Of a DNA stretch of 64,000 nucleotides, positions 1 to 64,000 are shown in pieces. The notes beneath the pieces are model-generated. The model made no database searches. It was not told where the DNA came from and saw nothing but the letters and a program-made list of their open reading frames with translations. Positions within the stretch are counted from its first letter, which is position 1; every line of letters begins with the position of its first letter. This stretch comes from Odiellus spinosus (taxonomy: Eukaryota > Arthropoda > Arachnida > Opiliones > Phalangiidae), in assembly GCA_963920705.1 (NCBI GenBank), contig OY987239.1, positions 12,635,004 to 12,699,003 on the forward strand. The letters run 5' to 3'. The position numbers were made by a program, and so were the translations under genes.

Positions 1-69
1 GGCGCGAAAGTGATCTTGTCAATGATGTCATAACGCCCTAGAATTAACTTTTTTGTTAATTTATGACAT

Positions 70-407
70 CAGAAGTAGATGAAACCCTCCTTTGAAGTCT
101 ACTACTCTAATGTTCCATACAGCGCTCCTCTCTGTATGGGTAAAATTCCCAATTTTACGAGATCGGAGTGGTCCTACTTCATACCCCCCTGTCTACGGAA
201 AATTGGAAATTCTCTCTCTCCACAAACGACGACGTTTTTTTGACGAACTCCGAGGCTGCTAGAGATATTCGGTGGACGAACTCCCGCTCCGAAAATATCT
301 ACCGTTAGGAGGCGTACGAATCGCGCTTTTTGAAACTAACCCATACAGAGAGGGGTAGACAAGACCCGGGAGTAATAGACTTCAAAGGAGGGTTTCATCG
401 GCTTCTG
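70..407 (-). mobile_element. MITE A, copy 1 (reverse)
   Basis: One of eight copies of a ~338-bp non-autonomous TIR element. Terminal inverted repeats begin CAGAAGCCGATGAAACCC and run about 35 bp. Inner inverted segments (CTCTCTGTATGGGT and its complement) make the whole unit foldable. No ORF of transposase type. This copy has TSD ATGACAT at 63-69 and 408-414; the left TIR carries a small change (GTAGATG). Confidence 0.93.
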
Positions 408-854
408 ATGACATGTATATATATTTCGAATCGTTTTTTTAACGATCTTTACGAAAATATCACTCAAATTCTATTCAGAACTAACGAAAAAGACGTTACA
501 GTTGTAAAACAAATATTTTTTCAATGGTATAATGTTTCATTATGAATTGGTTGCGTCTACAAAGCTACAATCCCCTTTTATATATAAGTAATCATATCAT
601 AGAGATAATATGTTGCCCCGCGTTGTATTTGTTGCTATTTCGAGATTGAATTGGGTAAATATAGTTATTTTCTAGCAAACAATAATGTCGTATTTGGTAA
701 TGACTCTTGAGTTGCTTTTAAAATTAAAATACAGTCTTGTTAGGGATATAATTTAACACGTAATAAACTGGTTATTTATCTAAATTTAACTCTTATCAAG
801 GCTGCTTGGTTGGTTGTAGGCGCTGTTTACTTTTATGGAGAATAAAGTCATAGA

Positions 855-1314
855 CAGGGTGACCACTTTTCCTATATTTCCTATTTTTTCCTATATTTTC
901 ACCTCCTTCCTATTTTCTCCTATAATTTAATGTCAATTCCTATAATCTCCTATATTTCTACTCAAAATCTCTAGTTAAGGGTAAAGTTCTAAATCATACT
1001 GTCAGCCGTGGCTGGATAAGATTATTTTAACATAACTGTACATTTTCCAGTTAAAATAGTCTGTAAAATTCCATACTATTTAAGCAATTGGATCGTACTA
1101 ATACCGTGTTTAAACCGGTGGTGAGAGTCGTGACGCAATAATAAACATGGTTCCTACTTTTAATTATTTTCCTATTTTATCATATATTTTACATTTATTT
1201 CTTCCTATTTTATCCCATATTTTACATAAAATTCTTCCTATATTTTCCTATATTTCGCTAAGAAATTTCCTATATTTCCTATATAGGATTTTCAAATTTT
1301 CAGTGGTCACCCTG
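855..1314 (+). mobile_element. TIR element E, copy 1
   Basis: Starts CAGGGTGACCAC and ends GTGGTCACCCTG. The interior is rich in the pyrimidine motif TTCCTATATTTTCC on this strand. A 6-bp direct repeat CATAGA borders it (849-854, 1315-1320). Non-autonomous, no coding capacity seen. Closest relatives in the window are at 49011 and 50889. Confidence 0.85.
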
Positions 1315-1360
1315 CATAGACCTTTGGTGATATTTCAAATACTACAAATTGTTTGCTTAC

Positions 1361-3653
1361 CCGTTCCATCATACATTAATTTTCTAGTCCCTGTTTTGAC
1401 CGGCGAAATGAGGTCAAATTCGGTCAGTTCAACATCAGGGTCAAGTTGCACGCTTTCGGCGTTGTAATCGTCCCATGCCAGTACCAAATCATTTTCATTT
1501 AACGTATCTATAAATAACAATACAACATGAAGAGTTAATAACGTTTGAATTCAATTTGAGCCTTTTTCAAAAGGTTAAAAGGTCAAATTTAGGGGTCATC
1601 TATAAAGATCTTACGTCATAAAATATAATTATTGGCTTAAGAAGTTAATTGTATCAAATTAATTTTTCAAACAAGATAAAATTAACAAAATTTTACCCAA
1701 AATATTGTAAATTTATAATTAATTATAATTAAATGACGTTAGATTAATGTTATTTTCTTACTAGAGCAAATGATGAGCGGACAATATTGCGTGTCGAGTG
1801 GGAAGTTTCTAACGTCCATTCTACATTCTAAGTCCAGAGTCAACCTGGGAAATAAAACAATAAAGACAATTCAGGCCTTTTTTCAATGACTTAGTGTCTT
1901 ACAGGTTACAAACCTTCCCTAGTACCGCCCGCTAAGACTGATTTAAATATTTTTATAATCTACAATGAAAGTTAGGCCTAATAAGAGTTATTTTTCATAT
2001 AATCTTTATTAAAAAAATATTGAGGTAACTAACCCTTTAAAATATATGTCAAGACGAATAATCAATTAGAAATACTCTATAGCAAACACGCGGATAAAAC
2101 TATTTCCCCTACTTTAACTTCATTGAATTTTCTGCATGAGATATGGATTTTGTAATTATATTAGATACTGATAGATGGCGACTATGTCTCCATAAAATTT
2201 TATTTTCGCTTCATTTTTTCGAAATGTGATTTTTTTTCAAGAATTTCAGACTCTATGCCAATATAAAATATTATTTTTAAATCCAACAAATTTAAAATTA
2301 ATAATAATATTAAAATTAATTACGATAATGCTACTACATTATTTGGAAAGCTTTCGGACACAAAAATTTTAAATTAAAATTAAAATTAATAGACCAAAAT
2401 TAGTTAAATAATTTTCTATTACGGTTGATAGTTAATGAATTCGTAATTATTCGATTATGGTTTTAAATTTAAAATTAGTCAAATTAACAAGTATAATGAT
2501 GTCAAATTAAATTAATAATTAAAATTAATTAATTTTTGTATCATATAGCTTTCTAAAAAGACGAAATTTGATTGGCTAGTATCCCCTTATCTCTACAAAA
2601 CGCGATTCAAAATGATGGGTTAATTAAATTTTGTACGAAAATTAACTTTAATTACATTACCAGAAGCCGATGAAACCCTCCTTTGAAGTCTATTACTCCC
2701 GGGTCTTGTCTACCCCTCTCTGTATGGGTTAGTTTCAAAAAGCGCGATTCGTACGCCTCCTAACGGTAGATATTTTCGGAGCGGGAGTTCGTCGAGCGAA
2801 TATCTCTAGCAGCCTTGGGGTTCGTCAAAAAAACGTCGTCGTTTGTGGAGAGAGAGAATTTCCAATTTTCCGTAGACAGGGGGGATGAAGTAGGACCCCT
2901 TCTAACTCGTAAAATTGTGAATTTTACCCATACAGAGAGGCGCGCTATATCGAACATTAGAGTAGTAGACTTCAAAGGAGGGTTTCATCGGCTTCTGACA
3001 TTACGTAGTGACAGTCTCAGTTACTGACCTTTTAGTGTAGACCAAATTTCCTTCAGGTCTAAGTAAGAATCTAATATTAGGTAATGGTTCATTATGAAAG
3101 TAAATATTTTTTGAGTTGACGAAGAAAAGGTCCGGTTTCCATATTCGACTCTTGACCACTCGGACATCGTATTTTTCTTTGCAATTGTTTGTGCAATTTG
3201 CCGAAGTTTCATTGTATTTGCATCCTTCCGAGTCTAATTCTTCTCCAGACTGTTCCGGATTACATCCTGGTTCAATTGGTTTGTTGTGATGGCAACACGA
3301 CTGAAAATGCAACCTCGAATCATTCCAGGATAGAATGAATTGTACGTCAATTGTGTATTCCTTAATGGAAACAAATTTAATTATAATCATAATATGAAAT
3401 TTGTAATATAATTACGCCCACCATATCAACATCACTGACTGAAACTAAGCTATTGACGTAGATGCTGACCCTGACAGTGGTTGGGGTACCTGTTAAGACA
3501 TTAACGAGAATAATTAGTCAACCTAACCTAACAACAAATGTCCTTTTTATGCCTAAGTATTAGTTACCTTGTTCGTGATCGGGTCTAGTTGAGGAATCGT
3601 ACGTTGAAAGAATTCTTTCCAAGTCGACGTGAATATGTCTGGCTCTCAGCAAG
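1361..3653 (-). CDS. Cys-loop ligand-gated ion channel subunit, partial (5 exons of extracellular domain)
   Basis: Five exons on the minus strand, in transcription order 3568-3653, 3422-3489, 3029-3360, 1762-1844 and 1361-1507, each with AG acceptor and GT donor and matching phases. They read as the ligand-binding domain of a pentameric receptor: YDSSTRP, then IYVNSLVSVSD, EYTID..WNDSRL, WKPDLFF, and the hallmark Cys-loop (two Cys 13 residues apart with FPLD between) followed by NDLVLAW. Exon lengths of 68 and 83 nt match the conserved exons I recall for GABA-A/glycine-type receptors, so an anion-channel-type subunit is likely; a nicotinic-type one is not excluded. Between WNDSRL and WKPDLFF lies an insertion about 30 residues longer than usual with six Cys. 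The signal peptide exon (upstream, above 3653) was not found. The transmembrane exons must lie before base 1. The 1845-3028 intron holds repeat J and a MITE A copy. Confidence 0.88.
1900..2653 (+). repeat. dispersed repeat J, copy 1
   Basis: About 750 bp of AT-rich sequence starting TACAGGTTACAAACCTTCCC that recurs, highly similar, at 46477-47310. It sits in the channel-gene intron. The right end is interrupted by MITE A copy 2 at the sequence ACATTAC. No coding capacity seen. Confidence 0.85.
2661..2997 (+). mobile_element. MITE A, copy 2
   Basis: Full-length copy in an intron of the channel gene, inserted into repeat J. TSD ACATTAC at 2654-2660 and 2998-3004. The unoccupied target is visible in the second copy of J near 47300. 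Confidence 0.95.
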
Positions 3654-3696
3654 CTATTCAATTAAAAATACCAGCTAATTATATTAATGCTAACAC

Positions 3697-4036
3697 CAGA
3701 AGCCGATGAAACCCTCCTTTGAAGTCTATTACTCCCTGGTCTTGTCTACCCCTCTCTGTATGGGTTAGTTTCAAAAAAGCGCGATTCGTACGCCTCCTAA
3801 CGGTAGATATTTTCGGAGCGGGAGTTCGTCGAGCGAATATCTCTAGCAGCCTCGGAGTTCGTCCAAAAAAACGTCGTCGTTTGTGGAGAGAGAGAATTTC
3901 CAATTTTGGGTAGACAGGGGGGTATGAAGTAGGACCCCTCCGATCTCGGAAAATTGGGAATTTTACCCATACAGAGAGGAGCGCTATATTGAACATTAGA
4001 GTAGTAGACTTCAAAGGAGGGTTTCATGTACTTCTG
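3697..4036 (+). mobile_element. MITE A, copy 3
   Basis: Full-length copy. The flanking 7-mers CTAACAC (3690-3696) and CTATCAC (4037-4043) differ at one position, and the right TIR has GTACTTCTG in place of CGGCTTCTG, so this is an older insertion. It lies just upstream of the first visible channel exon. Confidence 0.92.
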
Positions 4037-4043
4037 CTATCAC

Positions 4044-4504
4044 GGATTTTTCATAAATTATAATTAAGTAGCATTTTAGGAAAGATTGACACTTTCGCGC
4101 CGTCTTTTTGGTTAAAGTACTTAATACAGATGAAGATAAATAAATTTCGTATTAAAATTATGGGTAATTACGTCATATATGGGAAAATTAAAGAGCTATA
4201 TATATTTTTTACATTTTCATTATGAAGGTAGAGGTATAAAATAATGTAAAAAAAATACATATTCACATTTGGAAAACCACGCACCAATTGGAAAAACATT
4301 CACGTTGTATGACGCAATATTATTTTTATTATATATTCAAACAATGTCATGTAATAGTGAAAAAACCTGTACTTCAAGAAGGAAGGATCAGATCGGATTA
4401 ACGAGCAGGATTAACTTCTTTTATTTTTGGATTTCCTACCAAGGAATATTGGCCTACCTATATATTATACGCGAGTGTTCTTACGTAACTTCAATATATT
4501 CTTG
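4044..4504. other. AT-rich spacer with a repeat D fragment
   Basis: Near 4083-4130 it holds a terminal fragment of repeat D (TTTCGCGCCGTCTTTTT, then AAGTACTT). No exon with convincing splice sites was found on either strand. Confidence 0.5.
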
Positions 4505-4511
4505 ATATTAC

Positions 4512-4849
4512 CAGAAGCCGATGAAACCCTCCTTTGAAGTCTATTACTCCCTGGTCTTGTCTACCCCTCTCTGTATGGGTTAGTTTCAAAAAGCGCGATT
4601 CGTACGCCTCCTAACGGTAGATATTTTCGAAGCGGGAGTTCGTCAAGCGAATATCTCTATCAGCCTCGGAGTTCGTCAAAAAAACGTCGTCGTTTGTGGA
4701 GAGAGAGAATTTCCAATTTTCCGTAGACAGGGGGGTATGAAGTAGGACCCCTCCGATCTAGTAAAATTGTGAATTTTACCCATACAGAGAGGAGCGCTAT
4801 ATCGAACATTAGAGTAGTAGACTTCAAAGGAGGGTTTCATCGGCTTCTG
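4512..4849 (+). mobile_element. MITE A, copy 4
   Basis: Full-length copy, TSD ATATTAC at 4505-4511 and 4850-4856. Confidence 0.94.
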
Positions 4850-5413
4850 ATATTACGAAAATAAAAATGATGGTGTTTGATTGAAACAATTAGGTCATCG
4901 TGTCGTGTTGAGTATTGTACTTGGGCTAAATAAGAAATGGGTTCTAGCTTTCTAAACTCCAAAAATAAATCTTACCTCAGATGCTAATCTTACAATTGCC
5001 CTACATTATTCGATAATCCCCTTCTACAATATATATTTACAAAAACCAAAAACCAATTTATAATCTCGAGAACTGAGCTCTCTTCATTTTAGGTACGAAA
5101 GGTATTTTGAATTCAAGTACTTACACGAAAAAGATGGCGCGAAAGCGACTTTATTACTCTGGTGCCAGAATTACGAGCAGATGCTTATCATTTTATTTAA
5201 TTTTAGGCATTAATTAATTACTAAACCCGAAATAATTTAGGAAAATATTTTCAAAATAGATTATAGTGTGTGAAAATTAATATATCAATTGGTTTTTTGC
5301 CCTTTGATGATATTTAATACAAAGAATTGTCTGTGAAAAACAGGAAAAAAATTGATTTTTCGTGTTAAATTTCAATACGCTTGAAACCCCTGACATAAAG
5401 AAATACATTATAT

Positions 5414-5751
5414 CAGAAGCCTATGAAACCCTCTTTTGAAGTCTACTACTCTAATGTTCGATATAGCGCTCCTCTCTGTATGGGTAAAATTCCCAATTTT
5501 ACGAGTTAGAAGGGGTCCTACTTCATACCCCCCTGTCTACGGAAAATTGGAAATTCTCTCTCTCCACAAACGACGACGTTTTTTTGACGAACTCCGAGGC
5601 TGCTAGAGATATTCGGTGGACGAACTCCCGCTCCGAAAACATCTACCGTTTGGAGGCGTACGAATCGCGCTTTTTGAAACTAACCCATACAGAGAGGGGT
5701 AGACAAGACCAGGGAGTAATAGACTTCAAAGGAGGGTTTCATCGGCTTCTG
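5414..5751 (-). mobile_element. MITE A, copy 5 (reverse)
   Basis: Full-length copy in reverse orientation, TSD ATTATAT at 5407-5413 and 5752-5758. The preceding stretch 4857-5406 contains another repeat D end at about 5112-5165 (GATGGCGCGAAAGCGAC) and otherwise nothing recognised. Confidence 0.94.
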
Positions 5752-5758
5752 ATTATAT

Positions 5759-7265
5759 ATTGATGGTAATGCAAATTAAAGCTGGTTTTTTGCCATAATG
5801 TAATGTGTTTGTTGAGCGATTTATTGCGTTTGAAAATGTAATAAAGTCTTTAAGAGTTGTTCACTCCCATTACATTTATGTTAACAACAATATTTGGGAA
5901 TTTTACACACGAAATATTTCAATAAATAGGACTAAATTATTGATTTTTATATTAATTATTTTCAAATTAATTTTTTAACGGTTCTTTAGTGCCATTAATT
6001 TGATTGGTCGGTAAACTCTGTAATGCAAGTATGGCCTTGATCTATATATCTACCCCAGTCGCCAATTATCGTCCAAGGTGTAAAAAAATGGTGTTACTTG
6101 GTAACGCCCTGTAATTTTGGGTCGGGTCCCTTTTGTAATCTTTTTCCATTCCCTAATAGCTGCTTACATACTATGACCTTTTTTTTGTGATCCTATAATT
6201 GCCAACCATATCTGTAAACCTTACCCTTACCCTAATCTGTAACCAACCAATCATTACTAAAATTTATTCATCAGGCAAGTTTATTCAAACAATTTTTGAA
6301 AAACAAATATGCAAATTTTACCAAACCTTGCACATTCGTCAACTATTTGTTTGCCCAATTATTTTTGCAGACAAAGTTAGACGCGTATCTTTCGAGGGTG
6401 ATCGTGTGACCAAATTTGGTTTGCGACTAATTTTGCCCAATTAATGAGGAAAAAGAAGTTGCGCAAATATTTTAGATTTGATTTAAAATTAATTTTGAAA
6501 AGATAATTTCTTTGCAAATACTAATTAGGCCTACTAATGCTAAGAAATCTAATGTTCCTAAAGTGATTTTCTATTGTTACACATCCTCAAGTGTCGAACC
6601 CGACAATAGATTGATAGAAGAATCCAAATATAATCCACGAAATAAATAAAAAATGTCAAATAGATCATCCATAGAGCTATTAATATCATCAACACGTACT
6701 CCGATATGAAAACATCAAATCTTTTTCAAAGAAAACTGATAAAATGTATTTCTATTGACTGTTATCACTCATACAATATAAGGGCCTCTCTTACAATTGG
6801 ACAATTGCTTTCTGACGTCTTACGACCATCAGTTCAGCTTATTATTATTTGTTTCATATATTTATATAGAATCTGCTCCTCCAATAGAATCGTAGAGTCA
6901 ATTTCAAGAGATAGAAACAAAATATTATAAATCATAAAAATAAGCTCGCTTTCACGCGGTCTTTTTCGTAAAAGTACTTGAATCCAGATCAAAAAACTTG
7001 CGTGAAAACGCGACTTGATATAAAACTTTCCCAAATGTCAAGAAATCCTTTTTAAGTTATTGGAAAATTTGTCTTTTGAGGTCTTGACAATGCGGTATTT
7101 TTTTCCTTTAGTCATATCATTATACAAGTATTTTACTGCCGCTTCTTGTTCCACGCGGTCGCCAGCCATAAATTTAATAATGAAAATGTAATAAATTTAA
7201 GCTAGCTCGCCTTTTGCGCGCTTCGTGGTCAAATATTACCATTCTTCTGACATTGTAAGCCATAG
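5759..7265. other. Unannotated AT-rich DNA
   Basis: Short ORFs (for example 6199-6444 and 6706-6930, plus strand) show no recognisable domain, signal peptide or splice context. A repeat D terminus lies at about 6945-7000 and gives the minus-strand ORF there its apparent sequence. I see no gene. Confidence 0.5.
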
Positions 7266-7272
7266 ATAATTG

Positions 7273-7610
7273 CAGAAGCCGATGAAACCCTCCTTTGAAG
7301 TCTACTACTCTAATGTTCGATATAGCGCTCCTCTCTGTATGGGTAAAATTCCCAATTTTCCGAGATCGGAGGGGTCCTACTTCATACCCCCCTGTCTACG
7401 GAAAATTGGAAATTCTCTCTCTCCACAAACGACGACGTTTTTTTGACGAACTCCGAGGCTGCTAGAGATATTCGGTGGACGAACTCCCGCTCCGAAAATA
7501 TCTACCGTTAGGAGGCGTACGAATCGCGCTTTTTGAAACTAACCCATATAGAGAGGGGTAGACAAGACCAGGGAGTAATAGACTTCAAAGGAGGGTTTCA
7601 TCAGCTTCTG
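7273..7610 (-). mobile_element. MITE A, copy 6 (reverse)
   Basis: Full-length reverse copy, TSD ATAATTG at 7266-7272 and 7611-7617. Sixth copy within 7.6 kb. Confidence 0.94.
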
Positions 7611-7617
7611 ATAATTG

Positions 7618-8744
7618 GAATAAGACCAAATACAACCAGAAGTTAATTATATTAGAAGTAATTGTAATAATAATCCCATAAGACAGATCAAATTAACGCC
7701 AAGTTACGTTAAATTAAATAAAACCGAATACCAAAAGTCTATATTTTTATTAAGTAAAGTAAACAACACCCCCGTTCATACCTGATTCTCGTATCTTCAC
7801 CAACCAAGCTGTCATCAGTTTGTCCAGTTGCGATGGTCAAAATTGAGGTCAAAACCCAAAATTGGGTCATAGATGAAACAGTTAATGATGACATTTAGTC
7901 TTTTTAATTAAAATTAATCCTTCTTAATTGTTCTTGAAGTGAAACTACCGAAAAAATGCGCTTAATTGAAGGACTGTCCAGTAATTGTCCTTTCGAATGA
8001 TTAAGACTAATTAGAATTTAATTAGAACTAAATTAAACCATGATTAATTAAATTATCTTGAATCTTTTATAAAATTAAATTGTAATAATTAAGCAATTTT
8101 TAATTTTTATTAAATTTGATTAGATTAATATTATTTAAAAATTAAATTAGGCGTAATTTACATTAGGCAACTGGTTTTAAACTAATTACTTATCTACTAT
8201 TAATTTTTAGTTAGATTTGGTTTAATTAAACTAAATTAAATGATATCGTGAATTTAATATTCAATTTTATTTACTTTAAGTTCAATGGAATTTGTTGTAA
8301 TATTTCAAAACTGAGGCGGATTTATACACAACGTTAATTCGTATTGGGAAGAAAATAGTCCGGGCTAACTAACACTTCAATTATTTAAACTAATTAGATG
8401 AAACTAATTAATGAAACAGTACACCAAAAGTTTGTAAAAATTTTACACTCTGATTTTAAACTTTTTACCGCGAAGTTAAACACAAATTAAACTTTTAGTT
8501 TTCACTTAAGTTTAATTTAATCTTAATTATATCGGACAACGGACTAAACGCTCGCTCGGTCACTTTGAAGTCCAGCTCTCGATTGATCTGAGGGTCAAAA
8601 TCATCCCTTCGCGTAAGGAACTTTCGACTTATAGAATAAAAAAATCGATTTGTGACGTCAGCAAGAGTGTCGTGCTTCAAGGCGTTATATTGTGGCAGCT
8701 ACTTAATAAAATCTTAAAGTGTAACTGTTACTGATATTTCACGA
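7618..8744. other. AT-rich intergenic DNA
   Basis: Dominated by TTAATTA-type runs (7900-8280). A degenerate copy of short motif K (AAAAGTCTAT, then GTAAACAAC) lies at 7733-7775. No gene seen. Confidence 0.45.
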
Positions 8745-8925
8745 ACTCCAAATAGAAATTGAGTTATATTTTCGGGTTGATCGTTAAAAAACGATTCAAA
8801 ATATATATACATATCAAATAGAACAAAATTTACAGCGATTTTGAAAATGAAAATTCCCCGCAATCTACGTCATCATTATAATCGCCGCATCGCGTGATTC
8901 GATATTGTTAGAGCCTACAATTAAT
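8745..8925 (-). repeat. dispersed repeat D, reverse copy
   Basis: Contains the D hallmarks in reverse: TTTTCGGGTTGATCGTTAAA, ATATATACATATCAAATAGA and TTCCCCGCAATCTACGTCAT. It lies about 0.8 kb before the lipase-NACHT-ankyrin gene, so it may sit in or near its promoter region. No effect on expression can be read from sequence. Confidence 0.7.
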
Positions 8926-9706
8926 TCTCGCGTGTTCTGGTTCCCGAAGCAGTTTCTCGAGAAATCGAATCAAATCGATTTGATAAAAGAGGGTTTCGCG
9001 TTCACACGACTAAAGCGAAGCTTTTTGAAATGGTTTAAATCGATTTCAGGCCTAGTATGAACGCGACTATAATACCTTATTACATTTCCTTATTCCATTT
9101 GAATATTGACTTCACGAAATAAATTTTCTTTTATCAATTTTCGTTATTATCTGTTTTTTTCGTACGCCCCATATCATTCCAACGAATTCAATTGTGAAGG
9201 AGATAATTATCTAGTTATATACGCTTACTTTCAATCACTATAGATCATTACAGTTACTTTTAAATAAATTTACGCGATATTGAAGACATTTTAAGCAAGA
9301 ATCCTTTAAGCCTCGGCCTAATTAATTACCTATCATCGTTCAGAAACGGGAATTGACTTCAGTTCAGGTATGCTAATGATATTACTTTGATTCTTACACG
9401 AGATCTGATTGGTTCGTTTAAAATATTGATAATTTAAATCGTAGTAATAGTTAATATTGTCATTGATGTAACTTAACTATTACCAGAAGTCTATATACAT
9501 AAATTTTGGTAGATCTCGCTCAAGAATTAGGTACCAATTTTTATAATTTATAATTATATGAAAAGGTATTTTTTTTTAGGTTTAAATGAAACATAAAATT
9601 CATAATGGCTTGAATTTTAACTTTAACTATTGAAAATATGGAAGGTACGATAAATATTATCCACTATTAAGATTGGAACTTCATTATCTAAGAAGTATTT
9701 GACACG
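8926..9706. other. Upstream region of the 9707 gene
   Basis: AT-rich sequence with no clear TATA or initiator assignment. An in-frame TAA at 9689-9691 lies just before the ATG at 9707, so this ATG is the first possible start unless a 5' non-coding or coding exon is spliced on. Confidence 0.4.
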
Positions 9707-12700
9707 ATGCTAACAGATCCAGGCCCTTCAAGCTCCAACCCGCCAAAGTTGCCTTATGTCAAAGAATTGACCTGGGATGAGGAACTTAAAATTATCAATG
9801 AAAATTTCATTAACGAACTAAAAGAAGAAAAATCGAAAGAACTGCAGTTGGACAGCGTCGAGGCTTTTCCAAAACCCAAGATCTTCGCCCATTTCGCCTC
9901 CAAGGCTTATCAGAACAAGGAAGATGACGAAACTCTCGAACAATTCGAGGAAAGGTTGCAATTACCTGAAGGATGGAAACTACTGACGATGGCCAATAAT
10001 TTCGCCTTTTTGGGAGCCATAAGGGGCTACTTCGGAGCGGTTTTTTGGCATCCAGTCCGTCGTCGGATCGTGATCGCCCATCGAGGAACGGACCCCACAA
10101 ATCTGGACGCGCTACGAGCCGATTTGAACGGAATTCTTCGCAACAAATACGTTAAACAGATGAGAGCCGCTTGCACTTTGACCCACCGAATATTCGAAGC
10201 CGTCAAAGAATGTGAAAAAGATAGAAACACTCATTTCGAAATTTATTTCACCGGTCATTCCTTGGGCGCCTGGTTGGCCCAAGTCACCACGTTCTACCTC
10301 AAGTACATGACGCTGGAAAGAAAGACAATGACCTTTTTGAAGAATCCCCATCCCGATGGTGGACGCCACGCCCACACCGAAGTCTTCGATAGCCCGGGAT
10401 CGAGCGAAACGCTACGGCAAATGGCGAGTGACTTTGACGTTCGTTATTCCGGTAAAAGTACCGACTCGGACCACTTGGACATCACAATCTACCTTTCCTC
10501 GCCCAATTTCGTCAACTGCTGCAACTCGCACGTGGGAAGACTCTATCGCGTTTATCCCAAAATTGAATCCAACGAGTACGTCAAATACACCCTATCTTCG
10601 CATAGTATGGATGGAATTCTGGAAATATTTAATTCTTCGGATACATTTTTGATGAAGGAAGTCGTTGATTGGCCTAAACTTGAACCGTCAGTTTGGCAGT
10701 GGAAAATATGGAAAATACATAAATCAATTTTGGGTAAAGAGTACGAAGACTTTTTCGAGTGGGCCAAAGATTTAAATTACGATCCGAAACCCGAAGACAT
10801 CGCGTTAAAAGTCGCAGCGTCCAAGGACGGTAATGACCGCAACTCTATCTTGGATGAATTCGTGACGATTCGATATCAAACCAAGCCCACCCGCGCGAAC
10901 CAATGCAGCCCGAGTGTATTCTCTGAATCGGAGTTAAAGTTTCTAAGAAATTTCCAACAACTAAAATTTCTACCGAATTCAATTTTTGACGGAGACGAAA
11001 TTAAAAAGAAGACAATTGAAAAGTTGAGGCAATTGGCTCTCGATGATCAGTCCGTCAGCTGCAACGATAACGCCAATATCCGGCAATTAATTCCTTACGT
11101 CAAAACCCTGCTTCGACTTTATCCTGACTTGAATGAGCGAGTTGAATCGGCTTTGACTGATTTCGAGATCAGGAAACAGATTTATCGAGACCTTACCGAG
11201 AGCTACCTTGACAAAATGGAAGGACTAACTGAAATGCTACGGAAACCCGAGTGGTCAAGATTAGACGAGTTCCTAGAGAGCGAAAATCAAGTTTGCCGAG
11301 TTTCGGCAGAGATTGGAACTGATTTCACGGCTGCAAAAGTAATAAAGATCATTTATGCCAAACACCAGGGTTGTACGGTCTTCGCTTTCGAATTGCAAAG
11401 TCTTCTCGGCTTCGAAACATTTTTTCATTTGACAGAATTTATCAGGTCAGAGAAGTTAAATCAGGCTCTGATCTTATTCGAATGTAAATCTGGTTCTTTT
11501 TCAAGTTCAGAAAGTGTAGATTTCGTACAAGGAGTAATTAATCGCGTCGGGGAAAGGTCCGATTTGAAATTAATTTTAATAATTGATAAAAAAGAGGCAT
11601 TTATTTTTAATAACGATTTGGAAAGTATAATTGACGAAGGAATCACGTGGGATGAATTAACCAATGAAACTAAGAAAATCGTAATAAAGAAAGAAGTAGT
11701 TGTATTTCAAGGAAACAAACGTTGCTTGGAAGAACTCCTTTGTCGGACATCGACTAAAATGGATTTAAATCAGTTGGCGGATATTGTAGATGCCAAAACT
11801 CTGGCGAGATTTTTAAGGGATGAGAACGTCATTGTTGGGGAATGTTTAACCAAATCAGGAGATATTTACGTCACACGAAAGTTCAAGAATAAACCTTACG
11901 TAAATGAAACGCTTTTTAAAGATGAATTTCACAAATATTTTAAAAAGAATGATATCATTGCGATTAGCGGGATTAGTCAAATTAATCTTGACGGAATAAA
12001 AAATGAGAAGATTAAGATAATCACATCCGACGAAGAGTTTGAAGAACTATTACGCTCGTATAACGCGGAAAAAAATGTACACTGGTTGAAATACGAATAC
12101 CAATCCAATTCTTACGTCTTCCATAAGACGCGAGGTAGTCTGGATCTCATTCGTAATCATATTGAACGTCAAAAGGTGTTGGAATATTCGGAAGACAAGC
12201 TCTTAGAAATTGACAGAAAAACCTTGATAATATCGGACTTACCTGGAATGGGAAAGACGACTATTCTCTCGGTCTTGGCTGATAAGATTAAAGCGAAATC
12301 CCCCGATCTTTGGGTGGTAAGAGTTAATTTAAACGACTGCACCGAAGCTCTAAAAACCACCACACAATTTAAAACTGTCTCGGACGCTGCGAGATTCCTG
12401 TTGGAACAAATTCTACCTCTCGGCAAAGATACAAAGTTAAACTCGAATTTCGAGAAAAAGTTATTCGAACATGCGTTAATGATTTACGGCGGTGTAGTCT
12501 TATTATTCGACGGGTTCGACGAGATTAGTCCCAATTACGAAGATACCGTAACCAGTTTGTTGGAATCATTACAACGGACGAAGGTGGATCTACTCGTAGT
12601 CACCACCAAACCGCATACCAAACTACGATTGGAAGATGGCTTATCTACTTTATCACACTCGATGGTTCCTTTTTCGAAAGAGAACCGCAAAGAGTTATTA

Positions 12701-15259
12701 ATCGAGATTTGGAAGAAACGATTCAACGGAACTGTGGAGGAAGAAGAGTTGGAAACATACGCCGATGAGTCGAAAGAATTTTTAGAGAAATCGATTAACG
12801 ATCGAGAGAAGAGCTTCTTGGGTATTCCGTTACATTGCGTGATGCTGGCGGATTACGTCATAGAGAAATTTTTAAATCAACAAAAATTGGAAGTCTTACC
12901 TTTATTTGACCTTTACGAAGCTTTTGTACGAAGTAAAATGAACATATATCACGTGGAGAAAGGTGTAAACACGAAAGGTAACGTTCTCGCCGAGAAAATA
13001 AAGGAACGGCAAAATATTGCTATAGAGGATATGCACTGGCAATACGCGCGTAGGCTTATTCTTTCAGACGACACACTGAAGGAGTTTACCGTCACGGATT
13101 ACCAGCAAAAAAAAGAAGAGCAAATTAGTGAACCTGAAATTTTGATGGTTGGATTGATTATCAATACCGGAAATAAACCGAAATTCTTACATAGAACGTT
13201 TGCTGAATTCTTCTTGTTGGATGGTGCCTTGAATCTGGCTAAAAATAAAGAGGAAAACTTACGTAACTTAACAATTTTATCGACAGAAATTCTCCTGAAA
13301 AAAGAATTCAACATAGTTCGTACTTTTCTCGAAAGTTTGATTAAAAATAAAAATAGACAAACTGAAACGAATAACTTTTTACAAAGCTTCGTAGAATTTT
13401 GGTTAAAAAACTGGTCCACCAATCGAACCGTTTGTTTAAACACGGATGGGGGAACTGTATTACATATACTTCTAGATGAACGTCACTTTTACACGATTAA
13501 ACTATTTTTAAATATTACGCTTGAAACACAAAAAGCTTCGCTTTCGGTTAGAAATGGAAATTTCAGTCTAGTTCGATTGTTAACCGGGAAAATTTCCAAT
13601 ATTGATACGCCTAATGAAAATCAATCAACGCGTCGAAAAAACAAAAGCGCTAAAATCTTTGACGCTAGAGATTATAATAAACGGACTGTCATACACATTG
13701 TTTTGAATCTCGCGCCAAAAAAAGATAAATCTGGATTATATAAAGAGATTATTCAACTCCTTCTTGAAAATGGCGCGAATATTGAAGCGAACCATGACGA
13801 TGGATCATCTCCTTTAATAAAGGCATCGTCAGAAGGACATTTAGACATCGTTAGCCTTCTTGTCGAAAACGGGGCAAATATCAATGCCATCGATAATTCC
13901 GGAACAACTCCTTTAGGAGTAGCTTCGTTCGAAGGACATAAAGATGTCGTTGCCTTCCTTCTCCGAAAGAAAGCCGCTATTGACGAATCAACTCAGTTTC
14001 CAAACTTTTCTTGCCTCCTTTTCCAAAAAGGTTCAAACTTCAATAATAAACACGAATCAACTTCTCCTTTATTAAAAGCTTCATTTAAGGGACATTTGGA
14101 AATCGTTGACCTCCTTATCGATAATGGCGCGGACATTAATGCCAGGGATACGGATGGATCAACTCCCTTAGAAAAAGCTTCGTCTGAGGGACATCTAGAG
14201 GTCGTTCGCCACCTTCTCGATAAGAAAGCGAACGTCAACGCCAAGGAAAAACACGGATCAACTCCTTTAATAGAAGCTTCTTATAAGGGACGTCTAAAAG
14301 TCCTTTCCGTCTTACTCAAATATGGCGCGGATATAAATGCCAGTGATGATGATGGATCAAGTCCATTAGGAAAAGCGTCGTCCGAAGGACATCTTGACGT
14401 GGTTTGTCACCTTCTCGAAAACGGAGCGGATATTAATGCCAGCTGTGGACAAGGATCAACTCCTTTAATACAAGCTTCGTCCGAGGGACATCTCGAAATT
14501 GTCCGCCACTTACTCGACAATAAAGCGGACACGAATGCCAGGGATAAAAATGGATCAAGTCCTTTAATAGAAGCGTCTTATAAGGGACATCTAAACGTAA
14601 TTGACCTCCTGCTCAAAAATGGAGCGAATATCAATGCCCGTGATAACGATGGCTTAACATCTTTAGGGAAAGCTTCGTATTATGATAAGCGAGACTCCGT
14701 CACGCTTCTTCTGAAGAAAAACGCGGACGTAAATGCCAGTGATTGTCAGGGAACTACTCCTTTAATGATTGCATCATCCGCTGGACATCTAGAGATAGTT
14801 CGCCTCATTTTAAACCATATTGGAGATAATAATGATTCAATTTATTTAACAAATTCATCTAGTACGCTAATGTCAAAAGAAGCCAGTGTAAATTCTGTCG
14901 ATAATTTTCCTTGGTCACCTTTGCATTACGCTTCCGATAATGGTCACTCGGATGTGGTTCGCCATCTTCTAGATAATAAAGCCAACGTCAATGTCCTCGG
15001 ACTTAATAATTCCACACCATTGCACTTAGCCTCCAAATCGGGTCATTTGGAAACGGTTCAAATATTATTGGACAAAGGAGCCAATCACGTGGCCAAAAAT
15101 AGATTTAATAAAACGCCTTTAGATCTCGCTATTAAATACAAACGAGGCGAAGTAATTCAACTATTAATATCAAGACGAAGAAAATCCAATATCGAAAGAA
15201 ATTCATGTTCGAGAAAAATAGAAGAAATAGAGAAAATAGAGAGAGAGACAATCGTTTGA
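9707..15259 (+). CDS. Lipase-NACHT-ankyrin repeat protein (NLR-like), 1,850 aa, intronless
   Basis: A single uninterrupted ORF. N-terminal third: lipase class 3-like alpha/beta hydrolase, with oxyanion-region HRGTD at residues 125-129 and nucleophile elbow GHSLG at 183-187 (Ser185); a conserved SSHSMDG segment near His299 may give the catalytic His. Middle: NACHT-type STAND NTPase with Walker A LPGMGKTT (Lys850; the usual first Gly of the loop is Asp844) and Walker B VVLLFDGFDE (930-939). C-terminal third, about 1320-1830: roughly 13 ankyrin repeats (SSPLIKASSEGHLDIVSLL type), one or two degenerate. No signal peptide or membrane helix, so intracellular. By analogy with NLR/STAND proteins the ankyrins would sense a ligand, NACHT would oligomerise and the lipase would be the effector; that role is inference. 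An in-frame stop at 9689 supports the start. The lack of introns contrasts with its neighbours and suggests retroposition or rapid duplication. Confidence 0.92.
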   Translation: MLTDPGPSSSNPPKLPYVKELTWDEELKIINENFINELKEEKSKELQLDSVEAFPKPKIFAHFASKAYQNKEDDETLEQFEERLQLPEGWKLLTMANNFAFLGAIRGYFGAVFWHPVRRRIVIAHRGTDPTNLDALRADLNGILRNKYVKQMRAACTLTHRIFEAVKECEKDRNTHFEIYFTGHSLGAWLAQVTTFYLKYMTLERKTMTFLKNPHPDGGRHAHTEVFDSPGSSETLRQMASDFDVRYSGKSTDSDHLDITIYLSSPNFVNCCNSHVGRLYRVYPKIESNEYVKYTLSSHSMDGILEIFNSSDTFLMKEVVDWPKLEPSVWQWKIWKIHKSILGKEYEDFFEWAKDLNYDPKPEDIALKVAASKDGNDRNSILDEFVTIRYQTKPTRANQCSPSVFSESELKFLRNFQQLKFLPNSIFDGDEIKKKTIEKLRQLALDDQSVSCNDNANIRQLIPYVKTLLRLYPDLNERVESALTDFEIRKQIYRDLTESYLDKMEGLTEMLRKPEWSRLDEFLESENQVCRVSAEIGTDFTAAKVIKIIYAKHQGCTVFAFELQSLLGFETFFHLTEFIRSEKLNQALILFECKSGSFSSSESVDFVQGVINRVGERSDLKLILIIDKKEAFIFNNDLESIIDEGITWDELTNETKKIVIKKEVVVFQGNKRCLEELLCRTSTKMDLNQLADIVDAKTLARFLRDENVIVGECLTKSGDIYVTRKFKNKPYVNETLFKDEFHKYFKKNDIIAISGISQINLDGIKNEKIKIITSDEEFEELLRSYNAEKNVHWLKYEYQSNSYVFHKTRGSLDLIRNHIERQKVLEYSEDKLLEIDRKTLIISDLPGMGKTTILSVLADKIKAKSPDLWVVRVNLNDCTEALKTTTQFKTVSDAARFLLEQILPLGKDTKLNSNFEKKLFEHALMIYGGVVLLFDGFDEISPNYEDTVTSLLESLQRTKVDLLVVTTKPHTKLRLEDGLSTLSHSMVPFSKENRKELLIEIWKKRFNGTVEEEELETYADESKEFLEKSINDREKSFLGIPLHCVMLADYVIEKFLNQQKLEVLPLFDLYEAFVRSKMNIYHVEKGVNTKGNVLAEKIKERQNIAIEDMHWQYARRLILSDDTLKEFTVTDYQQKKEEQISEPEILMVGLIINTGNKPKFLHRTFAEFFLLDGALNLAKNKEENLRNLTILSTEILLKKEFNIVRTFLESLIKNKNRQTETNNFLQSFVEFWLKNWSTNRTVCLNTDGGTVLHILLDERHFYTIKLFLNITLETQKASLSVRNGNFSLVRLLTGKISNIDTPNENQSTRRKNKSAKIFDARDYNKRTVIHIVLNLAPKKDKSGLYKEIIQLLLENGANIEANHDDGSSPLIKASSEGHLDIVSLLVENGANINAIDNSGTTPLGVASFEGHKDVVAFLLRKKAAIDESTQFPNFSCLLFQKGSNFNNKHESTSPLLKASFKGHLEIVDLLIDNGADINARDTDGSTPLEKASSEGHLEVVRHLLDKKANVNAKEKHGSTPLIEASYKGRLKVLSVLLKYGADINASDDDGSSPLGKASSEGHLDVVCHLLENGADINASCGQGSTPLIQASSEGHLEIVRHLLDNKADTNARDKNGSSPLIEASYKGHLNVIDLLLKNGANINARDNDGLTSLGKASYYDKRDSVTLLLKKNADVNASDCQGTTPLMIASSAGHLEIVRLILNHIGDNNDSIYLTNSSSTLMSKEASVNSVDNFPWSPLHYASDNGHSDVVRHLLDNKANVNVLGLNNSTPLHLASKSGHLETVQILLDKGANHVAKNRFNKTPLDLAIKYKRGEVIQLLISRRRKSNIERNSCSRKIEEIEKIERETIV

Positions 15260-15417
15260 TGGTCAAAGTCTTGGACATTAAATACCGGCCTATATTTTAA
15301 TGTTAAGACACATTGCAAGCGCTGTTGACCGAAATAATATTTTATGGTCATTTTACCATTTACTTTAGAAATTAATTTAAAAACCAAAAAAAGTTTCAAA
15401 AACTTTTGTTTTTTCAT

Positions 15418-15423
15418 AATAAA
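15418..15423 (+). terminator. poly(A) signal AATAAA
   Basis: Canonical hexamer 159 bp after the stop codon of the lipase-NACHT-ankyrin gene. Confidence 0.6.
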
Positions 15424-15596
15424 TTCTCTAGTATGTCCTTACATTTTGAAACTACCAGTTTACCTAGTTTTAATTCTTAATTTTGATTATTATTCTAGAC
15501 AATAGAGAGATAGGGTTAGCCTTCGTATTCATCGTAAAATAATCTACGTATTATTTCGAGGTGATATATAGTGCTGTTAAAGACTATACGCGTGAC

Positions 15597-15905
15597 TTAA
15601 TCTGGATTCAAGTACTTTTAATAGAAAGACGGCGTGAAAGCGACCTTATTATTGGTGCCATAATTACGGACGAGAATTAAATGTATTCTCTATCCAAATC
15701 GAAAGACGTGACTTTATAATGATGACGTAGATTGCGGGAAATTTTTATTTTAAATATTTCGAAAATATAAATTTCGATTATTTAATAATGTATGTTTTAA
15801 TGTCGCTGTAATTTTGTTTCTATTTGATATGTATATATATTTTAAATCGTTTTTTAACGATCAACCCGAAAATATCACTCAATTTCAATTTAGAGTTCAT
15901 TAAAA
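15597..15905 (+). repeat. dispersed repeat D, most complete copy
   Basis: About 310 bp beginning TCTGGATTCAAGTACTTTTA, followed by AGAAAGACGGCGTGAAAGCG, GATGACGTAGATTGCGGG and AACGATCAACCCGAAAATAT. Fragments recur at about 4083, 5112, 6945, 8745, 20570, 23808, 48965, 50093 and 57430. No coding capacity, so a non-autonomous element of unknown class. A T-rich run follows at 16000-16017. Confidence 0.7.
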
Positions 15906-16171
15906 ATTAGTGGGAAGCCTTTCAAAATTATGAGCTAGATATGTGGACTTTAACATCAACACTTCTAATCAGTTAACAATAAACTCGTGAGATTTGGCTT
16001 TTTTTTTTTTTTTTTCATTTTTGTTCAATACCTATACATTATTTTTATCATTTCCCATTATTCTAAATCAAAATTAGAGGCGTACATCAATTTTTTTCTT
16101 CCCGAAGTGGCCTCCATGTCGTAACGTTTTATTTCACTCTCTAATAATTTTTTAAACCTCGATCGCTAACC

Positions 16172-19100
16172 ATGAGTTTAATTAAAATAACCTTAATTAC
16201 ATTTATTTTAACTACCTCACGAAGTAATTGCCAAAATACTGGTATGTGGTTTTTGATTGGTTTCATATTTAAGTTTTTAATGAGTTAAAATTGTTTTTAG
16301 GGTAAAATGGTCCTTTAAATTAATAAAACACCCTATTTCTTCTCAGACAAACCTCCGGATGTTCAAACTTATAGAGCAGTTGGCGAATTAGTTGCCTTGA
16401 ATGACCCTAATACGGACAAACATACGAATTTGCAAATATTATTCGAAGAAAATTATGATTCTGTCGCTCAAAGATGCTCATTAACTGTAACCATATTGGA
16501 CCAAGAGATTACAATCGTCGAATACATTGCGCTCAAACAAATGTTCGTCTATATGAAAGGTAAAAGTCAAATTATAAGTCAAATCAGAGGTATATAATAA
16601 CCCCCTTCGGGGGGAAGTATGAAAGCCCCTATACTACCAATGCTAAAAATCTCGAACAACGAGAGCCCGCTGCTGACTATCTAGGCCACTAGCTCGCGCT
16701 GGACTTCTCAATGTCGCTACTCTAGTAAATGGTCTTTGTATAAACAAGACGGCTCGATTTGCGTTTAGAACTTCCTGTCTCGGGAGTCAGGCTGTCCGTT
16801 AAAATGGAGTCGAAGGTTGACTTCGGCTCGCGAGTTCCGGAAGCGCGCGTAGGGAAAATTTAGTCAGGTTCAAAATGGTGTAACTATTTTTTGGGAGTAA
16901 AGCGGCGTGTCGATCCGCCGCGATTTACGCCGGGCACTCGTTGTTCGTCGATTTTGCCTACCTTTCATACTTCCCCCCGAAGGGGGTTATTATATACCTC
17001 TGGTCAAATCCATTGTTATACTAAGCTTTGGAATCGATTTGAAATTGGTTCCCGAAGCAGTTTCGAGAACTCCGTTTAAATCTTAATTTTGGTTAGGTTT
17101 GAAGGCTTGTCAACCGTTTTCACCGAGTGATTTTGAAGCCAGTAACTTGGCACCAATTCATTTAAAAAGCCTTATCATTAAAAACGGAAGCGCAATATTT
17201 CCCGTTCGACAATTACTTTCATTGTCCAAGGACGCAATCGCAGTTGGTAAAACTGTCTATAGAGACATACCAGCTCAAGCTTGGAACTTTAAGATTCACG
17301 ATGGACCTGATAATGCCATCGAAATTAGTGCATATTGGTCATCAGGTAAGGACAACAATGGCTAACTTAGTTCCAAGTACGACAAAAGATGTCTTGCCAT
17401 ATCGATGGGAAATGAACTTTGACCCTAAATAATAATTTTTATCGTCGAATCAGATTATATTTAACTAGAAATAAATTTGAAATAGGCTTAGCTGGATTCA
17501 TTTCGATCAGGTGAATTGAAGGGTCATAGGTCAATCGAATGTTATTGGAAATCTCATCAAGATCTCGCCTTAACTATAGAGCTCGGAATTGGAATCTTCC
17601 GTATATTTTCAGATATTTTATTTTCGGATAAATTGTTCGTAACTAAAAAAATGAAATTTCTATATTCGTATAATTGTTAAATGGTTTACCCCAAGATAAG
17701 CCTTCGCCGCTTTATCTACCTACAAATTACTCAGTTTTCAACACGTATAACGATGGATAATTCGCGTTTCCAGAGTCTAAAATATAAGAAAAAATTTCAA
17801 ATTAACTTTTAATTCGAAGGATAGAAATAAAACGATAAGATTTTAAATCATCTTTTTATTCGTTATTTTTCACGGAAAATAAATTTTGAATATTTTTTAT
17901 CCGAACGTATAACTGGATAATATTCTAAGAAGGCCATTTTTGGATAATAAAAACGGATATGGATTAGGTTTTGTTACTTTATCTTCGTATAAGTTAACTC
18001 GAATGAAAATTAGTCTACGTTTTAATCAAATATATAATATACATCAGAATTTAGTAGACTTTATCCAATTAATAAAAATGATACGAATTCCGAGCTCTAA
18101 TAAAGTGCAATATTTATTTTGTCGATCCATTGATTTTACTCTACTCCAGGGTTGCCACAGACCTGGAAAACCTGGAAAACCTGGAAAAGTCAGGGAATTT
18201 CAAAATTGGTATAAAAAGTCAGGGAAAAGTCAGGGAATTTTAAAATTGTCCAAAGGTCAGGGAAAAGTCAGGGAATTTTCATATTATCCAAAAATAAATT
18301 TCTGGAATCTCATAGTATGGATTCAGTTAGACCAGGGAGGCTTCCATAAATATGTGGAAAAATTTATTATATGGGATCAGAGCCTTCCAAACATTTATGG
18401 AAAGTCCCTATTGAGAAAAGCACGTTATTTATGAATACTTTCTCACAGTATACTGTCTAACAGAACACCTATTTTTGGGGAGAGCTGATTCACACTAGGG
18501 AGACCACGGACCGTGTATATACCGGACGAGAATTCGCCAGCCTTCCACTGTACAAAAAAACTTCCCCGAGCATTGGGCTCGGAAGCGAGAGAGAAAATAC
18601 TCGTACAAGGTCATTTTTTATTATTTCTCGTGACTCTTGTGTCACGTGAGAGCGAAATTTCAAAATGGTTATCCTAGCGATTTAAAGACACGCGCCAATT
18701 TGAATTTAATAAATGACCTTGTACGATTATTTTCTGGGCTCTATTGAGAGTCGGTGCACGGGGCAGAAAAACGCTTGCTTTTCTCGTCCGGTATATACAC
18801 GGTCCGTGGGGAGACCTCCCACGCCAATCTCTACCAAATCTTGGAGTTCCCATTCAACGCAAAAAGGAGTTTATATAGTCTTCAAGAGGAGTTACTACTA
18901 ATTTAAACCTTTAAATTGGTCAGGGAAAAATGGTATAGATGGTCAGGGAAAACCTGGAAAAGTCAGGGAATTTTGTTATGGAAAATCTGTGGCAACCCTG
19001 TACTCGTTTGACAAGTAATTTACTGTGGTAACTTGATACATGATTTCCCAGATAATTACACGTCACCGTCGAAAACTAAGCAGGTGCCATTGGGATATCA

Positions 19101-22100
19101 AATAAGAAAAATGCTATTAAGCGAACAAAATGCAATTTATAGTGTCAATTTCTATCTATTTACTCATGATGAATTTGATATAAAAGCTTTTGAGGTAATT
19201 AAGTAATTAGTAATTACGTAATCTGGAAAAACATATGTTCAGAGTTTTAAACACGTGTTGAAATTAAAAACACGAGTGTTGGCAAAAGTCTATGACTTTA
19301 TTGCAAAAAAGTAAACAACTCCCTGTTCAGAATTGTCTGAACAATGTTTTGAGGACTGTTTTACCATGGTATCTCTACTTCCGGTTGCAAACCCTCCATT
19401 TTCATGGCGTTTTCTAGCCCCCACGTGGTATTTACTGCGATGGGCGTAAAGACCCTAGTCCCGAATTTCCTGATGTGTCAAAGATGGAAACTTTGGCTTA
19501 CAAGAGCGAATATGTCTGGGAAGATTATAAAACATTCTCAGCCGTTGATGTAAGATATCGTAATTTTAATTATTTATTATCGTGTTTAAATAATGTAACC
19601 AGCGATTTCTTCCGTGTCCGCAATTAAAATTCGGTTGCGTCCTCTTCTTGACAATCCCTGGCTGGTAAACAGTCTTAGCCAATAGGAAGCGTTCTTTCCT
19701 CTGCTGGGAAACAATCTTTAGCCAATGGGAGACGTTCTTTTCCCTGGCTGGTAAACAGTCTTTAGCCAATGGGAGACGTTCTTTCCCTGGTTGCTAAACA
19801 GTCTTTAGACAATGGGACGCTCTTTCCCTGGCTATGAAAAGCTAGTCTTTAACCAATAGGAAGCGTTCTTTCCTCTGCTGGGAAACAATCTTTAGACAAT
19901 GAGAGACGTTCTTTCCCCGGCTTGTAAACAGTCTTTAGCCAATGGTAGACGTTCTTTTCCCTGCTTGTAAACAGTCTTTAGCCAATGAGAGACGTTCTTT
20001 CCCCCGTCTGGGAAACAGTCTTTAGCCAATGGGAGACGTTCTTTCCCCGTCTGGTAAACAGTCTTTAGCCAATGGGATGAAGCCTCGTTATTAGAAGAAA
20101 TTCTACTTCACTGGTTACATTTTTGAATACGCAAAACTGAGAAACCTTTGCCCAGCTCAATAATTGAAATTGGATTAATTTCAATACAGTCTTGGATTGA
20201 CCCCTTGACCCAAATATATCGTGTTGATATGATTCCATCAGCCGCGTTTAACTTAAACCCGAAAGACATTTCAAGAATCGTCTCCAAACCACAGGGTAAT
20301 TTCTTTTAATTTCATTTTTCCCAATTAAAGTGACAAAAAACAAACAAATTAAAGAAAACACTATTTAAATTTAATTTCTAGGGGTATATTATGATATCAC
20401 TAAAGGCTCGAATGAAGGCTGCATAGTTTCGCCCATTTCAGAGGCACAATTTGACCCTCAAACAATTCTAGACTTTCGACAAGATAACTTAAATATCAGC
20501 TCATTTTTTGGATTTAATTCAACCAAATATTACCCCATTGGAAAGGTAAATTTAAATTTATTTTGTGTTGGGAAAAAATGCGAAATCACGTGACGATAAT
20601 GCTGACGTAGATTGCGGGGAATTTTTAGTTTAAAAATTTGTTCTATTTGATATCAGAGGTATATAATAACCCCCTTCGGGGGGAACTATGAAAGGTAGGC
20701 AAAATCGACGAACAACGAGTGCCCGGCGTAAATCGCGGCGGATCCACACGCCGCTTTACTCCCAAAAAATAGTTACACCATTTTGAACCTGACTAAATTT
20801 TCCCTACGCGCGATTCCGGAACTCGCGAGCCGAAGTCAACCTTCGACTCCATTTTAACGAACAGCCTGACTCCCGAGACAGGAAGTTCTAAACGCAAATC
20901 GAGCCGTCTTGTTTATACAAAGACCATTGACTAGAGTAGCGACATTGAGAAGTCCAGCGCGAGCTAGTGGCCTAGATAGTCAGCAGCGGGCTCTCGTTGT
21001 TCGTGATTTTTAGCATTGGTAGTATAGGGGCTTTCATACTTCCCCCGAAGGGGTTTTTTATATACCTCTCAATTTTTATTTGGAGTTGATAGAAGATTTA
21101 TAGTTCAAAGTTTCCATTTAATAATTATTGTAACTTGATATTTTTAAACTTTATATTTGCCATGATGGGTCATTTTTTTATTATTATCGTAGACATCAGA
21201 TAGAGGTATACCTTGCGTTTTATACCACGGTATTCGAACAGACTGGCCCACGGTGGAAACCAATATCAAAACTCTTTGGGAATGGTGTATTTCCAACGAT
21301 AAGGTAAATACAATCTTGTAAATTATTATTTAGGCCTTGGCCTTTTTTTTTTTCATTTAATATTTTTTTTCCTATTCTTAGAATGTTATACTAGACTTCC
21401 CGAAAGATAGATATCCAATAATTAGTTTAAATATTTACGTTAAAGAGGTAGGAATTAAATTTAATTTTCATTTTATTAATTGGTATCAAATATTCGCCTC
21501 CATTTATTGAAGTTTTTTTAATGTTAGAGTCCGTACACTGAAAGTACCGGAATTTTTTACCAAGGCCTACAATTTACGCATCATTTTCATAACGCAAAGT
21601 CATTGAGTTCTAAATATATGGATGCCGCCTTTTTCGATATCAGAGATTGTTTTGAGGTGACGAACGTAAAAGAATTAGCGTTCGTTGTTGATGGTGAGTT
21701 TTTTTTTTTAGCTACCAGGGTGACCAGGAACAAAATAGGAAATTTAAAGGCGAATTTTAGGAGAAAATAGGATTGAAATTTAATATTATAGGAAATGTAG
21801 GATAAATAATAACGAAAATATAGGAAAATATAGGAGAAATAACAGGGAATTTATAGGAAAAATAGGATATGGTTTAATTTAATGTTGATTTAACCTTTTT
21901 ACCACATCAAAATCTTAATCTTTGACTCGATACTTTTGGTGTGAATTTTTATTTTTAAGAAATTTTAAATAGGAAAATATAGGAGAAAACCTTCAATTAT
22001 AGGAATTTATAGGAAATATAGGAAGTCTGGTCACTTGAAATCATTTGTTTCGGCCTATTTTGATGGTGTTTTAAATTTATTGGTGTTTTACTGTTGGTTG

Positions 22101-23000
22101 AATTCACCCTTTAAGAAGTTAGTTTTATTTTTTAGCCCCTGGTGACGCGTTAGAATCTTTATCCAATCAAGAGAGAGACCCTGATTTTGTCGGCGGTTGG
22201 AAATACGCTGTTATTTCAGCTGCTAATTTAACCATATCTTCAATGAGAGTTTCAGGTCTTAGAGTGGTAAATACTTTTACAATTTTGTTTTCACTTTTAA
22301 ACAAATCTTCCGATGGTTTATTTACAATGTTTGATATCGGACCATTTGTTTGTTTCTTTAAAATGATAGACGGGTCAAAACTCCGCATTAAGGGTTAATT
22401 TTGCACTCTTGGGTCGACACCCAAAACTACCAGAAAGCTCCCAAGAAAATACCTTAGATGAATCTTTCAACGCTTTGAAGTCTGTCATTGATTCCGGGAA
22501 TTTGAAGCTTAATTTCACTTTGGATGTTGCTGGCAAGAAAATGGTAAGTCAAAACTCTGTCAAATTCACAAAGGGTTGGGATCATACGTGTTTCAAATAT
22601 TTTTACCCATGTTTTGAGGGGTTCTTTGGTGATTTCTTAACAAAGATGAATAGAATAGATGAGTGAACTCATTAACTAGATTGTACTTGTCCCAAATGTA
22701 CTCTCGTACTTGTCCTTAATGGTCTCTCGTACTTATAGATTAGGTTAGGTTTTCTTCTGGTAAAAACTCTTTCAAATTTCTTTTTTCCTCAATGGCGTGT
22801 AGGCCCTTACTCTCTCGGCAAAACCAGGTTCTTTGACTAGTCGTATAAGGATAGACGATTACGACGCGCCATTGACTTACTCAGCTGGCGTCATGGCCGC
22901 TGTCGCTTTCATTATGCTCTTGTTAGGGTTAGCAGTTGGTGCCGGTGGTGTCTATACCAGATACATTTATTTCAAAACCACGCAACAAAGACTGGATTAA
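16172..23000 (+). CDS. Type I membrane protein with probable LolA-like modules, 656 aa, 13 exons
   Basis: Exons by splice sites and by alignment to the paralog at 23969-29578: 16172-16241, 16347-16559, 17097-17345, 19052-19194, 19418-19549, 20142-20295, 20382-20545, 21193-21303, 21382-21447, 21528-21693, 22136-22266, 22370-22543, 22803-23000. All phases agree and the total is 1,971 nt. Exon 1 gives a signal peptide (MSLIKITLITFILTTS). The ectodomain has repeated modules with conserved Cys and the motif PRGIYCDGRKD, followed later by RGIPC and LWEWC. This resembles LolA-like domain proteins of invertebrates, a family call that is moderately sure. Exon 13 supplies one membrane helix (about residues 616-641) and a short tail KTTQQRLD. 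Introns hold MITE C (twice), repeat F, elements H and I, a 43-bp tandem repeat and element E. Function unknown. Confidence 0.82.
16585..17002 (-). mobile_element. MITE C, copy 1
   Basis: A 418-bp element with long TIRs starting CAGAGGTATATAATAACCCC, each containing its own small hairpin (CCCCCTTCGGGGGG). TSD GTCAAAT at 16578-16584 and 17003-17009. It sits in intron 2 of the plus-strand LolA-like gene. The interior is in reverse orientation relative to copies at 20654 and 32922. Confidence 0.94.
17577..18098 (+). mobile_element. TIR element F, copy 1
   Basis: Bounded by AGAGCTCGGAATT and its complement AATTCCGAGCTCT. The interior recurs inverted at 31619-32429. Located in intron 3 of the plus-strand LolA-like gene. 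No TSD can be seen with confidence and no ORF of transposase type. Confidence 0.7.
18147..19000 (+). mobile_element. TIR element H, interrupted by element I
   Basis: Ends CAGGGTTGCCACAGACCTGG and TCTGTGGCAACCCTG. Subterminal parts are runs of the short motif GTCAGGGAAAAGTCAGGGAA. Possible 5-bp TSD TACTC (18142-18146, 19001-19005). Truncated relatives lie at about 46410-46470 and 53022-53190. Confidence 0.75.
18505..18808 (+). mobile_element. MITE I nested in element H
   Basis: 304 bp with TIRs CACGGACCGTGTATATACCG and its complement. TSD GGGAGAC at 18498-18504 and 18809-18815. The TIR itself begins with a palindrome (CACGGACCGTG). Confidence 0.88.
19657..20085 (+). repeat. ~43-bp tandem repeat with CCAAT in every unit
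   Basis: About ten diverged units of the form AACAGTCTTTAGCCAATGGG followed by AGACGTTCTTTCCCTGGCTGG, in intron 5 of the plus-strand LolA-like gene. Units vary in length between 41 and 48 bp, so the array is old. Confidence 0.85.
20654..21069 (+). mobile_element. MITE C, copy 2
   Basis: Near-complete copy in intron 7 of the plus-strand LolA-like gene, inserted in a repeat D copy (D sequence 20570-20653 on the left, D-like CAATTTTTATTTGGAGTT on the right). The last G of the right TIR and the TSD are missing, and D sequence between the flanks is absent. A deletion accompanied or followed insertion. Confidence 0.88.
21716..22036 (-). mobile_element. TIR element E, diverged reverse copy
   Basis: Begins CAGGGTGACCAGG and ends CTGGTCACTTG, with the interior purine-rich motif ATAGGAAAATATAGGA, the complement of the E interior. 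Inside intron 10 of the plus-strand LolA-like gene. Shorter and more diverged than the copies at 855, 49011 and 50889. Confidence 0.7.
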
Positions 23001-23055
23001 TCATTTTTATTTGTAACATAGACTACTAATCATAATTAAAATATATATATTTTAT

Positions 23056-23061
23056 AATAAA
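23056..23061 (+). terminator. poly(A) signal AATAAA
   Basis: Canonical hexamer 56 bp after the stop of the plus-strand LolA-like gene. Confidence 0.65.
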
Positions 23062-23175
23062 ACTGAGTCACTAATTCAATCCAACGTAATCTAACCTTTA
23101 ACCTTTGACCTTTTCACCGTAACCATTAAGACAAAGACAGATCTTGAAGGCGAAAAGATGGGTTCTAATTCGGTG

Positions 23176-23292
23176 TGCTTTAAATTAAGGGTAATTACGG
23201 GGTAATTTATGCTTTAAATTAAGGGTAATTACAGGATAATTTATGCGTTAAAATTCTGGGTAATTAGAGGGTAATTTACGCGTTACCCGTTA
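23176..23292. repeat. Three tandem ~40-bp units
   Basis: Three diverged units of AATTAAGGGTAATTACGGGG plus TAATTTATGC in the space between the two convergent genes. Confidence 0.6.
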
Positions 23293-23567
23293 AATTAATC
23301 CATTGGTGGTTTATTTCGAGAAATTAGCTTGTTTGACGTCACAACACGAATTTTTTTTCCCCACTCGGTTTATGTTTTACTACACACTAATCGTGTTTGA
23401 ACTTTGAACCGGGCTAAGTTATTCATTTCATTTGCGGCAGATTTTTCGACAGAAATAGTCGTGTTTTTTGAGGTTCTTCAAATTATTCTGATTTGTTTAT
23501 TTAACAATTTTAAGTCATTTGTCACTAGTACGCGATTAGTAAAGTCGCGTTAATTTTATTTCTTCAG

Positions 23568-23650
23568 TTACTCCTTCGACGAAGATGTTACAAACTTCGA
23601 ACAGACATACAAGCTCCTGGAGGAATCTTACAAGCAATTCATCGTTAAAA
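23568..23650 (+). other. Orphan exon candidate
   Basis: 83 nt bounded by TTTCTTCAG and AAAA|GTAAGT, open in two frames (one reads YSFDEDVTNFEQTYKLLEE...). No matching exon was found in either LolA-like gene. It could be an alternative last-but-one exon of the plus-strand gene, a relic, or chance. Confidence 0.3.
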
Positions 23651-23672
23651 GTAAGTGAATTTTTATATATAT

Positions 23673-23678
23673 TTTATT
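23673..23678 (-). terminator. possible poly(A) signal for the minus-strand LolA-like gene
   Basis: AATAAA on the minus strand about 290 bp after the stop at 23969. It is the nearest canonical hexamer I noticed. Confidence 0.3.
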
Positions 23679-23968
23679 TAAGATAATGGTAATTATCGTT
23701 AATTACTACACTTATAGTTGTAGTAACTTAAGTATATTTTAAAATATGTTTAAAGTAAGGCAGTCACGAATTCCCACGAGATCCAAATATTAATTGAGTA
23801 GCATATTTTCGCGCGGTCTTTTTTCGTAAAAGTACTTGATACAGATCTCAAATTTTATCAACGTTTTAAGTCAAAACATTTTCACTTGAAATTACTAAAA
23901 AAAAAGTAACACGAATGGAGACAAGTTAAAATACAAATAAGTTAAAAAATTAACTTAAAAAATTAAAT

Positions 23969-26900
23969 TTAAATTCTTTGATATTTTGAACGAATGAAAT
24001 AAGTAATTATCATCCCAGATATAATTCCAGCAATCAGGGCCATACATAAATACACCACGAAATCATTGGTGACAATGGTGTTATTATTTTTTTGCAATGT
24101 GTCCGGTTTTTCGGCCGAATACTCTCTGAAGTAAATGCCATTCGGTGTTGCCATGAAGTGCGATTTTTCAATCATGTCAAGTACTTGTAATTGAGAGTAA
24201 ATAGATGATTTGTTGGTACTGGGAGGTGGTTTGACTTTAACTTGTAGTTGTAATGTACCGGGAATCGCTCCTAATTGAATTACCTAATTAATATAGAAGT
24301 AGAAAAAAAGAATAGAATTTTTTATCACGGAAAATTGTTTAGGCCTAATTAATTATTTGTGTTAGTGATTAGAGATAAGAATATATAACGGGTTAATCCA
24401 CCGAAAGTTTGACCCACATTTTAGCATATAACAATAAGATTAGATTACCTTTTGTCCAATTTTCCAGTTGATTTTAACTTTACCCTGGTCAATTGCTTTT
24501 TCAAGTCGCATTGTAACATATTGTAGCTCTTCTTCTTTAATTCGTATGTTTCTGGGTAATTTTGGGTGTCTCTCTAAGAGTGTAAAAGTGACCACCATTG
24601 GTTTTCGGATCTCTGGAACGTTCTAAAGTATACAAATTTACCCATAAAAACGTAGAAAGGAGGTGAATATGATTTTAAATGTCAGACATCGGCCCTGACA
24701 AATACTTGTAATATCTTTCCTTTGAATTAAGCTATGGACATGATTATTTTTGCGTAAAAAAATATGGTTTTTTAGACACATTTAGAACTCAGTTTCGGCT
24801 TTTTAAGCCTATTAGATTTTACGCAATCTTAATTTTAACAAAAGCTATGATAGTGTCAAACTCTGAACGGCCTTATGTCAACATTCTACTAATACTTGAA
24901 TATCTTCCGTTTGAATTAAGCGTAAAAAAATATGGTTTTTTAGACACATTTAGAACATAATCTCGGCTTTTTAAGCCTTTTAGATTTTACGCAATCTTCA
25001 TTCTAACAAAGTGTTCAGGGCAAAAGTGTTCAAAGTGTTCAGGGCAAAAGTGTTCGAAAGTGTTCGAAAGTGTTCGAAAGTGTTCGAAAGTGTTCGAAAG
25101 TGTTCGAAAGTGTTCGAAAGTGTTCGAAAGTGTTCGAAAGTGTTCGAAAGTGTTCGAAAGTGTTCGAAAGTGTTCGAAAGTGTTCGAAAGTGTTCGAAAG
25201 TGTTCGAAAGTGTTCGAAAGTGTTCGAAAGTGTTCGAAAGTGTTCGAAAGTGTTCGAAAGTGTTCGAAAGTGTTCGAAAGTGTTCGAAAGTGTTCGAAAG
25301 TGTTCGAAAGTGTTCGAAAGTGTTCGAAAGTGTTCGAAAGTGTTCGAAAGTGTTCGAAAGTGTTCGAAAGTGTTCGAAAGTGTTCGAAAGTGTTCGAAAG
25401 TGTTCGAAAGTGTTCGAAAGTGTTCGAAAGTGTTCGAAAGTGTTCGAAAGTGTTCGAAAGTGTTCGAAAGTGTTCGAAAGTGTTCGAAAGTGTTCGAAAG
25501 TGTTCGAAAGTGTTCGAAAGTGTTCGAAAGTGTTCGAAAGTGTTCGAAAGTGTTCGAAAGTGTTCGAAAGTGTTCGAAAGTGTTCGAAAGTGTTCGAAAG
25601 TGTTCGAAAGTGTTCGAAAGTGTTCGAAAGTGTTCGAAAGTGTTCAGGGCAAAACACTCTGAACGGCTTCTAACTCCGTACACCAATAATAATTACTTAC
25701 AGTTCTTACTGAAGTTACCCTTAAAGAGGTTGGATTCAAGACCGTTGTATTAGTGATAGCCGATTTCCAGACGCTGTTGAAATAAAAATTACTTGTTTCG
25801 TTGGTTATGGCTTTTTCAACATCTGGACTTACTGCAATAGAAAATAATATTCTTTATTTCATTTTGATATAATTAAATTAGTTTAAATATTAGTACATTT
25901 GACTTGAAACTGCATTAACGCGCGATGATTGTCAGAGAAACAAGGTGTTATGTCAAAAACCATTGTATCCAAATAAGCCAAATCTGGTTTTCTAACATTA
26001 TAAAATTGGTATGATAGCTGACTTCCTTCAAATAACCAATCAATGTCCGACGTTTTATTCAAATTGGTGACTGTTATCCTTAAACTGACCAATGGTAGAC
26101 TATTTCCTAGGTACGTTACGTTCTGTTGAATAATTAATACAGGTAAAATTATCGTAAAATAAATTTGATACGTAAATTAGAATAATTTTGTTATGTTGTT
26201 ACCTGACCATCTGCTAAGCACCATTCCCAAACTGAGGTAATTTCATTGTCTTGAATACCGGGCGGCCAGTTGTTACGAACTGTTTGATAGATTGCGCAAG
26301 GAATACCCCTTTCTGTAGTCTGCAATTAATACACCAAAAGTTAATTAATTATATTAATTAAACTGAAAATAAAGAGGTCATGTTGAAGCTCTGTCCACCA
26401 CAATTGAAGTATTATTATTATTATTATAAGTGTGTACTCTTCATGACGTGATCCCCTATTTATTACAACTCGTAGAGTTCGTACCATTCCAGTTTTGACG
26501 TACTGAAATTTGTCAGTTCCGAATAAACCCTTCAAGGTGTAGGAATTAGGATTGTTATGATCTATGATGAATTCAGGCAGAAATTTAAATCTTTTCAAAT
26601 CATCTTCTACTGTCTCTGATTTAGTCTTAGTTGTATCGTCCAATGGATAGGAGTAATAAGCACCTGTGTATTTAAGAATAGGCCAATCAGTGCAAGGTTT
26701 CGTGCAGTGAAAAATTAAATTTAAGCCTAACCTTGTTCGGCTGTAAAAATTGTGCGTAATGTTGTTACAGATATTTGTGGTTCTTCACGGATGTATTTAT
26801 CAACTTGGACTAATTTTCTAGTAGTGTCCATCCAAAACTGTACCGAAATAGAGTTAGTGGATAGAAGATTTGAAGATTTATTCTCTGAAATAAATAAGTT

Positions 26901-29578
26901 CTTGGTATAATTACGTCAATATAGTTTCTTGTGGATGAATTTCCGTTAATCATAAATTCAGCGTTAAACGAAATAGATTTTGAATTATCTAAATCCGTAA
27001 ATGGGGTCTCAATGTCTTTAACTCCAGGACAGGAAACGCCTCGAATTGGCTAGAATTAAAAAACATTTAAATAAATATCAAAAGTCTATGACTTCGTTCC
27101 ATAAAAGTAAACAACGCCCCTTATCTGAAATACTATTAGTAGAGGTCCCCTTACAGTTTTGTTTCATTGCCCATCACCAGAAGCCGATGAAACCCTCCTT
27201 TGAAGTCTATTACTCCCTGGTCTTGTCTACCCCTCTCTGTATGGGTTAGTTTCAAAAAGCGCGATGCGTACGCCTCCTAACGGTAGATATTTTCGGAGCG
27301 GGAGTTCGTCCAGCGAATATCTCTAGCAGCCTCGGAGTTCGTCAAAAAAACGTCGTCGTTTGTGGAGAGAGAGAATTTCCAATTTTCCGTAGACAGGGGG
27401 GTATGAAGTAGGACCCCTCCGATCTCGTAAAATTGTGAATTTTACCCATACAGAGAGGAGCGCTATATCGAACATTAGAGTAGTAGACTTCAAAGGAGGG
27501 TTTCATCTATTTCTGCCATCACTAAAATTAGCCAAAAAAGTCATCACCCCTGTCTGGCTCGAGTGGTTTGGACTCTTCAGCTCGATATTTTGAGTCGGGA
27601 CTGAGAGAGTTGGAATTTAGGCGGGCCGCGCTTGGCAGAGTGTCGGTTCCTCCATTCACTATTTACACTAGCGACCCCTAGAGTGTCTCGAATCTGCCGT
27701 TACGTTTAACCGGACCTTCACTAATAATATTTAAGTAGGCGTTGTTTCACGCTTAAACTTACCAGAAACATATCCTGGTTAATGTCGTTATGAAAGAATC
27801 CAAACAAATTGATATTACGAACAGTTACTCGAGGTAGAACTTCTGGTAGATGTTCTATCTTATCAATTTTAAAACCAAGAGGTACGGTTTTGAATACAGA
27901 AGGCGACGTTTGAGTCCCATCTGTAAATAATAAGCACCGAACTTTCCAGATAATTATTATTGGCTATGGTGATTTATAATTTAATTATATTTAAGATTAA
28001 TTTATGATTGCTACTTCGTGGTTTAATAAAAATAGTTTTTATGCCTTTGCTGATTAATTAAGCTACTTATGAAATAAATTATAGACTTTTGGTATTAATT
28101 ATAATTACCAGACCAAGCAGACTTTATTTCGTATCTAACTGGTATGCCATTTTCAGTTGTGTCTATGTCGTGTTCGTAATTAAGAGCTGAAATTCCTCTG
28201 TAATCAGCTTTTTCGCCCCATTTTGTCAGATATTTATCTTCCAGATTCAATAATTGTCTAATTGGCAAGACTTCGTGTTTTCCAATTAGTTGGTAGATTT
28301 TCCACGGTAATTCCGCATTTTTGAAATCGGATTCATTCAATTCAACACATTCTGCGTTAATTATAAGAGGGTTGGAAAATTAAAATCTAAGCCTTGGATT
28401 AATTAAAATGGATATAAATTAAACCTAGTGTTTTGGAGATTTTTGGGGAATTTGAAGGGTTTTGTTTGGGGGGTTTGAAGGGTTTTGTTTGGGGGGTTTG
28501 AAGGGTTTTGTTTGGGGGGTTTGAAGGGTTTTGTTTGGGGGGTTTGAAGGGTTTTGTTTTGGGGGGTTTGAAGGGTTTTGTTTTGGGGGGTTTGAAGGGT
28601 TTTGTTTTGGGGGGTTTGAAGGGTTTTGTTTTGGGGGGTTTGAAGGGTTTTGTTTTGGGGGGTTTGAAGGGTTTTGTTTTGGGGGGTTTGAAGGATTTTG
28701 TTTTGGGGGGTTTGAAGGATTTTGTTTTGGGGGGTTTGAAGGATTTTGTTTTGGGGGGTTTGAAGGATTTTGTTTTGGGGGGTTTGAAGGATTTTGTTTT
28801 GGGGGGTTTGAAGGATTTTGTTTTGGGGGGTTTGAAGGATTTTGTTTTGGGGAGTTTGAAGGATTTTGTTTTGGGGGGTTTGAAGGATTTTGTTTTGGGG
28901 GGTTTGAAGGATTTTGTTTTGGGGGGTTTGAAGGATTTTGTTTTGGGGGGTTTGAAGGATTTTGTTTTGGGGGGTTTGAAGGATTTTGTTTTGGGGGGTT
29001 TGAAGGGTTTTGTTTTGGGGAATTTGAAGGGTTTTGTTTTGGGGAATTTGAAGGGTTTTGTTTTGGGGAATTTGAAGGGTTTTGTTTTGGGGGGTTTGAA
29101 GGATTTTGTCACGTGATTGTCCGAATGTGAATTACTTTCTATAAATACCTGGTTGTCCAAAACCATCCTTGTAAGTCAGCAACCAATATTGGTTTGTATT
29201 CAAATCTTCAAAAACAGTCGCGTTGGTTCCCTCAAAATAATACATCATGGAAGAGCGTCCACTATCCTTGTCGTAATTTTCTTCTATGTACATTTTTGAC
29301 TTGGTATTTGGACCCAAAAATTCTTCCGGGTACTTGTAGATAATTTCACCCATAGTTCTGTAACTACCTTCGACTTTTGGAACATTGGGCTTAGCTGAAA
29401 TCATTAATAATGTAGGATAAAAAAACCTTAACATATCACGAAAACATTGAAATTTAGAATCTATTTCAGAAATAACAATTAAATTTAAATTAATTTACAT
29501 ACCTTGACCATTCACCAAATTAACGCATAACATTAAACATTTAATTATAATTAACTTCCTCGCTTTAATAACATTCAT
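23969..29578 (-). CDS. Type I membrane protein with probable LolA-like modules, 716 aa, 12 exons (paralog of the 16172-23000 gene)
   Basis: Exons in transcription order: 29503-29578, 29149-29394, 28109-28351, 27763-27920, 26915-27049, 26732-26882, 26485-26663, 26203-26319, 25897-26122, 25701-25831, 24449-24622, 23969-24283. Total 2,151 nt with all phases consistent. Exon 1 is a signal peptide (IIIKCLMLCVNLVNG). Alignable landmarks shared with the paralog are PIRGVSCPGVKD, ERGIPC, VWEWC and LLERHPKLP. One C-terminal helix (about residues 687-709) and tail RSKYQRI. Exon 9 corresponds to exons 9 and 10 of the paralog, so one intron was lost here or gained there. The introns are expanded by the G-rich minisatellite (intron 2), MITE A (intron 4) and a 10-bp satellite (intron 10). 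Tail-to-tail orientation suggests an inverted duplication. Function unknown. Confidence 0.82.
24690..25010. repeat. Two tandem ~180-bp copies next to the 10-bp satellite
   Basis: 24700-24855 and 24885-25008 share TATGGTTTTTTAGACACATT, CGGCTTTTTAAGCC and TAGATTTTACGCAATCTT. The phrase CTCTGAACGGC occurs between them and again right after the satellite (25657), so the satellite grew inside a duplicated segment. Confidence 0.75.
25050..25645. repeat. 10-bp satellite S1 (GTGTTCGAAA)n
   Basis: About 60 near-identical 10-bp units, flanked on both sides by GTGTTCAGGGCAAAA. Intronic to the minus-strand LolA-like gene (intron 10). The unit read on the minus strand, ACACTTTCGA, is the same as one block of the large array at 40.1-40.8 kb. 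Confidence 0.97.
27178..27515 (+). mobile_element. MITE A, copy 7
   Basis: Full-length copy in intron 4 of the minus-strand LolA-like gene. TSD CCATCAC at 27171-27177 and 27516-27522. Confidence 0.94.
28428..29107. repeat. 23/24-bp G-rich minisatellite S2
   Basis: About 28 units of TTTTGGGGGGTTTGAAGG plus GTTTTG or ATTTTG. The first units lack one T (23 bp). Five units have GGGGAA or GGGGAG in place of the G6 run. Intronic (intron 2 of the minus-strand LolA-like gene), ending about 40 bp from its exon 2. The G6-GGG-G6 spacing could form G-quadruplexes on the plus strand. Confidence 0.96.
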
Positions 29579-30045
29579 TTTTTGACAATATTGGTGTTCA
29601 TACGAGTTAATGGAGTTAGTTACACCTCCAGAAAAATTCCATTGTGTTTTGAGCTTAACTTTGTTCAAAGAGGAACTGCATAATCTTAATCGGCAAAATT
29701 TGTCTATAACAATGCGAAATCCAAATATCTCTTTCACAAGTATTCAAGATTAGATTAAAAACTACTCTTGTATTGTTGCTAATGATCTACAAAAACAGGT
29801 TAACACTTATTAGTATATACAAAGTTGAATAAACGCTAAGAAAAATTAATATTCGGGTCACAAGGGGTCAAGTAATGGACATAAACCTAAAAAAATTACA
29901 ATTTTCAAACTAATTTCACAAAATATTATCATAAGTCTAATTATTCATCCATAACTCATTCCTGTTGACAGGATATCCTAGCATTCATTGGGAGAGGTTA
30001 AAGCTACCACAACTAGATGCATTAGAGTCGCGAGATTAGCCCACC
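29579..30045. other. 5' flank of the minus-strand LolA-like gene
   Basis: AT-rich with no recognised element. It probably holds the promoter and 5' UTR of the gene starting at 29578, but no core motif can be assigned. Confidence 0.35.
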
Positions 30046-30052
30046 TTAACAC

Positions 30053-30389
30053 CAGAAGCCGATGAAACCCTCCTTTGAAGTCTATTACTCCCGGGTCTTG
30101 TCTACCCCTCTCTGTATGGGTTATTCTCAAAAGGCGCGATTCGTACGCCTCCTAACGCTAGATATTTTCGGAGCGATAGCTCCTCGAGCGAATATCTCTA
30201 GCAGCCTCGGAGTTCGTCAAAAAAACGTCGTCGTTTGTGGAGAGAGAGAATTTCCAATTTTCCGTAGACAGGGGGGATGAAGTAGGACCCCTCCGATCTC
30301 GTAAAATTGTGAATTTTACCCATACAGAGAGGAGCGCTATATGGAACATTGGAGTAGTAGACTTCAAAGGAGGGTTTCATCGGCTTCTG
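30053..30389 (+). mobile_element. MITE A, copy 8
   Basis: Full-length copy, TSD TTAACAC at 30046-30052 and 30390-30396. The interior has several changes, including TTATTCTCAAAAGG for TTAGTTTCAAAAAG. Confidence 0.94.
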
Positions 30390-30471
30390 TTAACACTAAA
30401 ACGACCGTAGTTTCTAACTTACGGGTGAATTAATAGACTTATGATATTATATTATGATAATTTAACATAGT

Positions 30472-30763
30472 CAAGAAGGATCAGATAAGGAGAGGAAAAG
30501 TGGGGCTGCGTTGAGTTAGAGAGAGAAGAGCCAACCTCCCACTCGGGTGGAAAGGGGGGATAGGAAATTCTCGAGGTAAACTGTTGTCACGTGGTCGCTA
30601 GCTAGCGCGTCTCGTAAAGGATTCGTTTTACCCACGTGACAACAATTTACCACGAAGCATCTCTACCCCCGTCTGTCCCTCGTTCTCCCAGAGTGGGAGT
30701 TTAGGCCGACGCGGTAGGAGCCGCGCCGTTCCCACTTTTCCTCTCCTTATCTGATCCTTCTTG
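30472..30763 (-). mobile_element. MITE B, copy 1, at the end of a coding exon
   Basis: 292 bp with TIRs CAAGAAGGATCAGATAAGGA continuing GAGGAAAAGTGGG (33 bp). Imperfectly palindromic through to a centre GCTAGCTAGC. TSD ACATAGT at 30465-30471 and 30764-30770. The other copy is at 47936. Confidence 0.94.
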
Positions 30764-32730
30764 ACATAGTCCAACCAGTTTCTTTCTGTCTTCTTTTAAT
30801 CTAAGTTTCAACTCGTAAAGCTTATCGACAAATTCTTTGTCTTGTTGAATATGAGCCAATTTTGTTAGTCTTAGTTTAACATTAATTGGATCCAATTCCA
30901 GTAACTGACTGAATTTAATTAAAACATTTTCCAACGCACTGTCATGTTTTTCATCAATGTTTAAAAAATATTCTAAGGGTATTTGATACCTCGCGTGTTC
31001 TCCACGAGTTTCGTCCCACATAATTATTCGATAAGACGTTTGTCCACGGAATAGCTTTAACTCTGCCACTAAATGGTCTACAGTTTTTTTGTACCAAATT
31101 TCGTAATTTCCAAGGAAAGAGAATTTACCCATGAGATTCATGTTTTGAAACGAACCACCGACATAGTAACCCATTCTAAATGTGCATTCATTGTTCAATT
31201 TCTGGACGTAATTAGCTTCGATGTAATTCTCGTTCAGACAAGTAAAGGTTACTCGCCTATTATCGTTGATATCCATACTCGTTACCGTTGGTTCTAGATT
31301 ATCCAACATTACAATCGCTGGGTTAGTTACGCCAAAACCAACTTCGAATAAAATAAAACCGATTCTTTGATTCAAATGAAATTTAATTGTGACAACGGCG
31401 TGTTCATTTAGTTCAACGAAATAATGATAATTCTTCATCATCTCCTTGGTAATTTTTAAAGCAAAATTATTCATATCCCAAGTACTAGATGATACGTAAA
31501 TTGCTTCGCAAATATTTGGGTATTCTTTACACAAACCTCTACGCAAAATTTCTTTCATCTTTAAAGAAATTAATTATAATTAATTATAATTATTGTAAAT
31601 TATTTAAGCTGTTTTCCCTAGAGCTCGGAATTCGTATATTTTTATTAATAATCCTGGTCGATTTCCAAAACCGGAAGTCTAGAAAACCTCGCGAAAATTT
31701 TGGCGGGGAAAACTTTTTGTCACGTGATCGTCCGCCATCTTTTTGTAGTGTGAAAATAGCTACAGACTAACCAACGCCTCCTATACTTTATCATATAGGA
31801 AACGTTGGACTAACAACTTGAATTTGGTTTGTGGGAAATAAAATTAGAAATAGTCTGGCAACCTGTTACTACAAAAAGATGGCGGCGCGGCTATGAGACA
31901 AGGGCCCATTTCCGGCAAATCGACCAGGACTATTGGATAAAATCTACTAAATTCTGATGTTATATTATCCGTTTGATTAAAACATAGACTAATTTTCATT
32001 CGGGTTAACTTTATTCGGAGATAAAGTAACAAAACCTAATCCATTATCCAAAAATAGTCTTAGAATATTATCCCAGTTAATACGTTCGGATAAAAAAAAA
32101 ATTCAAAATTTATTTTCCTTAAAAAAAAACGAATAAAAAGATGATTTAAAATCTTATCGTTTTATTTCTATCCTTCGAATTAAAAGTCAATTTGAAATAT
32201 TTTCTTATATTTTAGACTCTGGAAAGGCGAATTATCCATCGTTATACGTGTTGAAAACGAGTAATTTGTAGGTAGATAAAGCGGCGAAGGCTTATCTTGG
32301 GGTAAACCATTTAACAATTATACGAATATAGAAATTTCATTGTTTTAGTTACGAACAATTTATCCAAAAATATCTGAAAATATACGAGTAACGGAAGATA
32401 ATGGATCGATCCAATTCAGAGCTCTAATTTTCCCTGTATTTAAATAATTAGAATGTGTAGGACTACCTTTAGTGTTCTACCTCTACAGACTGTTGTATTT
32501 TCATCCAAATGTGGTTCCGGATAATGATGGTAAAAATCGTAGAGAGGTTTATCCTGGGATTTAAAAGCGTCGTAAAAATCACAGAACACATTTCCACGAT
32601 CTCGTCCACGATCGGGTAACATTTTATCCAAAGTTAATTTACATTTAGATACAAATATTTCCAATGCCGAATTATTTTTAAAACTCATCATTGAAATATC
32701 ATAAGTCCAAGATTTTAAATTAACTTTCAT
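30701..32730 (-). CDS. Uncharacterised two-exon protein, 373 aa, C-terminus supplied by MITE B
   Basis: Exon 1 32467-32730 (ATG after an in-frame TGA) and exon 2 30701-31558, joined by TAAAG|GTAGTC and CTTTAAAG| in phase 0. I do not recognise the family. There is no signal peptide or membrane helix. The middle has a hydrophobic beta-rich stretch (GFILFEVGFGV) and WYKKTVDHLVAELKLF; the last part is charged and probably helical (KFVDKLYELKLRLKEDRKK style). The last 20 codons come from the inserted MITE B: the 7-bp duplication falls on codons for Leu and Cys immediately before the original TAA. The 0.9-kb intron is filled by element F copy 2. It could be an ordinary cellular gene or a captured one; the sequence gives no evidence either way. 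Confidence 0.7.
31619..32429 (-). mobile_element. TIR element F, copy 2, with an inner insertion
   Basis: Inverted relative to copy 1 at 17577. The outer ends AGAGCTCGGAATT and CAGAGCTCT are present. About 260 bp (31650-31912) interrupt it, with their own inverted ends TCCTGGTCGATTT and AAATCGACCAGGA. It makes up most of the intron of the 30701-32730 gene. Confidence 0.72.
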
Positions 32731-32884
32731 GTTGAACTTTCAATTACACCAAACATTGAATTGTTCAAATGATAAACTCAGTATAAGCTTTAAATTACGA
32801 ACAAAATAACCGCGCCCATAATTGGTGTGGGTTGGTTGATTGGAATTTGCTAGTAGGTAGATTTTTGTCAATATAAAATGCTTA

Positions 32885-33672
32885 TACAGGGTGTTTCGAA
32901 AATGGTGGTAGTGAGTTCTATCAGAGGTATATAATAACCCCCTTTCTGGGGAAAGTATGAAAGGTAGGCAAAATCGACGAACGAGTGCCCGGCGTAAATC
33001 GCGGCGGATCGACACACCGCTTTACTCCCAAAAAATAGTTACACCATTTTGAACCACACTAAATTTTCCCTACGCGCGCTTCCGGAACTCGCGAGCCGAA
33101 GTCAACCTTCGACTCCATTTTAACGGACAGCCTGACTCCCGAGACAGGAAGTTCTAAACGCAAATCGAGCCGTCTTGTTTATACAAAGAGCATTTACTAG
33201 AGTAGCGACATTGAGAAGTCCAGCGCGAGCTAGTGGCCTAGATAGTTAGCAGCGGGCTCTCGTTGTTCGTGATTTTTAGCATTGGTAGTATAGGGGCTTT
33301 CATTCTTCCCCCCGAAGGGGGCTATTATATACCTCTGGTTCTATGGGTCATTTTAAGTCGAAAATGTTCTATGACGTTTTGTCGTACGGGGCGCCGTTTA
33401 AGAGTTACGAAATGATTCGTGTATGGATGACCCCTTAACGCGCATTAATAAACGTATACGTTTAATTATTTAGCTTGTTTTTAAAAGCATTGATTTTTAT
33501 TTGCATTGAGTATACGTTTATATTAAAGTTAAGGGATCATCCATACATGATTCGTTTCGTAACTCTTAAACGGCGCCCCGTACGACAAAACGTCATAGAA
33601 CATTTTCGTCTTAAAATGACCCATAGAACCCATTGCAGCTCGGTCCTACCACCATTTTTAAAACTATCTGTA
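32885..33672 (+). mobile_element. Foldback / mariner-like element G, interrupted by MITE C
   Basis: Ends TACAGGGTGTTTCGAAAATG and the diverged complement ATTTTTAAAACTATCTGTA, next to TA dinucleotides. Two ~100-bp arms (33340-33440 and 33530-33630) are near-perfect inverted copies around GTACGGGGCGCCGTTTAAGA. No transposase ORF, so non-autonomous. The mariner assignment rests only on the TA borders. Confidence 0.65.
32922..33337 (+). mobile_element. MITE C, copy 3
   Basis: Full-length copy inserted into element G. TSD GTTCTAT at 32915-32921 and 33338-33344. Removing it and one TSD rejoins the left arm of G. Confidence 0.94.
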
Positions 33673-34142
33673 TAATTTTAATTAAACATCTAGATTAAAG
33701 TGACGCTGTTCTTTCGTACAAATTAAAATAAAGAAAATTTATTTTGTATCTTTTACACAATATATTTTTGAGTATTTTTATCCATTGAATCACATTTCAA
33801 TCCATACAATTTAACAACCCCCCTCATCTTAATACTATGATTAAATTTAATTAGTACCACCTACTTAGTTCCAATCTCGACCGCTAGGGAGAGGGAAATT
33901 TCCAATTCAGTACCTTGACCTTGAATGTTAAGTCTCTCCTGAGGAAAATGCTCTGACAACGTAACTTTCAGAATCACGTACCAATCATAATAAGCCTTGT
34001 AGTAAACTTGAAGCGTGATTAACATACGCTATTGGATATAAAACTAGAAAAGTGTTGCAACTAAGTACCATTGTGGGAATGAAACTTTAAATATTTTAAA
34101 TATAAAATAAATTAAATGAGTGTTTAATTTGGATAGGTTTGG
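33673..34142. other. 3' flank of the LRR gene
   Basis: AT-rich, no repeat family recognised. It should include the 3' UTR of the minus-strand LRR gene. Confidence 0.35.
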
Positions 34143-37100
34143 TTAGTTTCCAGATCCGGCATTGACAGTTAAACGGCCCGATTTTTTCCCACAATTCCAA
34201 AAAATATTATACATGTTAATTATGTAAGTTCTGTTATCTGATCCTTCGGTTGGATCTTCAGTCGAAGTACTAAGATTAGTTTCCGTCATGGGTATCGCGA
34301 CGTCTTGACCAACGTCAGAAGAAGATCTTCTGACATCGTTGATATCCATCGAACCTGTGCTTTTTTTACGTTTTTTTTTACATACGATATAGATAGAGGA
34401 TAGTATGATAATAATAATTATAATAATAGCGCCTAATATTAGGAACTTGTATTCTTTTAGCGAAAATTCTTCTTCCATTTCCAGTTTTTCAAAACTAGGT
34501 TTTGTTGAATTAGAAACGGTACTCGGGGTGCTTTGTGACGCGGGACTTGGGGTACTTAGCGACTCGGTACTTGGGGTCCTTTGTGACGCGGTGCTCGGGG
34601 TACTTGGGGTCCTTTGTGACGCGGTGCTCGGAGTACTTGGGGTACTTTGCGACTCGGTACTTGGGGTCCTTTGTGACGCGGTGCTCGGAGTACTTGGGGT
34701 ACTTTGCGACTCGGTACTTGGGGTACTTTGCGACTCGGTACTTGGGGTCCTTTGTGACGCGGTGCTCGGAGTACTTGGGGTACTTTGCGACTCGGTACTT
34801 GGGGTCCTTTGTGACGCGGTGCTCGGGATACTTGGGGTACTTTGCGACTCGGTACTTGGGGTCCTTTGTGACGCGGGGCTCGGAGTACTTGGGGTAGTTT
34901 CCGACTCGGTACTTGGGGTCCTTTGTGACGCGGTGCTCGGAGTACTTGGGGTACTTTGCGACTCGGTACTTGGGGTCCTTTGTGACGCGGTGCTCGGAGT
35001 ACTTGGGGTACTTTGCGACTCGGTACTTGGGGTCCTTTGTGACGCGGTGCTCGGAGTACTTGGGGTACTTTGCGACTCGGTACTTGGGGTCCTTTGTGAC
35101 GCGGGGCTCGGAGTACTTGGGGTAGTTTCCGACTCGGTACTTGGGGTCCTTTGTGACGCGGTGCTCGGAGTACTTGGGGTACTTTGCGACTCGGTACTTG
35201 GGGTCCTTTGTGACGCGGTGCTCAGGGTACTTGGGGTACTTTGCGACTCAGTACTTGGGGTCCTTTGTGACGCGGTGCTCGGGGTACTTGGGGTAGTTTC
35301 CGACGCTGTACTTGGGGTCCTTTGTGACGCGGTGCTCGGGGTACTTGGGGTAGTTTCCGACGCTGTACTTGGGGTCCTTTGTGACGCGGTGCTCGGGATA
35401 CTTGGGGTAGTTTCCGACGCTGTACTTGGAGTACTTTGTGACGCGGTACTTGGAGTACTCGGTGTACTTGTGGTACTTTTCTGGCATAATTCCACTCGCG
35501 TGAAGAGTTTGGTTCCAGTTGCATCTTCACACTTGAGACTATGCAGATTGTCGACATTGTTCTCTTTAATCCATTGCAAATCGCAAGAGCAATTAAATAT
35601 GTTGCCTACAAAATTAAATCATTATTTCCATTTATTTAAATGATTGGTAAACAATTGGGCATACCATTGAGATTGGTTCTTTCCGGAACATCACCTCGAA
35701 AAGCGCTCCGTGGAAAAGATTTGATTGTTTTTGTGTTATTACTGAAGACCAAGGTCTTTAAGAACTCGGGAAACGAATCACTGGGGATTACCTCGAAAGA
35801 GTTCTTAATTAGAGATAATTGTTCAATAGATTCGCATGTTTTAACAAAACTAGTGTCTATATTGTCAATGTTATTATAATTTAGGTATAACTTCACCGTA
35901 TATTTGCTACACAAATTAGAATTCAAGTACTTTATCTTATTATTAGATAAATAGACGGATTTTAGTCTCGGAGAGTTTTTGAAGAAGTCGTTCGAAACGT
36001 GTCGTATATTGTTATCATCGACGTTAAATATTTCCAAATTTTCTAATTTGAGTCTACCGTTTAAAGAACGTATATTATTGTAACGTAAGAACAATTGCTT
36101 CAAGTTTATCAATTCATTTAAGGATGCAATGGGTAATTCCGAAACTTTGCAATTGTCCATAGCCAAAGTTTGCAAATTGGTGATAGTCGAGACTAAATCC
36201 CAGAGAGATTTTTCAACTTTAGTCTCGTGTACCTCTAAATGCGTAAATACGTATTCGTTCGAATCATTTAATGTTTTTAAAAGTAGTACAAGTTCGTCAG
36301 GGGGCATTAGGTGAGACCGTACCATTAGACTCTTCACCGAATTTTGGAAGTAAGGTTTAATGTCAGTTTTCTCGTATTTCGACGATTGTCGAAAATCGCA
36401 TAACAAAAAGATGCCGTAGCTTTCGATGTTGTAGTCGCAACCAAACTTCTTAGCTATTTCTTTGATGCCAGCGGGTGTAGTTTTGATTGACGTAATGATT
36501 AGTAAGATTACCAATTGCTGTTTTGAAAAAAATAAAATTAGATTAAGTGTCCCTTTAAATGAACTGGAAAACGTCTTTATTCCAATCGATTTTATTTTTC
36601 GAAACTGCTTCGGGAACCAGTCCTTATTATATTTTAATTTTCCTTTACACAATCCTCACGTGAATCCTTATGGTTTATTTCCATTAGATCGAAAAATGTC
36701 TGATCGAATTCGATCAAATTTTGTTTCAAATGATCGAATCGAATTCGATCAAATTTATTTTATTCTCGTTTTAACTTTTGTGGCATTTGATCGATGTCCA
36801 TTGGATCGAATTACAATTGATCGAAGTAGTAGTATTTAAAATACTATTGTAGTAGAACTAAATCCTTAAGGGATTATTCTCATTAGATCGAACCTAAAAT
36901 GATCGAACTAATTAAGTAGGTTTTTTTGTACAAAAAAATACTTAAGCCTAAGCTTGGCTATGTTTGGTTGGGTTACGTTGGGTTAGGTTAGGTTAGGTCC
37001 AATGGAAGGGAAGCGTAAACGGGCAGGGCTTCAAGTCTTAGAAGTTTCCACCTAAAATTGATTTCGATCAGGAAGCATTCGTACAAATGACACTTCGAAC

Positions 37101-38333
37101 AATGATATTCGATCAATTGAGACTACCTTTAAAACCAAATAATTTCGATCATATGACCTTCGATCATTTGAGACAGCGTTCGATCATTTGGGATTCGATC
37201 AAATCGACCCCAATCTATTCTTATTACATCCATTTCATTATCTATAATTGATTCTGGGAATCCAATATTTCATATTAGCCTAGGCTTTATTTAAAAAAGT
37301 TCAAAGTTTATATACGCAATATTCTGTCAAATTATTAAATAAATCTAACGGTATTTGATACGCGAATAGTCATTATTTGAATCCATAATTTCTTTATCTA
37401 TAATTTTATCAGGGCATCCACTGTTTAAAGGTAGAATGAAAAATCAAAATAGGCTTAGCGTGATTCAAGGAGATCAGTATGAGGTCTAGCTACCAATCGA
37501 ACGCTATTGTAAGTCTCGTGGATATCTCGTCTTTGTTTATTGGTCGTTAGACCTTACATGGAGGCAAGCTAAGCATATTTTGGGGGTTAAGTTTTAATTT
37601 TATTTCCAGTTTAATATTTGTTCGTTAAACAATATGGGATCAATAATGAAAGGTTGCATCCTCTCTTTAGTAATTGTTAGAATATATAAATCATACCTTT
37701 TTATCAGTTAATCTAACCTATTCATTAACGTAGACACTTCCCATTTTTATTGTTATCTCGGGGATGACATTTTGACATTTTTCTTTATATTTCAATATCT
37801 ATTAAAGGTTTGTTTAAAATATGATTAAATTTCTGATGTAAAATTTGCTTCTAGGCAAATCGGGTTTAATTTAATCCCTTTTATAAAGCTCTAACATAAT
37901 CCACAAATCTGACCCACTATCTTTATTAAAAAAGTATTTTATAAAGAAATTTCCCAGATCATTGGTAATCTTTCACCAATAAAAAGTTTACAAAACAAAT
38001 ATTAAACTATAAATAAATTCGTGCAGATCTGGTAAGGTCTATCCACCAATGAGCAAAGGCGAGATCTCCACGAATCGCGTTCGATTGGTCGCGAGGGAAT
38101 TTAGTTGGTAACCATGAATCCCGCTAAGCCTATTTTGTTTTGATAAGTATACCAAAACTAATTTCACATTTCAAACCAAATAAACACGATTAAAAATTAA
38201 AAACGCGGGTATACAGTTTGTTTAATTAGGTTTAATTTACACCAATCTCGAATAAAAACGACCACAAATAACTTTAACTTGTTACTGACACATTTGACAA
38301 GAAAAAACTCACCAGAGCTATTAACTTCACCAT
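34143..38333 (-). CDS. LRR type I membrane protein with Ser/Thr/Pro mucin-like stalk, 778 aa, 3 coding exons
   Basis: Exons 38313-38333, 35665-36517, 34143-35605. Exon 1 encodes only MVKLIAL before GTGAGT; joined in phase 0 to QLVILLIITSIKTTPAG it makes a clean signal peptide, so I prefer this start to the in-frame ATG at 36652, which lies in repeat-like DNA before an acceptor. Residues about 90-290: five to seven leucine-rich repeats (NLKQLFLRYNNI, RLKSVYLSNNKI). Residues 296-332: LRR C-terminal cap with CSC, a third Cys at 317 and a fourth at 332, split by the exon 2/3 intron. Residues 335-655: tandem TPSTASQRTPSTESQS-type repeats, probably heavily O-glycosylated. Membrane helix 679-700 with nine Ile in a row, then KKKRKK and a 78-residue cytoplasmic tail. 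Likely a cell-surface recognition or adhesion protein; ligand unknown. Confidence 0.85.
34515..35462 (-). repeat. Coding minisatellite of the LRR-protein stalk
   Basis: Variable arrangement of 12-, 15- and 24-bp blocks (plus-strand view TACTTGGGGTCCTTTGTGAC, GCGGTGCTCGGAG) encoding TPS(T/P)ASQRTPSTESQSTPS units. In frame throughout, so it is selected or at least tolerated as protein. Antisense ORFs over it are by-products. Confidence 0.9.
36680..37205. repeat. Cluster of GATCGAA motifs in two inverted halves
   Basis: In LRR intron 1. 36680-36910 is rich in TGATCGAA and ATTCGATC; 37050-37205 carries the complement TTCGATCA repeatedly, ending TTCGATCAAATCGACC. Around 15-18 hits in 0.5 kb. Not a regular tandem repeat. 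It looks like a decayed foldback element. Confidence 0.6.
36979..36998 (+). repeat. Short TTAGG run
   Basis: GGGTTAGGTTAGGTTAGG: about three TTAGG units, the arthropod telomere motif, inside the GATCGAA region. Too short to call telomeric. Confidence 0.4.
37206..38312. other. Remainder of LRR-gene intron 1
   Basis: AT-rich. Two passages (37455-37580 and 38030-38110) share words such as AGATCTGGTAAGGTCTA and TCGCGAGG-like bits in inverted form, hinting at an old TIR element. No exon was recognised. Confidence 0.35.
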
Positions 38334-39100
38334 CGTTAACTATAACTCTTGACAGGTTTAACCATTATTATACTAGTTACTAATATTAAATTCATAACTT
38401 AACTTTATCTATCTTTAATTTTACAAACGTAATTAACAAATTGGACTAGGAAATACCAGCGTCCGCGATGCAGCGGTTCTATATTACATTGTAACATCTA
38501 TCAACACGATATGACAACTCGTGAATGGAAAGAGTTATCTCATAATTTATCTTTTTCGACATCATAGTGTCTTCTTTGAAATCTAGAACTAAAAGTTTAT
38601 GAATCTTAATTAATTATTAATTAATATACTCTCCCCATGTTTACCTGATTTCCCTTAAATCACCTCGTGTCTTGGGCCCTTAGTCACAAGCAACATTAAA
38701 GAAATTTAAATAATAATTATGATAGTATTTTTAATTCTTTGTGGAAACTAAAAAGATAATGACAGTATACCGAGTACAACGTCACCCCGAATAATCTAAT
38801 CTTACCGAAAGTGTTAGGGTTCAGAATGTGTTCGCGTCAAAAGTCTATGATTTTATTCCATAAAAGTAATCAACGCCCCATATCTTAATACTACCAGATT
38901 CTGGTACACAAAAATAAAATTTGTTTTCAAAGATATCTTCTTGAACGATGGAGGATTGGCATTTTCTTAATTCTTCGTCATTATAGCTTGATTAATCGCT
39001 AACTCCTTTCCAGACACTTTGTCTCTGTTGGCTTCTAAACAGCCTTTATTATGTAGTAGGAAATCTTGACCCCCGTCCCCCGCTAAGAAACTACTTCCTT
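38334..39100. other. Intergenic DNA between LRR gene start and satellite S4
   Basis: Probable 5' UTR and promoter of the LRR gene nearest 38334. Includes a copy of motif K at 38832-38895 (AAAAGTCTATGATTTTATTC, CATAAAAGTAATCAACGCCC). Nothing else recognised. Confidence 0.4.
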
Positions 39101-42100
39101 ACACTTTTGAACATTTTTGAACACTTTTGAACATTTTTGAACACTTTTGAACATTTTTGAACACTTTTGAACACTTTTGAACATTTTTGAACACTTTTGA
39201 ACATTTTTGAACACTTTTGAACACTTTTGAACACTTTTGAACATTTTTGAACCCTTTTGAACCCTTTTGAACCCTTTTGAACCCTTTTGAACCCTTTTGA
39301 ACCCTTTTGAACCCTTTTGAACCCTTTTGAACCCTTTTGAACCCTTTTGAACCCTTTTGAACCCTTTTGAACCCTTTTGAACCCTTTTGAACCCTTTTGA
39401 ACCCTTTTGAACCCTTTTGAACCCTTTTGAACCCTTTTGAACCCTTTTGAACCCTTTTGAACCCTTTTGAACAGTTTTGAACCCTTTTGAACAGTTTTGA
39501 ACCCTTTTGAACAGTTTTGAACCCTTTTGAACAGTTTTGAACCCTTTTGAACAGTTTTGAACCCTTTTGAACAGTTTTGAACCCTTTTGAACAGTTTTGA
39601 ACCCTTTTGAACAGTTTTGAACCCTTTTGAACAGTTTTGAACCCTTTTGAACAGTTTTGAACCCTTTTGAACAGTTTTGAACCCTTTTGAACAGTTTTGA
39701 ACCCTTTTGAACAGTTTTGAACCCTTTTGAACAGTTTTGAACCCTTTTGAACAGTTTTGAACCCTTTTGAACAGTTTTGAACCCTTTTGAACAGTTTTGA
39801 ACCCTTTTGAACAGTTTTGAACCCTTTTGAACAGTTTTGAACCCTTTTGAACAGTTTTGAACCCTTTTGAACAGTTTTGAACCCTTTTGAACAGTTTTGA
39901 ACCCTTTTGAACAGTTTTGAACCCTTTTGAACAGTTTTGAACCCTTTTGAACAGTTTTGAACCCTTTTGAACATTTTTGAACCCTTTTGAACATTTTTGA
40001 ACCCTTTTGAACATTTTTGAACATTTTTGAACCCTTTTGAACATTTTTGAACCCTTTTGAACATTTTCGAACACTTTCGAACACTTTCGAACCCTTTCGA
40101 ACACTTTCGAACCCTTTCGAACCCTTTCGAACACTTTCGAACCCTTTCGAACACTTTCGAACCCTTTCGAACCCTTTCGAACACTTTCGAACACTTTCGA
40201 ACACTTTCGAACACTTTCGAACACTTTCGAACACTTTCGGACCCTTTCGAACCCTTTCGAACACTTTCGAACCCTTTCGAACACTTTCGAACACTTTCGA
40301 ACCCTTTCGGACCCTTTCGGACCCTTTCGAACCCTTTCGAACCCTTTCGAACACTTTCGAACCCTTTCGAACCCTTTCGAACACTTTCGAACACTTTCGA
40401 ACACTTTCGGACACTTTCGAACACTTTCGAACACTTTCGAACACTTTCGAACACTTTCGGACCCTTTCGAACCCTTTCGAACCCTTTCGAACCCTTTCGA
40501 ACACTTTCGGACACTTTCGAACACTTTCGAACACTTTCGGACACTTTCGGACACTTTCGGACACTTTCGAACACTTTCGGACACTTTCGAACACTTTCGA
40601 ACACTTTCGGACACTTTCGGACACTTTCGGACACTTTCGGACACTTTCGAACACTTTCGAACACTTTCGAACACTTTCGGACACTTTCGGACACTTTCGA
40701 ACACTTTCGGACACTTTCGGACACTTTCGGACACTTTCGGACACTTTCGGACACTTTCGGACACTTTCGGACACTTTCGAACACTTTCGGACACTTTCGG
40801 ACACTTTCGGACACTTTCGAACATTTTCGAACATTTTCGAACATTTTCGAACATTTTCGAACATTTTCGAACACTTTCGAACATTTTCGAACACTTTCGA
40901 ACATTTTCGAACATTTTCGAACATTTTCGAACACTTTCGAACATTTTCGAACACTTTCGAACATTTTCGAACACTTTCGAACATTTTCGAACACTTTCGA
41001 ACATTTTCGAACACTTTCGAACACTTTCGAACATTTTCGAACATTTTCGAACATTTTCGAACATTTTCGAACATTTTCGAACATTTTCGAACATTTTCGA
41101 ACATTTTCGAACATTTTCGAACATTTTCGAACATTTTCGAACATTTTCGAACATTTTCGAACATTTTCGAACATTTTCGAACATTTTCGAACATTTTCGA
41201 ACATTTTCGAACATTTTCGAACATTTTCGAACATTTTCGAACATTTTCGAACATTTTCGAACATTTTCGAACATTTTCGAACATTTTCGAACATTTTCGA
41301 ACATTTTCGAACATTTTCGAACATTTTCGAACATTTTCGAACATTTTCGAACATTTTCGAACATTTTCGAACATTTTCGAACATTTTCGAACATTTTCGA
41401 ACATTTTCGAACATTTTCGAACATTTTCGAACATTTTCGAACATTTTCGAACATTTTCGAACATTTTCGAACATTTTCGAACATTTTCGAACATTTTCGA
41501 ACATTTTCGAACATTTTCGAACATTTTCGAACATTTTCGAACATTTTCGAACATTTTCGAACATTTTCGAACATTTTCGAACATTTTCGAACATTTTCGA
41601 ACATTTTCGAACATTTTCGAACATTTTCGAACATTTTCGAACATTTTCGAACATTTTCGAACATTTTCGAACATTTTCGAACATTTTCGAACATTTTCGA
41701 ACATTTTCGAACATTTTCGAACATTTTCGAACATTTTCGAACATTTTCGAACATTTTCGAACATTTTCGAACATTTTCGAACATTTTCGAACATTTTCGA
41801 ACATTTTCGAACATTTTCGAACATTTTCGAACATTTTCGAACATTTTCGAACATTTTCGAACATTTTCGAACATTTTCGAACATTTTCGAACATTTTCGA
41901 ACATTTTCGAACATTTTCGAACATTTTCGAACATTTTCGAACATTTTCGAACATTTTCGAACATTTTCGAACATTTTCGAACATTTTCGAACATTTTCGA
42001 ACATTTTCGAACATTTTCGAACATTTTCGAACATTTTCGAACATTTTCGAACATTTTCGAACATTTTCGAACATTTTCGAACATTTTCGAACATTTTCGA

Positions 42101-43988
42101 ACATTTTCGAACATTTTCGAACATTTTCGAACATTTTCGAACATTTTCGAACATTTTCGAACATTTTCGAACATTTTCGAACATTTTCGAACATTTTCGA
42201 ACATTTTCGAACATTTTCGAACATTTTCGAACATTTTCGAACATTTTCGAACATTTTCGAACATTTTCGAACATTTTCGAACATTTTCGAACATTTTCGA
42301 ACATTTTCGAACATTTTCGAACATTTTCGAACATTTTCGAACATTTTCGAACATTTTCGAACATTTTCGAACATTTTCGAACATTTTCGAACATTTTCGA
42401 ACATTTTCGAACATTTTCGAACATTTTCGAACATTTTCGAACATTTTCGAACATTTTCGAACATTTTCGAACATTTTCGAACATTTTCGAACATTTTCGA
42501 ACATTTTCGAACATTTTCGAACATTTTCGAACATTTTCGAACATTTTCGAACATTTTCGAACATTTTCGAACATTTTCGAACATTTTCGAACATTTTCGA
42601 ACATTTTCGAACATTTTCGAACATTTTCGAACATTTTCGAACATTTTCGAACATTTTCGAACATTTTCGAACATTTTCGAACATTTTCGAACATTTTCGA
42701 ACATTTTCGAACATTTTCGAACATTTTCGAACATTTTCGAACATTTTCGAACATTTTCGAACATTTTCGAACATTTTCGAACATTTTCGAACATTTTCGA
42801 ACATTTTCGAACATTTTCGAACATTTTCGAACATTTTCGAACATTTTCGAACATTTTCGAACATTTTCGAACATTTTCGAACATTTTCGAACATTTTCGA
42901 ACATTTTCGAACATTTTCGAACATTTTCGAACATTTTCGAACATTTTCGAACATTTTCGAACATTTTCGAACATTTTCGAACATTTTCGAACATTTTCGA
43001 ACATTTTCGAACATTTTCGAACATTTTCGAACATTTTCGAACATTTTCGAACATTTTCGAACATTTTCGAACATTTTCGAACATTTTCGAACATTTTCGA
43101 ACATTTTCGAACATTTTCGAACATTTTCGAACATTTTCGAACATTTTCGAACATTTTCGAACATTTTCGAACATTTTCGAACATTTTCGAACATTTTCGA
43201 ACATTTTCGAACATTTTCGAACATTTTCGAACATTTTCGAACATTTTCGAACATTTTCGAACATTTTCGAACATTTTCGAACATTTTCGAACATTTTCGA
43301 ACATTTTCGAACATTTTCGAACATTTTCGAACATTTTCGAACATTTTCGAACATTTTCGAACATTTTCGAACATTTTCGAACATTTTCGAACATTTTCGA
43401 ACATTTTCGAACATTTTCGAACATTTTCGAACATTTTCGAACATTTTCGAACATTTTCGAACATTTTCGAACATTTTCGAACATTTTCGAACATTTTCGA
43501 ACATTTTCGAACATTTTCGAACATTTTCGAACATTTTCGAACATTTTCGAACATTTTCGAACATTTTCGAACATTTTCGAACATTTTCGAACATTTTCGA
43601 ACATTTTCGAACATTTTCGAACATTTTCGAACATTTTCGAACATTTTCGAACATTTTCGAACATTTTCGAACATTTTCGAACATTTTCGAACATTTTCGA
43701 ACATTTTCGAACATTTTCGAACATTTTCGAACATTTTCGAACATTTTCGAACATTTTCGAACATTTTCGAACATTTTCGAACATTTTCGAACATTTTCGA
43801 ACATTTTCGAACATTTTCGAACATTTTCGAACATTTTCGAACATTTTCGAACATTTTCGAACATTTTCGAACATTTTCGAACATTTTCGAACATTTTCGA
43901 ACATTTTCGAACATTTTCGAACATTTTCGAACATTTTCGAACATTTTCGAACATTTTCGAACATTTTCGAACATTTTCGAACATTTTT
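39101..43988. repeat. 10-bp satellite S4, ~489 units, in ordered blocks
   Basis: Blocks from left: 39101-39250 mix of ACATTTTTGA and ACACTTTTGA; 39251-39470 ACCCTTTTGA; 39471-39960 strict alternation ACAGTTTTGA/ACCCTTTTGA (a 20-bp higher-order unit); 40061-40820 ACCCTTTCGA, ACACTTTCGA and ACACTTTCGG; 40821-41030 mixed; 41031-43980 a fully homogeneous run of about 295 ACATTTTCGA. Intergenic between the LRR gene and SARS2. Because 30 bp hold no stop in most frames, ORFs above 1,300 codons appear on both strands. They are not genes. Confidence 0.98.
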
Positions 43989-44081
43989 AGGAAACGTGTT
44001 AAATTCATAATTTAGTTGGCCGTCAAGCTAAACTGCTGAAACGGAAATAAGGCAACTTGGTATAATCATGTTTATTTACAG

Positions 44082-44170
44082 CCCTCCTATTCTCCTAAAG
44101 CCGTCTGGAGACCTTAACTTGTCCAGTAAACCGTCTGCTACTCTGTTCGTCATATATCGCATTCTTCTCC
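44082..44170 (+). other. Exon candidate upstream of SARS2
   Basis: 89 nt between TTTATTTACAG and CTCC|GTGAGT, open in one frame. It may be a 5' UTR or alternative first-exon piece of SARS2. The 62 bp to the SARS2 ATG is short for an intron in this genome (the shortest seen are near 75 bp), so the link is weak. Confidence 0.35.
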
Positions 44171-44232
44171 GTGAGTTTAAATCATTATTTGAAGTTAATT
44201 ATTTAAGTATAATTAGTGTTTAAATATAAATT

Positions 44233-45663
44233 ATGACGTGTAAGTTAGTCGGGAAAATTTTTCTACGGCGTAGTCCGATGGCGCGAAGATTTATCTCTAC
44301 AAATCTGAATTGTTTCGATAAAAACCAAGGCTTAGGTATATTTAAATACGAGTTAAATGATTTTGATACTGATTATTATTTGAATCAATCGAACGCCACG
44401 CAAATAGACGCTAATATAAAACGAAGAAAGGGTGTTGGAAACATATATAAAGCGTTAGAACTTCATGCATCTTTAAATAAGGTTAAAAAACTGAAAGATG
44501 TAAGCAAAATTGAACATGAGTTAGTAGAAGAGCTTCGAAAAATCCCTAATAAAACTCATCCTGAATCCCTTAAAATCGAATCGGATGAACCCAAAACTCT
44601 CAAGATTATCGGTGAACCGCGTAAGTTTAATTTTAAACCTAAAGGTATCGCGTACCTTGCCGCAAAAGAAGATTTAGCTAGAACTGAAAACTTAGCTTTA
44701 ACAAACGGTCCGCGAAGCCACGTACTCAAAAACGATTTAGCCGAATTAGAACAAGCTTTAATATTCTACACCGCTGATAAACTATTGAAAAATGGATTCG
44801 TCGCTATGTCCGTACCGGATACCTTAGACGCTAGAGTTATTGAAAACTGCGGAATGGATACGAAAGGAAAAAGAACGCAGGTTAGATAATTTTTTTATAT
44901 TTTATCAGAGCGTTACTAACATTACCGTTAAATATTGATAAATATTGAAGAAATTGAACTCAATATTAATTAATATTTTAAGGTATTCTCCATCGATGCT
45001 CCTTGGTTCGATGGCTCGTTATGTTTATCAGGAACTTCCGAAATGGCATTAGCGCAATTTTTCTCTAACAAATGTTTAAGACTATTAAATCTACCACAAA
45101 ATGTATTTGCCGTTAGTCGATGTTATAGAGCTGAAGTTTCTAATTTACAAGAAGAAAAAGGCATGTACAGAGTGCATGAATTTACTAAAGTTGAAATTTT
45201 TGGTTTAACGGCGAAAGAAACGGGTTACGAAAGTGAAAAGTTGTTAAATTCATTCTGCGATATACAACAAATGATTTTTACGGAATTAGGCCTACATTTT
45301 AAAGTATTAGATATGCCACCGCATGAATTAGGAGCTTCGGCTTATCGTAAATACGATATTGAAACGTGGTTTCCACCTAAAAGATTTTACGGGGAAATTT
45401 CAAGCGCCTCAAATTGTCTCGATTATCAAAGTCGAAGACTCTGTATTAAATACGAGAACGATGAAATGGAAATTAAACACGTACATACGGTTAACGCCAC
45501 CGCTTGCGCGATACCTAGATTAATTATGGCTATTGTAGAGAATTTTCAAAATCGCGGCGGAACGATTCAGATACCGCAATGTTTGATTCCGTATATGAAC
45601 GGTAAACAAGTTATCGGAGGAAATGAACAAAAATTTAATATGGTTTTTCAAAAGTTAAAATAA
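44233..45663 (+). CDS. SARS2: Seryl-tRNA synthetase, mitochondrial, 442 aa, 2 exons
   Basis: Exons 44233-44880 and 44983-45663, joined AACGCAG|GTTAGA and TTTTAAG| in phase 0. Charges mitochondrial tRNA-Ser in the matrix. The N-terminus is basic (KIFLRRSPMARRF), fitting an import presequence; residues about 70-120 are the reduced helical tRNA-binding arm. Class II signatures: VPDTLDARVIENCGM (motif 1 region), CLSGTSEMALA (231-241) forming the serine pocket, motif 2 with RCYRAE (262-267) and RVHEFTKVE, and motif 3 NATACAIPR (387-395) preceded by GEISSASNCLDYQSRR. Length is close to insect mitochondrial SerRS, slightly shorter than the human enzyme. It appears intact. The SLIMP paralog of insects is less likely because the motif 3 Arg and active-site motifs are kept. 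Confidence 0.93.
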
Positions 45664-45689
45664 TTCGGTAATTATTTTAATTTTTGGAT

Positions 45690-46300
45690 AAAATTAGTGC
45701 TCTTAACTGCGGCGAAGTATCTGTTCGTTCAAAAGATAAATAGAATAGTTTTTTAACTGGTTCTAAATCAGATAAACGAATTATTTAATCTAATTACGAG
45801 AAACAGATACCCGTTAAAGCTCTTATCTGAAAGTTATTTACATATTTGTCCTTTAAGCACGCCTTCTATCTGGCAGCCGAAGGTGAAACGCTTTTTTAAA
45901 TTAATAGCAGACAGATAATTCAGATAAAATAAATTAGTTATAAAGAGATTTAATAGACAAATAGTCGTGTGAATATTTTTATCTGCAAACTTTATTTGCG
46001 CAATATCTGATACTCTGATGCGTCAAACAGATAAGTTTGGAGCACTAAAACAACATTGCATTAGATGTATTATCTGTTAAAATGAATTTAAATAAATTAT
46101 ACAAATTTATACAAAAAGATTTCGTATCAAAAAATCTTTTTTGACACTTTTTTAGGTTTAAATTTGATTTTTTTTTAACGAAAGTCCATGTTTTCAAATG
46201 GTTCTTATTTGAATCAGATATTTTTCTAGAATAAGTTAACTATAATTATAAATAGTATATTTTTAAGCATTATATCTGAGCATCCTACGAATCTCTAGCA
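45690..46300. promoter_or_regulatory. Cluster of GATA-type motifs (AGATAA / TTATCT)
   Basis: About a dozen AGATA/TATCT sites in 600 bp, e.g. AAGATAAAT, CAGATAAACG, CTTATCTGAAAG, ACAGATAATTCAGATAAA, TTTATCTGC, ACAGATAAG, TTATCTGTT. Outer words TAGTGCTC (45696) and GAGCACTA (46042) are inverted, so it may be a TIR element rather than an enhancer. Confidence 0.35.
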
Positions 46301-46399
46301 ACCTTGGACTTCCCATACAACATAATAAGGGGTTTATTTGAACAGTTATTGAAGAATAAAAGAGGTTTTACCCTTGAAATTGCATAATACTACTAATTT

Positions 46400-46470
46400 G
46401 AAGCTTTAAATTGGTCAGGGAAAACATGGAAAAGTCAGGGAATTTTGTTATGAGAAAACTGTGGCAACCC
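46400..46470 (+). repeat. Element H, right-end fragment
   Basis: GGTCAGGGAAAACATGGAAA, GTCAGGGAATTTTGTTATG, then CTGTGGCAACCC: the last ~70 bp of the element seen whole at 18147-19000. Confidence 0.75.
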
Positions 46471-46476
46471 GCCTAA

Positions 46477-47310
46477 TACAGGTTACAAACCTTCCCTAGT
46501 ACCGCCCGCTAAGACTAATTTAAATATATTTATAATCTACAATAAAAGTTAGGCCTAATAAGAGTTAATTTTGATATAATTTTTATTAAAAAAATATTGA
46601 GGTAACTAACCCTTTAAAATATATGTCAAGACGAATAATCAATTAGAAATACTCTATAGCAAACACGCCGATAAACCTATTTCCCTTACTTTAACTTCAC
46701 TGAATTGTCTACATGAGATATGGATTTTGTAATTCAATTAGATACTTATAGATGGCGCCTATGTCTCCATAAAATTCTATTTTCGCTTCATTTTTTTAAC
46801 TTCCCTGAATTTTCTAGTTTTCTACATGAGATTTGGATTTTGTAATTCAATTAGATACTGATAGATGGCGACTACGTCTCCATAAAATTATATTTTCGCT
46901 TCAATTTTTCAAAATGTGATTTTCTTACAAGAATTTCAGACTCTATGCCAATATAAAATATTATTTTTAAATACAACAAATTTAAAATTAATAATAATAT
47001 TAAAATTATTTACGATAATGCTACTACATTGTTTGCAAAGCTTTCGGACGCAAAAATCTTTAATTAAAATTAAAATTAATAGACCAAAATTAGTTAAATA
47101 TTTTTTAACGTTTAAATAAATTGCGTAATTATTCGATTATGGTTTTAAATTTAAAATTAGTCAAATTAACAAATAAAATGATGTCAAATTAAATTAATAA
47201 TTAAAATTAATTAATTGATTGGCTAGTTTCCCCTTATCTCTACAAAACGCGTACCAAAATGATGGTTAATTAAATTTTATACGAAAATTAACTTTAATTA
47301 CATTACATAC
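46477..47310 (+). repeat. dispersed repeat J, copy 2
   Basis: Matches 1900-2653 over its whole length. It has an extra tandem duplication of ~115 bp (GAGATATGGATTTTGTAATT, then ATAGATGGCG) near 46690-46880, and lacks the MITE A present in copy 1, reading straight through TTAATTACATTACATACTGG. Confidence 0.85.
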
Positions 47311-47928
47311 TGGGGCAGCCCAGGTTAAACTTAAATTTGTTTTAAATTAAATCTGCAAAACATTTTAATCTTACAATCTTTGGTTATATAATTTATTAAT
47401 CATCAAAAATATGTAGTGATGATAGTGATATCAGTACAAATCAGGCCAATTTACGTCATCACGCGTGTCAGGTTGATCTAAAAAGGGAGGGTAATTAAGC
47501 CATGAAATCATTAGAATGGATTAGGTTAGGATTAATATCATACCAGTTAAAATTTCGATTCAATTAATTAATTATATTTGTTTTAATTATTATAAAAAAT
47601 AGACGCCTTTAAAGGATCAATTGAACAACGGTTAAGTCTCACCTATAACTAATAATCTTCAAGAGACGCAATTGCTAACTAAATTATTGAATTTAAGGAA
47701 AAAAATATAATAGGTTGTCTTGCCATTGGCAAGACCTTTCAAATTATATCCTAATATTATAATATATTAGTTTTTATAAATATTATATATATAAAATACT
47801 AATTCCATGAATTTCAATTTTTTTTTAAATGGTCGATCTCACTTAAAATTACCTCCAGAGGAATAAATATGGGATGATGGCGCCAACATCGTGTTAATCG
47901 ATAAACGCAAATATTTTATAGAGCTTAA
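47311..47928. other. Unannotated AT-rich DNA
   Basis: No gene or repeat family recognised. Confidence 0.35.
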
Positions 47929-47935
47929 TTATGAC

Positions 47936-48229
47936 CAAGAAGGATCAGATAAGGAGAGGAAAAGTGGGAACGGCGCGGCTCCTACTGCGTCGGCCTAAAC
48001 TCCCACTCTGGGAGAACGGGGGACAGACGGGGGTAGAGATGCTTCGTGGTAAATTGTTGTCACGTGGGTAAAACGAATCCTTTACGAGACGCGCTAGCTA
48101 GCGACCACGTGACAACAGTTTACCTCGAGAATTTCCTATCCCCCCCCTTTCCACCCGAGTGGGAGGTTGGCTCTTCTCTCTCTAACTCAACGCAGCCCCA
48201 CTTTTCCTCTCCTTATCTGATCCTTCTTG
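47936..48229 (+). mobile_element. MITE B, copy 2
   Basis: 294 bp, inverted relative to copy 1. TSD TTATGAC at 47929-47935 and 48230-48236. Highly similar to copy 1, indicating recent activity. Confidence 0.94.
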
Positions 48230-48236
48230 TTATGAC

Positions 48237-49010
48237 GAAATCGTAGCCACCATTATGCTGGGGAAACTAAATGCCTTGTTTTTATTATTTAGTTGTATAT
48301 AAGACGCCTAAGGGATAGGGCGACAGTATGTAAGCTGATAGTTACGTTTTTAGCAACGACTCGAAAAAGGCATAAAATTTTAATTCATTTTTTTTTCCAG
48401 TTTCGTTAAATTAATTTAATTTTGGTTTAATTTTTATAATTCTGTTAAAAATTTGAAATTTAAACTATATTTAATCAAATTATAACAGACGATTTCTTAG
48501 GTAATTCTGACGTCACGTGAAACAGGTTACCTATCTACTTAAAAGAAGCGTAACTTTTTTTAGTTACATCTTAATATGGTTTCCATTTCTTAATCTTGCT
48601 AGCTATGCCCATAAAATGGGGCTCATGGTTCCATTATTAATTTTGTTTTTTTTTCTTTCTTTACAAAGAAACCCCAGACACTTGGGAAATAATTTTAAAG
48701 CCTTGAGTTTTTCATTATCATATATTTTTTGCATAAACATAATGAAATTCATTTTCAATTGAAGTTTTTCTCATCTCTTACAAACTCACTGTATATAATG
48801 CATGCGTGGGAAAGAGGTTGAATAATTTTTCTGGAAATTGCTGTAGATGTTAAAGTCACTCTAAACCCCATTTAATTTTTAGTTTTATTATATTGTTAAA
48901 ACACCGTATTAAAATTTTTCTACCTCTGCCGGTTGACGCCTTAGTTAGGGTCCCTGTAATTTTGATCTATTTGAATCATTTTTTATCGATCAACCCGAAA
49001 ATATCACTCA
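48237..49010. other. Intergenic DNA with a repeat D end
   Basis: A repeat D fragment lies at 48960-49010 (GATCAACCCGAAAATATCAC), broken by element E. The small plus-strand ORF 48517-48762 is hydrophobic but lacks supporting context; I do not call it. Confidence 0.4.
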
Positions 49011-49447
49011 CAGGGTGACCACGTTTCCTATATTTTCACCTCCTTCCTATTTTCTCCTATAATTTAACGTCAATTCCTATAATCTCCTATATTTCTACTC
49101 AAAATCTCTAGTTAAGGGTAAAGTTCTAAATCATACTGTCAGCCGTGGCTGTATAAGATTATTTTAACTGTACATTTTCCAGTTAAAATAGTCTGTAAAA
49201 TTCCATACTATTTAAGCAATTGGATCGTATTTAATACCGTGTTTAAACCGGTGGCGAGAGTTGTGACGCAATAATAAACATGGCTCCTACTTTTAATTAT
49301 TTTCCTATTTTATCATATATTTTCCACTTATTTCTTCCTATTTTATCCTATATTTTACATAAAATTCTTCCTAGATTTTCCTATATTTCGCAAAGAAATT
49401 GCCTATATTTCCTATATAGGATTTTAAAATTTTCAGTGGTCACCCTG
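49011..49447 (+). mobile_element. TIR element E, copy 2
   Basis: CAGGGTGACCAC to GTGGTCACCCTG, inserted into a repeat D copy. No TSD on the right because a further rearrangement abuts it. Confidence 0.85.
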
Positions 49448-49620
49448 CCAGGGGTTCCCCTTGTAAAAAAAATAATACACCCCCTGTAAAATAAATAATC
49501 CAAAATTTTACAAGGGGTACCCTTCCTACTTTTAATTATTTTCCTATTTTATCATATATTTTACATAAAATTCTTCCTATATTTCGCAAAGACATTTTAA
49601 AATTTTCAGTGGTCACCCTG
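49448..49620 (+). mobile_element. Small TIR element plus duplicated E tail
   Basis: 49451-49523 is a ~73-bp unit with ends GGGGTTCCCCTTGTAAAA and TTTTACAAGGGGTACCC and centre ATACACCCCCTGTAAAATAA. Then 49524-49620 repeats the last ~100 bp of element E. The centre matches the unit of satellites S6 and S8. Confidence 0.7.
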
Positions 49621-50888
49621 CAAGATATTTTTTATTGTTTTTTTATGAGAATTTGTGTCAGAGTTACTTGAAAAACCAATTTAATCTAAATTATTAAGTA
49701 AAAAAGAAATTATTCAAAAACCCCATCTTGTCCATTAACCACCTCTATAAAAATCAACCAATTTTACAATGTAGCTGTAGTTGAGGCGTATGAATACTTA
49801 ATGATTAAGAAACGAGCAGTAAAGTAGTCCAAGAAACTCTTCAATAAGTGCGGGAGTTTAAAGCCTTGAAATAAATTGAATTTTTCTCATAAAATCAATA
49901 TCGATGTATACCTAGTAAACATATAGTCAAATACCATTTTAAGTTGTTAGTACGCGCGTAGTTATATCTATAAGAACAGTCTTGACTATAAAATAGATGG
50001 AGCCTTACCTTTACTTACACTGTTAACATAAGATGGAGCTAAACTTATATTCAATTAAATTTAAAGGTTACATCACTCGCAAAGTTTGGCTTGCTTTTTA
50101 AAATAAAAATTCCCCGCAATCCACGTCATGATTATGGTCACGTGTTTCGATATTGTATAGAGAATACAGTTAATTATCGTCCGTAATTATGACACCAGAG
50201 TGATAAGATCGCTTTCGCGCTGTCTTTCTCGTAAAAGTACTTGACTCCATCGTCATATATCATTTTCATTGACATTCTATGGTTTTAAAAGTTAGTTCTT
50301 GTTGGCAGTCGATCTACCAATGAAAATTGCGAATCCATATGGATGTGGATAACGTCTTAAACGTTAAAGAGGTTATTTCAATGTCTCTCCTTTTTGGGGT
50401 TTGAAGAACAGCTGACGACGGTCCATGATCCATTAGCTTCCAAACTTCATTTTTTCCCAAAAAAAATTTCATTCCAAAGATAGCCCGCCAAACCCTGTCT
50501 ACCTCTATATTCTGAATGTGAATAGGTTAGGAATTTCCAACGCACGAATACTTACCTTATTTTTATACCCTTTGATTTAAAAAAAGTTAAGATAGAGATG
50601 AAATATAAGCTTCAGAACCAAATATCCCATTTGAAAAGAGGTAGATAATTAAAGTTTAATATTTATCATTTCACCACGAATGGTGGGCCATATTGTATTA
50701 TGAAGAAATAGACCCTTTGAATAGATTTATCAAAAAATAACCTGCATTATTTATAAGATACGTGCTGGGCCTAATTATTTGATATAATATTTTCTAAAGG
50801 TAGAAAAAAAAATGACAAAACAGGAAATCAAAAGAAAAATTATTGTTCATATCTCGTCTCGGGCTTCGACCAATAATATTAATAATAA
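49621..50888. other. Intergenic DNA with a reverse repeat D copy
   Basis: Repeat D in reverse at about 50093-50255 (TTCCCCGCAATCCACGTCAT through AAAGTACTTGACTCC). No gene seen. Confidence 0.45.
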
Positions 50889-51338
50889 CAGGGTGACCAC
50901 TTTTCCTATATTTCCAATTTTTTCCTATATTTTCACCTCCTTCCTATTTTCCCCTATAATTTAATGTCAATTCCTATAATCTCCTATATTTCTACTCAAA
51001 ATCTCTAGTTAAGGGTAAAGTTCTAAATCATACTGTCAACTGCATGGCTGGATAAGATTATTTTAGCTTAACTGTACATTTTCCAGTTAAAATAGTCTGT
51101 AAAATTCCATACTATTTAAGCAATTGGATCATATTTATTCCACGTTTAAACCGGTGGCTAGAGTTGTGACGCAATAATAAACATGGTTCCTACTTCTAAT
51201 TACGAAGTGTCTATTTTATCCTATATTTTCCACTTATTTCTTCCTATTTTATCCTATATTTTACATAAAATTCTTCCTATATTTTCCTATATTTCGCAAA
51301 GAAATTTCCTATATTTCAAATTTTCAGTGGTCACCCTG
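50889..51338 (+). mobile_element. TIR element E, copy 3
   Basis: Full-length, 6-bp TSD TAATAA at 50883-50888 and 51339-51344. Confidence 0.87.
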
Positions 51339-51344
51339 TAATAA

Positions 51345-53552
51345 TATTATTCCATATAAGTTAACAAGGCCCCTTAGCTCAATACTATCAGCAAAGGTCC
51401 GTTTACAGTGTCGCCACGTTCTTATGAATGTATCACGCTTTGAAAATCAATTGCAATTAATTAACAAAGTTGTAACTAAAGATTTGAAGCAAAAGCTAAG
51501 CCTAAACTATTTTAAAATTCACAAAAATTTGCGTAATATTATTGGTCTAAGGTTCTGGAGGAATCGTAGTCTCATAGTGTGATTGGTAACCATCCAACAG
51601 ATGCTTATTTTTTTTTTTCTATGAAATAATATGTATAAGAAGAGCTCTTTTTCTCCGTGTCTTAGCCAGTTCAATCTATCTCGAGACCACGAGAGCTCCC
51701 GAAAGAAAGCATCACTACTCTTAGATGATTTTTGATTCAGCTAGGGCCTACAAACAATATGGTTAAGTTACGTTACTATAGGTTCACTCTAATTCGAGGT
51801 GGAAAAGTCCAAATAACTTGAGCTAGACAGGGGTGATGACTATTTTTGTCTATTTTTAAGTGAAAGGGGGACCTTTGCTACGAGGTGTTGTTTACTTTTA
51901 TGGAAGAGTAAAGTGATATGAACTTTTGATAAGATATTTTATGACTTTAAGTGTAAACCTCTGATAACTATTTCACGATTGTATAAGGCGAGGTGACTCT
52001 AAAAGACAGGCTAAAAAAACAATCCCCTAAACGGCTTAGATAGAAAAACCAAGAAAAAGTATTGGGAGATGGAGAAAAAAAAAGCATCGAACTATGGGTT
52101 ATACAAAAAGGGAGCTAGAATATATTATTCAAACCTTGGAATCCAATTTCCTGGGGTTCGTGTTCTTTTCCAAGCAACCTGATTGAGTCTTGACAGCTAA
52201 TGTCACTAGGTTGCCCACTGTAGGTGTGTCCCCCGTGCCCCACACTATACCATTGAATTTTTTTTTACAAGGATTGGTACTTTAGTTGTAGAGAGATCAG
52301 AGATTACACAACCCTGATCTATAGAGATGGGTATCTTTGGGGAAAAGTGACTTCTAGAGACGGGTGGCGCCATCTCGTATAATCGGACGGGAAAGACGCA
52401 GAATTACATTTATATCACTCTGAGTAAAGTCAAGGCTTGAGAGATTTCAAATCCGTATTAGGAGACGTTACTACGTCCCGGTTGCCACGGTAACGTGAGA
52501 GACGCGGCTGCAAAATCTTTGCATAATCGCGCCCTCTATCGTGGAAAATTGGCGTAACTAAATTTCCACCTTATTAGAATTATTTTCCGCGTTGGCTTTG
52601 ATAAAATATAAAATATTGGAGGCTACGCTCAATATTTGTGTCCATTCCTTGGTAATCATAAGGTTAAATAAGGTCACGGTCATAGATATTGATTCGCGAG
52701 TACACGATAATAAATGTCACGTTCTTTAGATTAACGGCGAGTGTGTCACCAGTGTCGGACCAACAGCGAACCATTAGGTCTATCTCCAATTGGTGCGTTT
52801 GGTCAATGACCCAACGCTCCTTATATTCCTTACGCTTATCTTGACCATTGGTTATTTGATTCGAGCGATTACATCTTGGAGAAGACGCGTTTTTTCTCCG
52901 TGGCGTAACATCGAGGTGTGGTTATACTAGTTTGGTTAAAAAGGCTATAATTCTATTTGGTTTGATGATTATAATAACCATGTCTTAACTATCAGGAATT
53001 TAAGTTTTTAAATCTATGATTCACAGGGTTAGTACAAGACCTGGAAAACCTGGGATAGTTAATGAGGTTGTAAATTGACCCAAAAGGTCATGGAAAAGTC
53101 AGGAAATTTTTCAAAGGACCCAAAAGATCATGGAAAAGTCAGGAAATTTGGAAATAACTCATAAGGTCATTGAAAGGTCAGGTAATTAAGTCCCAATCGA
53201 AGTAAGATTAGTTTTCAAGAAACAGTTACCCTTTAATACCTCTATTCCAATTTCAGTCGTACTTTATCTTAACTTTTTTTTATCGGAAAGAAACGATAAA
53301 AAAATTGAGTGAAAGAATTCGAAAGATGGAAAGGAAACAAAAACAAAACAAAAAAAAAATCATATTTTATGGATGAAAAAACGCTAGCTCGATACTCAAA
53401 GATGTGAAGAAAAAAGCCGCTTTAGAAGATCTGGGAGTAATGAGGTAGGGGAATTGCAGACAAACTAAATATGAAATTTGGATTAGAGTAGAATTAAATT
53501 AGCTGGATGGAATTTAAGAGGTTATTGTATGTTCAAAAACATCTTTCATCTT
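51345..53552. other. Gene-free stretch
   Basis: Motif K copies lie at 51345-51405 and 51878-51935 and an H-related fragment at 53022-53190 (GTCATGGAAAAGTCAGGAAA). The part 52300-52920 is less AT-rich but has no ORF or exon I can defend. Confidence 0.4.
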
Positions 53553-56330
53553 ATACGTCCGGAAGAAGATAGATACGTCCGGAAGAAGATAGATACGTCC
53601 GGAAGAAGATAGATACGTCCGGAAGAAGATAGATACGTCCGGAAGAAGATAGATACGTCCGGAAGAAGATAGATACGTCCGAACGAATATAGATACGTCC
53701 GAACGAAGATAGATACGTCCGAACGAAGATAGATACGTCCGGAAGAAGATAGATACGTCCGGAAGAAGATAGATACGTCCGGAAGAAGATAGATACGTCC
53801 GGAAGAAGATAGATACGTCCGGAAGAAGATAGATACGTCCGAACGAAGATAGGTACGTCCGAACGAAGATAGGTACGTCCGAACGAAGATAGGTACGTCC
53901 GAACGAAGATAGGTACGTCCGAACGAAGATAGGTACGTCCGAACGAAGATAGGTACGTCCGAACGAAGATAGGTACGTCCGAACGAAGATAGGTACGTCC
54001 GAACGAAGATAGGTACGTCCGAACGAAGATAGGTACGTCCGAACGAAGATAGATACGTCCGAACGAAGATAGATACGTCCGAACGAAGATAGATACGTCC
54101 GAACGAAGATAGATACGTCCGAACGAAGATAGATACGTCCGAACGAAGATGGATACGTCCGAACGAAGATGGATACGTCCGGAAGAAGATGGATACGTCC
54201 GGAAGAAGATGGATACGTCCGGAAGAAGATGGATACGTCCGGAAGAAGATGGATACGTCCGGAAGAAGATGGATACGTCCGGAAGAAGATGGATACGTCC
54301 GGAAGAAGATGGATACGTCCGGAAGAAGATGGATACGTCCGGAAGAAGATGGATACGTCCGGAAGAAGATGGATACGTCCGGAAGAAGATGGATACGTCC
54401 GGAAGAAGATGGATACGTCCGGAAGAAGATGGATACGTCCGGAAGAAGATGGATACGTCCGGAAGAAGATGGATACGTCCGGAAGAAGATGGATACGTCC
54501 GGAAGAAGATGGATACGTCCGGAAGAAGATGGATACGTCCGGAAGAAGATGGATACGTCCGGAAGAAGATGGATACGTCCGGAAGAAGATGGATACGTCC
54601 GGAAGAAGATGGATACGTCCGGAAGAAGATGGATACGTCCGGAAGAAGATGGATACGTCCGGAAGAAGATGGATACGTCCGGAAGAAGATGGATACGTCC
54701 GGAAGAAGATGGATACGTCCGGAAGAAGATGGATACGTCCGGAAGAAGATGGATACGTCCGGAAGAAGATGGATACGTCCGGAAGAAGATGGATACGTCC
54801 GGAAGAAGATGGATACGTCCGGAAGAAGATGGATACGTCCGGAAGAAGATGGATACGTCCGGAAGAAGATGGATACGTCCGGAAGAAGATGGATACGTCC
54901 GGAAGAAGATGGATACGTCCGGAAGAAGATGGATACGTCCGGAAGAAGATGGATACGTCCGGAAGAAGATGGATACGTCCGGAAGAAGATGGATACGTCC
55001 GGAAGAAGATGGATACGTCCGGAAGAAGATGGATACGTCCGGAAGAAGATGGATACGTCCGGAAGAAGATGGATACGTCCGAAGGAAGATGGATACGTCC
55101 GAAGGAAGATGGATACGTCCGAAGGAAGATGGATACGTCCGAAGGAAGATGGATACGTCCGAAGGAAGATGGATACGTCCGAAGGAAGATGGATACGTCC
55201 GAAGGAAGATGGATACGTCCGGAAGAAGATGGATACGTCCGGAAGAAGATGGATACGTCCGGAAGAAGATAGATACGTCCGGAAGAAGATAGATACGTCC
55301 GGAAGAAGATAGATACGTCCGGAAGAAGATAGATACGTCCGGAAGAAGATGGATACGTCCGAACGAAGATGGATACGTCCGAACGAAGATGGATACGTCC
55401 GAACGAAGATGGATACGTCCGAACGAAGATGGATACGTCCGAACGAAGATGGATACGTCCGAACGAAGATGGATACGTCCGAACGAAGATGGATACGTCC
55501 GAACGAAGATGGATACGTCCGAACGAAGATGGATACGTCCGAACGAAGATGGATACGTCCGAACGAAGATGGATACGTCCGAACGAAGATGGATACGTCC
55601 GAACGAAGATGGATACGTCCGAACGAAGATGGATACGTCCGAACGAAGATGGATACGTCCGAACGAAGATGGATACGTCCGAACGAAGATGGATACGTCC
55701 GAACGAAGATGGATACGTCCGAACGAAGATGGATACGTCCGAACGAAGATGGATACGTCCGAACGAAGATGGATACGTCCGAACGAAGATGGATACGTCC
55801 GAACGAAGATGGATACGTCCGAACGAAGATAGATACGTCCGAACGAAGATAGATACGTCCGAACGAAGATAGATACGTCCGAACGAAGATAGATACGTCC
55901 GAACGAAGATAGATACGTCCGAACGAAGATAGATACGTCCGAACGAAGATAGATACGTCCGAACGAAGATAGATACGTCCGAACGAAGATAGATACGTCC
56001 GAACGAAGATAGATACGTCCGAACGAAGATAGATACGTCCGAACGAAGATAGATACGTCCGAACGAAGATAGATACGTCCGAACGAGATAGATACGTCCG
56101 AACGAAGATAGATACGTCCGAACGAAGATAGATACGTCCGAACGAAGATAGATACGTCCGAACGAAGATAGATACGTCCGAACGAAGATAGATACGTCCG
56201 AACGAGATAGATACGTCCGAACGAAGATAGATACGTCCGAACGAAGATAGATACGTCCGAACGAAGATAGATACGTCCGAACGAAGATAGATACGTCCGA
56301 ACGAAGATAGATACGTCCGAACGAAGATAT
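53553..56330. repeat. 20-bp satellite S5, ~139 units
   Basis: Unit GGAAGAAGATAGATACGTCC with two variable sites: GGAAGAA/GAACGAA/GAAGGAA, and GATAGATA/GATGGATA/GATAGGTA. Variants are grouped in blocks: 54181-55080 is 45 copies of the GGAAGAAGATGG form, 55341-55820 the GAACGAAGATGG form, and 55821 onward GAACGAAGATAG. Two 19-bp units with a lost A lie near 56085 and 56205. Long ORFs on both strands are repeat artefacts. Confidence 0.98.
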
Positions 56331-57135
56331 GCCCAAACGAAGAAGTTTTTGACCCAAGTTTCGAATATAATCTTTAAAATAATCTTGGTTTCAGTATAGA
56401 AATTCTGTGGATCTTTGAAAAATGAAAATTTTCCCGAATTACGATGTTTTTACTATCAGGTATCTAGACTGCAAAGAGATCGTTTTTGGGGAAAACGGGT
56501 AACAGCCAATGGGAGCCGAGTTGGCGCGACGTTAGGAATCGATCGTAAGAACGCCGTTGTATCCCCCTTTAGCTTTGACAGCGCTTCTAGTGGAGTCTAG
56601 GCCCCATGTGCTTTACTCGCTCACCCCGATCTAACCAGGAGTGACTCCATTCAGTTTCAAAGCGAGCGAGCTTGCGTTTAGACACGGTGTGGTCATCTCC
56701 AGAGAAACGGGAGAGCGAAAGCTCTTGATATCTAGGGTATACCCAACCTCCAGTGTTTTTGTTAGATAAAACGTTTGTAAGACAGACACGCGCTTAGTAT
56801 TTTGATTCGTCCAGCTTACGAGCAGTGTTTAAGTGTCCAGCGTAATACCGCGATTTTGATTGGATGCTTCGAAAGAATTATTAAAATCATATCAAAGTGT
56901 GAAATTAATTTATTTTACCGAACAATGTTCACTATTATTAGTAAGTGAAAGATATTATTAGTGTCTTGACACTCTCAGTGTGTTGAAGTTTTAGCTACCA
57001 GTGTTCGATTTTACGCGTAGTGTCAATTTTGATTGAACTGAAAGTGGGAAAAAAATCGTATTATTATTAAAAAATTATATATAAAATTGTATGGACTTTT
57101 GAAGATTAGACTAAAGGTTTACAAAAACTAGTAGG
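56331..57135 (+). promoter_or_regulatory. Probable promoter and 5' UTR region of the 57136 gene
   Basis: Less AT-rich than its surroundings, with AGCCAATGGGAG (CCAAT box) at about 56505 and several GAGCGAG words near 56665. No TATA box placed. Identification rests on position before the signal-peptide exon. Confidence 0.35.
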
Positions 57136-57217
57136 ATGAATAAAGGAAGCGAGTGGAATATTTTCAAATGTTGTGTGGTGATTTGTGCAGTAATCATTTT
57201 GGCTGACGCTGATAATG
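57136..57217 (+). CDS. First coding exon of a secreted or membrane protein, partial
   Basis: ATG to AATG|GTGAGT gives 27 residues: a polar start (MNKGSEWNIFK), a hydrophobic core CCVVICAVIILA and a polar end DADN. This is a typical signal peptide ending in a phase-1 donor, just as in exon 1 of both LolA-like genes. No second exon was found in the following 6.8 kb, which is almost entirely satellite, so intron 1 must extend past the window or the gene is broken. Membership in the LolA-like family is possible but unproven. Confidence 0.65.
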
Positions 57218-57429
57218 GTGAGTTATAAAATTCAATTTTAAGCACGCTTTCTTACTAAAGAACATTTTAAGGTTTTTGTAATGGTACACTGCAAAATATT
57301 GGTATAAATATTGAAATTATTTATTATTTTCGTAAATCATCGGATGTCCAAAAAACGTATTACAGAATGATTTTCATTAATTTTTCTGCAACGAAATTAA
57401 ACAATTTAGATACGAAAGGTTGTTGAATT

Positions 57430-57512
57430 GATCTGGATTCAAGTACTTTTACGAGAAAGACGGCGCGAAAGGGCCCTTATTCCTCTGGTGCCATAATTAC
57501 TAATTAAGTGGT
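57430..57512 (+). repeat. repeat D fragment at the edge of satellite S6
   Basis: TCTGGATTCAAGTACTTTTA, then GAAAGACGGCGCGAAAGG and TGGTGCCATAATTAC. It directly precedes GGTACCCTTTGTAAAA, which matches one end of the small TIR element at 49451-49523. Confidence 0.7.
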
Positions 57513-59783
57513 ACCCTTTGTAAAAAAAAATTAATTACAGGGGGTGTATTTATTATTTATTTTTTACAGGGGGTGTATTTATTATTTATTTTTTACAGGG
57601 GGTGAATTTATTATTTCTTTACAGGGGGTGTATTTATTTATTTTTTTACAGGCGGTGTATTTATTTTTTCTTTACAGGGGGTGTATTTATTATTTATTTT
57701 TTTACAGGCGGTGTATTTATTTTTTCTTTACAGGGGGTGTATTTATTATTTTTTTTTACAGGGGGTGTATTATTTTTTTTTACAGGGGGTGTATTATTTT
57801 TTTTTACAGGGGGTGTATTATTTTTTTTTTTACAGGGGGTGTATTATTTGTTTTTACAGGGGTGTATTATTTTTACAGGGGGTGTATTAATTTAATTTTT
57901 ACAGGGGGTGTATTTATTATTTATTTCTTTTACAGGGGGGTGTATTAATTATATTTTTACAGGGGGTGTATTAATTATATTTTTACAGGGGTGTATTAAT
58001 TATATTTTTACAGGGGGTGTATTAATTATATTTTTACAGGGGGTGTATTAATTATATTTTTACAGGGGGTGTATTTATTATTTTTTTTTACAGGGGGTGT
58101 ATTAATTATATTTTTACAGGGGGTGTATTAATTATTTTTTTTACAGGGGGTGTATTAATTATTTTTTTACAGGGGGTGTATTTATTTTTTTTTTACAGGG
58201 GGTGTATTTATTATTTATTTTTTTTACAGGGGGTGTATTTATTATTTATTTTTTTACAGGGGGTGTATTTATTATTTTTTTTACAGTGGGTGTATTTATT
58301 ATTTATTTTTTTTTTACAGGGGGTGTATTTATTATTTATTTTTTTACAGGGGGTTATTTATTATGTTTTTTTTACAGGGGTGTATTATTTATTTTTTTTA
58401 TAGGGGGTGTATTAATTATATTTTTACAGGGGGTGTATTAATTATATTTTTACAGGGGGTGTATTAATTATTTTTTTTACAGGGGGTGTATTTATTATTT
58501 TTTTTTTTACAGGGGGTGTATTAATTATTTTTTTTACAGGGGGTGTATTTATTATTTATTTTTTTTACAGGGGGTGTATTAATTATATTTTTACAGGGGG
58601 TGTATTAATTATTTTTTTTACAGGGGGTGTATTTATTATTTATTTTTTTTACAGGGGGTGTATTTATTATTTATTTTTTTTACAGGGGGAGTATTATTTA
58701 TTTTTTTTTCACACGGGGTGTATTTATTATTTTTTTTTTTTTACACGGCGTGTATTTATTATTTATTTTTTTTTACACGGGGTGTATTTATTATTTATTT
58801 TTTTTTACACGGGGTGTATTTATTATTTTTTTTTTTTCAGGGGGTGTATTTATTATTTATTTTTTTACAGGGGGTATATTTATTGTTTTTTTTTACAGGG
58901 GGTGTATTATTTATTTTTTTACAGGGGGTGTATTAATTATATTTTTACAGGGGGTGTATTTATTATTTATTTTTTTTTACAGGGGGTGTATTTATAATTT
59001 TTTTTTACACTGGGTGTATTAATTATTTATTTTTTTTACACGGGGTGTATTTATTATTTATTTTTTTTTACACGGGGTGTATTTATTATTTATTTTTTTT
59101 TACACGGGGTGTATTTATTATTTATTTTTTTTTTTACACGGGGTGTATTGATTATTTTTTTTTTTTTACAGGGGGTGTATTGATTATTTATTTTTTTTTT
59201 ACAGGGGGTGTATTTATTATTTATTTTTTTTTTCACGGGGTGTATTTATTATTTATTTTTTTTACACGGGGTGTATTTATTATTTTTTTTTACAGGGGGT
59301 GTATTTATTATTTTTTTTACAGGGGGTGTATTTATTATTTATTTTTTTTACAGGGGGTGTATTTATTATTTATTTTTTTTACAGGGGGTGTATTTATTAT
59401 TTATTTTTTTTACAGGGGGTGTATTTATTATTTATTTTTTTTTACAGGGGGTGTATTAATTATATTTTTACAGGGGGTGTATTTATTATTATTTTTTACA
59501 GGGGGTGTATTTATTATTTATTTTTTTTTACAGGGGGTGTATTTATTATTTATTTTTTTTTACAGGGGGTGTATTTATTATTTATTTTTTTACAGGGGGT
59601 GTATTTATTATTTATTTTTTTTTACAGGGGGTGTATTTATCATTTATTTTTTTTACAGGGGGTGTATTTATTATTTATTTTTTTTACAGGGGGTGTATTT
59701 ATTATTTATTTTTTTTTACAGGGGGTGTATTTATTATTTATTTTTTTTACAGGGGGTGTATTTATTATTTATTTTTTTACAGG
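57513..59783 (+). repeat. Satellite S6 (TTTTTTACAGGGGGTGTATT...)n
   Basis: About 70 units of 27-40 bp. A constant core TTTACAGGGGGTGTATT is followed by variable T-rich spacers (TATTATTTATTTTT or AATTATATTTT). Some units read TTTACACGGGGTG. Length differences lie in the poly-T. Intron of the 57136 gene if that gene is intact. Confidence 0.96.
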
Positions 59784-60114
59784 TGTAAATGTTTTCACCC
59801 GAGCCACAATAAAGACACGAAGCCCCATGGATTTATCTCGGCTATAAAACTACCAAACCAACAAAGTAAGAATGCGAGAATTTGTTCACACCCGAAATAC
59901 GCTTCAAGTAGTTTTCCAACGCGTGAAGTTTTAGGTACGGTCACACTAGCGTTTCTTAAATCGATTTGAAACGATAAAATCAAACCGATCGATTCAACTC
60001 GCGTGCCAAGAATCTCAATTATTCTCAATCTCAATTTTTCTGTAAACGCTAACTTTTATTATTAAAAATAGTCAAGTTTAAATTCAAGTATAGGTTTCGT
60101 TACTTGTATTTCAC

Positions 60115-60186
60115 CGCGTCCGTGGCTTTGTGGTAAAGTATTGGGTCGCTGGGCAAGGGGTCACGGGTTCGAATCCCGGCCTTAGC
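60115..60186 (+). repeat. tRNA-derived repeat, unit 1
   Basis: Contains an A-box-like TGGCTTTGTGGTAAAG and a perfect B box GGGTTCGAATCCC. The 5' GCGTCCG would need CGGACGC at the 3' end to close the acceptor stem, but CCTTAGC is found. A tRNA-derived SINE head or tRNA pseudogene, not a working tRNA. Confidence 0.6.
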
Positions 60187-60250
60187 TTAGTTTTATTATT
60201 TAAAAATGTCAAGTTTAATTTCAAGTATAGGTTTCATTAAATGTATTTCA

Positions 60251-60326
60251 GCGCGTCCGTGGCGTCGTGGTATAGTGTTGGGGCGCGGAGTAAACGGTCC
60301 CGGGTTCGAATCCCGCCGTTACGGTT
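60251..60326 (+). repeat. tRNA-derived repeat, unit 2
   Basis: GCGTCCGTGGCGTCGTGG, then CCCGGGTTCGAATCCCG. Same flanks as unit 1 (TTTTATTATTTAAAAATGTC, CAAGTATAGGTTTCGTTA), i.e. a ~130-bp tandem duplication. Confidence 0.6.
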
Positions 60327-60388
60327 AGTTTTATTATTTAAAAATGTCAAGTTTCAATTCAAGTATAGGTTTCGTTAAATGTATTTTA

Positions 60389-60450
60389 GCGCGTCCGTGG
60401 TATAGTGTTGGGGCGCGGAGTAAACGGTCCCGGGTTCGAATCCCGCCTTT
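60389..60450 (+). repeat. tRNA-derived repeat, unit 3 (internally deleted)
   Basis: Like unit 2 but lacking about 10 bp of the D-arm region (GCGTCCGTGGTATAGTG). Confidence 0.6.
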
Positions 60451-60506
60451 TCATTTATTTTAATGAAAACTGTCGGAAGTTACTCAGCCTGGCTATAAAT
60501 TTGCAT

Positions 60507-60576
60507 GAGCGCGTGGCTTAGTGGTAAAGTCTTCGCTCGCTAAGCACCAGATCGTGGGTTCGAATCCCACGCTGGC
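60507..60576 (+). repeat. tRNA-like sequence, unit 4
   Basis: GCGTGGCTTAGTGGTAAAG (good A box) and GTGGGTTCGAATCCCAC (perfect T arm). The acceptor strands GAGCGCG and GCTGGCC do not pair, so it is probably a pseudogene from a different tRNA than units 1-3. Confidence 0.5.
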
Positions 60577-61220
60577 CCGATTGCCCTGTTGTGTGTGGTT
60601 AACACTTCAAAACTAAATATGTACAGCCTTGTTGAGTGAGCTATATCACGCTTCAGAAATGATACCAAACCAGCCTTGTCGTGTGGGCTTAAAAACACGC
60701 CGCGGTGCAGAGAAAACACATGTTGCGGGGCTGCCGCACCTTCAGCAAGTGCGTGACGACGACTGCATTAATGTGCGCTGTCTGCGCCGCGCGATTTTTT
60801 CCCTCCGGATCTACTTTTTTTGTATCCCTCCGCCATTTTCATCCTGTTTTTAGGATGTTTTCTACTTTAGTACTATTACAAAATCACTCTCTTTTATCAA
60901 TCTTTCGATTTCTTATTATATCAATCTTATTAAATCAATCTTAGTATATATATATAATATATCTATATGTATATAAATATATATATGTATAATATATATA
61001 TATATATAAAACATCCTAAAACCAGTATATATACATACTGGTTTTAGGATGTTTATATATATATCCCTCCGCCATTTTCCTCCTGGTTTCAGGATGTTTT
61101 CTACTATATTTATTATTATTTCTACTGTTTAAGTATTATTACTACTCTTTTAGTATTATTACTACTACAAAAAAATCAAAGTATCTAAGATGATACTTAT
61201 TATAGTAGTGTAGTTTCAAT
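60577..61220. other. Spacer with two copies of a CCTCCGCCATTTTC segment and an AT hairpin
   Basis: CCTCCGCCATTTTCATCCTG at 60829 and CCTCCGCCATTTTCCTCCTG at 61067 flank a (TA)n region. 61009-61055 is a perfect hairpin, AACATCCTAAAACCAGTATA with its complement. No gene. Confidence 0.5.
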
Positions 61221-62600
61221 TTTACATCAATTTTATTTCAATTTTACATCAATTATTTCAATTTTACATCAATTATTTCAATTTTATTTCAATTTTAAAT
61301 GAAATTTATATCAATTTTATATCAATTTTATATCAATTTTACATCAATTTTACATCAATTTAACATCAATTTTATATCAATTTTACATCAATTTTATATC
61401 AATTTTATATCAATTTTACATCAATTTTATATCAATTTTATTTCCATTTTACATCAATTTTATATCAAATTTATTTACATTTTACATCAATTTTATATCA
61501 ATTTTATTTCAATTTTATATCAATTTTATTTCAATTTTATATCAATTTTATTTCAATTTTATATCAATTTTATTTCAATTTTACATCAATTTTATTTCAA
61601 TTTTACATCAATTTTATTTCAATTTTACATCAATTTTATATCAATTTTATTTCAATTTTACATCAATTTTATATCAATTTTATTTCCATTTTACATCAAT
61701 TTTATATCAATTTTATTTCCATTTTACATCAATTTTACATCAATTTTATTTCCATTTTACATCAATTTTATATCAATTTTATTTCCATTTTACATCAATT
61801 TTATATCAATTTTATTTCCATTTTACATCAATTTTACATCAAATTTATTTCCATTTTACATCAATTTTACATCAATTTTATTTCCATTTTACATCAATTT
61901 TATATCAATTTTATTTCCATTTTACATCAATTTTATATCAAATTTATTTCCATTTTACATCAATTTTACATCAATTTTATTTCCATTTTACATCAATTTT
62001 ATATCAATTTTATTTCCATTTTACATCAATTTTACATCAATTTTATTTCCATTTTACATCAATTTTACATCAATTTTATTTCCATTTTACATTAATTTTA
62101 TATCAATTTTATTTCCATTTTACATCAATTTTATTTCAATTTTACATCAATTTTATATCAATTTTATTTCCATTTTACATCAATTTTACATCAATTTTAT
62201 TTCCATTTTACATCAATTTTACATCAATTTTATATCAATTTTATTTCCATTTTACATCAATTTTACATCAATTTTATTTCCATTTTACATCAATTTTACA
62301 TCAATTTTATTTCCATTTTACATCAATTTTACATCAATTTTATTTCCATTTTACATCAATTTTATATCAATTTTATTTCCATTTTACATCAATTTTATAT
62401 CAAATTTATTTCAATTTTACATCAATTTTATATCAAATTTATTTCCATTTTACATCAATTTTACATCAATTTTATTTCCATTTTACATCAATTTTATATC
62501 AATTTTACATCAATTTTATTTCCATTTTACATCAATTTTACATCAATTTTATTTCCATTTTATATCAATTTTATATCAATTTTATTTCCATTTTACATCA
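61221..62600. repeat. ~11-bp satellite S7 (ATCAATTTTAC / TTCCATTTTAC)n
   Basis: About 125 units of 11 bp with alternating ATATCAATTTT, ACATCAATTTT and TTTCCATTTT forms, arranged in a loose 33-bp higher-order pattern. The 466-codon ORF across it (NFISILFPFYI type) follows from 33 bp being a multiple of 3 without stops. Confidence 0.96.
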
Positions 62601-62700
62601 ATTTTATATATGGGGGTGTATTTATTTTTATTTCAATTTTATGCGGGTGTATTTATTTTTATTTCAATTTTATGGGGGTGTATTTATTATTTATTTTAGA
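62601..62700 (+). repeat. Junction between S7 and S8
   Basis: Three units of GGGGGTGTATTTATTTTTAT mixed with S7-like TTTCAATTTTATG, in S6 orientation, before the array inverts at about 62700. Confidence 0.75.
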
Positions 62701-64000
62701 GGGGGTGGAAACGATAAATACACCCCCTGTAAAAAATACGAAACGATAAATACACCCCTGTAAAAAATACGAAACGATAAATACACCCCCTGTAAGAAAT
62801 ACGAAACGATAAATACACCCCCTGTAAAAAATACGAAACGATAAATACACCCCTGTTAAAAATACGAAACGATAAATACACCCCCTGTAAAAAATACGAA
62901 ACGATAAATACACCCCCTGTAAAAAATACGAAACGATAAATACCCCCCTGTAAAAAATACGAAACGATAAATACACCCCTGTAAAAAATACGAAACGATG
63001 AATACACCCCCTGTAAAAAATACGAAACGATAAATACACCGCCTGTAAAAAATATGAAACGATAAATACACCCCCTGTAAAAAATACGAAACGATAAATA
63101 CACCCCCTGTAAAAAAAACGAAACGATAAATACACCCCCTGTAAAAAATACGAAACGATAAATACACCCTTTGTAAAAAATACGAAACGATAAATACACC
63201 CTTTGTAAAAAATACGAAACGATAAATACACCCCCTGTAAAAAATACGAAACGATAAATACACCGCCTGTAAAAAATACGAAACGATAAATACACCCCCT
63301 GTAAAAAAAACGAAACGATAAATACACCCCCTGTAAAAAATACGAAACGATAAATACACCCTTTGTAAAAAATACGAAACGATAAATACACCCCCTGTAA
63401 AAAATACGAAACGATAAATACACCCTTTGTAAAAAATACGAAACGATAAATACACCCCCTGTAAAAAATACGAAACGATAAATACACCCCCTGTAAAAAA
63501 TACGAAACGATAAATACACCCTTTGTAAAAAATTACGAAACGATAAATACACCCCCTGTAAAAAATACGAAACGATAAATACACCCTTTGTAAAAAATAC
63601 GAAACGATAAATACACCCCCTGTAAAAAATACGAAACGATAAATACACCCCCTGTAAAAAAATACGAAACGATAAATACACCCCCTGTAAAAAATACGAA
63701 ACGATAAATACACCCCCTGTAAAAAAATACGAAACGATAAATACACCCCCTGTAAAAAATACGAAACGATAAATAAACCCCCTGTAAAAAATACGAAACG
63801 ATAAATACACCCCTGTAAAAAATACGAAGCGATAAATACACCCCCTGTAAAAAATACGAAACGATAAATACACCCCCTGTAAAAAATACGAAACGATAAA
63901 TACACCCCTGTAAAAAATACGAAACGATAAATACACCCCCTGTAAAAAATACGAAACGATAAATACACCCCTGTAAAAAATACGAAACGATAAATACACC
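62701..64000. repeat. 32-bp satellite S8, continues past the window
   Basis: About 41 units of GAAACGATAAATACACCCCC plus TGTAAAAAATAC. Same core as S6 but on the opposite strand and far more uniform. Variants are CACCCTTTG, CACCGCCTG and CACCCCTG. Long minus-strand ORFs (YRGCIYRFVFFTGGVF type) are artefacts. Confidence 0.97.

Follow-up and report, generated by a model that had tools for sequence, protein, structure and literature searches.

The window, by which we mean the whole 64,000-nt stretch of Odiellus spinosus DNA that was analysed, carries on its plus strand an uninterrupted frame of 1850 codons (9707-15259). Our ORF scan of the window therefore agrees with an earlier sequence-only reading, which had described a single 1850-residue ORF. 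The same reading took the gene to have no introns, and this part has to be given up. In the upstream DNA of the paralogs the arrangement ATGGAAG/GT...AG/ATCC is conserved, with the acceptor AG directly ahead of the DPGPS codons. From this conservation we predict a first coding exon of 7 nt, ATGGAAG (9638-9644), which ends in phase 1 and recurs in the paralogs as ATG-short-G/GT, a GT-AG intron of 72 nt, also in phase 1 (9645-9716), and an open main coding exon including the stop codon (9717-15259), all on the plus strand. The ATG at 9707 would lie inside the intron and it is not conserved, as four of the six closest copies have ATG at this position and two have ATA. The predicted spliced product has 1849 residues and starts with MEDPGPSSS; residue numbers given below follow the ORF. 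By eye, the short-exon arrangement was found in 12 of 20 displayed loci, divergent ones among them, and in five of the six closest copies; at the remaining eight displayed loci it was not seen within the stretch shown. Several paralogs also have introns in the lipase domain, five of them near residue 240 (three of these also near residue 88) and some others near residue 141. These are in phase 1 wherever the junctions are readable.

Since the predicted first intron is visible, in the same phase and place, at 12 of the 20 displayed loci, we rejected a retrocopy. A bacterial gene inserted at this locus only was rejected as well, because the gene is part of a spliced multicopy family on long contigs. 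The sole ARAGORN match in the window, a tRNA-Glu at 10109-10200 on the minus strand, was treated as chance since it falls inside the coding exon and the window has no Rfam match at gathering scores. When viral contigs were searched, the whole protein gave no confirmed relative and the lipase alignment A1 gave two weak ones. No relative was found in phages with residues 1-1281, and the search of plasmids with residues 1-398 gave one Mbeg1-like match.

Elsewhere in the window, a frame at 3001-3408 on the minus strand resembles an exon from a ligand-gated ion channel gene (Neur_chan_LBD, E 3e-9). Mutually similar short frames with transmembrane-like ends, as from related multi-exon genes, occupy about 16319-23000 on the plus strand and 24000-32740 on the minus strand, and the six of them scanned with Pfam gave no family above cut-off. 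At 34143-36655 on the minus strand, an LRR frame (LRR_8, E 1.7e-17) is followed by a Ser/Thr/Pro-rich frame of the same strand, which contains a 57-nt tandem repeat in 16 copies, and then by a hydrophobic stretch; the arrangement suggests a membrane protein that bears LRRs on a mucin-like stalk. Two plus-strand frames at 44230-45663 probably represent exons from the gene for a class II tRNA synthetase, with the tRNA-synt_2b core (E 9.7e-32) in the second and none in the first. Judging by its look, the gene is probably that of mitochondrial seryl-tRNA synthetase. Very large short-period tandem arrays fill 39101-43987, 53553-56328, 57535-59783 and 61219-64000, two with a period of 20 nt (244 and 139 copies) and the others with periods of about 26-33 nt. 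Some of these arrays leave several frames open over more than 900 aa, which are artefact ORFs.

We searched the 443-Mb assembly of 286 contigs for further copies, and all locus counts are lower bounds. The lipase region gave 43 matches, grouped into at least 29 loci, and the NACHT region gave 32 matches in at least 29 loci. At least 28 loci carry both, one carries the lipase only (C11:21.23 Mb) and one the NACHT only (C10:1.13 Mb). The count of paralogs, proposed in the sequence-only reading, thus shows a multicopy family with at least 29 lipase loci. The loci are clustered, and 14 of the 25 on contigs of entered length lie near contig ends (within 15%). At 18 of the 29 lipase loci a stop-free matched piece sits within a frame of 1365 aa or more. 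Stops occur in four near-identical copies (C33, C107, C231 and C275), and the copy at C1:3.2 Mb is interrupted. The four represent a divergent lipase-NACHT gene with different exon breaks, perhaps through a recent segmental duplication or as haplotypes. The Pfam NACHT model gave at least 33 matches in the genome, part of them in other kinds of genes.

Two further observations concern the assembly. Nine of the 12 COX1 matches outside contig C286, which was taken as mitochondrial, are on contig C17, and mitochondrial COX1 and COX2 are adjacent with only the stop codon between them. Among five 800-base contig-end stretches, the end of C1 is a pure TTAGG array, one has a single doubled TTAGG among TCAGG-like repeats, two have no TTAGG and one is N throughout. 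Taken together, these features suggest an arthropod, perhaps one that is neither insect nor crustacean.

The protein almost certainly consists of a lipase domain, a middle region, a NACHT domain and ankyrin repeats, in this order. All three domains that had been read from the letters were recovered by the Pfam profile search above their cut-offs. Lipase_3 (PF01764) matches residues 155-208 with 26.0 bits in the whole protein and 28.9 bits in the N-terminal piece alone (cut-off 22), NACHT (PF05729) matches residues 846-1001 with 35.3 bits in the whole protein and 40.0 bits in the piece (cut-off 26.7), and ankyrin families reach E 2.3e-95, above the curated cut-off. Pairing of the two locus lists places lipase and NACHT together at 28 of the 29 lipase loci, and this recurrence of the domain order means that the architecture is beyond chance.

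The class 3 lipase-like (RLip-type) domain covers residues ~53-327 (9863-10687, plus strand), as delimited by Pfam, NCBIfam, profile-profile comparison and the structure model. It is assigned to class 3 lipases (PF01764) by the score above the Pfam cut-off, the GXSXG elbow and the serine of that elbow, which is present in all 29 loci. The structure model of the domain (pLDDT 78, pTM 0.83) matches class 3 lipase structures in the VIA-align list and so has the class 3 lipase fold. Patatin gave no Pfam match in the protein pieces at E up to 5. The GHSLG nucleophile elbow with Ser185 (10253-10267), pointed out in the sequence-only reading, is there, and its serine is also found in 17/17 rows of alignment A2. 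His299 of the SHS motif (10601-10603), the candidate catalytic histidine, is conserved in 27 of 29 tblastn-mapped rows and 16 of 17 A2 rows; in the separate alignment A1, eight of 11 rows have the histidine and three lack it. The candidate catalytic acid, Asp228 of FDSPG (10388-10390), is aspartate at 26 and glutamate at three of the 29 loci, and aspartate in 17/17 A2 rows. Asn267 of SxPN (10505-10507) is asparagine at all 29 loci and in all 17 A2 rows.

Judging by the strand order in the model, Asn267 sits approximately where class 3 lipases carry aspartate, and Asp228 is positioned one strand earlier. The triad is probably Ser185-Asp228-His299, with the acid placed after the strand preceding that used by fungal class 3 lipases. 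We propose that Asp228 replaces the usual class 3 acid in catalysis, as the position of the latter seems to be asparagine throughout. The lipase domain keeps a full set of candidate catalytic residues, and the check around Ser185 gave the conserved serine, histidine and acidic residue of a candidate triad. In plants, EDS1 uses a lipase fold for binding a small ligand or a partner and not for catalysis. Our protein could be a pseudoenzyme adaptor of this sort, which would have kept the fold for such binding, but we find this unlikely with Ser185 invariant, His299 nearly so and Asp or Glu at position 228 in 29/29 rows. The related RLip is, moreover, described as an active lipase that needs its serine in the available text of PMC12507273.

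Between the putatively active lipase and the NACHT lies a conserved middle region (residues ~335-835; 10709-12211, plus strand) with a mean column identity of 43% over the 13 rows of alignment A3. For these ~500 residues we found no Pfam family in the window's protein and no PDB match. Across the 13 middle-region members Pfam gave four families, each in one member only (best E 0.016). The NACHT domain (residues 846-1001; 12242-12709, plus strand) has related NACHT regions in 29 loci, and the NACHT and ankyrin statistics are based on fewer loci than those of the lipase. Its Walker A motif, Asp844-LPGMGKT (12236-12259), has the lysine conserved in 24/24 loci read. The unusual aspartate at the first Walker A position had been noted before as a feature that could alter nucleotide handling. 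It is present, but it is not peculiar to this protein: of the 25 loci readable at position 844 (four of the 29 rows have a gap), 20 have Asp, three Glu, one Ala and one Gly. Asp844 is a family rule and does not mark out the window protein. In the Walker B region, LLFDGFDE (residues 932-939; 12500-12523), D935 and D938 are conserved in 16/16 and E939 in 15/16 of the loci read, while 13 of the 29 rows have no sequence there.

The ankyrin repeat array (13673-15199, plus strand) shows 14 repeat anchors, of which the first is degenerate. The earlier count of about 13 therefore stands for the clear repeats and misses one degenerate first repeat. The sequence-only reading had also spoken of high mutual similarity and recent turnover of the repeats. 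Tandem periods of 99 and 198 nt are present inside 14064-14652, and ten of the 13 repeats are closer to another place in their own gene (62-82%) than to the best place in the nearest paralog, with the last three as the exception. When all seven paralog sequences are pooled, seven of the 13 repeats find a paralog match at least as good as their best in-gene one. Since the best in-gene DNA match per repeat is only 44 to 82% across the 13 repeats, these comparisons indicate a real turnover in the array's middle part, which is however incomplete and not very recent, and the high similarity had been overstated.

Pairwise dN/dS by domain was 0.18-0.66 for the five closest full copies and for the window against one more distant copy, with the lipase part of C18:9.63 left out and that of C18:9.66 compared over 185-187 codons only. 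Against the nearest copy, 266 kb away, the values were 0.44 for the lipase, 0.52 for the middle region, 0.41 for the NACHT and 0.57 for the ankyrin part. There was no sign of positive selection, as every domain-level dN/dS computed was below 1, which indicates purifying selection among the close copies compared. Synonymous divergence from the nearest copy is 0.23 for residues 1-100, 0.07-0.15 for residues 101-700 and 0.27-0.35 for residues 701-1100, and beyond residue 1100 it is at least 0.6 and once undefined (blocks with enough codons). This pattern points to conversion or exchange in the 5' half of the gene, and the repeat half is diverging. A multicopy birth-and-death family with little function, in which many copies exist, some broken and some as near-identical blocks on other contigs, would account for the stops in C33, C107, C231 and C275 and for the interrupted C1:3.2 Mb copy. 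It would hardly account for a dN/dS of 0.18-0.66 in the domain comparisons, long frames at 18 of 29 loci, or the conservation of residues and of the first intron, and we consider it highly improbable.

We favour a functional switch. As far as can be told from its sequence, the protein is a STAND (NLR-like) switch of an arthropod, probably a cytosolic one. A single chain holds a NACHT bearing Walker A and B motifs, an effector domain at the N-terminus and repeats at the C-terminus, which places the protein in the NACHT class of STAND/NLR-like proteins. It falls outside the strict definition of an animal NLR, which asks for an LRR sensor together with CARD, PYD or another death-fold effector: Pfam detected neither LRR nor death-fold families in the whole protein (E up to 0.1) or in its pieces (E up to 5). 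The STAND/NLR-like layout, first read from the letters, gains support from the family-wide conservation, the class 3 lipase fold and the purifying selection among close copies.

Fungal NLR-like STAND proteins, in which NACHT or NB-ARC is combined with ANK, TPR or WD repeats, resemble it in the N-terminal lipase, central NACHT, C-terminal ankyrin repeats and repeat turnover, as far as the available text of PMC4986451 and PMC12258605 goes, and there the enzyme as direct effector is likewise a proposal. The fungal effectors named in these texts are sesB-like and patatin domains, whereas the window protein has a lipase of the class 3/RLip type, belongs to an arthropod and contains ~500 conserved residues of no recognised domain between lipase and NACHT. 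The nearest precedent for the function is provided by the fungal NLRs that carry lipase effectors. Outside the fungi, the available text of PMC4986451 has single mentions of NLR-like proteins with enzyme effectors for moss and coral, a sesB-related putative NLR in a bryophyte and coral PNP_UDP NLRs, the latter being an earlier animal case of an enzyme-type N-terminal domain. In other animal NLRs (LRR/CARD/PYD and coral PNP_UDP), too, a NACHT switch separates the effector at the N-terminus from the repeats at the C-terminus; the window protein differs from them in its lipase effector and ankyrin sensor, with no LRR and no death-fold domain found. The word 'lipase' is absent from the available text of the placozoan NLR paper (PMC6321704). 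Among titles and abstract openings, mostly without subscription literature, we found no report of a lipase-NACHT-ankyrin protein in an animal, which does not prove absence, and an immune role of such a protein in an animal has no direct precedent in the literature searched. The plant proteins EDS1, PAD4 and SAG101, which act as signalling heterodimers, are immune lipase-like proteins without NACHT or ankyrin in the same chain.

The strongest lead is the relation of the animal lipase domain to those of lipase-NB-ARC-TPR proteins of symbionts and to the secreted Rickettsia RLip. With the animal lipase alignment as query, the search through genomes of bacteria and archaea gave 37 relatives, a biased sample since the search patterns were built on the animal family. 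Judged by their titles, the strongest belong to Rickettsia endosymbionts of two insects (presumably beetles), to Amoebophilaceae, and to one MAG each of Rickettsiales and of a proteobacterium. Two named Rickettsia species rank lower, and the weakest relatives include Bacillota such as Metabacillus and Streptococcus. Of 16 bacterial proteins analysed with Pfam, 12 have NB-ARC (E 0.001 or better; nine above cut-off) and TPR after the lipase. L070 shows no NB-ARC at the threshold but does have TPR and a match to DUF7779, L068 has an ankyrin match below cut-off, and L072 and L001 have the hydrolase alone. In the lipase-NB-ARC-TPR proteins of the Rickettsia endosymbionts and Amoebophilaceae (L066, L071, L073, L067, L069, L074-L076, L079, L080) the homologous lipase precedes a STAND NTPase and repeats, with NB-ARC and TPR in place of NACHT and ankyrin and without a counterpart of the middle region. 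In profile-profile comparison of the animal and symbiont sides, the lipase reached probability 100 (E 7e-50) and the NTPase 94.6% (E 7e-8), against 1% for the middle region, where no counterpart was found. L074, L075, L076 and L079 carry their lipase further inside the chain, with several hundred residues ahead of it. The Amoebophilus protein L075 has a Ulp1-type peptidase match ahead of the lipase (residues 384-540 in a frame scanned from 1331; 26.2 bits, cut-off 20.7), which would suit a host-directed protein, and a RickCE-like match, also ahead of the lipase, below cut-off.

The NCBIfam model Rlip (NF052630) matches residues 86-293 with E 5.6e-9 and 35.4 bits, below its cut-off of 440; by this measure the window lipase domain is a relative of the RLip lipase domain and not a member. 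According to the available text of PMC12507273, RLip of Rickettsia is an active, serine-dependent GXSXG lipase; it is toxic to yeast as well as to mammalian cells, and the cytoplasm of the host is where it is released. The two proteins have the related domain at residues 86-293 in common, whereas the window protein adds NACHT and repeats, for which the secreted bacterial RLip is too short with the 353 aa given there.

In the lipase tree of 43 rows, one clade unites the animals (SH-aLRT 87.1, bootstrap 88) and a separate one the remaining symbionts (95.6/100), under a root (L083/L084) of our own choice that does not settle the direction of transfer. The tree omits the near-identical animal copies C33, C231 and C275 as well as the distant rows L001 (misaligned), L085, L086, L088, L090, L093, L103 and L104. 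Four symbiont or MAG genomes gave 4, 2, 8 (Amoebophilus) and 2 matches, two of the first four being pieces of one frame. In the taxonomic order of L066, 17 of 105 genomes matched at 1e-15, with scores over 300 bits in four and stops in several; in that of L067, the only match among 118 genomes was the genome of L067 itself. Frame lengths indicate that the model had taken rows from three or all four of the strong positives in the first order and from the sole positive in the second.

This distribution bears on another reading, in which the domain came from or went to an intracellular symbiont and the family controls resident bacteria, by vacuole rupture or by keeping their population in check, and is not a general death switch. 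The arthropod endosymbionts and Amoebophilaceae at the top of the bacterial relatives by title, the eight matches in the Amoebophilus genome and the patchy spread over both orders (17/105 and 1/118) would suit it. Still, animal and symbiont rows form separate clades, the middle region is not common to symbionts and their NTPase is of another class, so to us this reading seems rather unlikely. We tentatively suggest, at slightly less than even odds, that a lipase effector module passes, in one direction or the other, between the immune switches of arthropods and the STAND proteins of their intracellular symbionts.

Our main reading, to which we give a rough probability of 0.55 for the whole mechanism, is that the protein acts in the manner of an NLR and has an enzyme as its effector. 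A trigger would bind to the ankyrin repeats together with the middle region and thereby release autoinhibition. The NACHT would then exchange nucleotide and oligomerise, and the lipase domains, brought together or uncovered, would cut membrane lipids. As an outcome, the infected cell might be killed or the membrane round an intracellular bacterium damaged. Since the lipase module is common to the symbiont lipase-NB-ARC-TPR proteins, a membrane or a bacterium within the cell would be the likeliest setting, and we infer a role in immunity or cell death. Speaking against this mechanism are the dN/dS values, which show no sign of positive selection, the asparagine that seems to occupy the usual place of the class 3 acid throughout, the two of 29 rows without the histidine (three of 11 in A1), the glutamate in place of Asp228 in three of 29, the lipase locus without NACHT and the NACHT locus without lipase, and the several copies with stops. 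The weaker ankyrin result against the seven pooled paralog sequences and the lack of a direct animal precedent in the literature searched count against it as well.

To our knowledge, the best-studied arthropods are generally said to lack NLRs. A lipase-effector family of at least 29 loci in an arthropod would widen the known abilities of animal NLR-like receptors. RLip is a working lipase with an assay, which can also serve for the activity and the trigger of the animal protein. If the proposed movement of the module is true, an animal NLR family took a membrane-breaking enzyme of symbionts as its warhead, or symbionts captured an immune effector of their hosts. Arthropods would then possess a lipase-armed NLR lineage whose triad variant is common to the animal and symbiont sides. 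The shared module links host switches to proteins of intracellular symbionts, and it raises the question of whether the same enzyme is used against the same membranes on both sides.
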